64,000 nt of DNA from Rhizoclosmatium globosum (taxonomy: Eukaryota; Chytridiomycota; Chytridiomycetes; Chytridiales; Chytriomycetaceae): positions 1-64,000 of the forward strand of contig MCGO01000075.1 in assembly GCA_002104985.1 (NCBI GenBank), read 5' to 3'. Position 1 is the first letter of the stretch. Every line of letters begins with the position of its first letter. The notes beneath the pieces were generated by a model, which saw only the letters and a program-made list of their open reading frames with translations, did not search any database and had not been told where the DNA came from. The position numbers and the translations under genes are program-made. Shown here one piece after another: positions 1-64,000 of this stretch.

Positions 1-868
1 CAACGCCTCCTTAACCTCCTCCTCAACAGCCGGTGGTAAAACACGCATCACTTCACGCCCTTGAAGCTCCACACGACAGTTTGGACACTTGCTGTGAACT
101 TTGACAACATCTTCAGCACATTCCCAACAGAACGCGTGCCACACGGTAAGATTCCAATCTCCGTTTTGACGTCCTCTTCCATGCAGATGTTGCATTCCAT
201 GTTTCCTTTTCGCGAGAGGTAGGTGTCGACAAAGTTTTGGAAGTATGTGAATTGTGCTTGGATGGGAGCTCGTTCTGCCTTGAGGCCAACGATTTCAGCA
301 CGTAAACGAGTGATGCGATCGTCCAAAGATTTGAGTTTTGCAGGGAGTTTTGCCATTTTGGCGTCAGACTCTTCCGCCTTTTCGCGTTCTTCAATCTTTT
401 CCTTTTCGGTTGCTTTGATTGCCTTTCTCGCGGTCTCGACTTTCTTGTCCAAGTCTTCCATTTGATTGATACGGTTTTGTTGGACGAGTTCTGTCACTTT
501 TTCGATTGTCATGGCTTGGATGGTTGCACCTAACACGGCCTGGTTTCCAATTTGGTAGTGGTTACAGAGTTTGAGGAGTTCAACAATGGACAAGTTACGA
601 AGACACGATTGGTAAAAGCTCGTTCCATTGGCGTCTGTGTTACTTTTTTGCACTTGGTAGATGGGCGGTGGGAAAGTCACTTCTGGTTCATTCCTGCGAA
701 CGCGGTGTTGGATGAACCGGAACGATTCAACGTCGGGACAGATCCATGGTTCAATGTTGAGGAATCCGGCAAATTTAGCAACAGTTTGTGGGTCTTCGAA
801 ACGAGGTGTTCCAGTCAAGCCCCAAAGATAATCAGCGGACCATGGCACGAACTTGTTCACGGATTCCA
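1..868 (-). pseudogene. SNF2/RING helicase, C-terminal part (split by retrotransposon)
   Basis: This is the downstream half of a SNF2-family ATPase gene whose upstream half lies at 13901-15331; the gene continues past the left window edge. The reading begins near VNKFVPWSADYLWGLTGTPR, which contains the helicase motif III region (WGLTGTP). A long charged coiled coil follows, then a RING finger starting CNICMEED. The RING is broken in this sequence: after ILPCG the frame must shift by one base, near 138-146, to continue as HAFCWECAED...CPNCRVE. The SNF2-plus-inserted-RING order is that of SHPRH/Rad5-like chromatin or DNA-damage ATPases, so ubiquitin ligase activity coupled to DNA translocation is the family inference. 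The gene is disrupted by the copia element and probably non-functional here. The one-base RING shift could be a sequencing error or decay. Confidence 0.75.
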
Positions 869-1048
869 TGTGAGATATACTGCTTATCTATTACAATTCC
901 TTTCCGGGTTATCTTTCTTCTCTCTAGTTTCCAGTCCACTCAGTGTCTCACAGTCCACTTGGTGCCTCCCACTATTTTTGCACCAAGTGAAAGTCCATTT
1001 AATCACTCCATTTAATCATTCCTTAAATCTCTCCCTTTCCCTTGAGTG

Positions 1049-1054
1049 TATAAG
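1049..1054 (+). promoter_or_regulatory. TATA box of the LTR promoter
   Basis: TATAAG occurs about 450 bp upstream of the Gag start and just 5' of the 65-bp repeat units. It would place the transcription start near 1080, making the repeats part of the leader (R/U5). Inferred from sequence only. Confidence 0.5.
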
Positions 1055-1092
1055 AAGCAAGGGACTCCCCTCTTGATACTGGTATCTACCAG

Positions 1093-1353
1093 TTTGTCAT
1101 TTGGGTTCTCGTCGCCTTGCCGCATCTGTTGCTTACCTTATTGCAACAACACTCAGGGTAATTCTCTTTTGTTTGTAAATGATTCTCTTATTATCGAAGT
1201 TCTAAATATAATTGATCTACCAGTTTGTCATTTGGGTTCTCGTCGCCTTGCCGCATCTGTTGCTTACCTTATTGCAACAACACTCAGGTTTGTCATTTGG
1301 GTTCTCGTCGCCTTGCCGCATCTGTTGCTTACCTTATTGCAACAACACTCAGG
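1093..1353 (+). repeat. Three exact 65-bp repeats with an intron-like spacer in the LTR
   Basis: Identical 65-bp units lie at 1093-1157, 1224-1288 and 1289-1353. Units 1 and 2 are separated by 66 bp (1158-1223) that begin GTAATT and end TACCAG, the boundaries of a typical short intron of this genome. Units 2 and 3 abut directly. The same arrangement is present in the 3' LTR. Confidence 0.85.
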
Positions 1354-1409
1354 CCACGAACCAAATTACAAGCATTACTATTACGAGCTTCGTCTCCGAG
1401 GTTCTCATT

Positions 1410-1427
1410 GATTAAGAGTCTCAACAG
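1410..1427 (+). other. Primer-binding site, half-tRNA-Lys type (inferred)
   Basis: Directly after the LTR lies GATTAAGAGTCTC. Its complement GAGACTCTTAATC looks like the anticodon arm of tRNA-Lys(CUU), and GTAGAGC-like bases follow as in the tRNA D-arm side. Some copia elements prime from a tRNA cleaved in the anticodon loop, which fits the position. The tRNA match is from memory and needs this genome's tRNA-Lys. Confidence 0.5.
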
Positions 1428-1495
1428 CTCTACACCTCGCTTCTATTTGCTGGATTACTCTTTGTCTTGCTCGACTCCAGCCTTCTCTTCTTACA

Positions 1496-4400
1496 ATGTC
1501 CACTCGAACCAACACTGTTCCAGCTGGAAAATTGTCTCGCGCCAATGCAGCCACTCACTTTCACAAATTCCTTCAGACAGCCAGTTTTGCACTCAATGCT
1601 CTGGAACCTGGAAAGGGTATGGTGCGGCCAAATCATCTCAATGCCAAGGGAATGGATCGTTTTACCACTGATTTTCCAGCCCCAACTGCGGCTGAATTCC
1701 CAGCAACTCGAATTGCAGCAGTTGCTGCTGTGGTAGCTGTTGGTGCCCCTGGTGATGCCAACTACCAACCAGCTTTACCTTCAATCCCAGCTCGTGAAGA
1801 TTGGAAAGATCTCAACACTCAGACTATGATTCACAATCAATATAATGATATTCTTCGTGGTGGACTGGTGAAGTTTCTTGATGACGATCTGGCAAAGTAT
1901 TTTGTGGTGAATCCAGCGAATCCTCAAACGCCACATCAACAATGGACAACTTTTCTCCGTGAAATTGACCATCATACCACGTCTAGTATTGATACTCGAA
2001 AGGCTTTGATGGATCGCCCAAAGCAACTATCTCATGAATCTGCACTCCAATACATGGAAAGACTTGCTCAAGTCCAGTATGAGTTATCTTTGGATGGTTT
2101 CCCAGCAGCCGCTGATATTAATGTCACTCAAACAAGATGGGGTGAAAGAGCACGTCTTGGTCTTCATCCTGACACTGCTGTGGACTTGGTCGATTCATTC
2201 CGTCGCAATGTTGACAATGCTGGTGTTGCTGCTCCTCGCAATACTATTGTGGAAATGGTTGATTTTCTGGCTGCAAGATCTGCATTCCTCAAACAGCTTG
2301 CTGCACAACGTGGAGACGATGACACTCGTCAAGTAGGTTCAGCTCTTCAAGCAAACACTTCCTCTCAGTCTACTGTGCAACCATCGTCACAACATCATCA
2401 TGTCACTTCTGGTCAGCGTTCAGGTGGCCGTGGCCAACGTGATCGTGATGCTCGCGATAGAGATCCCAATGAAGTCTTTGTCAGAAACTTACCCCCTGGA
2501 ATTTCTGAGGAAGCAGTGAAGAATGCAATGTCTCGATTTGGTCCAACAGGACGAGTGTCCCTTGGTCAAGGAAAGACTCTTGGCCTTGGTTGGGTTACTT
2601 TCTCTACAGCTGCTGGAGCGGCAGCAGCTATTGCGTGTAAAACTATGGCTATTGGGAGACTGGATCAGCAAGGCAAGCCTCTTCCACTGGTGATGGTCAA
2701 GTCAGTTGCTCAACCAGGAAGAAATACAGGTGGCAGCAACTTGGGAGGAGCATTTGTGGTCATCGAAATAAACAACGATATTGATGCCTACTCTCTTGTC
2801 TCAACCAAAACTATAACTGTCAATGTTGACTCTGCAGCAACTGGATCCCTCGGAAATGATCCAATGTTTGATGTATCCTCGCGCTCAGCCACTGTTTATG
2901 GAGGAATCAGCGGTGCAAAGATTGTTGGTCCTGGGAGAGAAGGAGTAATTTCAGGCACCACAGCAATCTCTGAGATATATACAACACCTCCAATTGAGTA
3001 TATACCTGCAGCCAACCATAATCTTCTCAGTGTCTGGGACATAACAACTAAGAACAAGTTTGATGTGCTATTTGATCACAACGATATGTCAGTCAATATT
3101 GGTCACTTTCCTGCAAACAAATCTCGTACTGTAGTTGCAAAAGGTGTTGGAGACAAAGGACTTTTTCCACTTGTGATCAAATCACCTGTTAATCCAACCA
3201 ACAATCTTGGACTAGCTGCTGCAAAGAAACCTAAGCCTCAGACTTTCTCTACTCAAAATCATATTTGGCACAATCGCACTCATATTGGTGATGGTCAGCT
3301 GGAGAGAACTTTTCGTCTCAAGGCTGTGGATGGTCTTGATCTTGATGCTGAAGTACTGGTGAATGGGTCTTGTCCCTGTGAGGCATGTATTCTTGGAAAA
3401 CTGCCCCGTTTACCACATTCTAGATCTAAAGGAGCACAATATGTCCCAGATGACCTCCTGGCAGTTGTAACTATGGATCTAATGGTATTTTCAAATGTCT
3501 CACTTGGAGGTAGTAAATATTGGATATCGTTCACTGTTCCAAACGCACTTGGGTATCGCTTTGGGTTTGGAGTAGACAGTAAAGGCAAAGCTGCAAAACA
3601 TTTGCAATGGTCCTGGAAATGGTTGGAACGAACAACTGGACAGAAAGTGAAATCATGGTTTCTGGACAAAGGTGGTGAAAACCACCCTCAATGGTTTCTG
3701 GACATGTGTGAGGAGAATGGTGTGTCATTCATCAACACTGGTACAGCAGAGCCTGAATCTTTGGGTATGGAGGAAGGCTGGCATGGCATTGCAATGGGCA
3801 GACACCGTGCTCTACAAATAAGGGCAAACGCTCCTACCAATCTTTGGGTTGATGGAATGAACAACCAGTGCCAAATCTACAACAGTTTCCTCCACAGTGA
3901 TCACACTATCACCCCTCATCAAGCACTCTTTGGAAAGAAGCCAACAGTTCGCGATCTTAAGACAATGTTCCAGACAATGTACATTCGTGTACTACCCAAG
4001 AACTACATAGATGGGAAAGTCAGTCCACGTGCTGTCCGAGGACGCTACATTGGCCACTCCAACTATCCATGGCAACCTCGCCGGGAACATCCAGGATACC
4101 GATGTCTTACCGTTGATAATGATGCCACATCCATCATGGTAGGAAGGGATGTGTATTTCAGGGAAGATCACTTCCATCCCGGAACTCATGAACCTCTTTC
4201 TGCACCTATTCAATCTCTCAGCTGGTCTGACTTCAGAGATGACACTGGATTTCCTCATGACCCTGAAACCATTCAAGACAACTTGGAACGCCGACGATCA
4301 TGGGGGGTGCTTACAAATGATGAAACATCTGAATCAGTTGTCATCAATGAAGTGGAGAGAGATGTATCTTCAACTGCAACACAACCTCACGCAATCTTAT

Positions 4401-7400
4401 CTCCAACACCATCCCTTGATCAACCATCAACACCATCAGATTATGGAACTCCAGCAGAAACTCCAGCGACAGCAACACCGCCTAGCCAAGTGGATGTTAA
4501 TGTTGTAGACGGCGATTCAGAATCAGAAGAAGAGGACACACCTGCAACTCCAACACCTGCACCTCGACGTACATTGCGCTCAAACACAACTATGCCGGCA
4601 TTCAGTAAGATACTGGGCAATGACGGATTTGAAGATTCAGCAAACGTTGCCGCTGCGTCAGGTGTGTGTTCGCCGTCTTCGCCGCCTGCAAAATCCGTTT
4701 CTAACGTTGCCGCTGCGTCAGGTGTGTGTTCGCCGTCTTCGCCGCCTGCAAAATCCGTTTCTAACGTTGCCGCTGCGTCAGGTGTGTGTTCGCCGTCTTC
4801 GCCGCCTGCAAAATCCGTTTCTAACGTTGCCGCTGCGTCAGGTGTGTGTTCGCCGTCTTCGCCGCCTGCAAAATCCGTTTCTAACGTTGCCGCTGCGTCA
4901 GGTGTGTGTTCGCCGTCTTCGCCGCCTGCAAAATCCGTTTCTAACGTTGCCGCTGCGTCAGGTGTGTGTTCGCCGTCTTCGCCGCCTGCAAAATCCGTTT
5001 CTAACGTTGCCGCTGCGTCAGGTGTGTGTTCGCCGTCTTCGCCGCCTGCAAAATCCGTTTCTAACGTTGCCGCTGCGTCAGGTGTGTGTTCGCCGTCTTC
5101 GCCGCCTGCAAAATCCGTTTCTAACGTTGCCGCTGCGTCAGGTGTGTGTTCGCCGTCTTCGCCGCCTGCAAAATCCGTTTCTAACGTTGCCGCTGCGTCA
5201 GGTGTGTGTTCGCCGTCTTCGCCGCCTGCAAAATCCGTTTCTAACGTTGCCGCTGCGTCAGGTGTGTGTTCGCCGTCTTCGCCGCCTGCAAAATCCGTTT
5301 CTAACGTTGCCGCTGCGTCAGGTGTGTGTTCGCCGTCTTCGCCGCCTGCAAAATCCGTTTCTAACGTTGCCGCTGCGTCAGGTGTGTGTTCGCCGTCTTC
5401 GCCGCCTGCAAAATCCGTTTCTAACGTTGCCGCTGCGTCAGGTGTGTGTTCGCCGTCTTCGCCGCCTGCAAAATCCGTTTCTAACGTTGCCGCTGCGTCA
5501 GGTGTGTGTTCGCCGTCTTCGCCGCCTGCAAAATCCGTTTCTAACGTTGCCGCTGCGTCAGGTGTGTGTTCGCCGTCTTCGCCGCCTGCAAAATCCGTTT
5601 CTAACGTTGCCGCTGCGTCAGGTGTGTGTTCGCCGTCTTCGCCGCCTGCAAAATCTGTTTCTAACGTTGCCGCTGCGTCAGGTGTGTGTTCGCCGTCTTC
5701 GCCGCCTGCAAAATCCGTTTCTAACGTTGCCGCTGCGTCAGGTGTGTGTTCGCCGTCTTCGCCGCCTGCAAAATCCGTTTCTAACGTTGCCGCTGCGTCA
5801 GGTGTGTGTTCGCCGTCTTCGCCGCCTGCAAAATCCGTTTCTAACGTTGCCGCTGCGTCAGGTGTGTGTTCGCCGTCTTCGCCGCCTGCAAAATCCGTTT
5901 CTAACGTTGCCGCTGCGTCAGGTGTGTGTTCGCCGTCTTCGCCGCCTGCAAAATCCGTTTCTAACGTTGCCGCTGCGTCAGGTGTGTGTTCGCCGTCTTC
6001 GCCGCCTGCAAAATCCGTTTCTAACGTTGCCGCTGCGTCAGGTGTGTGTTCGCCGTCTTCGCCGCCTGCAAAATCCGTTTCTAACGTTGCCGCTGCGTCA
6101 GGTGTGTGTTCGCCGTCTTCGCCGCCTGCAAAATCCGTTTCTAACGTTGCCGCTGCGTCAGGTGTGTGTTCGCCGTCTTCGCCGCCTGCAAAATCCGTTT
6201 CTAACGTTGCCGCTGCGTCAGGTGTGTGTTCGCCGTCTTCGCCGCCTGCAAAATCCGTTTCTAACGTTGCCGCTGCGTCAGGTGTGTGTTCGCCGTCTTC
6301 GCCGCCTGCAAAATCCGTTTCTAACGTTGCCGCTGCGTCAGGTGTGTGTTCGCCGTCTTCGCCGCCTGCAAAATCCGTTTCTAACGTTGCCGCTGCGTCA
6401 GGTGTGTGTTCGCCGTCTTCGCCGCCTGCAAAATCCGTTTCTAACGTTGCCGCTGCGTCAGGTGTGTGTTCGCCGTCTTCGCCGCCTGCAAAATCCGTTT
6501 CTAACGTTGCCGCTGCGTCAGGTGTGTGTTCGCCGTCTTCGCCGCCTGCAAAATCCGTTTCTAACGTTGCCGCTGCGTCAGGTGTGTGTTCGCCGTCTTC
6601 GCCGCCTGCAAAATCCGTTTCTAACGTTGCCGCTGCGTCAGGTGTGTGTTCGCCGTCTTCGCCGCCTGCAAAATCCGTTTCTAACGTTGCCGCTGCGTCA
6701 GGTGTGTGTTCGCCGTCTTCGCCGCCTGCAAAATCCGTTTCTAACGTTGCCGCTGCGTCAGGTGTGTGTTCGCCGTCTTCGCCGCCTGCAAAATCCGTTT
6801 CTAACGTTGCCGCTGCGTCAGGTGTGTGTTCGCCGTCTTCGCCGCCTGCAAAATCCGTTTCTAACGTTGCCGCTGCGTCAGGTGTGTGTTCGCCGTCTTC
6901 GCCGCCTGCAAAATCCGTTTCTAACGTTGCCGCTGCGTCAGGTGTGTGTTCGCCGTCTTCGCCGCCTGCAAAATCCGTTTCTAACGTTGCCGCTGCGTCA
7001 GGTGTGTGTTCGCCGTCTTCGCCGCCTGCAAAATCCGTTTCTAACGTTGCCGCTGCGTCAGGTGTGTGTTCGCCGTCTTCGCCGCCTGCAAAATCCGTTT
7101 CTAACGTTGCCGCTGCGTCAGGTGTGTGTTCGCCGTCTTCGCCGCCTGCAAAATCCGTTTCTAACGTTGCCGCTGCGTCAGGTGTGTGTTCGCCGTCTTC
7201 GCCGCCTGCAAAATCCGTTTCTAACGTTGCCGCTGCGTCAGGTGTGTGTTCGCCGTCTTCGCCGCCTGCAAAATCCGTTTCTAACGTTGCCGCTGCGTCA
7301 GGTGTGTGTTCGCCGTCTTCGCCGCCTGCAAAATCCGTTTCTAACGTTGCCGCTGCGTCAGGTGTGTGTTCGCCGTCTTCGCCGCCTGCAAAATCCGTTT

Positions 7401-10217
7401 CTAACGTTGCCGCTGCGTCAGGTGTGTGTTCGCCGTCTTCGCCGCCTGCAAAATCCGTTTCTAACGTTGCCGCTGCGTCAGGTGTGTGTTCGCCGTCTTC
7501 GCCGCCTGCAAAATCCGTTTCTAACGTTGCCGCTGCGTCAGGTGTGTGTTCGCCGTCTTCGCCGCCTGCAAAATCCGTTTCTAACGTTGCCGCTGCGTCA
7601 GGTGTGTGTTCGCCGTCTTCGCCGCCTGCAAAATCCGTTTCTAACGTTGCCGCTGCGTCAGGTGTGTGTTCGCCGTCTTCGCCGCCTGCAAAATCCGTTT
7701 CTAACGTTGCCGCTGCGTCAGGTGTGTGTTCGCCGTCTTCGCCGCCTGCAAAATCCGTTTCTAACGTTGCCGCTGCGTCAGGTGTGTGTTCGCCGTCTTC
7801 GCCGCCTGCAAAATCCGTTTCTAACGTTGCCGCTGCGTCAGGTGTGTGTTCGCCGTCTTCGCCGCCTGCAAAAATCCGTTTCTAACGTTGCCGCTGCGTC
7901 AGGTGTGTGTTCGCCGTCTTCGCCGCCTGCAAAATCCGTTTCTAACGTTGCCGCTGCGTCAGGTGTGTGTTCGCCGTCTTCGCCGCCTGCAAAATCCGTT
8001 TCTAACGTTGCCGCTGCGTCAGGTGTGTGTTCGCCGTCTTCGCCGCCTGCAAAATCCGTTTCTAACGTTGCCGCTGCGTCAGGTGTGTGTTCGCCGTCTT
8101 CGCCGCCTGCAAAATCCGTTTCTAACGTTGCCGCTGCGTCAGGTGTGTGTTCGCCGTCTTCGCCGCCTGCAAAATCCGTTTCTAACGTTGCCGCTGCGTC
8201 AGGTGTGTGTTCGCCGTCTTCGCCGCCTGCAAAATCCGCCGCGCTCGCTGCGCTCGCGCGAACCCCCGCAACCTTTCAAGACCCTTACCAAGAAATCTGC
8301 ATGGAAACACTGTATTCACCAAAGTCCAACAAGGATCGTCGCTCACGTCACTACAACAAATCAACCCCATCATATGCTTCGTCTCCTCCTGTTGTACCAA
8401 AGCATGATGCTAAGGATAAAAGTTTTATTCCACTACAAGGTCTGGCAGCATTCTGTGGTTCCCAGAATACATTTGAAGCATTTGCTGGGCTGTCAGAAGG
8501 AGTAGCTGGATTTGCCTCATGTGCCACTGCGTTATTACTTCAAGAAGAAGACTTTGATGAAGTAGAACTTGATGAAGTTCGTTTTCTGACAGGTGTGGGT
8601 CAAAGATATGGACTAGCACTCTCAGTTCTTGATGGGCCATCAATCCAAGCTGGGCTTAAAGATGAGAAATGGAGAGCTGCTATAGAGAAAGAACTCTCGC
8701 AATTTTGGGGCCTTAAGGTCTGGAAACTGGTTTGGCTTCCCCCAGGTGCACGCACTCTGGGAACTATTTGGGTCCTCAAAATCAAGAAGAATGATATTAC
8801 TGGAGAAACCCAATATAAAGCCCGCCTGTGTATGGATGGCAGGAGACAAGTAGAAGGTGTGGACTTCAGCCAAACATATTCAGGTACCCCACACATGAAC
8901 TCCCTGAAGATTCTCACTCGAATAGTCACTGAGCGTGGAATGGTTACTCGTCAGTGCGATGCAAAAGGTGCACATTTAACTACGGATCGGGACAGGGTCA
9001 TGTATGTTAAAGTCCCACAGGGAATGGAAGTGGCTCCAGAAGACCGAGGTAAAGTTCTCGAGTTGCTACGGACCATGTATGGTCAAAGACAAGCTCCACT
9101 CATGTGGGAACGAAACCGAGATCGAGCTCTGGAATCAATAGGAATGACTCGGAATCCACATGAGCCGTTAGTCTTCAAGAAGGAAATCATCAAGGAAGGC
9201 AGGACTCATTTTATCTATGTGCTCACATGGGCAGATGATTTCTTCTTTGCAGCAGACAAGGATGTTGAGAAGGAATTGGACTTGTTGATAGTGGAGTTGG
9301 GAAAACACTTTGAACTCACTGTTAAGCCATGTGTAGACCAATTCATCAGCATAGTATTTCAATTCAAAGATGGAGCTTCATCAATGAGTCAAACTGCGTA
9401 TCTTGAGGGAATCTTATCAGAATTCTTGGAGAATCAATCGGGAAAACGCCGTACAGCTTGGCGTCAGACAGACGACTCCAAATTTGACGCAACAGACGAT
9501 CCATCTGCCTTAGATACTGAGTTCCTCACAGGAAAGAACTATTATCGACTTGTTGGCCTGCTACAATATCTCACAATCACCAGGCCCACAATTCAGCAAG
9601 CTGTTGGTAAACTTGCACGACACACAACCAAAACGCGTCGAATTCACTGGGAACGAGCTCAGGAACTGCTGGAATACTTGAATGGCACCCGAAACTATGG
9701 ACTTATCTACCGTCGTTCAGAAAGCCCAGCGGAGTTTCTACTAGAAGGATTTGGGGATGCTGATTGGGCAGGCGATGCTGCAACAAGACGATCCACCACA
9801 GGGGCTGTGGTTCGAATAGGAAAATCAGCAGTACTGAGCTTCAGCAAACGTCAACCCATTGTTGCAGACTCAACTGTATCAGCAGAAGTTATTGCTGCAT
9901 GTTCTGTGGCAAAAGAACTAGTGTGGGTTCGCAACATGCTCACATGGTTTGGATACCCACAAGATGGTCCCACTCGACTTTGGTGTGATAATCAGGGCAC
10001 AGTCTTCAATTTGGAGGAAGGAGCACAACGCCATAAAACCAAACACATGGATGTAAAGTATATGTTCCTCCGAGACCTGGTTAGACAACATTTGATCACA
10101 GTTGGACATATGCCAGACACAAAAATGCTGGCTGACATTCTGACTAAAGGACTGGGCTGGATCAAGTTTGAGTTCTGCCGAGACGCATTTGGGGAATTTG
10201 ACGTATCAACCCTATAA
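1496..10217 (+). CDS. Copia Gag-Pol polyprotein with RRM and coding minisatellite (one +1 frameshift)
   Basis: A single long frame starts ATGTCC at 1496. In order: a Gag-like N-terminus; an RGG/RD-rich linker; an RRM at about residues 323-400 (RNP2 VFVRNLP, RNP1 LGLGWVTF) where a CCHC knuckle would be expected; a protease motif VDSAATGS (canonical DSGAS); integrase with zinc-binding IWHNRTH...CPCEAC and DDE acids in TMDLMVF, FLDKGGEN and EEGWHGIA; a Pro/Thr-rich linker; about 60 copies of a 20-residue repeat; then RT (DAKGAHLT, WADD instead of YVDD) and RNase H (FGDADWAG, SAEVIAA, WCDNQG). One extra A in array unit 54 (A5 instead of A4, near 7871) breaks the frame, so RT continues in the next frame to TAA at 10217. 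It is either a sequence error or an inactivating mutation. Gag and Pol share one frame, as in many copia elements. Confidence 0.88.
4643..8238 (+). repeat. 60-bp coding minisatellite, about 60 units
   Basis: There are 59 full units plus a 55-bp partial one. Each encodes NVAAASGVCSPSSPPAKSVS in the Gag-Pol frame. Only two deviations are seen: C to T at 5656 (unit 17) and one inserted A in unit 54 (7823-7883). A second forward frame is also open throughout (repeat LTLPLRQVCVRRLRRLQNPF). The array separates integrase from RT and is followed by a GC-rich stretch containing CGCTCGC twice. Confidence 0.97.
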
Positions 10218-10288
10218 GGTCTTGGGGGGTGTGTGAGATATACTGCTTATCTATTACAATTCCTTTCCGGGTTATCTTTCTTCTCTCT
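10218..10288 (+). repeat. Internal polypurine tract plus 57-bp LTR stub
   Basis: After the first RNase H stop comes GGTCTTGGGGGG, then the first 57 bp of the LTR (10232-10288), which jumps directly into the 60-bp repeat. The two parents share TCTA at the junction, a four-base microhomology that suggests template switching or illegitimate recombination. Confidence 0.88.
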
Positions 10289-11363
10289 AACGTTGCCGCT
10301 GCGTCAGGTGTGTGTTCGCCGTCTTCGCCGCCTGCAAAATCCGTTTCTAACGTTGCCGCTGCGTCAGGTGTGTGTTCGCCGTCTTCGCCGCCTGCAAAAT
10401 CCGTTTCTAACGTTGCCGCTGCGTCAGGTGTGTGTTCGCCGTCTTCGCCGCCTGCAAAATCCGTTTCTAACGTTGCCGCTGCGTCAGGTGTGTGTTCGCC
10501 GTCTTCGCCGCCTGCAAAATCCGTTTCTAACGTTGCCGCTGCGTCAGGTGTGTGTTCGCCGTCTTCGCCGCCTGCAAAATCCGTTTCTAACGTTGCCGCT
10601 GCGTCAGGTGTGTGTTCGCCGTCTTCGCCGCCTGCAAAATCCGTTTCTAACGTTGCCGCTGCGTCAGGTGTGTGTTCGCCGTCTTCGCCGCCTGCAAAAT
10701 CCGTTTCTAACGTTGCCGCTGCGTCAGGTGTGTGTTCGCCGTCTTCGCCGCCTGCAAAATCCGTTTCTAACGTTGCCGCTGCGTCAGGTGTGTGTTCGCC
10801 GTCTTCGCCGCCTGCAAAATCCGTTTCTAACGTTGCCGCTGCGTCAGGTGTGTGTTCGCCGTCTTCGCCGCCTGCAAAATCCGTTTCTAACGTTGCCGCT
10901 GCGTCAGGTGTGTGTTCGCCGTCTTCGCCGCCTGCAAAATCCGTTTCTAACGTTGCCGCTGCGTCAGGTGTGTGTTCGCCGTCTTCGCCGCCTGCAAAAT
11001 CCGTTTCTAACGTTGCCGCTGCGTCAGGTGTGTGTTCGCCGTCTTCGCCGCCTGCAAAATCCGTTTCTAACGTTGCCGCTGCGTCAGGTGTGTGTTCGCC
11101 GTCTTCGCCGCCTGCAAAATCCGTTTCTAACGTTGCCGCTGCGTCAGGTGTGTGTTCGCCGTCTTCGCCGCCTGCAAAATCCGTTTCTAACGTTGCCGCT
11201 GCGTCAGGTGTGTGTTCGCCGTCTTCGCCGCCTGCAAAATCCGTTTCTAACGTTGCCGCTGCGTCAGGTGTGTGTTCGCCGTCTTCGCCGCCTGCAAAAT
11301 CCGTTTCTAACGTTGCCGCTGCGTCAGGTGTGTGTTCGCCGTCTTCGCCGCCTGCAAAATCCG
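10289..11363 (+). repeat. Second copy of the 60-bp minisatellite, 18 units
   Basis: Seventeen full units and a 55-bp partial unit carry the same consensus as the first array, followed by the same GC-rich exit sequence. The copy number differs from the first array (18 versus 60). Confidence 0.96.
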
Positions 11364-13340
11364 CCGCGCTCGCTGCGCTCGCGCGAACCCCCGCAACCTT
11401 TCAAGACCCTTACCAAGAAATCTGCATGGAAACACTGTATTCACCAAAGTCCAACAAGGATCGTCGCTCACGTCACTACAACAAATCAACCCCATCATAT
11501 GCTTCGTCTCCTCCTGTTGTACCAAAGCATGATGCTAAGGATAAAAGTTTTATTCCACTACAAGGTCTGGCAGCATTCTGTGGTTCCCAGAATACATTTG
11601 AAGCATTTGCTGGGCTGTCAGAAGGAGTAGCTGGATTTGCCTCATGTGCCACTGCGTTATTACTTCAAGAAGAAGACTTTGATGAAGTAGAACTTGATGA
11701 AGTTCGTTTTCTGACAGGTGTGGGTCAAAGATATGGACTAGCACTCTCAGTTCTTGATGGGCCATCAATCCAAGCTGGGCTTAAAGATGAGAAATGGAGA
11801 GCTGCTATAGAGAAAGAACTCTCGCAATTTTGGGGCCTTAAGGTCTGGAAACTGGTTTGGCTTCCCCCAGGTGCACGCACTCTGGGAACTATTTGGGTCC
11901 TCAAAATCAAGAAGAATGATATTACTGGAGAAACCCAATATAAAGCCCGCCTGTGTATGGATGGCAGGAGACAAGTAGAAGGTGTGGACTTCAGCCAAAC
12001 ATATTCAGGTACCCCACACATGAACTCCCTGAAGATTCTCACTCGAATAGTCACTGAGCGTGGAATGGTTACTCGTCAGTGCGATGCAAAAGGTGCACAT
12101 TTAACTACGGATCGGGACAGGGTCATGTATGTTAAAGTCCCACAGGGAATGGAAGTGGCTCCAGAAGACCGAGGTAAAGTTCTCGAGTTGCTACGGACCA
12201 TGTATGGTCAAAGACAAGCTCCACTCATGTGGGAACGAAACCGAGATCGAGCTCTGGAATCAATAGGAATGACTCGGAATCCACATGAGCCGTTAGTCTT
12301 CAAGAAGGAAATCATCAAGGAAGGCAGGACTCATTTTATCTATGTGCACATGGGCAGATGATTTCTTCTTTGCAGCAGACAAGGATGTTGAGAAGGAATT
12401 GGACTTGTTGATAGTGGAGTTGGGAAAACACTTTGAACTCACTGTTAAGCCATGTGTAGACCAATTCATCAGCATAGTATTTCAATTCAAAGATGGAGCT
12501 TCATCAATGAGTCAAACTGCGTATCTTGAGGGAATCTTATCAGAATTCTTGGAGAATCAATCGGGAAAACGCCGTACAGCTTGGCGTCAGACAGACGACT
12601 CCAAATTTGACGCAACAGACGATCCATCTGCCTTAGATACTGAGTTCCTCACAGGAAAGAACTATTATCGACTTGTTGGCCTGCTACAATATCTCACAAT
12701 CACCAGGCCCACAATTCAGCAAGCTGTTGGTAAACTTGCACGACACACAACCAAAACGCGTCGAATTCACTGGGAACGAGCTCAGGAACTGCTGGAATAC
12801 TTGAATGGCACCCGAAACTATGGACTTATCTACCGTCGTTCAGAAAGCCCAGCGGAGTTTCTACTAGAAGGATTTGGGGATGCTGATTGGGCAGGCGATG
12901 CTGCAACAAGACGATCCACCACAGGGGCTGTGGTTCGAATAGGAAAATCAGCAGTACTGAGCTTCAGCAAACGTCAACCCATTGTTGCAGACTCAACTGT
13001 ATCAGCAGAAGTTATTGCTGCATGTTCTGTGGCAAAAGAACTAGTGTGGGTTCGCAACATGCTCACATGGTTTGGATACCCACAAGATGGTCCCACTCGA
13101 CTTTGGTGTGATAATCAGGGCACAGTCTTCAATTTGGAGGAAGGAGCACAACGCCATAAAACCAAACACATGGATGTAAAGTATATGTTCCTCCGAGACC
13201 TGGTTAGACAACATTTGATCACAGTTGGACATATGCCAGACACAAAAATGCTGGCTGACATTCTGACTAAAGGACTGGGCTGGATCAAGTTTGAGTTCTG
13301 CCGAGACGCATTTGGGGAATTTGACGTATCAACCCTATAA
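11364..13340 (+). pseudogene. Duplicated copia RT/RNase H, frameshifted
   Basis: This nearly exact copy of 8239-10217 encodes the RT palm and RNase H. A 2-bp deletion near 12346 (GTGCTCACATGG becomes GTGCACATGG) shifts the frame immediately before the catalytic Trp-Ala-Asp-Asp segment, so RT ends at 12361. The catalytic and RNase H part resumes in another frame and runs to TAA at 13340. It lacks Gag, protease and integrase and is probably a dead by-product of the duplication. Confidence 0.88.
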
Positions 13341-13354
13341 GGTCTTGGGGGGTG
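13341..13354 (+). other. Polypurine tract at the 3' LTR
   Basis: A G-rich run (GGTCTTGGGGGGTG) immediately upstream of the 3' LTR is the expected plus-strand priming site. The same run precedes the internal LTR stub at 10232. Confidence 0.7.
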
Positions 13355-13895
13355 TGTGAGATATACTGCTTATCTATTACAATTCCTTTCCGGGTTATCT
13401 TTCTTCTCTCTAGTTTCCAGTCCACTCAGTGTCTCACAGTCCACTTGGTGCCTCCCACTATTTTTGCACCAAGTGAAAGTCCATTTAATCACTCCATTTA
13501 ATCATTCCTTAAATCTCTCCCTTTCCCTTGAGTGTATAAGAAGCAAGGGACTCCCCTCTTGATACTGGTATCTACCAGTTTGTCATTTGGGTTCTCGTCG
13601 CCTTGCCGCATCTGTTGCTTACCTTATTGCAACAACACTCAGGGTAATTCTCTTTTGTTTGTAAATGATTCTCTTATTATCGAAGTTCTAAATATAATTG
13701 ATCTACCAGTTTGTCATTTGGGTTCTCGTCGCCTTGCCGCATCTGTTGCTTACCTTATTGCAACAACACTCAGGTTTGTCATTTGGGTTCTCGTCGCCTT
13801 GCCGCATCTGTTGCTTACCTTATTGCAACAACACTCAGGCCACGAACCAAATTACAAGCATTACTATTACGAGCTTCGTCTCCGAGGTTCTCATT
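13355..13895 (+). repeat. 3' LTR (541 bp)
   Basis: It is the same length and, by eye, the same sequence as the 5' LTR, including the three 65-bp units and the intron-like spacer. It is followed by the TTCCA target duplication at 13896-13900 and then helicase coding sequence on the minus strand. Confidence 0.93.
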
Positions 13896-13900
13896 TTCCA

Positions 13901-15331
13901 TGTGCTTTGTCGGTGACTTCGTGAAACTCGTCGCAAACAATACGATGGAAGTGAACCCAAGTGAAAGCAAAGTCTCCGACACGTGATTCACAGAACTCTT
14001 TGCAATCTGAAGGACTGTTTGCAAAGTCAAACTTTTTTCCATAGTTTGCAAGATCGCGACCATGAGACTTGGCACCCTTATACGCTCCGTTTGTGAGGAA
14101 CTGGTATGAGAGAATAATGAAATCCGACTCAAGAACTGTTGCGAGAGACGTTTGGGAGTATTCCTGTTTTCCCTTGATTTGAAGAATGGTGACTGTCTCA
14201 CCAAGACATTTACGAATTTCTGACTCCCACTGGTGGGCGATGTTGTTGGGAACAAGGAGACAAACGGCTTTTGAGAGGAAGCGGCCATTTTCTGGGTTGA
14301 TCTTATGGAGATAGGATGGGTTGTCGAATGGTCGAGTGTGGCAGAGGGCAAGTGTTGTGATCGTCTTGCCCACTCCAGGTTTGTCCTTGCAAAGAAGTAA
14401 ATATCTCGACTTGGAGATAACGAGTACTCACTGCAATAATACCACTTTTAACGTTTCTGTTTCGGAAATGTTGAGTGTCCTTTGTCCCAAACTCAAAAGT
14501 AGACAGATCCATAAACAAATCGTCGTCTTCTCCATCTTCTTCTGCCATCGGAACCAAGTTTGAAGCGTAGAAGAGGGAAGGCTCGGCATCTTCGATACCT
14601 TGCATCCATGCGAGAGTACGAAGTTGATAATCGTACAACGTAAGAGCGAATGGCGCCTCAGGACCAATGCAAGGTACGATATCAAAAGTTGGAGGAACTT
14701 TGAAATCTTTCAGGAGAGAATCCGTTCCACTGTCAGACCAAACAAACTCGTTATCAATAAACTGGAACGGATTTCCACCATTTGCCCAGAACAGAGCAAT
14801 AAACTTTTCATCTTTCAATTGCGGGTCTTTCAGGGCATCAAAGCTTGGATTCGGCCAGCGGACTTCGAGATCCAACAGAATGTTTGGGTGCTGACGAGTT
14901 GCCTTGATCCAGAACTCGCACTTCGCATCGACGCATTCTTCGACTGAAATCATTGGAAACAAGTCCGAAACCGTCTTTGGAAGTTGGTAATTTGTGTTTA
15001 GTTGAACGAGTTGGAACCACGGCTTTGTCTTGTTCCGCCACGAATTGAACTGTTTCACTGTGTAGCGCACGTGGGTCCCGACGATGTTTGCCTGGTTCAG
15101 TAGGTTCAGTTGGTGCACGAGCGAGTTGTTTGCGATCAGAAGCGAGAAGGATCCGAGGACAAAGTACGGAAGCTCGGGGATCACTGGCTCGGCCTTGGCT
15201 ACGGCTGCAGCCTTGTCTACGAGCGACTCATCGTCAATCAGCTGAAAACTGATCGATCGGCTGAGTGCCTTCTTGAGTGGTGCGGGTGCGGCTGTGGCTG
15301 ACGATGAACTTGCTCCCTCAACGAATCCCAT
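13901..15331 (-). pseudogene. SNF2/RING helicase, N-terminal part (split by retrotransposon)
   Basis: Two exons are visible: 15331-14432 and 14385 down to the insertion. A 46-nt intron (14431-14386, GTGAGT...CAAG) sits inside the Walker A region; splicing reads GIIA-DKPGVGKT. Other SNF2 landmarks are the Q-motif region LTLYDYQLRTLAWMQ, motif Ia VCLLVPNNIAHQW, and the Walker B equivalent IVCDEFHE shortly before the breakpoint. I chose the start at MGFVEG (15331); an upstream in-frame ATG at 15460 would add a hydrophobic stretch and seems less likely. When the element and one target duplication are removed, the two halves are one base out of frame, so a sequence error, a missed intron or earlier decay must also exist. 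SHPRH/Rad5-like ATPase; specific function unknown. Confidence 0.75.
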
Positions 15332-15659
15332 TCTCGATAACAAACTTGCCCAATGCTCACCCACACTACAAACGCATTTATGCGCTGTCCAAGCAAGAAA
15401 ATTGCAAAGAGTGATGATGTAAATACATATTCCAAGGGTCTCCTCTAACTTAATCTCCACGCGTTCTTGAATTTAAATACTAAATTTCTCCAGCTCTCAA
15501 AACACGTAAGCATCGTGGAACTAGTATGCGGAAATCGTGGATTCGACTTTAAATGAAAGACTTAATAAGTAACTGATCCACGAAACACAAACAGATATAA
15601 GCTCATTCGAATGCACTTGGATTAGTTCATCAAATCAAACAACCAAATCCAACACAAAA

Positions 15660-15887
15660 ATGCCAGGAATGCCAGCAGCTCAGTCCCTCGAAAGCTTCGG
15701 TGCTCATGACCTGTTCCTTCAAGTCAAGTTTGCAAAGGAAGACAAGGCAGAGAAGAAAGCTGGTTCCATCAACAGTTCCAATAAGTCTTCAAATGGATCC
15801 ATCGCTGCTGAATCCACAACCTCGAGAAAGGAATCTGTGATGTTGTTCAGTAGCACTCCACAGCCTCTTGGTGACCGTCACTTGTAA
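15660..15887 (+). CDS. Small hypothetical protein (75 aa)
   Basis: A 75-residue Ser/Lys-rich ORF in a good initiation context (CACAAAAATGCC), with a TATA-like ATATAAG about 65 bp upstream and AAATAAA about 60 bp downstream. No domain or membrane segment is recognisable. It lies between the split helicase and the hydrolase gene. The flanking signals make it a plausible expressed small gene, but function is unknown. Confidence 0.5.
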   Translation: MPGMPAAQSLESFGAHDLFLQVKFAKEDKAEKKAGSINSSNKSSNGSIAAESTTSRKESVMLFSSTPQPLGDRHL

Positions 15888-16029
15888 ATGACATGTATAT
15901 TGTATCCAGTAATTCTCCATCATCTTAATTTGCAGTCTCAGCAATCATGCATAGCAAAATAAACATTCAGTCTCATGTTATTAAATTATTTTCCAATATT
16001 AATAACTTGCGTTGAATTAAATTCCGTCA

Positions 16030-16890
16030 TTACTCCTCTTGAACAACGTTCGCCAACCATTCAGTCAAGATTTCAGCAAGGCCTTCACTCAATGTGGAAC
16101 CAGAGAGCGTTCCACTAACATCCCGTAAATGCTCATTCATTTTGGGAATAACGCACAAATCCACCTTATCAGCTTTCGGTAAGACTTCGCGTACTCTTGC
16201 TTTTGTACATTGCTTTGCAGTGTCATGCTTAGCATCCAGAGCACCTCCTGCTACCAATACCCGACAATCGATATCCGCGCAACCTTTCAAAACACTCTCA
16301 TCTTTCATTTCCTTGTACCATCCCAAAGGCACATTCCTGCCGAGTAATCCACCGCTTTTCACAACAGCAAGACCGTCATTTTTGGGATCCGCCAACAGAG
16401 CATCCCATTCCGCATTCGAAAGGGTTTCCCCAAATCCACCGATATAAATGATACCAGACACAAGGCGCTTCAACCCCACCGCTTTCAACGCTTGAAAGAC
16501 TGGACCCATGGCATAACTGCACTCGCCCGTTCCAACTAGAATGAAATTCGGGTAGGGTGAGAGAAATAGACTCGAAGTAGAGGTTTCGTAAACCCATTTA
16601 AGTGCAGATACGACTTGATCCACGTACTCCCCAAGTGTATGTGACTCCAATTGGTCTTTATTCCAGCGGATTGTGGTGACATTGTTGTCTGCGAGGTGGT
16701 GTGATAGTAGTTTGTGTGATTGCGTCGGATCAGAAGGTGAGACTGGGTTTGGGGAGGGAAGAAGGATGGCGACCAATGGAACGGGCTGAATTTGAGGGTA
16801 TGGACAGGTTAGAGTTCCATAGACTTCCTTGGTTCCTTGTGGGAAGGAGACGGACACTTCAAAGTGTCTCTGCGGTGATTTAGCAAACAT
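16030..16890 (-). CDS. Alpha/beta-hydrolase-like protein (286 aa)
   Basis: A single-exon ORF of 286 residues. After a beta-rich start, PLVAILLPSPNP resembles the oxyanion-side strand of alpha/beta hydrolases. NFILVGTGECSYAMG occupies the nucleophile-elbow position, but instead of the usual GxSxG it reads GTGECS, so the nucleophile is uncertain. An acid (GGALDAKHD) and a late histidine (PKMNEHLRD) are in the expected order. No signal peptide. It is probably a cytosolic hydrolase or a degenerate member; the substrate cannot be inferred. It is divergent from the APH-like gene at 17141, with an AT-rich spacer between them. Confidence 0.6.
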   Translation of the reverse strand: MFAKSPQRHFEVSVSFPQGTKEVYGTLTCPYPQIQPVPLVAILLPSPNPVSPSDPTQSHKLLSHHLADNNVTTIRWNKDQLESHTLGEYVDQVVSALKWVYETSTSSLFLSPYPNFILVGTGECSYAMGPVFQALKAVGLKRLVSGIIYIGGFGETLSNAEWDALLADPKNDGLAVVKSGGLLGRNVPLGWYKEMKDESVLKGCADIDCRVLVAGGALDAKHDTAKQCTKARVREVLPKADKVDLCVIPKMNEHLRDVSGTLSGSTLSEGLAEILTEWLANVVQEE

Positions 16891-17140
16891 TTTCGCGTGC
16901 TTGGTTTTGATGGGCTGAAGAGGTTCATTATGTGAGATGTGAGATTATTATTAATGGCACATATTTATGAGTCATGGGCGGACAGTATTCTGAACAACAG
17001 AAAGTCTGAGACCTGACCAGAAACTTATAATTATAGGCTTATACCAAGCAATTTTAAAATGAGATTTTTGAAACAGTTCATGGAACAATGTGGTGAATGA
17101 TGCTGTGGTCAAGGCGAACAGAAACGAATCCAAAAACAAG

Positions 17141-18322
17141 ATGAGTGGAGTCCGAATCGACATCGCTGATTTGACAAGCCTCGACTGGATCCAACGGCAC
17201 GTTCATCCCGCGGCAACCAGCGCTTCTCTCGCGCCTCTTTCGGATGCCGGCGGTCTCAGCGGAAAGATGCGCAAAGTTGAAATCACTTCAGATGACTCAT
17301 CCACGCCATCAACCCTCATCCTCAAATCTTACACAAACTTGGAACGCAGCAAGACCCTTCAGCTTGCCCGTGAAGCTTTCTTTTACAATGCTCTTGCTGC
17401 GAAGCTGGGCGGCGTCACTCCGAAGGTGTATCATGCATTTGGAGATATGGACACAGGTGAGAAGGTCATCCTGATGCAAGATCTGTCAAGCACGCACGTT
17501 CAAGCTGGCTACTTTTTTGGAAACTGTAGTCCGCATAACTGGGGAAAGGATTTGGTTGGCCTGACGGGAGGGTTGGACCAAAACAGTGAAGAACGTGTGG
17601 CTTTGACACGAACCATTGCATTGCATGCATTCAAAATCGCTGCAAAAATGAACTCAACGTTTTGGAAGGACAAGAGCTTGTTCAAACACTCATGGCTTCG
17701 AAGTGTTGGTTGGCTTCAAGGAAATGGCGAGACTGAATGGAAACAACATCAAGAAACTGCTTTCAGAGCGTGGCGTGCCGAAAAGAGTAGAATTGATGAA
17801 GGAAAAGCTCAAGTGAAATGGGATTCGCGTCTGGTTAAAATTATGGACGCAAGCTTCGCAAAAACATCTTGGGGTGCATTCCAAGACCGTATACATGCTC
17901 CTGATTATGTGTTCTCACTTGTTCATGGTGATTATCATCCTGCTAATTTGATGTGGAGGAAAGAAAATGAGGAGCTCGTGTTGTTGGATTGGGAAGTCGT
18001 TGGAGTTGGAAGTGGAGCACAAGACTGTGCTCAGTTTCTCATTTCTCACATGTATCCAAAGGAGCGTCGCGATTGCGAGTATGAACTGCTCCGTGGGTAT
18101 TATTCTGCACTGATTGCCGGTGGTGTCGCCGAGAAGGATTATTCCTTTGACAGATGCAAAGCAGATTATGTGGCGGGTGGAGTTGCTCGATGGGTATGGC
18201 TCCTTGGTATATTAACGTCTATGTGTCCTCCGGAGTGGAACCAGTTCTTTCACGACCAATTGCTTGCGTTTGCATTGGATCATGGTGTTACAGCTGAAAA
18301 CGTTGAAATGCCACGCGTTTAA
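17141..18322 (+). CDS. APH-fold (CHK/ecdysteroid-kinase-like) phosphotransferase
   Basis: About 393 residues from MSGVRIDI; an in-frame ATG at 17090 would add 17 residues, and I prefer the internal start for its context (ACAAGATGAG). The C-lobe shows the aminoglycoside/choline-kinase catalytic loop LVHGDYHPANLMW (HGDxxxxN) and the metal-binding LLDWEVVGVG (D-W/F-E). The N-lobe has LILKSY with a candidate ATP lysine and AREAFFYNAL, as in DUF1679/EcKL-type kinases. These are small-molecule kinases; the substrate here is unknown. It is single-exon, unlike its multi-exon neighbours. Confidence 0.78.
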   Translation: MSGVRIDIADLTSLDWIQRHVHPAATSASLAPLSDAGGLSGKMRKVEITSDDSSTPSTLILKSYTNLERSKTLQLAREAFFYNALAAKLGGVTPKVYHAFGDMDTGEKVILMQDLSSTHVQAGYFFGNCSPHNWGKDLVGLTGGLDQNSEERVALTRTIALHAFKIAAKMNSTFWKDKSLFKHSWLRSVGWLQGNGETEWKQHQETAFRAWRAEKSRIDEGKAQVKWDSRLVKIMDASFAKTSWGAFQDRIHAPDYVFSLVHGDYHPANLMWRKENEELVLLDWEVVGVGSGAQDCAQFLISHMYPKERRDCEYELLRGYYSALIAGGVAEKDYSFDRCKADYVAGGVARWVWLLGILTSMCPPEWNQFFHDQLLAFALDHGVTAENVEMPRV

Positions 18323-18456
18323 ATAAATTAGCCGTTCTTTATAAAAGAGTATCAATCGTAGGATGAAATCATACCGAAACAAATATAACTTCACAAAAAG
18401 ATAACAATCTCCCAAAAATATCAACCAACTCGACAAGTTGCTTCTTGTCACCAAAA

Positions 18457-21400
18457 TTAGAGCAAAAACCAATATGTCATCATTCGGCCTTTGCCCTTGA
18501 CTTCGATTTCCCCTCGTTCCTGTTTAACAAGAGTAAGCCCAGTGTCCAAAGACCATACCATTTACCTCAAATTCAAAAGAATCATCTTCTCCAAGAACCT
18601 GAATCGTCTGTGCCGATAATTGCACTTTTCCAGGAAGTCCCGTCGTGCACATTTGTGATGCAGTGTTGACTGTATCACCAAACAGACAGTATCGACTCAT
18701 TCTAGTTCCAATCAATCCCTTTTCATCAAGATCAAGTGTCAGTACATGAAATTTTTATAGAAACTATGTTAAATCACAAACCGCGTTGATGGGTCCTGAA
18801 TGTAAACCGATACGAAGTGAAATTTTGAGTTTCCCCACAATTTCTTCAAAGTCCATGAACATGACGAGCGCTTGTAACTCTGCACAGCATTTGAGAGCTT
18901 GGGCTGCGCAGTTTGCGTATTCTTCTTTTGTTGAGTCGGCGGAAAGCGACAGACCTGCTGCTACCATGTACGTGTCGGAGACGCTTTCTACCTTGTACAG
19001 AAGAGGGTATTTTGCAATGATTTCGTCGAATTTGGTGTACAAGACGTTGAGGAGTTGGAGGATCTTGACAGATGAAATGTTTCCAACGAGTGACTTGAAC
19101 GCATAAATATCTACAAAGTTAAGTATTTAGTACTGCTCTATAGGAACATAAAAAATATTACCTGTGAAGAACAAAGTCACACATTTGAACTGCTCTGGTT
19201 CAGGAACCTGTCCCAATTCAATCTTTTCCATAATATGGGCTGGAAGCATCATTCCAAGTAAGTTCTGCGAAACAGCCGTATCAGCGCGAAGCTCTTCTGA
19301 TTGTGTCTGGGTATCAAGAAGCTCCTTCATAGCAGCGGCTTGGTCAATCTTGAGAGTCTCGATTTCTTCCTCATGGTCCTTCAAGAGCTCGGAAACTCGT
19401 CGGCGCTGTTCTTTGGATTTTTGGTTATATACGGAACGGTGTTGGCGTTTGAGTTCGCTGTGGACAATCTTGTGGTGTGCGTGGATAGCTTTGATTCTTC
19501 CAGAGGCTTTTTTTGAGGTTAGTAAAAAGGTTTTTGAAAAGAAGATGAGACAAACCTGCTTCATTCAAAATCGCATTGTCCTTTTCAACGTCGACAACGA
19601 TTTCACCGTGTTCGTTGGTATTGTCGTGAGAGTTGGGGCTTCCCCCTTCGTCGTTTGTTTCTCTGTCAGATTCTCCTTCCTCGTAGAATGTCATTGGTAA
19701 TTCGACATCGTCTTCTTCCGCTTCGTTATTGGCTGCACTAGATGAACGGTCGCTCTATTGCATTCGCTTAAAAACCTTTGATTTGAAGGTTTCGTAATTA
19801 CCTTTCGGAAAGTGACACGACAGATGTAAAGATTAGCATCAGCTACTTTCATACGGTCACCTTTCACAGTGATTGCCAAAATACCAGAACCCTGTTTCTT
19901 TTCAGTTTGGTATCCGTTGCTTGAGACGTGCTTGATTGTGCTCTGGTTCAGTCCTGGAATCAAGTCCTCCACATACGCGTTTCCACCATTCTTTGTGTTC
20001 TTGAATTCAAAGGCTTCTTCAACGTTTTTCGTAGCGTAGTTGACTTTGAAGGTTTTGGAGTCGAAAATGATGTATCCAGAGGTGTTGGATAGTTTGGATT
20101 CTTTGATGAAACCGGCGAAGGAGCGTTTTCCATCTGTGGTTGTGTTGTGCTTGACGCAGAGGATGATGGGAATCACGTGACCGTCTTTGTGCAATCCAAT
20201 GAATTGCTGGAATCTGTCAATGACCTGGAAATATTATTGGTTAATGGTAGAAAACGACTAGATTCGTCTTACTCTTGAGGCGCCAGTTTCCAAATACTTT
20301 CGAAGAAAACCGTCATGTAAATCAGCAAAAGGCTGTGGAATAATAATGCTGATATTTTTTCCAACGACTTCGTTGTTTGCGTATCCAAACATGCGATTAA
20401 AGTGTTCGTTTATAAACTGGATATGACCCATTGTTGCCTTATCGCCTGAAATTTTGATGACGGCATTGTCGTCAGAAGCGAGGTTCATTTGATAATTGGA
20501 ATCATTGTTTTTGACTTCTACTTGCTCAGTGTCACCCGACTTGTCATCGCCTTTGAGGAGAGGGTGATCACCGATTAACATCTGTGTGCAAGAGCGTTTT
20601 ATGGTTTTAGTTGTTTACTCAAAGACAATGGAGAACTGTACCCGTTCTCTATTTTTCGAGGCCGCAATGTAGTTCTTGGCGACTGCGGCAGCTTGTTTTC
20701 TCTGCGACCTCTGAAGCGCGGCGTTGATGACTTTCTGTTGCTCCAAAACTCGAAGTGCTTCTTGCTTGTGCTTTTGGATTTCAAGGTTCGCCGCCATCTC
20801 ATCTACAAAAAGTATTAGCTTGTGTTGAATAAAAGCTTAAAGTGCAGTTTACTTTCGATTTGAGAGTGCTTGGTGACCATCATAAATTCGTCAAGACGAA
20901 ATTGGACGGCAATATCCTCAAGCTCTTCCATCTTGGAAATCTCAAGGTCGTTCACCTACATCAGTGTATTTTTATTTACAGGTCATGGATGTAAGCATAA
21001 CCCACCTCACTCATTTGTCTGACTTTTATGAGTTGAAGCTCTCGGAGAAACTCGGATTCTACGTGGATTGTAATTATTTAGTTCGGCTACGCATACAAAT
21101 AAGCAACCTTTCTGTTGTCGCATGGATGCCATCTGAGCTTGGACCTCATTGTCTCTCTTGGCTCGGCGTTTTTGGTTTTTATCTTTAATGTGCTGGATTT
21201 CGATAGCACGAATTTTAATAAAGGTTTCAGTCAATCTTTTTTGTGACATGAAGAGCTCGTTCCTAGAATGGGGGGAATTTTTTTCAGTTCATTGTTATTG
21301 CCATTGTGAGGGATTTACACCCCAGACAAAGACGATTTTTTCCAGCTTACCTCTCTGACGTATGTCTTTGTTCCATTTTGGCAGACCGGCCTTGAAATGC

Positions 21401-21795
21401 GGCTCGCTTTTGGCGCGTGCTGCTCTTGAACGCGGCTTCTCTTTCTCGCTGGTCTTCTTGGAATCGGATCAAGGACTTGATATTCGTTAATTTATCAATC
21501 AGTGCGTTGAGTTGTTCTTTGCGTTCCCAGGAGATGGCCGTGTCGAAAGCCGCTTCAATGTTGCGGTGCTCAAGAGATCCTTGTTCAATCAGCTGTGTTC
21601 TTACGCGTTGGAGAGTATTCTCCATGTTGGCGGAGTGGATTGTGGCTATTCCGTAAATCAGTGACGCGTTATAACCGTGGGTGGTATACCTTCTTCATCG
21701 GCGAGCTTGACTAAGGCGTTTTGTGCCTTCAACTTTGCTTCCGTGACACTTCTGCACCGCATCACGGCAGCAGTCTGACTGAACTTGGCCTCCAT
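18457..21795 (-). CDS. Soluble PAS-domain guanylyl cyclase (13 exons, 897 aa)
   Basis: I resolved 13 exons: 21795-21690, 21645-21351, 21262-21108, 21058-21006, 20955-20853, 20802-20642, 20581-20273, 20224-19802, 19754-19556, 19506-19162, 19110-18782, 18718-18566, 18519-18457; introns 44-88 nt; total 2,694 nt. Residues 1-290 are helical coiled coil. A PAS core follows (INEHFNRMFGYANNEVVGK) with a second PAS-like segment, an acidic linker and a signalling coiled coil. The class III cyclase domain starts at VTLFFTDIYAF (first metal Asp) and has KVESVSDTYMV (Glu for guanine, second Asp), RYCLFGDTVNTAS (Cys for guanine) and ends GKGRMMTYW. No transmembrane segment. Glu plus Cys indicate GTP specificity. 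The transition-state Arg of the usual NTASRM is Gln here (NTASQM, codon CAA), so activity may be reduced. Confidence 0.9.
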
Positions 21796-22104
21796 TTAGA
21801 ATCAACTTTTGGTGCAGATATTTTGCGCCATTATTCCACGCGAAAATTCGTGATGGAAAATGTTATGGCATTGTCTGGAACTCCTCTGATTTGATAGAAG
21901 AAGAATTAAAGAAGAGAGAGATTTCACAGATTGAAATGTATATGTATGGATTTGTTGACCACTGTGGAACAGTTGAAGGGATTGAGCTAGAGTTCTTTCG
22001 TCTGCAGAATGATGCGTACTATATGTACAGAGTATTTAAGATTATGATTACATCGTTATATACTATTCTTTCCCTCTCTTCTCTATTTATTTATTTGACA
22101 TAGA
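21796..22104. other. Divergent intergenic region, cyclase / SKI3
   Basis: 309 bp between two divergently transcribed genes and presumably both promoters. AT-rich in its right half, with TATATACT near 22055. No conserved element recognised; the short ORF at 21891-22103 looks random. Confidence 0.5.
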
Positions 22105-25100
22105 ATGGACGATAAAGCGGCCAAGGCATCGCTCAAGACAGCCAAAGAAAGCATCGCGAGCGACCCGAAGACCGCCAAGTCCCTGTGTTTGTCAGTGTTG
22201 ACGTCGACCAACGTGTCGTCTGTTCTGCGGTTCAATGCGCTTCTTCTTGTCGCTCTTGCGCACCAAAACCTCGGCGAGGCGAAGGAGGCCGAGGCAAAGT
22301 ACCGCCTTGCCGCCGCTGAGAACCCTGTTTCGCCGATGCCCTGGAATGTGCGTGGTTGTTTGTTTGTTTTGTTGTTTTGGTGGTTTGAAGTAGTGCTGAA
22401 ACAACTTGAACCAACGAACAGGGCCTCGTTGCTCTCTTTGAAAAGACAAACGACGACGATGCACTGGCAGATGCTCTTAAATCACTCAGAGCAGTTCTGT
22501 CGCAAGCGTGCGTTTTACTCTGGACTTCTTCTTTCTCGTACTGACACATCCAATACATAGCTCTTCAATCGATGCTAAAAAGTATGCCCAAGTATCATTC
22601 AAATTATTGGCTCTCTTGGATACGCAAGAAGACTGGATCGAGTCAATGAATGTTCTTGAGTCCCTACTTGACGCTGTCATTGATCCTCTCTCAACAAACT
22701 ACTCTCCTGAATTGAACACTGAGATTGCATCCCACATTTCGTCATCCGGAGAGTCTTCAACACCGCAAATATATTTGTTATCTCGTCTTATTACAGTCCA
22801 GGAAACGCATGACAAGGAAACGATGGATCGCGAAGTGGAACTGCGTCGACGCCGTCTTGGTGCTGCCGATTTGGCAACTACAAGACGTATCGTTGAATCT
22901 GAAGTTGTTCAAAAGTCGAAATTGCATGATTATTACCCGCAGTTAATTGACTTGATCTCTGAAACTGATGCAGAATTGGTTCGACAGTTGAAAGTCAAGC
23001 TCCTCACGTTTCTTTCCAAGAAAATTAAGCATATTGCGGATGGAGATAAGAAAGCAAATGTTGTCGCTCAGATGCAAACATTATCCGAGGACGTGATTTC
23101 TGTTGAAAACGACTCATCAGAGAAGGATTCGGTTGTTGGGTTCGAGTTTTTGATAGGGACATCAGATTGTTTGTTTGGTACGTGGATTGAGCATGTTGAA
23201 CAGTGGAGTATTCATCCCACTTTAATAGATGACTATTCCTTGGAGCTCCTAACACAAGCCTCAACCGCCTTCCCGTATTCTCCAATCGGGCTTGCCGCTT
23301 CTGGTTACATCAAAGCAAAGTCACCTGAATATACTATTGACGAAGCCCTCGATGACTTGAATGTTAGGCTATTCCTGATTCGTTATTTCCCTAATTTTCT
23401 ATTTAGGAATCCTACGAAAATGATCCACAATCTCTTTTTACCGTTCACTCATTGGCAAAACTGTCCTTTCTCTCTCGAGACTTTGATTCGTGCATTGTGT
23501 ATTCCAAGAAGGCATCCTCCCTTTTAGCGCAAGTCCGAACCGAATACGGCATCGAGCTGAATCTAGTTGAACTGTCAATTGACTCGACTCTCGCAAAAGC
23601 GTACGTCTCAATCGGACCTAAATTCCATCAAGACGCTGTAACTCTATACCGAAAGTTGATTGATAGAGATGCGAATAACCTTGACGCGTTGTACGGCCTC
23701 GCAACTGCGTATGGAGTCGTTGATAAGCATCAAGAAGCGCTTGGATACCTTCATCAAGTCTTGGAACATGATCCTGAGAATTTGGATGCTATCAGTGATA
23801 TTGGGTGGACTTTGTTTCAAAGCGGAGGGAGTCTTGATGAGGCTTTAGAGTGGACGGTTCGTGCTTTGGATATGATTGATTGTGCAAAGACGCGTTTTCG
23901 ACTCGGGAAAGTTCAGTGGGCGCTTGAGAGGAAGGATGAAGCTTATACCAATTTCTTGGCTGCTGTCAAGATGGATTCAACGATTCCTGGTGCTTTCACT
24001 GCGATCGGAAATTTCTGTTTGGAGGTGGATGGGAACCGAGGTCGTGCGAAAAAGTGTTTTGAGAAGGGGTTGGAGGTGGATCCAAAAGATGAAGAGGCTG
24101 TTGTTGGACTTGTCAAGTTGATGTTGGAAGATGGAGATGTGGAGTCTGCCAAGAATGTTTTGATCGAGTTTTCGGGGCTGAGTTCCAGAAGTGCTGTTGT
24201 GTGGAGATACCTTGGATTCATTGCTTTGGTGGGTAGTGTGGTTTTCGAGGATTATCGTACTAAGAATGCACACAGCAAAGTAACGACTTTGTCGATTCTA
24301 TTACTTACTTTCAGACGTCTCTGCGTCTTGATACAAAGTCGGCTGCCTCGTGGGAAGGACTCGGCGAGAGCTACGCGGAAGAAGGGAAATACATGGCTGC
24401 TCTCAAAGCATTCAAGCGAGCATTCGAGTTGGACCCAACGCGACTCTTTTCCGTCTACCAAAGCGGACACATCAAAATGAAGCTTGGCCTCCAAAAAGAC
24501 GCTATCACTGATTTCCGATTGGTCGAAGCAGCAATCAATGACGGCACGGCTACTGGCTTCGCTATCCCTTGTTGGAAATCTATGGCAGAGTGCTACCTTA
24601 CCTCAGCTCGAGACGAATTCGCAGGCGGCGCCTACGGTGTATGCGTTGACAACTTGAACTCTGCTGTCAACTATTGCTTAAAAGTTGTTCAAAGTGGAAA
24701 CGGGAATGGATATCAAAGTATTTTCAAAATTTTGGGAGACGCTTGTATGGCGTTTTACGTTTATCGCAGTTCGCATACTTCGCGGCTCTTGGATCTTGGT
24801 GCTGTTCAGCAGGGGTTGCAGTTACTTGGTTGTGATGTTAGCAGTGAGCATGGAATGGTGCTGGCGTTAGAGCTTTCCATCGCATCGTATAAGGTCGCGA
24901 TCCACATTTGTGGACAGTTGGATGATTTTGCATCCTTGAATTCTGCATACCTACACGATTTGGCAATGTCCTACCACTACCTTCACGAGTTCAATTTGGA
25001 AAAAGAAACAAGTACAGATGAAAAGTACTTGAAACTGTGTTTGGCGAGTATGTGGAAGGCGTTGCAAGCTGATCCCAACAACGAACACTTGTGGAACTCT

Positions 25101-27379
25101 CTTGGTGTATTTGCTCTACGAGTCAACTCCAAAACCGCGCAACATGCTTTTATTAAAGCTGCGGAATTTAATGAAAAGGTATTTGTTTTTGGGTTTTCCT
25201 GGTGTGTAAGTCTTACTTTGGTGTCGTAGATTTCAGATCCGTGGACGAATCTTGGGTACTTTTATTACTTCAATGGGGACTTGGACCTTGCGAAGCAGTC
25301 ATTTTCGCGAGCTCAGTTGATTGACCCTGAAAACTGTCTCAGTTGGTACGGACAAGCCCTGATCAACACTGTCACAAACACCTCGGAATCGCTGGATCTT
25401 TTCGATCACGCCAATGATCTCGCTCAGGGACAAAACTTGGAAGTCTGTTATTCCTATGCTCTTTCAGAGTATCAACGTTTTGTTTCTGGGAACCTCGACC
25501 AAAGTGTTTTGACAGCTCCTGTGTTCAGTATGCTCAAGTTTTGTGAAATTTGTGTGAACGATGCGTCTGGTTTTATTTTGTTGGGTCTTTTGAGGGAACA
25601 GCAAGGAGTTTGGGAAGAAGCTGTCAAGGCGTTTGGTAGATCTGTCGAGATATTGAGAGAATCGGGTATTGGATTGGGTGAAGCGTTAAAGAATTATGCG
25701 CGCAGTTTGTGTTCTGCTGGGTTATATGGCGATTCTATCGCTGTTTATGATGAAGTTTTTGCTGCGGAAGATGCAAGTGACGATGTTCTTGCTCGAGTTG
25801 AGTTTGGAGTCGCTTTGTTCTTCGAAGGTCGATTGGAGGACAGTTTGACTTGTTTCCAAGATGGATTGAACATACTAGCAGCAGCAAAGGATGCAGATGT
25901 GCTTGTTCAAAACAAAGTTGGACTCCTTCTCAGTCAAGTTTTGTATGCACTGGGAACTGATGTTCATGTGGGGTTGGCGCGTGACCAGCTGATGGAATGG
26001 TAAGAATTAGAAATTGTTTTGGTGTGAATCCTGATCACAAAATGATAGTGTTCAACGTCCTGGTGGATTCCCTCGTGCCCTGATTTCTTTACTCGCCCTG
26101 GGAATAGTGTCGGGGAACAGTGATTTGGCACAAGGTGCGGCCGCGGAGCTTATCAAGGTCAAACCAGACGATTTGGTTGGATCTGAGGAAGATAGGAATG
26201 TGATTTTGAGTAGATACTTCTTGTTACAAGGAGCTTCGAAATTGAGTAGAGGGTTTTTGGCCAAGAACATTCACCAGACCCCATGGAAAGCTCGCAACTG
26301 GTTACTTCTTGCTGAAAACATTTCCAGGTTTGGTGGTTCGACACATTCAACTGTTTTCTTAACATATTATGGCTAGGCACGCTCCTGCAATCCAAGATCC
26401 TCTTATTACTATCGCCAAATCTGCATCAGTACTCCAGCATTCTCACACGCAGTTGGCCCCTATTTCTGGTCACGAGAATGCCTCAATCCATCAATCTCTT
26501 GGCCATGCACTTTTGACCCGTTACACTGCCAACAAGAAACAATCTGCCCGGTCTTGCTTCCATTCAGCTGTTCGTGCCAACCCTTCAAACGCTCGTATGT
26601 GGCTTTCGCTGGGTCTTCACTTGCGTTCAACATCATCTGGTGACGACTTGTCTACGCCGGAAACAACAGACGAAGTCTTCAAAGCAACTGAAAACATTTG
26701 TCAAACTATTGTGTCGTTGGCTGATGTGACTCCATATGAAGTTTCGTGGGCGAACCTTCTTCTTGCTGATGCAAATATTGTTCGTGGATTGGCGTTTATG
26801 GCTCTTGGACATGAAGATACTGCTAGACAAATTCTGCAGGGAGCTTTGGAAGTGACTGAGTCAGCGAGATTGGACTCTGAGTGTCCAGATAGACGGGTGA
26901 TGGCGATGGGATATGCCGTTGGAGCCAGAGCTTTGTATGCTATGGGTGACGAGGCAACCGCGTTTGGAGCATACCGCAACGCGGTGATGTGCGTACCTGA
27001 ATTTGTTCAATTGTGGGAAGAGCTTGCGGAAGCATACACAAACTCTGGAAGATTCCAACAAGCAATTAGTTCATTGATCGCCGCATTATCATCTATTACA
27101 ACTGACGTCGAAAAAGCTATTGTGCTTGCGCGTCTGTCAAAGGTTTATTTGATGGTAGAAGACGGAGAGGAGAGTTCGGCTGCTGTTTCTCAGTTGAAGG
27201 CTTTGGAAGCTACTGTTACCCAGTCTCCCAACAACAGACTCTTGAGTTGTGTATCGATGCTGCAATTTGGCAATGCAGGAGCTTTGAGTAGAGCAAAGAA
27301 GACTGTTGCTGCTGTTTTGGGTGAAGAGAATGAATGTGGTTGGGCTTTGTGGGTATCAGAGAAGTTTAACTTGCTTTGA
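22105..27379 (+). CDS. SKI3: SKI3/TTC37-like TPR protein of the Ski complex
   Basis: Eight exons (22105-22347, 22422-22507, 22561-23362, 23407-24228, 24315-25178, 25230-25999, 26049-26327, 26377-27379) give 4,869 nt and 1,622 residues; introns are 44-86 nt. The protein is almost entirely TPR-like helical pairs, e.g. DANNLDALYGLATAYG, SAASWEGLGESYAEEG and DPWTNLGYFYYFNGD. Length, TPR spread and the WEGLGESY-type motif match Ski3/TTC37, the scaffold that with Ski2 helicase and Ski8 feeds mRNA into the cytoplasmic exosome for 3'-5' decay. Start chosen at the first ATG of the frame. Family assignment is from overall architecture; a less likely alternative is another giant TPR protein. Confidence 0.85.
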
Positions 27380-27552
27380 TGTTAGTAAAAAACACGATTA
27401 TGCCGTCGTCGCACCTTGTGTTACAACGCATAGACTTCAATTTCTCAAATCTATCGGATAATGACTCACCAGTCTTTGTCATAGATTGTCCGTTTTTGAA
27501 TTTTTGAGCGACAATCTTCTTCAAGTCCCTCACATACTTGATAGCATTGAAT

Positions 27553-30500
27553 ATGTCGCAGCTAGTGTTGGAGGGAATACTCGCAGATATTCTTTCTTTG
27601 CGGTCAGATGTACTAAGCAGAACGGACAAGTTGCTTTCGCAGCTCAACACCGAAATATCATCAAAACACTCTGTGGCGAAACTTATCCAAAGGCCCCTTT
27701 CCTTTGCAGGTCCTGGGAATACCACAGAAACTAACGCGATACCAGTCGCACTTACCCGATATATATCTTCTCCCACGGCGGATCACAATACTGCAACCAC
27801 TTCTACTCGAATCAATCCCGATTTGAAGAAATCGCATCTGGACCTAGGAATTCATTGGGACGACGGAGACTATAAAGTCGCGTCTTCAGGAAACAAGCCA
27901 ACACCAATATTCAGTGACGATATGAAGAGAAGTATCAGTCGTGGTTTTGCAGACGCGTCGAATAATGGCGATCACCACACGAAAATCAAGGCTGACAGAG
28001 CATCTGGAACAGCAAAAGGGCCCCACCGCACGTCCAAGACGCAGCCGAACAGCGCCAATGTCAGTGAAACCAAGTTGACGCTCTTGCAGCAGATGGTTGC
28101 GGGATCAACACAAATCAAGAAATCAGGAAGCGACAGCAGCCTCGACCTGCACAAAAACAACAAAAACAACAAAAACAACAAAAACAGAGTCGCGGCAACA
28201 ACGATCCTCGCATCAAACAATCCCCGCCTCTCCGCGGACGATGCACCGACGCACAGCCCGCCAAATCCGCAGAGACGTGAACGCAGGTCAAAGGCAAAGG
28301 CACGTCCAATGTCGTGGACTCGTGGGCAGTGGGGCCTTCGCCAAGTATTCAAAGAAACTCAGACACGGAATCAGACGATTCGCAGAGTAAAGTGTGGAAG
28401 TCGCGAACTTCAACTGCGGCAACGTCTAAACTCGGTACTCCAGATCTCATTCCCATCATGAACACACCTCAGAGCCAAGCTTCAAACCCTCAAATAGAAT
28501 GTCAAGATCAAATATACGATATTGCTGAAGTACCTACTCCGCCTTATATGTCTCCATCTGACTCTGTGAAGAAACACTTCCCTGTTCGTGAATCTGTGCA
28601 GCAAAATAGTGGATTGCAAGTGGTTCTCACAGTAGACGATCAAGATAAAACGGCTTCGGATATGACTGAGGCGAAAGAAGAGGAGAAGAAAGTACAGGAC
28701 TCTGAAGAGAGCCTGAGACGTGTTATGTCTGGAAGTAAACGCACATCACCGACTATTTCGAGTAAAGATGACGTCCTATCTTGGTTCAAGATTCTTTGTT
28801 TAGTTCCGGCGTATGATGGGAAAGGTCGAGGCTTAAAGTTCAACGATTTCAATGCGGCCGATTTCCAACATGTCACGTTCAGACATAACGGACTCCATCC
28901 TCGCTCCTATTTTATCAGCTCTTGGGAATTTATTGTTTCTTGTAAGTGGCCACAATTCAAATCATTTCTCGTCTAAACTAACCCGTCCAGTGTTTTACTT
29001 GATATTTGCATGGGTGATTCCCTTCACTGCAAGCTACAGCAATGATTTTCCTTCAACTCCTGCAACAAATACGGAGTTATGGTCGATTTTAATAACTTTT
29101 TTATACGTTCTGGATATTATTGTGGTTCAATTGACACCAGAGCCAAGTACCGCAAACGAACTTTGCAATTTGATGGAATATGAGTCTCTGCGCCCTATTC
29201 TTCCTTCATGGATCTATTCAAACGCGTATAAAAGGGTTCCTTTGGATATATTGGCTACGGTACGTTGTGTTATAAAGTCATTCTTGGACTAAGACCTTCT
29301 TGCCAGATTCCTCTCGAACTTTTTGTGACAAGCTGGGAAAGGAAATCAACGCTTCTATTACTGCATTGCTTTCGATTTTATCGGATCCCGCGCATCTTAT
29401 CTACGAATGCATTCTACAAGCAATTGAGGACCGTTACTGATGCTGCTGCTGGTTTGCCGATTTGTAATATAATACCGATTACAGTCGGAATGTTTTACTT
29501 CTTGCATTGGAACTCATGCGCCTTGTATTACTTTGGATCTTTGAAAGGATTCGTCGGATGGTCGGTTGTCTGGCCAGATATACACGATGCAACGCTTTAT
29601 GAGTTTTACAGCTGGACGTTCTATCAAGCTGTGGGGAATATGTTTCCCATCAATTTTACGTGAGTCTCTTCAACTGTCCCAGATCTTACTCACAATCATT
29701 GGTCAGACCCCAAACGGAACTTGAACAGATTGTCGCGGCTTTCTTCATTGTCACCGCAGCTATTTTGGTTAGTCGTTTTATAGGAATATCTTGTCTCATT
29801 GCTATCCACAGTACGCGACATTCCTTGGCTCAATATCCTCAACAACAATGTCGATAAATCCATCCGGACGGCTATATAATCAGAAAATAGATGAGCTGAA
29901 TGATTACGTCAAGTGGAAGAATTTGAGTCCCGACATTGAAAAGAAACTCTTCAGCTACTATGAAATCAAGTATCGTGGCAAATACTTTGAAGAAGAAACA
30001 TTGCTTAACACGATGAATGACTCCTTGAAACAAGAAATTGTGTTGCACAATACTCGATGGCTGATTGAGAAAGTTGCCTTCTTGCGAAGATTGGAAAATG
30101 ATGGACGCGACGAAATATTCTTTAGTGCAATCGCTTCTAAACTACATGCTTGCTACTACACGCCAGGAGACTTTATAACAAAACAAGGCGAATCAGCAGC
30201 GGATATGTACTTTATAGTATCTGGAAAGTGTGATGTATATGTTGGGGAGAAGAAAGTTGTTTCTTTGTACGACGGAGCTTATTTTGGAGGTAACGAGATT
30301 TCCTGAACTATCAACACAGTTAACCACCTTTAAAACAGAGGTGGCGTTAATCTGCAAGGTCTTGAGAACCGCCAGTGTTCAAGCTATAATGCATTCGGTA
30401 CTGTACCGTCTTACTTTTCAGGACTTTCACAGTATACTGGAAGAGTTTCAAGACATGAAGGACCGTATCCAGGCGCTGGCCGCTGAACGTGAAATCGCGG

Positions 30501-30595
30501 CACAAGTTCCTCCAGCACCGGCACCAGTTATTCTGAAGTCAGCCGCGTCTGTGGAAGCACATGCTGTAAAGGACTTTAGTGGCGTCTTTGGTTGA
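27553..30595 (+). CDS. HCN/CNG-type cyclic-nucleotide-gated cation channel
   Basis: Seven exons: 27553-28286, 28346-28941, 28991-29259, 29307-29659, 29707-29767, 29812-30289, 30339-30595 (2,748 nt, 915 aa). The first intron (28287-28345, GTCAAA donor) is the least certain but is needed for frame. A long disordered N-terminus precedes S1 (HPRS...LFYLIFAWVIPF). S4 (CFRFYRIPRIL) is charge-poor. The pore helix YEFYSWTFYQAVGNMF is followed by PINFT at the position of the K+ filter CIGYG. The S6 and C-linker are HCN-like (KIDELNDYVKWKNL...YYEIKYRGKYF). The CNBD keeps FGEVAL and RTAS, including the Arg that binds the cyclic phosphate. Plasma-membrane or ciliary cation channel gated by cAMP/cGMP; ion selectivity unclear given the filter. 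Confidence 0.88.
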
Positions 30596-31080
30596 GATGG
30601 TTAGTAGTTAGTGTTTATGTGAACAGAGGGGTTTTCTCGTGGAATGACTTTCCGTTGCCCCCACAAGAGATTTTTGAAGACGTTTACTTGAGAATATACA
30701 GCATGCATAATAAAATACAATTTATTGAAATTGTTTGCGATGGTTTTGTGATTACTAGTAATCCTTTTAGACGAGCGTTTGCGTTTCGAATTTGAGGTGT
30801 GCGAGCAATGAATAACGCCGAACGAAAGGAAAACCAAATTAACCGGAAACGGAAAAGATGCATTTTATCCCTTACGTAAGGAATAAGATTTACGTTCACA
30901 ATCTTGGACACAAACCCATCAAAAACAAGGTGATAATCATTCAACGCTGTACAATCAGAAGTCGGTTTGATTATTCGAAGATTGTGATCCCATTTTTTGC
31001 AAGTTGGAATAACCATTCTACCCTAAAACTTCTCTCAGTGACAATCTTCCAAATCCCTTACAAATCTAATACTATCCAGT
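30596..31080. other. Intergenic region between channel gene and its truncated paralog
   Basis: 485 bp, AT-rich, presumably the 3' UTR of the channel (AATAAAATAC near 30709) and the promoter of the paralog. TCCCTTACAAATCTAATACT just before 31081 resembles the region upstream of 27553, consistent with duplication. Nothing else recognised. Confidence 0.5.
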
Positions 31081-31842
31081 ATGTCACAGCTAGTGCTTGA
31101 GGCACTTATTGCTGATATTGTTTCTTTGCGATTGGATGTCCTCCGCCAAACGGACAAATTGCTTTCACAGCTCAACTCCGAACTATCGTCAAAAGGTAAC
31201 ATGGCGAAACCTTTCCAAAGGTGCCCTTCATTTCCAGCTCCTGTGAATGGCACGGAATCCACTGCAGGAGCACCTTTTCTTCCTCGGCATATTGCTAGTC
31301 CCATGGTCGATCAATATATTGTTCCAACATCTCATACACATAAATATCAAGAAAGTAAAAAAATCGCACTTAGACCTCGGAATTCATTGGGACGATGGAG
31401 ACTACAAAGTTTTATCATCTGGAAATAAGCCAACACCCATTTTTAGCGATAGTATGAAAAGAAGAATCAGTGGCGGATTTGTAGAAGCGTCACATAATGG
31501 AGATAACCACGCGAAAATCAGGTTGGACAGACTATATGGAACTATAAAAAGAAACACACAAAAATCAAAGACTCAACCTAATAGTGCAAATGTCAGTGAA
31601 GCCAGTTTGACACTCTTGCAGCAGATGGTCGTTAATGCCACAAACATTGAAAAATCAGACAGCAACAGCAGCGAAATCCCACCCAAAATCAATAAAATCA
31701 AGGGCAACTCTATAAACTACCATCGTCATTCAATAGATGGTGCTACAACTCCTATTCCTTCTACAGCTCAGAGACAGGAACAAAGTCAACCGTGTTTGCG
31801 GAAGAACCTGCTGTCAAGGACTTTAGTGATGTGTTTGGTTGA
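31081..31842 (+). pseudogene. Cyclic-nucleotide-gated channel paralog lacking membrane and CNBD regions
   Basis: It starts MSQLVLEALIADIVSLR, a close match to the N-terminus of the channel at 27553 (MSQLVLEGILADILSLR), and follows it through HLDLGIHWDDGDYKV and KTQPNSANVSE. It then jumps to the channel's extreme C-terminus (AVKDFSDVFG then stop, versus AVKDFSGVFG). All six membrane helices, pore, C-linker and CNBD are missing. A run of seven A near 31355 shifts the frame relative to the parent; the end is back in the starting frame. It is either a decayed duplicate or a short soluble protein of about 230 residues if the A-run is a sequence error. Confidence 0.8.
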
Positions 31843-31952
31843 TTTTGGTTATACCTCGCATTTATACGAACAACGTGTTCTTTGTAAACAAACATTTCAT
31901 CGCTTAAGCCTTTATTGAGTAGAATCGCTGGAATGGGCGGGGCAGTGTTCCG

Positions 31953-33104
31953 TTGACAACCAACCCCTTTTTTCTTGGAACCATGACAGTTACGCGCTGG
32001 AAGCTTGTTTCTCGCTTGGCTGACATCCGATATGTAGCCCAAACACGCGAATACCGCGCATTCTTCGCAGGACGTGAGACCAGACCAGACTTTCTCTTCA
32101 ACTTTTGGATACACGAGCTTCTCTTATCGTGGAAGTGGATCTACGAACCTGGATTTGGATACTTTACCTCTCTGGCGTCTGTTCTCTCCAAATTCAAGGA
32201 AATGATGAGAGAAGGGCGTAGATTTCGGCCTACCGTCATTCAAGCTTGTTACAACGATGCGTCGCTTTTGAAGGCTATTCGATATAACTGGAAGTACTCG
32301 GCAGAGAAAAGTAAAAAGTTCTTCAACAAGCCCGTCGAAAAGCGTTCTCAAAAGGAGTTTTATCAAATGGCCACGGGTTTGAAGCAATGTGGGGATTTCC
32401 ATGGGTATCAAATGGTTGGAAACGCGTTCATGTTTGGGCTTCTGCCAGAAAGTGATGATTGGGCTGCTATGGGGCCCGGCGCAAAGAAAGGCTTGGGAAT
32501 GATGGGATTTACTGCTTCGCATTCAAATTTGATGATTCTTCTTCGACTAGTGAATTTGAAGTTCAAGGAATGGAGCTGGGGACGGACTTTGGCAATGGAG
32601 AAAGCCGGTTTGACAAGTAATATCGTTGAGCATCGAGATAGTTATCGCGTTTTAATGTCACGAGAACAGGTTTGTTGTCGAATAACGTCTGAAATGGACT
32701 ATAATCTTGGTTCACAGATCGAACTCTTTGATAAACACGAAGTTGATATTCTTGGAAACATTCCGATTGCCCTTCAGTTGTTCAATCTTGAAGATGCTCT
32801 CTGCTACTACCAAAAATACGCTAAAGATCTATACAATTTAGATGAGGAGAAGTCCATTTATTTCAAGAATCGGTATGGATGCCGATATGAAGCTTGGGCA
32901 AATAGAAATATTAAATATGAGGGGACGAACGTGGATGTAGATAAAGTCAAAGAAGTCAAGCAAGAAGTCAAGCAAGAAGTCAAAGAGGAAGTCAAGAAGG
33001 AAGACTTCAAGAAAGACACTTCTTTGGCACTGTTCCGGGAGGCATTAGGTACCCTTGGATCCGCGTTTAACCATTTAAAGCCAGAGGAATTTGTGTATTT
33101 ATGA
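31953..33104 (+). CDS. Uncharacterised protein, possible aGPT-Pplase/HhH-glycosylase-like fold
   Basis: A single-exon ORF of 383 residues (alternative ATG at 31983). It is helical and aromatic-rich, with RETRPDFLFNFWIHELLLSWKW early and DDWAAMGPGAKKGL in the centre. A GPGA-Arg/Lys-Gly-Leu motif after a helical Cys/Gly/Tyr-rich segment (QCGDFHGYQMVGNAFMF) recalls the base-hypermodification pyrophosphorylase clade (aGPT-Pplase) and HhH DNA glycosylases; this is a motif-level impression only. The C-terminus has a Lys/Glu/Val repeat (KEVKQEVKQEVKEEVKKE). No signal peptide or membrane helix. It sits between the channel paralog and the bZIP cluster. If the family guess is right it would act on DNA bases; otherwise unknown. 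Confidence 0.5.
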   Translation: MTTNPFFLGTMTVTRWKLVSRLADIRYVAQTREYRAFFAGRETRPDFLFNFWIHELLLSWKWIYEPGFGYFTSLASVLSKFKEMMREGRRFRPTVIQACYNDASLLKAIRYNWKYSAEKSKKFFNKPVEKRSQKEFYQMATGLKQCGDFHGYQMVGNAFMFGLLPESDDWAAMGPGAKKGLGMMGFTASHSNLMILLRLVNLKFKEWSWGRTLAMEKAGLTSNIVEHRDSYRVLMSREQVCCRITSEMDYNLGSQIELFDKHEVDILGNIPIALQLFNLEDALCYYQKYAKDLYNLDEEKSIYFKNRYGCRYEAWANRNIKYEGTNVDVDKVKEVKQEVKQEVKEEVKKEDFKKDTSLALFREALGTLGSAFNHLKPEEFVYL

Positions 33105-33140
33105 TGACGATAAACATGAATTGTCACTCTGGAGTAAGCA

Positions 33141-33959
33141 ATGGATTTTCTTGTTCAAAACACAACTGGCATGCAACCAAATCAATATTTATCTTACGAC
33201 TTCACCAAAGAATTGCCTGTTAGACAAAGAAATCGCCCACGAATGGCTGAGTGGCTATCAAGAAGAAACCAATCAGACCACGAACGCCAACAAGATATTG
33301 TTCAGCGACGAACGTTGCAAAACCGAATCGCCCAAAGGTATATTCAGCGACATTACGAAAGTCTTTCACGATTTTAAATCTAATATAGGCTATGTCGTAA
33401 ACGAAAAGAAGACAGAATCGCCGAGCTTGAGGATCAAGTCAACGAATTACTCACAAATTGCACATCCGTCCGAGAGAGGGCGGAAGCAGCAAGACTGAAA
33501 GCACTTGAACTACGTGTTCAAGAGCTTGAAGCTGAAAACGCGCGGTTGCGGTTGAGGCAAAATCGCGGGCACAGTGCTGAGTGCAACCCAATGCCAACGG
33601 GTCTGCCTCAAAAAACCTTTGAGCATTCAGAGTATTTGATGGTGATACCTCCGGCTCATCGTTATTCTGTCTCGTTATATTTGAATGGCTATCAACCGCT
33701 ATATCCTGTACAGCGATGGGATTTTAATTACCACTCTGATGCATACAAGACTGCTGCTGTTGCGGCAGAAGTAGAATGTTTTCCTGAAAGGGTAACGGAT
33801 TTTTCATCGGATTCTTCCATGTCATTGTCTGGTCATAAACAAATCCATATAATTGGGAATTCAGCGTCTTTTGTTACGGATACTGCGTTTCAAATGATGG
33901 ACAGCGCAAACCATGATGAAGAGGAATTGAGGACAGATGAACGAAAACTGCCATCTTGA
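33141..33959 (+). CDS. bZIP transcription factor, Yap/Pap1 type (copy A)
   Basis: Two exons (33141-33337, 33389-33959; 255 aa) flank a 51-nt intron that splits the basic region after LQNRIAQ. Joined, it reads NRIAQRLCRKRKED, with the invariant Asn and Arg (N-x7-R) and the Gln of the fungal AP-1 (NxxAQxxxR) class. A leucine zipper follows (IAELEDQVNELL, then LRVQELEAENARL). The C-terminus is Tyr/Pro-rich (SEYLMVIPPAHRYS). A nuclear DNA-binding dimer by family. First gene of a tandem cluster of related factors; the same intron position recurs in its neighbours. Confidence 0.85.
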
Positions 33960-34201
33960 AATTTTGATGATGAATTAATTACTAATCTTATTCTACGAAA
34001 GCCCATTTCAATAAAGAAGTTTTCAATCAGCTCCAATGCTTAACATTCAAAGTGGTGTGATATATAGCATTTGATTATTCTTTATTATTGGTACATTGTT
34101 CGTATAGTGATCCGATTGTTAATCATTAGAAATTACAAAGGCTAATTGTCTTTGGATATCAGCAGATACTACTACTAACTAATTTGATATAGTCACACCT
34201 A

Positions 34202-35422
34202 ATGGAATCCAGTGGGAAAGAACCTGAGCCGTTAGTCACCTTCGGAACCAACCAAAAAATGCCTGATTGGTCAAGCAATAGCACCGAGACAGCTGATGAC
34301 CGCAAAAGAGCCGCTAACGAACGCCGGGCGTTACAAAACCGTATTGCACAGAGGTATCACTTTATCATATCAACAGAAATAACTTCGACGGAAGAGATTA
34401 ATCGAGATTGACGTAGGTTATATCGCCAACGAAAGGACAATCGCATTGCAGAACTTGAAGCTCAAGTAGCTGCGATGACTGGAGTCAAAAATAGTAACTC
34501 GAGCTCAAGAAAAACCCAAGTTATGTGGATCCAAGAGCTAGAGCGACGGGTGAAAGAGCTTGAAGCCGAGAATGTAAGGTTGAAGGAGTGGAGGATTGAA
34601 GAACGTCCTCATGCCGACTTAAAGCGTGAATATGGTGCCAATAGTGCCAGTGGTTTCCGTAGTGGGACTGGTGTTGGGTTTGGGCATCCAGTTGTGCCTC
34701 ACCCTTATCTCAACCCAGTCCTTCACGCGGGATATTCAAATGATACCGCAACCATGTATCCAACTTTCTCTCAATACACATTAGCTTCATATCCTACGAG
34801 CTATCCGCCGACTCTGTATCATCCTTTGAGTTGTTCTGTACCAGCCAATCCATACTTAACACCACGTTCAGATTCGCGTTTTAGAATACCAGGAAACCAT
34901 CACGCAGTAAATGCACATCAAACACTATTTCCGTCCACAACCAGCAGCGCGTATCCACCTCCCTGGGCAGAGTGGGATACTAAAGTGAACCACGGCTACA
35001 ACAGTTCAACTCAAGAGCCATGTACAGAACACGCGGCAAAACTCACAACGCATCCCGCACTTGCAGGGGAGCCTGTGTCGACAGACATAATCCGTGTAAA
35101 CACTGAGTGTGCAGATCCTGTATATTCAGGACCGTGTCCCAATTTTGCGAATAGAGAGGATGCAGTCAGCGCGAAGATAAATGGCAGTAGTAGCAGTGGA
35201 ATAGATTGTGTTAGAAGTGAGTCTCTGATGAACAGCATGGTTATCAGGGAGGGCGTTGGAGATGATGGTGCGAGATGTGAGAGTCAAATAGAAGACGAAA
35301 ATCAGGCGACGAATGTCGCTGTCCAAGGCTGCGCTGGTGTAAGCGGTGTCAGAGATCGGGTTGGGGCTTTCAGCATCAAAGCGCTTTTGTTGGAGGACAA
35401 CACTCAAACGACGCCTTCTTAA
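34202..35422 (+). CDS. bZIP transcription factor, Yap/Pap1 type (copy B)
   Basis: Exons 34202-34353 and 34417-35422 give 385 residues; the 63-nt intron again interrupts the basic region after NRIAQ. The joined basic region is NRIAQRLYRQRKDNR followed by zipper segments IAELEAQVAAM and LERRVKELEAENVRL. A long Tyr/Ser/Pro-rich tail ends AFSIKALLLEDN, a C-terminal motif shared with the copies at 36426 and 38298 (ALLLDD). The N-terminus GKEPEPLV also recurs at 36426. A recent tandem duplicate; target genes unknown. Confidence 0.87.
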
Positions 35423-35570
35423 AAGATATGGTATCTGTATCTGGATTCTGTATCTGGATTGGCTGTTGCTTTTTGGATGGAGTTTAATAAGCGTGAGTTG
35501 GAAATAAACAGATATTTGCCGTCACATGGATCCACAGGGTTAGATATATCTTTTACCGAGTCTTCCTTAA

Positions 35571-36009
35571 ATGGCTATGCGGGACTTACTCAGCATTCGA
35601 TACACGTCAAAAAACCTTGGAGTATTAGAGTACACGATAATGGTGACACCTCCAGCATATCCTTATTCTGTTCCTTTCTATACATTCGGCCATCAACCGA
35701 TGTATCCAGTCAGGCTTCGGATTGTTATTACTATTTCGCTGGGTACAAAGTCACTGCTATAGCTGCAGAAGCTGAAGCATATCCAGTCAGTTTTCACGAG
35801 CCCAAGGCTAAAAACCAAGCGGTAATGGATGGCTCCCCGGATTCTTCAATGGAAACATCAGATCTAGAAAAATTCCATAAAGCAGCAAAGGTAACAACCA
35901 ACGTGAAGTCTGAATTGCAGTCCAGCGCCAGCCGGGAATTCAGTGAACTGCGAAAAGATGACCGAAGTCCGCCTCTAAATCTTCATAGTTTTTTATTCTT
36001 TTTTGAGTA
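35571..36009 (+). pseudogene. Decayed 3' exon relic of bZIP copy A
   Basis: Frames here recall the C-terminal half of the 33141 gene: LEYTIMVTPPAYPYSVPFY against SEYLMVIPPAHRYSVSLY, then AAEAEAYP and SPDSSM against AAEVECFP and SSDSSM, and ELRKDDRSPP against ELRTDERKLP. No basic region or zipper precedes it and the parts are in different frames. It shows that the duplicated unit included a copy-A-type gene which then decayed. Confidence 0.65.
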
Positions 36010-36425
36010 AGAGGTCTTTGCCTCGCTTTATTTACGAATAAAACAAATCACTGGTGTGCTTTCCAAGTCCATCCCCCAACAAAACGGCTCTGGCCCGCCC
36101 AAATGGCATTTTATATACAATCCCTTCTAAATCTTTATAATTTTTCTATTCCATCAGTGGCCGTTTGAATAAAGAAATTTCAATTCGTACTAAATAATTA
36201 ATTCATTTTAAATCTGTTTGGGATCTTCAGCTTGAAGTAACTATCATGAAATAAAGCAGTTAAACTCCAACCATTTATCTAACATTTTTATTATTATTTA
36301 TTGGTACATTATTCAGTGAAGTTTTGGGCGATCCTATTGTTGCGCATCAGAACCGCACCCAAATTGTCACATCATCGTTGGGAATCAACATAACGACAAC
36401 TACTTTGGAGATGCGCTCAAACTTA
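36010..36425. other. AT-rich intergenic region
   Basis: 416 bp between the relic and the next bZIP gene. AT-rich with TTATTATTATTTATTGG near 36288, which resembles sequence upstream of copy B (TTCTTTATTATTGGTAC near 34078), so it is probably a duplicated promoter. In-frame codons extend upstream of the chosen start but contain no homologous ATG. Confidence 0.45.
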
Positions 36426-37673
36426 ATGGATATTGGAATCAGTGGAAACGAGCCTGAGCCGTTAGTCAACCTCAGAACCCACCGAAAGGTTTCAGATCGG
36501 CAAAACAAAATCATCGAGGCGGAGGATGACCGCAAGCGAGCTGCCATCGAGCGTCGGACACTGCAAAACCGTATCGCGCAGAGGTAAATCCCCGATTCTT
36601 CAGAATCAGTGGAGGCTTTGGTTACGTGATCGACCTAACTTGGGATTGACTCCAGGTTATATCGCCAGCGGAAGGACAATCGCATCGCGGAGCTTGAAGC
36701 ACAAGTTGCTTCGATACTTCGAAACAAAAACACGAGCTCGAGAGTGGAGGACGGGAAAAGGATCCTGGAGCTGCAGCAGAGGGTGAAGGAGCTTGAAGCT
36801 GAGAACAAGAAGTTGAAGGAGGGACGGAAGCGGAGTCAAAGCCGAGATGATGAGATGCAACGTGGGTGTAGTGTCAATGACGAAGCCAGGCATCAAGTTG
36901 TGTCACACCCTCCTTCAGCCCCAGTCCTTGCTTCGGGAGATCCACATTATCACGCCGAAATATATCCGTATCCTCCTCCAAAAATGCTCTTTCCACGCGC
37001 GATGAGCTACTCGTACACTTCATATTGCCCATTTAATTATCCAACCTCGTATCCACCTTCAGGAGCTGTGACACATATTGGAATTACTGGAAACTATCAA
37101 ACCACATTGCACAATTATCGCACAACATTTTCAGCAGCAACAATTAACGCGTATCCAGGTTCTGGATTTACGCCGCCGGTCCACTATGGTTACAGCGGTC
37201 CTGTTGGAGGACCAACTTCAGGACCATACTTTAAATATATGCCACCATCCAACGCGTATCCCGCGCTTTCAGCAGAGCCAGGTCCAACGAGTAGATATCC
37301 TGGACACGAATCACAATCTGAGCAACGTCACTCTGTATATCCAGGGTCTCCCCAAGGCAGAAATACGTCGAATCAAGGTGAAGTTGGCAGAGTGAATTCG
37401 GGTATATCTGGTGGTAGTAATGGCGCGAGAGATTGCGTCAGCAGTACGGCTTTGATGAATATCATGATTATAAACCAAGAAGCGTCTGGGCGTGGTTGTA
37501 CGGGAAGTGATGGCCCTTCAGACGCGGAGAAACAGGGTATGGGTTTGGAAGACGTGTCGGTTCTGAAGTGTTCTGGTGTGTCGAGTGTCAGTGTCAGTGG
37601 TGGAGGTGCCAGAGGGGCGTTCAGAGTCAACGCCCTCTTGTTGGACGATAGCGCTCAAATGGCTCCATCTTAA
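36426..37673 (+). CDS. bZIP transcription factor, Yap/Pap1 type (copy C)
   Basis: Exons 36426-36583 and 36656-37673 give 391 residues; the 72-nt intron is at the same basic-region position. Basic region NRIAQRLYRQRKDNR; zipper IAELEAQVASIL and LQQRVKELEAENKKL. The tail is Tyr/Pro/Gly-rich and ends FRVNALLLDDSAQMAPS. The start ATGGATATTGG was chosen by alignment with copy B (both continue to EPEPLV); an in-frame ATG at 36411 is possible. Closest relatives are copies B and D. Confidence 0.87.
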
Positions 37674-38297
37674 ATACAGAGACAGCCTCTATTGGATCTG
37701 GCGATGGTTCCCGAATAGAGTTTTAATAATGAGATAATAAACAGAAGGTTCTCCACATTACATCGATGGCCTTAAGCGATGTGAGTGAATGATACGAAGT
37801 GCACAGTACAGCCAGTCTTTGCGTTAGATGCTGTTGAGAACGAGCATTAGATGCGCAATGAGTGGAATTTGCGGGACTTACTCAGCATTAAAGATTATTG
37901 GAGATTGATATTATACAATTGAGTATTATTTTCATTCGACGGCGATATTGGAAAATGTCTCAGGGACAATACGATGAAATACAATGTCTTCCTTACGAAC
38001 CTCTTTGATGAACATATTCCAAAGATTCCGTTGCATGTAATACTGAAAAGCTTTGGACAAGAGTGATTAAGTTTGATTTTGGTGCCAATACATTTTAGAA
38101 TTAGGTTCTGTGTTGGTCATATATCAATTCTAATTCAACCCAGCCGGCGAAAGTCCATTACCATTCTCGACCTGTGAAAACTTATCAATCATTAATAAAG
38201 TTTCACCTATCTGACAGTTGAATCTCAGAAGCTGCGTTCAAAATTGTCACATTCCCATATATCTCCAACTCGAAAACATCATCCATCATCCAAAGGG
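37674..38297. other. Intergenic region with further bZIP relic
   Basis: 624 bp. TTTGCGGGACTTACTCAGCAT near 37867 repeats GCGGGACTTACTCAGCATTC at the start of the 35571 relic, and a related string occurs near 46834. This is a more decayed copy of the same duplicated 3' segment. The rest is AT-rich with no gene seen; the right part is probably the promoter of copy D. Confidence 0.45.
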
Positions 38298-38402
38298 ATG
38301 GATTCTGAAGCCAGTGATGTTGTAAAGTCGAAGCCTGAAGCCTTAGCCAACGGCAGACCTAACCTGACTGTGTTTCACGTTTCTGACAATGATCAGCCAA
38401 AC

Positions 38403-38465
38403 TGTAGTGGCTGATTTGTGCACGAGTACACTTTGACAATTTCACTTGAAAAAAACAGAAAACAC
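38403..38465 (+). repeat. Left terminal inverted repeat (63 bp)
   Basis: It starts TGTAGTGGCTGATTTGTGCA and ends CAGAAAACAC. It pairs with 45469-45531 with three mismatches. The kinase start codon follows 7 bp later. Confidence 0.88.
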
Positions 38466-39463
38466 ACAAAGATGAAAGAGGGGCCATTCTGTCCTGTCAC
38501 AGGCCACTTGCGGCATAAATGCTTGCACTGCTCTGATGCAGCCTCATCTTCAACAGTATACGGAGAATCTTTTTGCACGTTCACTGGGAGGAAGAAAACT
38601 GGATGTGAGTGCTGCATCAGCCAGCCATCTTCGACACCGCCACGTGGCAAGTCCCATATCAAAAATGCATCTCGTGAAGCAGCAGTGGAAGAAATTCAGG
38701 CGTATAAGGAAAGTATGGCTTCACTGAAGGCTGTGCAAAAAGCAACAAAGGCCAAGAACCGTTTATATGAAGGTGTGCTTAGTTCATGTTTCTGACAGTC
38801 TCTAAAATGCCCTACAATTGCAGGACTTGACGAAGCAGCGCAGGAAGTGAAAAAAGGCCGTAAGAAAACCGAACCTAAAATACAGAGGAACAAGTACTTT
38901 GACAGCTGCCTCAGCAGCAGCAAAAGAAAAAGAAGAGAAGGTGTATACGTTCATCGTGAAAAAAGGGCAACGTGTAGAAGAGAAAGGAGTTAAACGGCTC
39001 AATTTGGAGGAAGGGATTTTTGAATCAGTGTCGCTGCGAGGTGGTTTTGATTATGATCGGTTGATTGAAGCTGTCCTCAAGAAAATGTACCCCAAGGAGC
39101 TCATCATGTAAGTCTGCTTTCCTGCATGAAGTAGCTGAAGTTTGTCAAAGGGATACAGAACGTTTCGGCCTGGTACATGTTGAGGGCCCCATTAACGTTG
39201 ACGAAAGCATGAAAGTAATGAATTGGCCCAATATTCATATGCAATCCAACAAATATCGCGTACTTGCACTAGTTGCTGTGTCGGGTGAAAGGCTCGTCGA
39301 CTCCACAGACTCCACTCCGGCTCCGTCCCCTGACAAGACTATCAAAAAGACTTGCGCAAAGTTAAAGACCTTGACATTGTCCCCACGCAAGAGAAAACGT
39401 GCCGTGGTGTCAGACACTTCGACGGACGATGACGTTCGTGATGAGTTTGTCTCACACGCCTAC

Positions 39464-39531
39464 AAGACCCAAAAGTCAAATATTCAGTAATGGGCGTCAA
39501 CACGCCCGCAAGAAAAGGGAGCCTGGAAGGC
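39464..39531 (+). repeat. Split direct repeat B, copy 2 (68 bp)
   Basis: Starts AAGACCCAAAAGTC and contains the hairpin GGGCGTcaacACGCCC. Identical to 39851-39918. Confidence 0.9.
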
Positions 39532-39568
39532 TCGCTCCTCTCACGGAACGTGTATCAAAAACCCACGC

Positions 39569-39712
39569 CATTCCATTGGGAGTCGAACCCAATGTGAACA
39601 TGAATGGCATAAAATGAGGGTTGCCGCAACCCTCTTATTAGTTCATTAAATAAAAGAAGATATACCTCAATATTCCTTAAGAGATGTCGGGTTGCGGCAA
39701 GACTCCCAATGG
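39569..39712. repeat. Hairpin-rich inverted repeat with tRNA T-arm-like motif
   Basis: CCATTGGGAGTC near 39571 pairs with GACTCCCAATGG near 39700, and internal GGGTTGCCGCAACCC is a hairpin. CATTGGGAGTCGAACCCAATG forms a 7-bp stem whose minus-strand loop resembles the pol III B box (GGTTCGACTCC). A full tRNA cloverleaf could not be built. It forms the spacer of the nested element and may be a small MITE or a structured regulatory or packaging segment. Confidence 0.55.
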
Positions 39713-39773
39713 GATGGATGGGTTTTACAAGGGTGGAAGGATGGGGAAGAGGCGGCACTCGGAAATTCTCAAC

Positions 39774-39851
39774 GCTTCGCAGCGTTTTGGGTGAAGAAAT
39801 GCCACTTTTCCTTTCTGGCCTTTTGCTCACGAGCTTCACTCTTTCACTTAA
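39774..39851 (+). repeat. Split direct repeat A, copy 2 (78 bp)
   Basis: Starts GCTTCGCAGCGTTTTGGG and ends CTTTCACTTAA; matches 41943-42020. It abuts the second 68-bp repeat at 39851, mimicking a circle junction. Confidence 0.9.
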
Positions 39852-39918
39852 AGACCCAAAAGTCAAATATTCAGTAATGGGCGTCAACACGCCCGCAAGA
39901 AAAGGGAGCCTGGAAGGC
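39851..39918 (+). repeat. Split direct repeat B, copy 1 (68 bp)
   Basis: Identical to 39464-39531; weaker similarity (GCTCCTC) continues a few bases further. Confidence 0.9.
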
Positions 39919-40129
39919 CTGCTCCTCCAATACTTAATTCGAACTGGCTGTGTGCTTACCATTACTGAGTAGAAAGGGAAAGGAGAGCAGAGGGGGCTGT
40001 AATAACGTTTAAACGCAGACTTTATTTAGTAACTTCAGATTGCCCTGGCGGCAACTGGTAAATCATAACATCAGCTTGCCCATGGTGACAACTGGAATCA
40101 GTAAGAAACAAAGAAGTAGGCATGTGAGA

Positions 40130-41914
40130 TTATCTGCGACCGTTACCCGCGCGACCAGCTCGTCTGTTTCCAAACTCTTCTCGGTCGTTGCGGCGGTAGC
40201 TGTCTTCACGCTCGTCACGACGACGGTGATCATAATCGTCCTCATGACGACGATAATCATCGCGATCATCACGATCGGTCTGACGCCGGTAGCCAGAACC
40301 ACGGGAGTGACTGTTGGAATGACGCGGTCTCAGAAATCCTCGAGCACTGGTACGATAATTGTTCCCCAAAGGCTCAGGGGAAGTGGCATCACGAAGGCGT
40401 TGTGCGACAAGGAACTGAGAGTTGAGGATAGAACCGACTTTGCACATTTCCTCAAGGAGAGGGTTGCGAGACTTGGGTTGGAACAATTGCATGAAATACT
40501 GGGCCATTTGAAGTCCACTCCATTTGGCACTTTGAGGCTTTCTGATGGCAGCATCGAAGGCATTCATGCCCTGCTTCCAGAGTGACATTTTGTCCATGGT
40601 CACAAGCTGAGAACCGTCTGGAGCAACATGAGCAGCCAGATCCACAGCTTCCACCAGACCTGCCTTTTTGACAGCATCAGCAACTGCATCCTTGACAGAC
40701 TCTGGAGAATCAAAGACGTTGTCTCTGACGTGGTCCTCCCCATTGCACTTGTATTCCGCATGAGATGCCACCAGGAGAGCAGCATTAAAGTAGTGGTTCA
40801 ACTATTTTCATAGGAAATTTAGAAAATGCTTTTAAGTGGAGTATGAGGGGAGTAGTAGGTAATCTCTACGCTCAACCCAGTAAGGAATCAATCGGAAAAT
40901 CATCGATTTATTCAGTTGTGCAAACATCCAAAATATTGGGAAAAACTTGGGGCATCTGGGCTCTGCTGGACAGAGTTGGGGCCACAACAGCAACAGCTGG
41001 TAACAAATGGGTGCAGAATAGTAAATTGAGGGGGAAATAGTCAACCCCAACATCAGCATTAGCTGGCAACACTTTTTGTGGAAATAAAAGACAGAATACT
41101 GGACTGGGGTAGAACACAAGAGAAGGGTCTAGTCATGAGTCCAATGTGACAACTGGGCGCCGCTGGACGGCATTGGAGTCTGTAGACTTGGAGCAAAACC
41201 CAGTTGCTCATCAAGGTTGGGTGCAGCATTGGCAGTCTGTCTCCGGCATGGGTGCAAGGAAGTGACTCACTTCCGATCCATCCATTGATGCAAACTCGTG
41301 ATACCCGCCACTGCTAACCTACAGGATCCACGAATCAAACTGTTCGTTTAGCCTCAGGCCCCAATTCCTTGACCCGAGTTCAGCGGCCGCAGCCTTCGGT
41401 TCATTCGTGTAGCTCAACTGTGAAAGAAAGTTTACACAAGATATCAGGGGTCAATTACCGAAGGAGATTTAGTAGGGCCTGCTAAATCGAGCCCGATGTC
41501 GAAATTGGGGTTGGTAGTGGTAACAGCAGGCATTACGGGAGGAACGACAGGTGCGAGTGGGGCTGCTGGAGCTTGGGGAATCGCTGCCGCTGCTGGAAAT
41601 GGTCCTACGGGAGGGTGGTTCCCGGGTGGCGCTTGGGCTTGTGCAACGAGAGCCAAGAAGGCGTGGGCAGGCATGAATGGGATCCCGGCAATACACACAA
41701 ATCCATAGTGGTTACCTTGAATAGCGTGGGTTGCAACATTGCCCTCAATGTAGCTTCGGATCGCATTCTGTTTGTCTGCAAGCAGTCCGCCGGCTGGAAC
41801 CAATTGCAAACGACCAACGACCATGTCAGTTACATGTTGACCAAGAGCATTGAGAGGTACGTCGTTGATCTTGATGTTGGTGTTGTCGTTTGCGAGGGCG
41901 GGGACGTAGGCCAT
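40130..41914 (-). CDS. Gag-like / Arg-Asp-rich protein of the nested element (multi-exon)
   Basis: First coding exon 41914-41459 (MAYVPALANDN..., Pro/Ala-rich end), then a 41-nt intron (41458-41418, GTAATT...CACAG), a short exon from 41417 to about 41322, a long intron, and a last exon 40801-40130 whose acceptor is GAAAATAG. The last exon has a helical part (MSLWKQGMNAFDAAIRKPQ) and an Arg/Asp/Gly-rich tail (RDDRDDYRRHEDDYDHRRRD, ending RAGRAGNGRR) suited to nucleic-acid binding. A capsid/nucleocapsid-like role is an inference from composition and context; no family was recognised. Exon joins in the middle are uncertain. Confidence 0.5.
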
Positions 41915-41942
41915 GTGTAGTGAACGAGGAAAGATGCGAGGA

Positions 41943-42020
41943 GCTTCGCAGCGTTTTGGGTGAAGAAATGCCACTTTTCCTTTCTGGCCTTTTGCTCACG
42001 AGCTTCACTCTTTCACTTAA
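41943..42020 (+). repeat. Split direct repeat A, copy 1 (78 bp)
   Basis: Matches 39774-39851. It ends one base into the ATG that resumes the alpha-kinase frame (ATGTCTGAC). Confidence 0.9.
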
Positions 42021-43525
42021 TGTCTGACAACGACGAAGTGGAGTGTACAGGATCTACTCCATCAATGACTGCTTCTGCTCCTCACTTTATTGTGTCCTCT
42101 TCCTCTATTGGTGATTCTTTGTCTGTTTCCAGCTGCGGAAGTTTGGATGCAGACGAAGCCTATGTCTCTAAAGATCAAGCTCCCAAAGTCCCTCTTGTTC
42201 GCAATGTCATCGCCCCACCATCAAATGTCAGTCTCAGTTCTTTAATTGAAAAGACCAGAAAGGTTCATCAAGCTCCAATTCGAGTGCTTTCGTCGTCTGG
42301 AAACTCTGTTCGCACAATCGAAATTCACGACGAAGACTTTATTTTGGATAACATTAAAATAACTGAACCGGAAAGAGAAGGATCTGAGACGTTTGCATGG
42401 TTGAACGTAAGGTTGAACGTTGGTTGCGACGGGGAATTGTGGGCATTGAAAGTAAGTCCCGTTTCCTGGTACAATCTAATAACTTATTACCAATGTACAG
42501 TGCTTCAAAGAAAACAACGATGACACGGAAGAGAAAGCGAGGATGGAACTACATTCCAACCATCTTGGTGCTCAGGTTGCGAACGAGCTGAACAAGAAAG
42601 CGACAGCGGCATACTTGGCACTCAACCAGACTCCAAAAACTCTTGCAATGTTTACGCGTATGATGGTGATTGTATTGGATGGTTGTAAATCTGAAAAATT
42701 GAAGGGAATGGAGGCTTTCCGAAAGTACTGGATTGCGGAAGAGATGTTAAAAGGGGATTTTGAGAAGATGAACGACAATTTGGGTAATTGGGAGGATAAT
42801 TGGCATGAAGGAAAGTACGGCGACACTGGGAAGGAGTGCAGCGAGATTGCACAAGCGACAAGCCACTTTTCGTACGTCACACTCACAGCCAACAGTGGTA
42901 ATATTCCAATGATGCTCCTTGACTTACAAGGCACAATCTGCAGTTCTAGACCAGTGCGCCTTTGTGACCCACAGGTGAGAAAAGTCGGAAATTACGTATC
43001 TCACTTCTGTTCAACAACTAGGTGCAATATGTAGGAATTACTGAGAGAGATCATCAACGTTATTATGGAACTGGCAATCTTGGTGAATCGTCGATCTTGA
43101 ATTTCTTTAGATGGCACTTCTGCAACAAGTATTGCCAGTTGCTGGCGATCCAGAATGAAAAGCCAACCCGACCCAAGATGACAAAGAAGACAGTTTTGTG
43201 TCCGAAACTTTGTGACGAGTCTGCTGCAGGTGTTGTTGCGGGGTTGTCTACTTCGACGGATTTGAAAAACGTGTCAACAATATCTCCACCAGTCGAATCA
43301 ACAAAAGTCAATGAAATGGATGGAAGGAATGGAGAAGAAGTGGTGGCGGAAGGTGCGGTTGGGATTGTTGGGTTGGATATACTTTCGGCCACGGCCACAG
43401 CTGTACAAGAGACGGACGCTTTACAAGAGACGGACTGTATCAACGAGGGAATTAAGAAGACAAAAACAGTGACAAAGACGGTATTGGTCAAAAAAAAGAA
43501 GGAAAAGACTAAGGATAAGAATTAG

Positions 43526-43963
43526 CCTGAATTGTTTTTGAATGAATCCAGTGTCCTCTACTTTGATGGATTGGAAAAGATACCTAATTATTAAATACAC
43601 TTTGATTTCACTCTATTTATTGTTATTTTCAATGGTTATTCTTTTTCCTGTGCAATGTCCGAACTTTCGCTTTTGTTTTCATCCTCCTTCCCTTGTTCTC
43701 TTTTCTTTTTGAAGCTGTCGAAAAATACCCTCCAAACACTCTCCAAACAGTCGCTCTCTCTGGCATTTGTTCGGCGCATATGGTTTCGTTGCTCTAGTCT
43801 CTGACGTGGCTACTTGAGAGAGAGGGGTGTGATCACGAAGTGTTCACGGTGCTCTCTCAATTCTTTTCCTTTATTTGTCATTTCCCTTTATTCATCATTT
43901 ACGCTGGTGCATGAAGATAGATTTTATTGTTTTTGCATATAGGAAAGGAAGATTTATTTGAAA
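43526..43963. other. Gap between convergent transposon genes
   Basis: 438 bp, T-rich on the plus strand, probably the two 3' UTRs. No coding potential or repeat noticed. Confidence 0.5.
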
Positions 43964-45438
43964 TCATTCAAATCCCATTTCCTCGCGAAGAGTTTGGTTT
44001 AATCTTAGAGCTTGAAAGCAATCAGTTTTGTTTTCCATAGTAATTGGAAAACAACCAGCTTCCCTGGTAGCAGCCTCAAGTAAGTCTTTGTGTTCGGCCA
44101 ATCCAAATGGGTCTGAGACGTCGAAAATGTCCTTTACATGGTCTGGCTGCAAATCCCGAGCTGAAATAGTAGCGACTTCCCTCAAATTATCTGGAACTTC
44201 GAGGCCAACGTCTTCGTAATTCCATAATTCAGGATGATCGTATATGAAGTTCAGTCGTCCACTCGGTGCCCCAGACTCCTTTGTTGGCCTGGAAAAGTAA
44301 ACAAAATTATTGATTGCTGATATATTTACTGTGTACCTGATTAAGTGGGAATTCCACCGTGTAAAGTATTTGGCAAGACTCTCTTGAATAAATGGTCCGA
44401 ATACAAATTGTGCACACTTGACTTCAAACTCATCGTCCACGTTGTACATTTGATTATGTGCTGCTGTGAGAGTCTGAAAATATTCTCGCCAGTAGTTAAT
44501 CTCACGACGTAAGAACCGCCACGGCCCCTCAATCCTTGTGTTCCTCTTCGACGCACCAAAAATATGACCTTTTACATCTAGATTAAGGTCTTTGTTGTAG
44601 TATGTTTGAATAGCAGCCACAAGCACGTTTTCTGATCCATAATCCGTCCTCGTAATCAATGGTCTGCAGTTGTTCTGTTCGCAACCCAACACAAACCAAC
44701 CAGCAACAAGAGCGGCATATCGATTAGATGCTGCAACTTGAAGCCACATGTATTTTCTTGACAGGCCCTCTGCACATCCATGTATTCCAAAGCCGTACTT
44801 GGCAAGTTTGTCATAGCCGTCAAAATGCCACACACTGTTTAAACCAAGAGACCCATAAACACGTCGTTCTACGCCATTGCCAAGTCTGGCAGCAGATAGA
44901 ACAGGGTCTTGCTCCTTTAACGCGGCATGAACTCGCGAACGTGCAATTTTAACGTTGAAGTTATTTCTGATGTCGTCAGTTATGGCTCTGTAGCCAACTC
45001 CAGGACGGTTTTCGGATTCAACTGCGACCATGACTTTCACCAAGCTGTCAGGCACCGCACTGTCGGTCAGACGAAGGTTGTGCGCCTGCTTACGATTGAG
45101 TGATGGTAGATAGAGAAAGGACAACTCACAGATAAAACATTGTTGAAAGATCGGCGTGACATTGTGACACCCCATTTAGACTTGATGTGATAGATGATTT
45201 CGCGGGCTTTTAATCCTCCATACAGTTGTTTCTTGACATCATCTATCCATCTTTCAGAATCTTGAACTAAAGACACGCCTCTGTTTGTAGAGAGCCCCGT
45301 ACGTTTTTTGAACTGATTCAGCCAACTGACTGATCACGTGAGGCCATGTTCAGTTGCGAGGGACTCCAAAATCTCCGCCCCTGTCATTTTGTCATCCAGA
45401 TAGTCACATATGATATCAATGAGCTGATCTTCTTCCAT
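43964..45438 (-). CDS. Integrase-core (rve-like DDE) transposase
   Basis: Exons 45438-45338, 45280-45130, 45085-44338, 44289-43964 (1,326 nt, 441 aa); introns 44-57 nt. The last intron (44337-44290) is 48 nt, so retention also keeps the frame. The N-terminus has two helical, HTH-like segments. The catalytic core shows VWHFDGYDKLAKYG (first Asp), ITRTDYGSEN (second Asp) and NTRIEGPWRFLRRE (Glu), the D-D-E pattern of integrase-core proteins found in fungal and animal transposons. It should recognise the TIRs and make the 5-bp staggered cut implied by CAAAC. It looks intact, so the element may be autonomous. Confidence 0.82.
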
Positions 45439-45468
45439 CTTAACTCAGAAGTGTCAAGGTGTTTGGGA

Positions 45469-45531
45469 GTGTTTGCTGTTTTTTTCAAGTGAAATTGTCA
45501 AAGTGTACTGGTGCACAAATCAGCCACCACA
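45469..45531 (-). repeat. Right terminal inverted repeat (63 bp)
   Basis: Reverse complement starts TGTGGTGGCTGATTTGTGCA; three mismatches to the left TIR. Followed by the target duplicate CAAAC at 45532-45536. Confidence 0.88.
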
Positions 45532-46623
45532 CAAACAAAATCATTGAGACAGAAGATGACAGAAAAAGGGCCGCCATTGAGCGTCGGACACTGCAAAATC
45601 GCATCGCACAGAGGTAATTCCATCAGAATCTTTGGCGGTTAGTTTCATGATTGTCCTAACTTGGGGATTGACTCCAGGTTATATCGCCAACGGAAGGACA
45701 ATCGCATTGCAGAACTTGAAGCACGAGTTGCTGCGATGCTTGGGAATAAGGATGTAGAATCGCGAGGGGATGAGAGTGTACGGATTCAGGAGCTGCAGAG
45801 ACGGGTTACGGAGCTTGAAGCTGAGAACGCGCGGTTGAAGGAGGGGCGTCGAATTGGTACGAGCCGAGATGTTGGGATACAGCCTGGGTATAGTTTAAAT
45901 AGTACGGGTGCTGGTCAGGTTCTTCACGCAGGATATTCGCATTACGCCGCAACGGGCTATCCTTATCCTCCTCCACACCCAACATTTTCACGAGTTGGGC
46001 CGTATCGTCCATTGAGTTATCCCGTAGCACCGTATTCGCAGCATCCTGCCCAAAGTTCAGAATCTCGATTTGGAATGCATGGACACCCTCAAACTTCACA
46101 CGCGTATTATGTTCCATTTTCTGCTGCAACAAACATCGTGTATCCAACTGATTCGACTGAACGGGGTGGTGGTACAGTAGATAGAAACCAAGCTGATCCC
46201 GCATCAGAATACCGTCCAGAATACATACCAACATCAAACGTGCATACTGCTCTTGCTGCTGAACGAGTCACAATGGATAGAATATTAATGAATCCAAATT
46301 CTGATCAACATCCCATTGCATATTCAGGGTCTTCCGACAGTGAAAATCCATCGAACGAAGGGTTAGACAGAATTGAGCATGACGGTGGTCGTTTAAATGA
46401 TAAGGATCCAAGCAGTGAGTCATGGGGGAAGATCATGATTATCAAGCACGACATTGGAGATGATATCGTGGATGGATCTTCGTACGCTGGGAATCCCGGA
46501 ACGAGTGTCAATGATGTGCATGCTCAGAACGGCTCTGGTGTGTCGAATGTCAATGGTCAGGGCGGGGCTTTCAGCATCAAAGCACTCTTGTTGGATGACG
46601 GTGTACAAACAGCGCTATCTTGA

Positions 46624-46971
46624 AAGCGGAGAGAGTTTCCGGGGCTTCCTTCTTTGGTTTCGGTGTTCCAATAAACGAGCTCATGAGACAGTGTTTTTAC
46701 AGTGGATCAAATGCCGACTCCACAGAAGTGCAAGCTTAATCATGGGGACAAGACGATAGACTGAGTCCCTGTTTGATATATTTCAGTGAGGAGAGTGGGT
46801 GGTATTAGCCTCTTTGATGGATCATTTTGCGGTGACTTACTCAGCATTACGAATGTAAACAAAGTTCCTCGTGTTTTTTCTCCATACAAAGGACCCTCAA
46901 ATATTTCTAATCTATTAGTAATAATAGAATCTTGAGTCGGAGCAAATTTCGTTTCATTGACTTGATGAAAA
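46624..46971. other. Intergenic region with duplicated bZIP-flank fragment
   Basis: 348 bp. TGACTTACTCAGCATTACG near 46838 is the third occurrence of the fragment that heads the relics at 35571 and 37867. Otherwise AT-rich; presumably the promoter of the next bZIP gene. Confidence 0.45.
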
Positions 46972-47838
46972 ATGAGTTCTGAGCATCACACAACCGACCA
47001 GCTCTTGGAGAGGAACGGACACCAGGCTTCCTGTAGCATAGATTCGACATCAAAAGCTACTAGCACGTTTGGTTGTGCAACTGTTGAAGTATTTGACGAG
47101 ATTTCGAAAGAAGACAAGGCGCGGGAAGCAAAGCTTCGAAGGACGATACAGAATCGACTTGCACAAAGGTAATTATATCGTATTAGCGTATTGGATTCCA
47201 TGGGGTTGCATCAGGAATACCGTGGCGATGCAGTGACAGTCCTCTTACGTTTATGTTATGAAAACCTTACGTCAGGAGATTAAAAACGCCTTCTCCCCTC
47301 CCTTTTTGAAAACTACAGGGCCTTTCGACAACGGCGAAACAAACGGATTGAAGAGTTGAGGGCACAGATTGCCTCGTTGAGTGCTCCTGTACCTGTGGCT
47401 GCTGACCTTGTTGTACCCAAGTGTGACAATGTATTGTCAACAACTTACGGCACCGAACAACAAACGAGCGCGTTCATGGAAGCCAAGGAAAGGATTAGGC
47501 AGTTGGAAGAGAGGATCAGAGACTTGGAGGAAGAGAATGGGAGGCTGAAGGCAGCATCTCAGACAGATCTGCGTTCCAAGACCCAGGATTCTTCAACAAA
47601 GAGTAATTTCAGTCAAGCGTATTTGCCATACAACTACTACCCTGGCTGGCATCCTTTGCCATACACAGTTTATGGACCGACACCAACTGCTCTTCCTCCA
47701 AGTCCTGTTACAGCCGTACCTCAACAAAAATCTCCATTCGATATTCCGCAAGGAATTATGTACGGGCACATGCGACCTTATTTTCCCTCGTTAGTAGGAC
47801 GGACATCGATTGATATGATGGCTGAGGAACATTCTTGA
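46972..47838 (+). CDS. bZIP transcription factor, Yap/Pap1 type (copy E)
   Basis: Exons 46972-47168 and 47319-47838 (238 aa) around a longer, 150-nt intron at the cluster's usual site. Joined basic region NRLAQRAFRQRRNKR is closest to canonical fungal AP-1. Zipper segments IEELRAQIASL and IRQLEERIRDLEEENGRL follow, then a Tyr/Pro-rich tail. More diverged from copies A-D than they are from each other, so an older paralog. Confidence 0.87.
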
Positions 47839-47973
47839 CGAAATTACTGGGACACAATGTTGGCATTAGTCGTATTCAATAAATTGTTTAGAGATTGCAT
47901 GTTTTTGAGACAAGGAATGAAGGGTAATCAGTAGAGTTGTCCGAAAGCAAGACAAAAGTTGATTCCAACGTCA

Positions 47974-50900
47974 ATGAACTTCTTCACCAACAACAGCGGA
48001 ACCAGTGGAGCCGGAGCAGGAGCAGCGCCATCACGGGGCTTCTTTTCGACAGGGACAGCAGCAACATCGACACCGGCTCTGTCTGAAGCACCAGTTCCTC
48101 CGCCAACAACCACTTCTTCAAACACGACCACGAACCCAACCACGCAAAGCCAGCACCAACAACCACAACCACAACCATCATCCCTCCCACGCAAACAGAG
48201 TTCGCAGTCGTCCCAGCAACCACCACCACAGCGAGCCACGCGACCCGCCCCTTTGTCCTCGCACGCTCCCAATCACCAACAAAGTCAGAAGGTGGTGCGC
48301 CAGACAGCGGCCCAATCGCAACTGTCGCCTGCCTCGTCGCCCTCGTCGACATCGTCTCAATCGCAGCAAATCGCGAAACAGGTCAAACGCGTGTCGTCGC
48401 AACAACCTCAAAAACAGGTCACTCAGTCGACACTCGTTGTTGCGACTCCGCCAAATCAGCACCAACAACAACAACAACAACAACACCAAAATATGCAAGT
48501 GCAGAGAAAACGCCAGAAATCTGTCGACAATGCCATGTCCGAACACTCGTCTGTTGCGAGTTCCTCGTTCGATCCTTCTTCAATGGCTCTCACAACTCAA
48601 TCTCATTCGCATGCTCTCACAACTACCACACACGCGCATCGGGCCCCACCGCCATCGACTTCCGCGCTCTCGTTTCCTACTTCAATTGATCTTCTTGACG
48701 ATGATAATGCACCCATGAACCTGGTTCTCTTGGCCACTCAACAATTCAATCAAAAGAGATCGCACCACCTAGCTCTCATTGAGTCTCTTGAGTTGAAGTT
48801 GTCCCAGAAGGGCGATGAAGTTGTGAGAGTCTCCGCGGAGTTGAATGAGGAACGGCAGCTTGTTGAACGCGTTTCGGCTGTCCAAGAGTCTTTGAAGTTG
48901 GAGTTGGATGCTGTTCGGAGAGAGTGAGTTACACCTTCGAGTGAGGAATTGAATTAGTGAGGTTGTGTGGAGAACATTAGAAAGGACGAATACCAAAGCG
49001 AGCTGACTCTTCAGAGGCGAGGCGAGCTTTTGGCATGAGCAGAGCTCGTTAGCTTCATAGAGAAGAAGGAGGAAAGCAAATGACATTTGCAAAGTGTAGA
49101 AGAATTCCAGAAACTGCGAGCACAGCGAATAATCTCTTACGAGTTGATACATATACTTACTTTGCAACTAGACTATCGCACTTTGATGGTGTGGTCAAGA
49201 ATCTGGAGGTTCGTTGTGCAGTACAAACTAATGAGTTTTAATAATGTTACGAAACAGAGGTACAAGAAAGAGACTGAATTGCGCGAATCCAACATTGTCA
49301 AAGAATCGGATAAAATAACTACCGAGATTGTCAAGCTCCGAACAGGTTCGTGCACTTCATGAAACCATGAACAAGTCAACTGAACTTTAATGTAGAAAAT
49401 GAACTCAACAATTCAAAGCTGGAATCCACGACGGCTGGTCATCATGTCTTGCAAGCAAAATTCACCGAGAAGACTGCTCAGCTATCCACAGCAACGACTG
49501 AGTTATCACATGCCCAACAAACTCTGGCCTATCGAACACAAGAGCTTGCCGACGCTCGTGTGGCTACTGCGGATCTCCAAACAAAACTATACGAAGCTTC
49601 CACAATCCATAAACAAGAATTATCCGCGTTGCAAACTGAATTGCGACAGGCTCTGGATGAAATGAGTGAGCATACTTAACTTCATTCTATTTCACATGAC
49701 TGACGCAGGTAAAAATAATCACAGGGACCGCGCAATCTACAGCCGCAAGTCTTTCAACAACCGTCACTCATCTTACACAAACCCATGAAACTCAACTCTC
49801 GCACTTGAATTCCTCACACGTGAATGCATTACAGAGTCTCGAATCTAAACACGCATCTGCACTTGTGTTCGTGGAGAGAGATGTTCAGGCTTCACGTATC
49901 GAAATTGAGAAACTTAATACCACACATGAATCTGCTGTTTTAGCCTCTGCACGTGCTCATGAAGCTGCGATTTTCAAGCTGACGCAGGAGTATTCAAATC
50001 AACTCTTGAACGCGGAAATGGAACTCGGTAAAAGTCGAGACGCGGTTGTCGCTTTGGAGCGGCAGTGGGAGGAAAAGTTTTTGAGCGCGAGGGGTGGATG
50101 GGATTCTGAGAAAGAAGGTCTGGAGCAAATGATTTGTGAAGGAAAATTGGAGCTGAGTTCTGTGATTGAAAAGAACAATGGCGTTGTGAATGGATTGAAG
50201 GCGGATGTCGTTGAGAAGGAGAGGTTGTTGGCTGAGTGTCAGGGGTTGTTGAATGCTGTCCGTGATGAGCTTGGAAGTGAGAAGGAAGAACGAGTGAGGA
50301 ATGGATTGGAAGTCATGGCGATGTGTGGGGTTGTTGAGGGTATGAAGGAAAAATATGGGGAGCTTGTGAGGGAGAAAGATACTACGAAAGTTTCCTTGGA
50401 AGAGAGGTGAGTTTAGGACAAGTTTTCCATGATGAGGCTTAATTAATATTTGCCGTAAAGGATTTCCGTTCTGGAGACTGAAATTTGTGCGTACATTGAA
50501 GATATTCGAAGACTGAATCAATCGTTGGAAGTGGAATCAAATCGCGCGAATCAAGCTGAAGAAGAGTATGTTGTTCATCCTCTTTTTACTTGGCGTTATT
50601 TTAATCCCTATTCACTAGTAACCTTGTTAACGCTGAACGTCATGAGACTCAAGTTCTCGCGCTTCGGGAGCAGCTTAACCTCCAGACTACCTGTTCTCAA
50701 GAGCTTCTGGACACCAGAAGTGCTGCGACACAACAAGCGGATGCCCAAAAGCAGGAAGAAGTAGCGAGCTTGAATGCAATAGTCGATAAATTAGAAAAGG
50801 AGGTGGGAAATTTAATGTCTCTACTAACGTTAATGTGTGCGTGTGATAGGTCGAAAGAATCAAATTAGACCTACACAACGCGAAAAGCTCAAAGGAGGAG

Positions 50901-52559
50901 GTTGAAGATACCATGGCAAATGTTCGAGCAGAACAAGCTGAGCTGAGAGAAGAAGTCGCGGCCAAAAACCTGTCGTATACTGAACTCCAAACGAAGCTTG
51001 TTGACTTCGAGGAAAAGATCCAGGAAGAAAGGCGGTGCGCTCAAAATATTATTGCGTTAAAAGAACAAGAGGTTGAGAGTTTTCAGGAGAGTATGTCTGA
51101 GTTGGCGGAATGTCGAGTTGTAAGTTTGGGATACATTTCCTTGACGTTAAATGTCTAAAAACTACTCTTAGACTCTCAATGAACTACAGACTATGCTCGA
51201 GTCCAATCAAAAATCGGCCGAGTCGAACTTTCTCTCATTGAAGCGTTCCTCCGATTCAGATTCGTCTAAATTAAATGCGATCATCAATGAATTGGAAGCA
51301 AAGTTAGAGTCTGAGACAGATGCGGTGCGCACCAACGCTGAGAAAACGGACAGCTTGCAAAACGAACTCAATTCGATTCGAAAAATTCTTGACAGCAAGA
51401 CGGGCGACGTTGAGCGGTTGAATAACGAGAATCGAGATCTTCGCGTGGAACTAGGGATCTTCGAGACTCGTATTCAAAGTACTTTGGATGAACAGCGGCG
51501 TCAGAAACAGAACCAGTTTTCCCAACATTCCGCGCAAAAGTCGCCTGGTGGACGGAGTGTCACGTTTGTGGATAATGTTGTGTTTGAGTCGGAACCTCAA
51601 CTGTCGGTGAGGCTGATACATACTTGAAAAAACGTTTAGTGATCTAATTGTTTGGGTGCCAGTCCTCGGTATCCCGTCATAGTCACAACCACAGCCCGTT
51701 AGCCCGATTCCAGGGACATCCTATTTCTGATAACGAGTCTCCCAATGTATTCCGCATCAATCCACCATCGCAACCTTTGCAGCAGCATACTTCACCTCAC
51801 CAGTTGCGAAACGTTGGAGGAGAAAGTCATGTAGTTCGTTCGTCTCCAGTTGTGTCGTCCAACAGCAAGCGCCGCCATGTTATTGTGGATGAATCACCGG
51901 TTGAAAAAGCCCACCCAACAGTTTTCGAAGATTTCCCAGCGACACAGACGTTTGACTTTGTAGATGAGCATAATGAAGCGCCAGAATCTAAACGCCAGAA
52001 ACTAGTTTGTTCTTGCTTTAGTATCGATCGAGTTTCTAATTCAGTCACAGCCATCCGTGGCTTCAGTACCCAAACCAATCTTGAAGCCAACAAGTGGCGC
52101 CGTTAGCACACTAGGAATGTATGCTGCCACCCAACCTCAAGCTGGAATTAAAGCGCCACTTCGGACCAACCGTCCAGCTCCTGTTGAAGCAATCTCAAAA
52201 AAGACGACTTTGGATATCGTTGGCGGAAAAGAAAAGATCAAGGGAAGCATCTCGTTGGAAGCTCTTGGGATCAAGCGAAGTGTTGGGATTGGTGGAAGCG
52301 AACATGCGACTCGAGCTGAGGTAGGGAGTTTTAATACGATTTCGATCTCGTTTCTTTACCTTCTTTGCGATACGTTTGCGAATTCCCCAATTATTTCTTT
52401 TAGAAGTATGCTGCAGCAAGCTCGTCGAATCTTTCACGTCGTTCCTCCAAACCAGCTTCTGCGAGGACTCGAGGTCAAAAGCGACAGATGCCCGTTTCTA
52501 ATGATGACGAAGTTGTAGATTCAGACAATCAGGAGGATGTGTTTGCGTTTAATGGATGA
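47974..52559 (+). CDS. Large coiled-coil protein with disordered N-terminus
   Basis: Starts MNFFTNNSGTSG; in-frame codons upstream have no ATG. About 250 residues of Ser/Thr/Gln/Pro-rich disorder with a Gln run (near 48468) and a basic patch QRKRQKS precede a very long coiled coil running through many small exons to about 51.6 kb. A Ser/Pro-rich region follows, with likely nuclear motifs (SNSKRRHVIVDESP, ESKRQKL), and a short basic/acidic C-terminus ending VFAFNG at 52559. Last intron 52321-52403. Exon structure at 48.92-49.21 kb is unclear: the simplest reading passes two in-frame TGA codons. Composition suggests a nuclear structural or chromosome-associated protein; no family recognised. 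Confidence 0.65.
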
Positions 52560-52680
52560 TGTTGAGTGGGTGAGGGATTTGGGGAAAGCTGTGTTTCACT
52601 TTTCTTTTTTGAGTGGTGGAATATAACTACGTTTTTTGCATATCACTTTTGCGTGTTTTGCACACAGTCAATAGGCAACT

Positions 52681-52868
52681 CGGCGCAGTTCCTTTGACCA
52701 GTCTGAATGCATGTCCACGTCGCTGGAACATCTGGCTCGGGGCGTCAAGCGGCAGGCGGTTTCACTTCCAGGTGGGAGTGGAAAGACGGTTATATTCTCG
52801 AATCTGAATGTGCAAGTTCCGGTTCCAGAAACGGTTCCAACGGCAACAAGAGCCCTCATCATTGTGAG
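52681..52868 (+). pseudogene. Relic of a DEAD/DEAH (IRC3-like) helicase exon
   Basis: One open stretch reads LEHLARGVKRQAVSLPGGSG followed by KTVIFSNL, then ATRALIIV. This is the Q-region plus Walker A (GGSGKT) and motif Ia start of a superfamily 2 helicase of the mitochondrial IRC3 type. An in-frame stop lies just upstream and nothing helicase-like follows, so it is an isolated fragment of about 60 codons. Confidence 0.65.
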
Positions 52869-53301
52869 TTGGTTGGTTCCAGGATGATTGGTTGTTGATT
52901 CACGATAATGACGAATCAAGAATTCAAACTTGACGTTTGGAGGAAAGAAAACTGAACACGTGAGTTGGTTGATGTTCCGTCCCATAAAGCGAAGGGCTGT
53001 GTAATAAACAAAACCGTGACACAGCAGTATCAATAACTCTCGATTTCTTCTAACTGGCATTTCTTAACAACTGGATTCGGCGCTACCGAAACGAGGACAT
53101 CGTTCTGAGAAAAGATTCTGAAAAGGCAGTAGATCTATGTAATGCGACAAAAGGCGTCGGAGTTTATTTGAAAAGTGTAGAAGAGAAAGAATAAATGTAG
53201 TTGATGCGGCTTCTGTAAGTTTTTTGATGAGGTACTCTTATTAGTTATCAATTTGAGTCAAGACTATTGAACCTAAGAAGAATTGACGGACACAATCAGT
53301 C

Positions 53302-53500
53302 TGAAACGGTCAATGAACGAAACTCACAATTAAAAATCTATGAAACGAGCAATGAATGAAACAATGAATGATCCACCCGAGCTCAAATCGACCCCTTGAA
53401 ACATGCAATGAAAGGTTTCATCACTCCTAAACAGGATATTACATATGGGTGAAACGCAAAATTGCGATGAAACACTCAATTGTTTCAAATACGATGAAAC
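53302..53500. promoter_or_regulatory. Cluster of nine TGAAAC (Ste12 PRE-like) motifs
   Basis: Forward TGAAAC at 53302, 53341, 53357, 53397, 53450, 53468, 53495 and reverse GTTTCA at 53415 and 53482; several extend to TGAAACA, the pheromone response element bound by Ste12 in ascomycetes. They lie 100-300 bp upstream of the likely start of the next bZIP gene. Function by analogy only. Confidence 0.55.
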
Positions 53501-53615
53501 CAGTAATTCGTATAAGAAGTTTGGGGGTGATTTGGGGGAACCTCCTTGCTTTTTCAACCCTCTAAACAAGTCTAGGCCATTGAACATCCCCTCAAACGGA
53601 ACTGTAGCCTCAATG

Positions 53616-54314
53616 AGCGATCAAGAATACGATCCAGACCACCCAGAGACGAATCCAAAGGGCTCCTCCTCCTCATCCCGCTCTGCCAAAGCCCAACGGC
53701 TAAAAGACGATGACAAGTCAATCCGCAACCGAACAGCCCAACGACAACACCAGCAACGCAAAAAGCAAAAGATAACATTACTACAAGAGCAAGTCGACCG
53801 CCTCACAGATCTGATTGAACAACGAAGGCTTGCCAATCGACCCACGCTGTCCCGCGACCACTCGTCCTCCTCTTCCTCTTCAGCAAACAAAACAATGTCA
53901 CTATCAAATCTATTGAACACCGATGAAGAAGAACCTCCAGCAGGCACTTCAAGTACCGCCGCAGCAGCCCCAGTTACCCCACAACCACAACTCAACTTTT
54001 ACGACGATCCAGAGGAACGAGCACTTCTCAAAGATCTACCACCCGCAGCAAGGCGGAAAATACAGAATAGGATTGCACAGCGAAAGAGTCGAGCGTTGAG
54101 GCAGTTTCAAATTGATCAGTTAGAAATGCAGGTGGTACAGCTTGAGCGGGAATATGCTGCGTTGGGTCCTGCGCCTGCGGCTGAGGAGTTTACGGGTCCG
54201 AGACCTGTTGCGATGCGGCCGAGAGACGTGCCGGTGATAAATCTTGGGATTCAGTCTTTGGTGGATGAAGTGGAAGGGGACGAATCGTCATATGATGGTT
54301 CTCCTGGGGTATAG
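53616..54314 (+). CDS. Tandem bZIP protein (one degenerate, one canonical basic region)
   Basis: An intronless ORF; the open frame extends up to 53445, but that part is built from the TGAAAC-rich repeats, so I prefer MSDQEYDPDH at 53616 (232 aa). It holds two bZIP-like segments. Segment 1 is IRNRTAQRQHQQRKKQK with zipper-like LLQEQVDRLTDLIEQ; the invariant Arg of N-x7-R is Gln. Segment 2 is IQNRIAQRKSRALRQFQ with IDQLEMQVVQLEREYAAL and is canonical. About 100 residues of Ser/Ala/Pro-rich linker separate them. A double bZIP in one chain could pair internally or act as a modifier of other bZIPs; this is inference. Confidence 0.78.
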   Translation, partial: SDQEYDPDHPETNPKGSSSSSRSAKAQRLKDDDKSIRNRTAQRQHQQRKKQKITLLQEQVDRLTDLIEQRRLANRPTLSRDHSSSSSSSANKTMSLSNLLNTDEEEPPAGTSSTAAAAPVTPQPQLNFYDDPEERALLKDLPPAARRKIQNRIAQRKSRALRQFQIDQLEMQVVQLEREYAALGPAPAAEEFTGPRPVAMRPRDVPVINLGIQSLVDEVEGDESSYDGSPGV

Positions 54315-54682
54315 TTTATTTAAGAACCTTCAGCAAAGAACAAACAATAAAACAATAAGTTATTAAAGATGTTTGAGGTGAAACCATTAATGTTTCATCA
54401 TGGCGTGTTTCATAGGCTGGTGACTCTCGATCGTAAATAGCATACCAATCGTTGACGGCAATTATTATGCATCTTGTTGTGTAGCGGCGTTGCAGTCTGA
54501 AGGATTTGTCGGAGTTAAATCAGGCAAAGTTGTTGGCTTGGAAATTATTGTCGCATTGCTAACGCCTTCTTGCATCAACGCCTCAGAAGTACCAAAAGCT
54601 GTTAAAATAGAATCTAAGATCCATCATTTGCGTTCGAATTTGTCTTTGAAATTGTCTCAACTTATTATGACAAATAAGTGCA
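54315..54682. other. Intergenic region with three more TGAAAC motifs
   Basis: 368 bp. TGAAAC at 54379 and reverse copies TGTTTCA at 54391 and 54406 lie within 34 bp, repeating the motif cluster upstream of 53616 and possibly serving the next gene. The rest shows no recognisable feature. Confidence 0.5.
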
Positions 54683-56052
54683 ATGTCCAGCGAACCACTC
54701 TTCCCTCCTGACTGGATCCAGCACTACTCAACCTCATTCAATGCATCTTCACTTGACGGAATGTTTCCTAATAGTCTGCCATCACATCCGGCCAATGGCA
54801 GCAGCAGCAACCAAGTCCTATCCTTTCCACTAACCTCAACATCGCCGTCCCTCGCCGGCTCCTCAGATCCATCCACTCCAACAAACACATCTTCAACAAC
54901 AACAAAGCGGAAACCAGGCCGGAAACACACAACCGAACCGCCACGGGTAACATACACCCAACCTCACATCAATACACTAAACCAACCAAAAGGACAAACG
55001 TCAAATCCAAACAAGAACCGCCCAACAAAAGTACCAAGAAAAGAAGAAAGCCTACATCCAAGGCCTCGAATCCCGTGTCGCCCTCTGCGATCGTGAACAC
55101 TCTCAGTTCCCCGTTTCAGAAGCACCCCCACCTCAACCCCAACCTCAATTCGATCCGACAGAAGTATACACCCTCCGTGCAAGAGTTGCATCGTTGGAAG
55201 CCGAAGTATCGCTCTTGAAAACGCAGCTTGCCATGCAACCCTTTGTTGACCCACGATTTATCAATGTCCCTTCTCAACCGAATAATCTGTTTGGGTTCCC
55301 AGGGATTATTGCGGGTGGTACTGGTGGGGGAAGTCAGGTTGGATTCGCGGGTGGGTTTAGGCAGAGTATTGTGTCTGGGTCATGGCCGTTCTTTCAAAGT
55401 GGTGGTGGAATGCAACAGACGCAACAAACCCCGACAATGATGCCTCAATCTGGAGTACAAAACATGGAATCAACCGCATTACCGCAACCACGAGTATCTA
55501 CAGGGAGTCAATCCGCGAAGGGAGGATGGGATTTGAGAGTGTTGGATAACGTTTCCGAAGAAGAACGGTTCCGTCGTGGGAAGCAACTGTTAAAGTCTCT
55601 AGACTCTTTGAAAACAGAGAAAGGAGAGGCGCTTGTCGATGAGCTCAGTGATTTATTTACTGATTTGAGGTTGAAGGTGGACGTGATGCAGGCTGTGAAG
55701 AAGCAGGAAGGGAAACCGTTGATTCCAGACGACGCAGACGCAAATATGTTTGCGAAGGATTGCATGAGGTTGGTTGAAACTCGGTTGAGGTTGATGGAGG
55801 AGTGTACTGAAGAGGATCAGGAAAAGGTTTGTGTTTTTATGATGCAACTTGCTCTAATGTTGACTAATCTAGATTCTCGAACTATTTGCGCATGTTCGAA
55901 AAACTAATCCATCACTTCGGTTGAACTTTGTAAGTGGATGATGGATCATTTCTGATTATTCGCTTACTGATATAACCTTGCAGGGAGGATTCATCAAGGT
56001 GATGAGACAAGTATTGCAAAACACCATTTCATCAGCAATCGCAAAGCAATAA
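54683..56052 (+). CDS. bZIP-like protein with non-canonical basic region
   Basis: Exons 54683-54946, 54993-55826, 55873-55929, 55984-56052 (1,224 nt, 407 aa; introns 46-54 nt). A Ser/Thr/Pro-rich N-terminus leads to KRQIQTRTAQQKYQEKKKAY followed by zipper-like IQGLESRVALC and LRARVASLEAEVSLLKTQL. The frame matches the fungal NxxAQxxxR basic region, but the invariant Asn is Thr and the Arg is Gln. A Gly-rich region and a helical C-terminal domain (LRVLDNVSEEERFRRGKQLL... to SSAIAKQ) follow. Likely an altered-specificity or non-DNA-binding bZIP relative. Confidence 0.75.
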
Positions 56053-56477
56053 TAAAATCAAGTCTGTTTTAGTTATCTTTCTTTATCACTGGTTATCAAC
56101 GAAACCCTGGTTGGGCTTACTTAAAAGCCAAGACTGCGCGAATCAAATCGAAGTTAATATTTTGATGGGATCAAACGAGATGTAAGAGACTTCTAAGTTC
56201 AGTGAGTACGACTCTGATGATTCTGGATGCTGATCTGACAGCTGTCAAACAGCCGAAATCGAGCCCACCAACTCTGAAGAAGCTAAAGCAAACAGATTGA
56301 ACATACGGGCCAAGCGAAGAATGTACACTATCCAACTTCTTGGAGGAGATTATCCAGATGGTTTCGCAAGGGAGATTGAGATTTTCATCGCATTCAAAAT
56401 TGCGAAATCGAGCCGGACGAAATTATCTTGGCAATAACTTCGACACCAAAGCAAACAAGACACCTCTGCTCCTTTGA
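56053..56477. other. Intergenic region, possible decayed exon
   Basis: 425 bp. A plus-strand frame around 56260-56345 reads NRLNIRAKRRMYTIQLL, faintly bZIP-like, but has stops nearby and no start. Otherwise no feature; it must contain the promoter of the next gene. Confidence 0.35.
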
Positions 56478-57995
56478 ATGCAGGTACAGCACTAGTCCCT
56501 TGAGTCTGTAGTGCACCAAGTCCTCTGACATTATCCCACATCCAACCAAACTTAGAACTCATCATCACCCAAGAAAACCCGCAAGCTATCCGACAAACGA
56601 GCTGAGCAGGTTCGCCTTGCACAGGCACGATTCAGAGCCAAGAAGAAGGAGAAGCTACGACTTCTCCAGGAGAAGCTGCAAACATTGACGGAGCAGCGTG
56701 GCGTAGCAGATCCCTCTTTGTCTTCATCGTCCTCATCCACATCAAATCTACCTGAACCTGTTCCATTTGTGTTTCAAAGTGGGTCGAGTGGTCCCACCGA
56801 AGAAGTCCCTCCAACTGTAACTGGTACCAGCTCTACTAACTCTGGTACTGCGCCCAATACAACCACAGCCAATACACACTCAAAGGACCTTCGTGCGAGA
56901 TCTTCAGCAACAAACTACTCAGACAACATCGAATCAGGAAGCGAAGACTACCCTCAAAACGAGATGGACGATGACGACGATGACGGGGAACCGCCAAACA
57001 CCGACCCAACTCAGACTTCAGATCTCCGAAACCTTTCTCCCCAAACACGAAGAACCCTCCAAGTCCGCCATGCCCAACGCACTTTCTGGCTCAAAAAACA
57101 GGAACAGATTCGGGCCTTGGAAGCTCAGGTCCAAGCACTGGAGCAGCTTTCGGCGGGAATCTCAAACAGCCGAGAGCCCAGCTTGGCCAATAGCGGAGCA
57201 TCCCACAATGAGCCTACTAGCACTACCACTCCTATGGGTGTCCCACGGGCCGCAGAGCCGGCAGAACACATGTCAAGCAATTCGAAATACACTCGTTACC
57301 TCACAAGCCCGCTTGCTAATCCACAAGCCAACCATGGTTTCGCACCTTCTGGTCCTCTTCAGCTGCCCCCTTCGTCACGTTCACATAATCATTCGTACCA
57401 TCCCTATTCTGTTTCTTTGTCGCCTGTTGCGTCTGGATCTTGGAGTCAATTGCACCAGATGGAGCAGAAGAGAGAAAGTTCATTGACGCCAGCCCAGACT
57501 CAACCTGCTCAGCCAGGGTATGCTCAAGAACGGTTTGATACTTCTGGGACTGTTCAGCCTCCTTATCGTCCACATAATGTACCAAATCAAAACGAGCACG
57601 GGCAAAGTAGACACACTTTTTCTCCTCATCAATCATCCCAACAAATGCAGATCCAATCATCATCGTCATCACAACAGTCACAAGTACGGCTACCTCCTTT
57701 ACGGCAGGTGTTGCAAATGCATCAACGAGATATGAGTAGTCAACCGCAAGAATTCCCTCCTTTTCATGTCCACCATCATCAGCATTACCAACAACCACTA
57801 TATCAGCAATATCAATCAAATCAGCCACCAAACCAACAATTCTATGCACCGCCACCACCGCCTGGAATCATGTACCCTGCACACTTACACTCACAACCGC
57901 AGCACCCTCATCCACCACCACCACCACCACCACCACCACAATATCAGCATTCATTTCAGTATCCTCCAAATGCAAATCAGCGACATCAACATTAG
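56478..57995 (+). CDS. Tandem bZIP-like protein lacking the invariant Asn (copy 1)
   Basis: Proposed exons 56478-56483 (ATGCAG) and 56556-57995 (481 aa); the tiny first exon is inferred from splice signals and is uncertain. Segment 1: RAEQVRLAQARFRAKKKEKL with LLQEKLQTLTEQ. Segment 2, about 140 residues later: LQVRHAQRTFWLKKQEQ with IRALEAQVQALEQL. Aligned to NRxAQRxFR, both have Val for the invariant Asn; segment 2 also has Trp for Arg. The tail is Gln/Pro/His/Tyr-rich with a poly-Pro/His stretch, typical of activation domains. Sister of the gene at 58223. Confidence 0.75.
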
Positions 57996-58222
57996 ATTGA
58001 TGTGTCTCCATTCTTCGTCTGGGCTTGTGTGAATAAAACCAAAATATATATTCCTGTATGAATTCAGTATCCCGCAGTGTCGCGCAGTGACTGCATTCAA
58101 AAAACAAACCGGCCAATTCAGGGTGGCTGACAATCACCATCAAATTTTCTCCGGCTCTCTTTTGCGCATCACATCAAATTTTTCCTTGGCTGATAGAGAA
58201 GAACAAGACGAAACGAGGCAGA

Positions 58223-59199
58223 ATGACACCCGCCACCACCAATACGGCACCACCTCGAAAGCGCAAGTTGACTGAGAAACGGGCTGAACAAGTGCGCAGG
58301 GCCCAGGCGGCTTTCAGGTACATACTAACACTCCTTAACTGTGACAGATCGCCCTTACTAATGACGTCACCTTGCTCCTCCTCTCCCTCTCTCTGCACCT
58401 TAAACCGATACCCTCAATCCACAACCACATGTACCTTCCCCCCAATCCAGACTACGCAAGAAGATGAAGCTGGCAGAGCTCGAACTCAAAGTATCGCTAA
58501 TGAGCAAAGATCCCGTTGGTAATCACAGCGACCACAGCATCGCCCACCACCAAAATTTTACGGGCACGAGCTCTTCGACTTCCCGATCTGCTTCACCATA
58601 TCAGTCCCACTTCTCAAACGAGTGCCAGCAGAGGGACGCTGCAGGCGGGGAAGTGCCGACAGACCTCGACTTGAGCGATACAGACGCTGTTGCTGCGTTC
58701 ATCAAGAACAACCCTGGACTGCGTGAGACTGTGTTGAAACAGACGCCATTGGCTGTCAGGAAGGTGCTTCAAGTGAGGTAATCACACGCTCTCGACCAAA
58801 TCCTTGTAATCTTGATTATCGAACGTCAGATCTAACCCTATCTCTACATTGTTTAGATTTGCGCAGCGGAACTTTTGGTTACGAAAGGAGAACCGGATTA
58901 AGGAGCTTGAAAAGCAGGTCTTGGAGTTTGAGCAAGTGGTTCGAGAGAAATCACAGGAGACTGTGTCACCCGTGCCGAAGTATGAGCATGCTGTGCTCCC
59001 TATTTCTGAGATCAAACAGCAGGAGTGGAACTACAAAGAGCCTGTCGAATATAAATCGGAGGGTGTTCGGTTGCCTGGATTTGGGGAACTGATGCGAAGC
59101 TTGCAAATTTCGTATCCATCTCCACCACTACAACCACATTACCACCAGCCACGCCATTACCAGCCATACCAGCAATACTCCAATACTTTTACATACTGA
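58223..59199 (+). CDS. Tandem bZIP-like protein lacking the invariant Asn (copy 2)
   Basis: Exons 58223-58317, 58451-58777, 58857-59199 (765 nt, 254 aa). Segment 1: RAEQVRRAQAAFRLRKKMK with LAELELKVSLM. Segment 2: LQVRFAQRNFWLRKENR with IKELEKQVLEFEQVV. As in the 56478 gene, Val replaces the invariant Asn in both and Trp replaces the second Arg in segment 2. Each segment is interrupted by an intron (133 and 79 nt) inside the basic region, so the duplicated domain seems to have carried its intron. The C-terminus is Tyr/Gln/Pro-rich. Confidence 0.8.
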
Positions 59200-59257
59200 T
59201 TTGTTCTCGTTTTGTGTTAGAAAATCAATCTCGCTCTTGTGAAATAAACCCCGCCAG

Positions 59258-59500
59258 CTATAGAATCACTTCTTGATGAAACTTGTTTTCTGTTTGACAT
59301 CTTCCCGACGTCCCGCCTTTTTCAAGTGCAACAGATTCTCTGTAATAGATCTTGCTGCTTGTTTCGCTCTTTTGTCTGTGATTGAGGCTATATCCGTCCG
59401 TGAAAAAATCGTGATTGCAGTGGAGGCACCTGTAAGGTTCCGCTTGTACGGAGCCAGATATTTCGCTAACTTCAGGTTCTTGCACGATTCTTTGTTTTGT
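59258..59500 (-). pseudogene. Relic of the class C GPCR gene 3' end (copy 1)
   Basis: GAATCACTTCTTGATGAAAC begins this copy and the functional one at 62878; the similarity continues through the C-terminal coding region (plus-strand GCAGTGGAGGCACC, TTGTACGGAGCCAGATA). Frames are broken. Part of the segmental duplication of this region. Confidence 0.7.
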
Positions 59501-59519
59501 TAGTCTTAGAGTATATATT

Positions 59520-60382
59520 CGGTCAGAAACGTGTAGTTCCTGTTAATCCTTCCATACCTTTTACAAACTATTACTACTACAACTGTGATATTACGCAACC
59601 CCTCGCAAGTGCAAATACTCTTGAGACAACGTTGCTCGGACTTAAAAGCCTCAAATCACACTTTGCGTTGGTGACTGAGTTTTGCGGAACACTCACCCAC
59701 TTCTTCCATCAATTACCAACAGGGCGAAAAGGTGGTTCCACGTCTGTTGACAATGCCGTGAAAGTGCTTTGGATTAAGGTGTTGACTAAGCGATTTCGAA
59801 TACTCTCAAAATGTGATGACCGCTTGGATCACCAAGTGGCCGTAAGAGCAATATCTGACGATATCTTTGGTAACCGTCGAGATTGCATGGTACGTAGAGT
59901 TTAGATTTGATGTAGTCTCCTAAATACTAATAGCTCTGTGGTCTAGGTTATGGTTGCAGATAATTTTGTATCTGAGGGCTTAGCAAACAACTGTGCGCAG
60001 CCACCATGGAATTCTGAAACCGCAATCAATGACAGCGACATACACTTAGAAGATGAATTCAAACAGCTGTCGTCATTACAAAACGATATGGGACTTGTAC
60101 GAATGTTCTTTCATGCAACCAAGGTACAGCTTTATTTGAATGACACCGGAACTCATTTTGCGAAAGAATTTCTTTAAAACTCACGAAGGACTCAATGCCG
60201 ATAGACTCCATCAGCGAATCTTCTCACTTACGAGTTTGCAAGCCAAAATGTTACTCCTCTGCTCTCCGCACGACCGAATTGCACTGGAGATGATGATTGA
60301 TCGTTACCGGAAGTGCTGGAATGAGGATATTTCCAAGCTATCCCACGCATTGATTGGGCATAATGCTGCCGTCTTGGCTTAG
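59520..60382 (+). pseudogene. bZIP paralog that lost its bZIP exon
   Basis: From VPVNPSIPFTNYYYYNCDIT onward this is a close copy of the C-terminal two thirds of the 61358 gene, with both downstream introns conserved (59890-59946, 60124-60166) and the same stop region. The basic region, zipper and start codon are absent; GPCR-tail relic sequence lies in their place (59258-59500). It ends DISKLSHALIGHNAAVLA. Either a pseudogene or a bZIP-less protein from an unrecognised start. Confidence 0.75.
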
Positions 60383-60599
60383 ATCAATTTCATGATTTAA
60401 GTTCTTCTTCCTGTTTTGTGAATAAGTGTATATGCTTTGCAATCATCAAATATCCAAAAGACTTTGTTACAGTTTTATTATATGTTTATTGTACAAAACG
60501 TCTTCATCTCCAACAACACTACAACCGTATATACCACCAGCCTTGTCATCACCAGCCACACCAGAAGTACTCCAAAACCTTTACATACTGATTTTATTC

Positions 60600-60915
60600 T
60601 CGTTGTTTGTTAGAAAATCGATCTCGCTCCTGTTTAATAATCCCCTGTACACAGATTCACTTCTTGATGAAACTTATTATCATCCGTTTGACTTCTCCCC
60701 ACTTCCAGCTTGTTTAATTACAGCAGGTTCTTGTTTTGCCAATGTCTCCAACCGATCTTGCTGCTTGTTTCACCCTTTTGTCCGCGATTGATGCTATCCG
60801 TCCTTGTATATATTGTAATTGCAGAGGCACGTCAGGCACCCGCAAGATTCTTTTTGTACGGAGCCAGATATTTCGCGATCTTTAGGCACTTGCACGATTC
60901 TTTGTTCCGTTAATC
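60600..60915 (-). pseudogene. Relic of the class C GPCR gene 3' end (copy 2)
   Basis: TCACTTCTTGATGAAACTTA near 60657 and downstream CCAACCGATC...TGCTG match the C-terminal coding part and 3' flank of the GPCR at 62881, with frameshifts. A GTACGGAGCCAGATATTTCG string is shared with the 59258 relic but not with the intact gene, so the two relics are closer to each other. Confidence 0.7.
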
Positions 60916-60929
60916 TTTAAGTATATATT

Positions 60930-61357
60930 CAGTCAGAAATTACTGTCTGGTGAAGTTGTGCAGTCAGCCCAAGTTCGTGAAATTCGAATAGTCCTCGCAA
61001 GTTATCCAATACAGGCAGTCCTCCTGTGTTCTCGGTGCGATCGTATTGAAATGGAACGAATCACAGATTGTGCCCAAATTGGTGGTATATAAATATTCGA
61101 TCAGCTTGATGTCGAATAAACCACTTTCTTAACGTCATTTTTATCCGATAAAAATATATTTCAATCACGAATTAAGGGCATTGGCTGCTGCAAAAACTCT
61201 TTTCTTTCGATTAGACCGTCAATGTTTGACCACAGGTTGAAGTTAATTCTTAAGAAAGGTATTTGTTTTTATTTTGTGTGGTTTGTCTTGTATGAACTGG
61301 ATAAGTGTGATGGAACATCGTCGTTGAAAAGTCGGTAAAAAAGGATCATCATCTCCC
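60930..61357. other. Intergenic region upstream of the intact duplicated bZIP gene
   Basis: 428 bp, AT-rich, with TATATAAATATTCG near 61086 as a possible TATA element. No gene recognised. Confidence 0.45.
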
Positions 61358-62609
61358 ATGACACCCAAACCACATGAATCCTCGGCCAACAGAAGTGAAG
61401 AATCGAAAAGGCCCGGAAGAGTTGCAAACAGAGCAGAACAGAATCGAAATGCACAGCGATTATATCGACAGAGGTATGACCATTTTGATACCAACCAATC
61501 ACTTATCAAAAACAGAAAAGAGGCCAGATTACGTGAGCTCGAAACTATGGTTGCCGAAATGACCAGTGCTGCTGTCACTACTCCGACACTACGAGAGTTG
61601 GAGTTGCTTGAACGTATCAAGCAACTGGAGGACGAAAATAACACACTGAGAGCAAATCAACACACTTATCCCTCATATGGCTATCATCCATATGCATATC
61701 CGTATTATCAGGATCAGCATCGGGATTATTATCCTCAAACTGGGCCAGCCCGTGCAGCCCCTGTTAATCCATCCATACCTTCCACAACCTATTACTACTA
61801 CAACTGTGATATTACACACCCGCTTTCAAATTCAAATGCAAATACTCTTGAGACTACGTTGCTAGGACTTCAAAGCCTCAAATCACACTTTGAGTTGGTG
61901 ACTGACTTCTGCGGAACACTCACCCACTTCTTCAATCAATTATCAACAGGGCAAAACGATGGTTCTACGCCTGTTGACAATAGGGTGAAAGTGCTTTGGA
62001 TTAGGGTGTTGACTAAGCGATTTCGAATTCTCTCCAAATGCGGCGACCGCTTGGATCACCAAGTGGCCGTAAGAGCAATATCTGACGATATCTTTGGTAA
62101 GCATCGAGACTGCATGGTATGTAGAGTTAAGATTTGATGTAGTCTCCTAAATACTAATAGCTTTGTGGTCTAGGTTATGATCGCAGATAATTTTGTATCT
62201 GAGGGTTCAGCAAACTATGCGCAGGCACAATTGAATTCAGAAACCGCAATCAATGACAGCGACATGCACTTAGAAGATGAATTCAAACAGCTGTCGTCAT
62301 TACAGAACGATATGGGTCTTGTACGAACGTTCTTCCATGGAACCAAGGTAAACCTTATTTGAATGACACTGGAACTCTGACGCTTTGCAAAAGAATTTCT
62401 TAAAAACTCACGAAGGACTCAATGCCGATAGACTCCATCAGCGAGTCTTCTCACTTACAAGTTTGCAAGCCAAAATGTTACTCCTCTGCTCTCCGTACGA
62501 CCGAATTACGCTGGAGATGATGATTGATCGTTACCGGAAGTGCTGGAATGAGGATATTTCCAAGCTATCCCATGCATTGATTGGACTTAATGCCGCCGCC
62601 TTGGCTTAG
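61358..62609 (+). CDS. bZIP transcription factor with conserved C-terminal helical domain
   Basis: Exons 61358-61473, 61516-62116, 62174-62347, 62394-62609 (1,107 nt, 368 aa; introns 42-57 nt). Basic region EQNRNAQRLYRQRKEARLRE has the invariant Asn and Arg; the intron falls at its end, six codons downstream of the site used in the 33-47 kb cluster. Zipper ELETMVAEM and LLERIKQLEDENNTL, then a Tyr-rich linker and an all-helical C-terminal domain (LKSHFELVTDFCGTLTHFF, RVLTKRFRILSKCGDRLDHQ, LTSLQAKMLLLCSP) of unknown function that is strongly conserved in the bZIP-less copy at 59520. Family: fungal AP-1-like. Confidence 0.85.
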
Positions 62610-62880
62610 ATCAATTTCCTGATTTAAGTTCTTCTTCCTGTATTGTGAATAAGTGTATATGTTTTGAGATCATCGAATATCCAAAAGACTCTGTTGCAGT
62701 TTTTTTCTATGTTTATTGCACGAAAACATCTTCATCTCCACCAATACTAAGTATTACCATTAGCTTTGTCATAAGCTTTGTCATTATCAGCCACTCCAAC
62801 ACCTTTATACTGATTTTATTCTCAATGTTTGTTAGAAAATCAATCTCGCTCCTGTGAAATAAACTCTGCCAGCTATAGAA

Positions 62881-64000
62881 TCACTTCTTGATGAAACCTA
62901 TTATTATCTGTTTGACTTCTTCCCCACTTCCAGCCTTTTCAAAGTCAATCACAACAGGGCCTTGTTTCGTTGTAACCTCCAACCGATCCTGCTGCCCATT
63001 CCGCCCTTTTATAACCTTTATTCGCGACTCTGGGGTGCTATCAGTACTTGCGTGGATCGTAACTGCAGTGGAGGCACCCATAAGATTCGTCTTGTATGGT
63101 ATAAACAACAGATACACTTTTCCCCGCATATAACCAACAGCAACAACACCCTTTGTCCAGACACTGGTCGAACGCACCATATTCAGCAAATAAACCACGT
63201 CATATAAAATGGAGAATTTTGGGGTCTCCTTCACAACCCCTGCCGTCATGGACGTCCGAACAATCGAGACAGAATCCCGACCCTTCATAAACGACGTGCG
63301 ATGGAAACTTCCAAGTAGCGGTTGCATCATTGACCCTCGTTTTGATTTCGTTTGGTTTTGTGATGACGTTGCTGATGTTGTTGGGACTGGGAACTTGTCA
63401 CGTGTGAGGAAGAGGTCCCAGATTCGTGGGGTTGATTGCATGAGGAGGGGGATGGATGTGTTGATGAAGATTAAGGTTGCTTCGTTCATTTCGGAGCGAA
63501 TTAGGTCATCAGGTTGGTGGAGGATTACGAGGAGGATGGCGGATACGGTTGCGCTGAGGGAGAGGACTAGGAGGAATGTGAATTCGGAGTGTGTTGGGCC
63601 GAGGTTTCGTGCAAAGTAGGTTACAAGGGGGATGAATGCGAGGAGGAGGATGTTGTATACCCAGAGTGTTGTGCCGAGAGCTGAGCCACGTGGGGATGTG
63701 TATTCGCATGTATATTGATATACGTATCCTGGAAGCTGTTTTTTGATTACGGTTGGGTTTGAGAGGGCGTGCCAGAGACCAAGGAGGAATAACTCTATTG
63801 CCAAGAGAATGGTAACGACAGTGAACCAGAGTGCGTCTCTGACAAAGTAAGGTGGAAGCCGTACGGCTGAAGAGTAAATCAAACAGACACGGGCATTCTT
63901 GACGAGAGATGCTCCAGTCACAATCACAAACGCAGTCAACTGAAGCCACATACGCGCTTGACAGGTAGATACAGAGGGTAGCCCAATATACGTCATATTT
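62881..64000 (-). CDS. Class C (GABA-B-like) GPCR, C-terminal part, partial
   Basis: At least 371 residues are open up to the right window edge, where the gene continues. STCQARMWLQLTAFVIVTGASL followed by KNARV is the TM3 region of class C receptors (Cys, then basic residue at its inner end). Four more helices follow: ALWFTVVTILLAIELFLLGL, TTLWVYNILLLAFIPLVTYF, FTFLLVLSLSATVSAILLVI and ATLIFINTSIPLLMQS. The cytosolic tail is Ser/Arg-rich and then a folded-looking C-terminal domain (FSILYDVVYLLNMVRSTSVW) ends GFIKK. Plasma-membrane receptor coupled to G proteins by family. The N-terminal ligand domain lies outside the window. Confidence 0.8.
   Translation of the reverse strand, partial: NMTYIGLPSVSTCQARMWLQLTAFVIVTGASLVKNARVCLIYSSAVRLPPYFVRDALWFTVVTILLAIELFLLGLWHALSNPTVIKKQLPGYVYQYTCEYTSPRGSALGTTLWVYNILLLAFIPLVTYFARNLGPTHSEFTFLLVLSLSATVSAILLVILHQPDDLIRSEMNEATLIFINTSIPLLMQSTPRIWDLFLTRDKFPVPTTSATSSQNQTKSKRGSMMQPLLGSFHRTSFMKGRDSVSIVRTSMTAGVVKETPKFSILYDVVYLLNMVRSTSVWTKGVVAVGYMRGKVYLLFIPYKTNLMGASTAVTIHASTDSTPESRIKVIKGRNGQQDRLEVTTKQGPVVIDFEKAGSGEEVKQIIIGFIKK

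Follow-up and report, generated by a model that had tools for sequence, protein, structure and literature searches.

Within the window, the 64,000-nucleotide stretch of contig MCGO01000075.1 from the chytrid Rhizoclosmatium globosum that was analyzed, positions 38403 to 45531 hold a DNA transposon with two convergent genes. The element and its flanks comprise the following features.

38398 to 38402, unstranded: left target-site duplication (TSD), CAAAC, present as a single CAAAC at the empty sites C34 and C235
38403 to 38465, plus strand: left terminal inverted repeat (TIR), TGTAGTGGCTGATTTGTGCAC.., 95% complementary to the right arm
38472 to 39464, plus strand: 5' part of the alpha-kinase gene, in several exons, with a Cys-rich module (38472 to 38774) and a basic linker; matches protein P0001 and the Cys exon of element C157
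39465 to 42020, unstranded: unrelated 2556-bp dispersed repeat nested in a kinase exon, with seven further near-full copies; not part of the transposon proper
42021 to 43525, plus strand: 3' part of the alpha-kinase gene, with a linker, the kinase domain, and a Lys-rich tail; matches PF02816 above the cutoff
43967 to 45442, minus strand: transposase gene with an rva_4 integrase core (PF24764); exon 1 runs from 45442 to about 45130
45469 to 45531, minus strand: right TIR, 63 nt, pairing with the left arm
45532 to 45536, unstranded: right TSD, CAAAC, flanking the element and matching the left copy

The termini (TGTAGTGG..CCACCACA) are of the TGT..ACA type, and the two 63-nt TIRs agree at 95%. 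An empty target, ..GATCAGCCAAACAAAATC.., with one CAAAC is present at two duplicated loci (C34 and C235) of the same genome; thus, the borders of the element and its 5-bp TSD are fixed to the base. When a 7129-bp span was placed at 56,861 positions within the 64-kb window, its flanks agreed over 5 bp at 62 of them. These results bear out an earlier note on this DNA, which had described a TIR element with 63-bp TIRs and a CAAAC duplication and had placed the kinase start 7 bp inside the left TIR, convergent with the transposase: the kinase ATG, at 38472, lies 7 nt beyond the inner end of that TIR. A genome search with the window TIR retrieved at least two matches, both of them the element's own arms, with no second full copy among the matches listed. 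The inner-TIR pattern was found at 11 places in the genome when up to three mismatches were allowed, and the four places with zero or one mismatch were both window arms, a sister element (C157), and a further copy (C135). The reversed pattern, used as a control, was found at no place at the same tolerance, and an Rfam scan of positions 38300 to 45700 gave no match.

Two exon ORFs of the plus-strand gene match the alpha-kinase profile PF02816 (E values of 1.3e-13 and 1.2e-4; 51.9 and 22.6 bits), both above its curated cutoff of 21.3 bits, and the motifs DLQG, DP, GxGN, and H-x-C-x3-C are present. By profile and motifs, the product is a predicted member of the alpha-kinase family. HMMER aligned it with the TRPM7 kinase (1ia9) at an E value of only 7.8e-06, with DLQG, DP, NLGE, and H-x-C-x3-C in the alignment, which marks a putative catalytic Asp (DLQG) and putative zinc ligands (H..H-x-C-x3-C); the N-terminal module and the setting are unlike those of TRPM7. 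We take these residues to play the same roles in the window kinase, and the Lys of its WALK motif, outside the 1ia9 alignment, is presumably the catalytic Lys. The kinase domain spans about 42390 to 43150 (exons 42501 to 42974 and 43022 onward), preceded by a linker (42021 to 42451) and followed by the Lys-rich tail, which ends at 43525. Upstream, the 5' part matches the predicted Rhizoclosmatium hyalinum protein P0001 from 38715 on. A protein-database search with the window kinase gave one match among the best 8000 candidates scored.

The transposase core matches rva_4 with an E value of 1.2e-25 in a Pfam scan, and D119, D178, and E216 (numbered in the ORF 45175 to 43967) occupy invariant columns across five aligned proteins. 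The rva_4 family presumably takes in the IS3EU transposases. Few relatives (four matches) were found by a protein-database search with the window transposase, and a PDB search gave no match.

The window copy is a damaged cut-and-paste transposon, broken in both genes. The 2556-bp repeat, built of a short unit (39465 to 39850) and a long unit (39851 to 42020), splits the kinase gene, separating the Cys-rich part from the kinase domain; its seven other near-full copies are 96 to 100% identical. It is absent from P0001, and a natural R. hyalinum copy without the insert is 99% identical over the compared 48% of the query. Compared with P0001, itself a predicted protein, the kinase reading frame is apparently displaced by 1 nt around 38883. 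Exon 1 of the transposase contains an in-frame TGA (45337 to 45335) at a point where P0002 and P0003, compared by eye, read on. An autonomous, active transposon should have both genes open, and the window copy does not. The earlier note had called the alpha-kinase domain complete and the DDE transposase intact. The kinase domain, its putative catalytic Asp, and the zinc motif stand, as do the integrase core and the D-D-E residues, but the nested repeat and apparent frameshift contradict a complete kinase gene, and the TGA contradicts an intact transposase.

We examined 11 distinct transposase loci of the R. globosum genome for an adjoining alpha-kinase-like gene. Such a gene converges on the transposase at 7/11 loci, in four lineages: the window element, its sister C157, C410, and the C323/C1/C360 family. 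The convergent gene accompanies an rva_4-type transposase at C394, C157, C410, C323, C1, and C360, and the count includes C135, a 5'-truncated copy that keeps only a 3' remnant of the kinase gene. No alpha-kinase-like gene was found at the other four loci. These loci support the view of the kinase as an integral gene of the element. The earlier note had proposed to look for further copies that pair the two genes between the same TIRs, and the outcome it had named as refuting its reading (copies lacking the kinase, together with a kinase matching a single-copy host gene outside elements) did not occur. Given this recurrence and the brief report from other fungi described below, the kinase seems to be a standard companion gene in this transposon group rather than a single accident.

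The lineages differ in their ends and in the state of their proteins. The C323 and C1 copies carry TAGGG..CCCTA ends, the classic TA..TA form of IS3EU, with perfect 6-bp TSDs (TAAATG and CAAGGC, respectively). The C157 ends have decayed and can be read as TGT..ACA with CGACA/CGTCA or as TA type with ACATG/ACACG, each with one mismatch, and a search for TIRs of the C410 copy found none. The C410 kinase lacks the GxGN motif, and in the C410 transposase the first catalytic D is replaced by N. In the C157 kinase, the DLQG Asp region is missing and the score is 13.3 bits against the PF02816 cutoff of 21.3, so kinase activity is probably not kept in every lineage. Against rva_4, the transposases of C410, C323, and the kinase-free element C346 score 20.2, 19.6, and 22.7, below the curated cutoff of 26. 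A protein-database search with the kinase N terminus of the C323 family gave five matches.

The window and C157 transposases are 51% identical. In a tree of eight kinase sequences, the window and C157 group weakly (support, 0.876), C323 groups with a transposase-free kinase at C361 (support, 0.920), and neither C410 nor C323 is united with the window. Since the tree leaves C410 and C323 apart from the window and places C323 with C361, separate captures of the kinase are possible; a single ancient capture is not supported by a tree that unites the window with C157 alone. The N terminus of the C157 transposase resembles the Cys-rich module of the window kinase (E value of 1e-7), and the C157 kinase matches the transposase of its own element (E value of 6e-5); 0/100 shuffles reached the score in either case. 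The shared module is unsupported in the C323 family, where 23, 10, 67, and 58 of 100 shuffles reached the score in four comparisons.

The earlier note was not aware of a description of such a pair, but the kind is already in print. In the open-license PMC literature searched, the pair is reported in PMC12730594 only (Kojima 2025), where two sentences of section 4.1 describe TET-bearing IS3EU transposons of rust (Pucciniales) and truffle (Tuber) fungi with a transposase and an alpha-kinase in opposite orientation. As in the window element, a DDE transposase and an alpha-kinase are opposed in one fungal transposon, but there a TET/JBP gene lies between them; a Pfam scan of nine window-element ORFs gave no TET/JBP match. 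The rust families are given 6-bp TSDs and TAYGG..CCRTA ends in that report, whereas the chytrid element in the window has TGT..ACA ends and a 5-bp TSD; within R. globosum, the C323 family resembles IS3EU in both respects. Relative to those sentences, the chytrid lineage, the TGT..ACA ends with a 5-bp TSD, the lack of a TET/JBP match, and the Cys-rich N-terminal module common to kinase and transposase in C157 are points of difference.

As judged from sequence, the window element is related to IS3EU and GingerRoot. It has the IS3/IS481-like DDE transposase with an integrase core (rva_4, D-D-E) expected of IS3EU, but lacks the TA..TA termini and the usual 6-bp TSD and was therefore rejected as a canonical member. 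GingerRoot and IS481EU, as presented in PMC10045372, have related integrase-like DDE transposases; GingerRoot occasionally has TG..CA ends, but with 6-bp TSDs, and an IS481EU of H. meleagridis shares the TGT..ACA ends. Assignment to IS481EU was likewise rejected: that group is described there with TSDs of about 4, 15, or 25 bp and only one protein per element, whereas the window element has a 5-bp TSD and two genes. The number of genes carries more weight, since the same paper notes a 5-bp TSD for 1 of the 11 copies in an IS481EU family. The word "kinase" does not occur in the main text of that paper. PMC12730594 places TET/JBP genes in KDZ and other fungal transposon superfamilies, where the enzyme gene likely aids the element, as the kinase may here, although that cargo is a dioxygenase acting on methylcytosine and not a protein kinase.

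We favor, with close to even confidence, a cut-and-paste transposon whose alpha-kinase, a retained second gene, helps the element through phosphorylation. The transposase would cut at the TIRs and insert with a 5-bp stagger, and the kinase may have been kept over long times since it is helpful to the element. The earlier note had suggested that the kinase could modify the host or its own transposase; here, its target would most likely be that transposase or, on the host side, a protein of chromatin or repair. The Cys-rich (zinc-type) N-terminal module could bring the kinase to the transposon complex; the presence of this module in both C157 proteins points to the transposition complex. The same module argues against a kinase that instead acts on the host cell, through translation or stress signaling, to the benefit of the element or its carrier. 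eEF2K belongs to the alpha-kinase family, and a Lys-rich tail ends both the window and C157 proteins, both of which are consistent with an eEF2K-like role, yet we consider such a role improbable.

A captured host gene riding as a passenger, with no role in transposition or silencing evasion and with its recurrence inherited from a single early capture or a few, is unlikely but a serious contender. It is in keeping with the alpha-kinases without a nearby transposase (C101, C377, C146/C205, and C361), with the loss of DLQG from C157, and with elements that do without a kinase, such as C346/C181 (2.4 kb, 6-bp TSD, GTAAAG at C346). The kinase copies of C323, C1, and C360 also show no excess of silent changes, on only 2 to 10 single-change codons per exon and pair. 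However, the kinases of the window, C410, and C323 all retain DLQG/DIQG and the zinc-ligand motif despite transposases only about 30% identical, and the gene order is also kept in the other fungi mentioned in PMC12730594. A passenger is not expected to persist in this way, because a useless gene should vanish from most lineages over such time. A chance event confined to the window locus, in which the transposon landed beside a host kinase gene or trapped it, is extremely improbable. Such an accident would fit a TIR for which no second full copy was listed, but the TIRs enclose both genes, the insertion is precise and has a matching empty site, and the arrangement recurs in C157 and two other lineages; chance neighborhood was rejected on these grounds.

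Few eukaryotic transposons are known to carry a gene for a protein kinase. The pair in several chytrid lineages with differing ends and TSD lengths, together with the rust and truffle report, makes it a recurring feature open to study. Table 3 of PMC4469406 gives 79 alpha-kinase domains for Melampsora larici-populina and 39 for Puccinia graminis, and the family is described there as highly expanded in rusts. In a candidate-effector study, one rust alpha-kinase is among 46 proteins under diversifying selection (PMC4150398). If rust alpha-kinase genes lie inside transposons, the reading of both papers in terms of expansion and effectors would change. We tentatively propose, as a possibility about which we are more doubtful than confident, that a whole fungal transposon group, extending from chytrids to rusts, has had a functional alpha-kinase as its second component since its common ancestor; this kinase would phosphorylate the element's transposase or the silencing machinery of the host and be targeted by a zinc-type module duplicated between the two proteins of the element. 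Were this so, much of the alpha-kinase expansion in rusts would be transposon cargo and not host signaling or effector genes.

The window carries a two-gene TIR element that was inserted with a 5-bp duplication, and its gene pair recurs in the genome of Rhizoclosmatium globosum (a chytrid of the order Chytridiales; 56.9 Mb, 420 contigs). The element spans 38403-45531 (7129 bp), has TGT..ACA ends, and is bounded as follows:

38403-38465: left TIR, 63 nt, 95% complementary to the right arm
45469-45531: right TIR, 63 nt, 95% complementary to the left arm

CAAAC (5 bp) lies on either side. Contig C34 carries both flanks: 37600-38402, on the left, aligns with C34:67343-68144 (97%), and 45532-46400, on the right, with C34:68140-68980 (89%). 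On a second contig, C235, the flanks match at 98% (left) and 92% (right) and meet at 143430-143434. The two flanks share 5 bases at each site, which reads ..GATCAGCCAAACAAAATC.. with a single CAAAC. These sites are the uninterrupted target of the element, bearing out the 63-bp TIRs and 5-bp CAAAC duplication described in the earlier note. A TIR search of the genome reported no matches beyond the element's own two arms. The surroundings (33384-62137) hold a row of bZIP-like genes, the single one checked giving a weak bZIP_1 match below the cut-off; the transposon lies between two such genes, and C34 and C235 each hold a duplicate of the flanking region that lacks the transposon.

The minus-strand ORF at 45175-43967 matches the transposase core family PF24764 (rva_4; Pfam, E 1.2e-25), and D119, D178, and E216 fall at invariant columns in an alignment of five proteins. 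Judged against the element on contig C157, the gene starts upstream of this ORF, at 45442. Its exon 1 contains a TGA (45337-45335) where the Rhizoclosmatium hyalinum protein P0002 and the C157 transposase (P0003) read through. The catalytic core is open and the whole gene is not; the DDE transposase described as intact is so in its core only.

The plus-strand gene runs from a Cys-rich start (ATG 38472) through a linker to an alpha-kinase domain. Its two main exon ORFs score 51.9 and 22.6 bits against PF02816 (cut-off, 21.3), and alignment with the TRPM7 kinase (1ia9; E 7.8e-06) matches the DLQG, DP, NLGE, and H-x-C-x3-C motifs. In the window, 39465-42020 separates the two gene halves. Because the R. 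hyalinum protein P0001 (HDU99_005694, 443 aa, from a 1688-bp contig) is unbroken from linker to kinase domain, the halves constitute one gene; the 2556-bp insert is too long for that contig. Relative to P0001, there is also a one-base frame slip near 38883. The kinase gene is therefore broken in this copy; its domain, described as complete, keeps the motifs above.

The insert at 39465-42020 is a dispersed repeat: a genome search retrieved seven more near-full copies (96 to 100%), plus partial copies elsewhere. It consists of a short unit (39465-39850, 386 bp) and a long unit (39851-42020, 2170 bp) with a common start (77 nt, 97%) and end (78 nt, 100%); three partial copies match the short unit only. 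No clear target duplication was found around it, and its two minus-strand ORFs matched no Pfam family above cut-off. Elsewhere in the window, 1412-13340 encodes a polyprotein that we take to be Ty1/copia-like, in which a 60-bp unit is repeated 60 times in frame (4643-8238, 99% matches), coding for a 20-residue repeat; a second, partial polyprotein has 18 copies (10286-11363). A 65-bp unit occurs as two tandem copies each at 1223-1353 and 13709-13839.

The earlier note had proposed looking for other copies that pair kinase with transposase, and the convergent pair does recur. The window transposase protein retrieved 14 matches on 11 contigs; C1 and C360, where a transposase lies beside a kinase, bring the total to 13 places, or 11 loci once each duplicated pair (C346/C181 and C82/C379) is merged. 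Six of these loci (C394, C157, C410, C323, C1, and C360) have an alpha-kinase-like gene that converges on the transposase. At a seventh, C135, a copy of the C157 element (94.5% across 3.5 kb) has lost its 5' part and retains the 3' end of its kinase gene. The gene or its 3' remnant is thus present at 7/11 distinct loci; these counts are lower bounds, as a further C323-type TIR lies at C135:33309 and the kinase relatives P0008 to P0010 come from two R. globosum contigs (504,971 and 653,319 bases). No kinase was found at C346/C181, C39, C371, or C82/C379 (tblastn, E up to 0.05, 10 kb each). Matches to rva_4 exceed the Pfam cut-off on C39, C371, and C82 and fall below it (19.6 to 22.7 bits versus 26) on C323, C410, and C346. 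The C157 kinase, at 13.3 bits, does not reach the PF02816 cut-off and was recognized by its likeness to the window kinase (E 7e-8).

Copies on C323 and C1 have TAGGG..CCCTA ends and perfect 6-bp TSDs, and the C323 copy is 98.6 to 99.5% identical to those on C1 and C360. Rhizoclosmatium sp. JEL0117 has a close relative of this family's kinase (P0007). The C1 copy contains a 66-bp inverted copy of the TIR end (locus L035, 3494-3559). The duplicated C346/C181 region carries a kinase-free, rva_4-like element of 2.4 kb (L039, 3689-6109; L044, 3646-6060) with TACRGTGG ends, TIRs of ~74 nt, and a 6-bp TSD (GTAAAG).

PF02816 matches occur on 10 contigs. Within the 10 kb examined around each, the transposase accompanies the kinase on five and is absent from the other five (C101, C377, C361, and C146 and C205, the last two a single duplicated region). 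The C101 and C377 kinases, with presumably VWA-like N-termini, look like host genes. The C146 kinase (L046, 4464-6014), with no transposase found within 10 kb, has four N-terminal C-x-G..C..G-x-C-x2-H repeats and is the window kinase's best match among the transposase-free kinases (32% identity).

Both proteins of the C157 element, kinase and transposase, open with Cys-rich repeats that follow the pattern YC-x2-TG..C-x-HC. The C157 transposase start resembles the window kinase start (E 1e-7), and the C157 kinase resembles its own transposase (E 6e-5); neither score was reached by any of 100 shuffles. Both C323-family proteins have Cys-rich N-termini, and none of four comparisons there rose above chance (10 to 67/100 shuffles). 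The window transposase lacks the module, as its first ATG lies ~27 bases from the TIR. The Cys-rich C157 kinase start (L032, 935-1489) weakly matches (14.4 bits; cut-off, 27.5) the KDZ transposase-associated cysteine cluster CxC6.

The transposase would cut and join, while the kinase may help transposition or shield the element, its N-terminal module perhaps bringing it to the transposition complex. The main rival is that the kinase is a passenger of the element. A strict need for the kinase is argued against by the loss of DLQG from the C157 kinase, by decay at C410, where the transposase has N at the first catalytic D position, and by the kinase-free elements. The kinase tree groups the window and C157 kinases only weakly (0.876), and the kinase may have been captured once or more than once.

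The earlier note knew of no description of the pairing; it is already in print, since PMC12730594 reports that in all TET+ IS3EU families the transposase and alpha-kinase genes are in opposite orientations, with a TET/JBP gene lying between them. The hosts named there are Pucciniales and one Tuber, and the rust elements have 6-bp TSDs and TAYGG..CCRTA ends. A literature search partly aimed at the question found no report of alpha-kinase transposons of chytrids. IS3EU termini, as described in PMC10045372, are always TA..TA and the TSD is usually 6 bp, whereas the window element has TGT..ACA and 5 bp. Because it differs in these two defining features, we call it IS3EU-related rather than a canonical member; the C323 family fits IS3EU by its ends and 6-bp TSD.

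Table 3 of PMC4469406 counts 79 and 39 alpha-kinase domains for two rust fungi, none in any of the seven other single-species columns, and 5 for a column covering seven Agaricomycetes; the same source terms the family highly expanded in rusts. Of two further papers, one names 46 proteins under diversifying selection, a single rust alpha-kinase being one of them (PMC4150398), and the other includes the family in a domain table comparing wheat rusts (PMC5295586). The rust alpha-kinases could be transposon genes.
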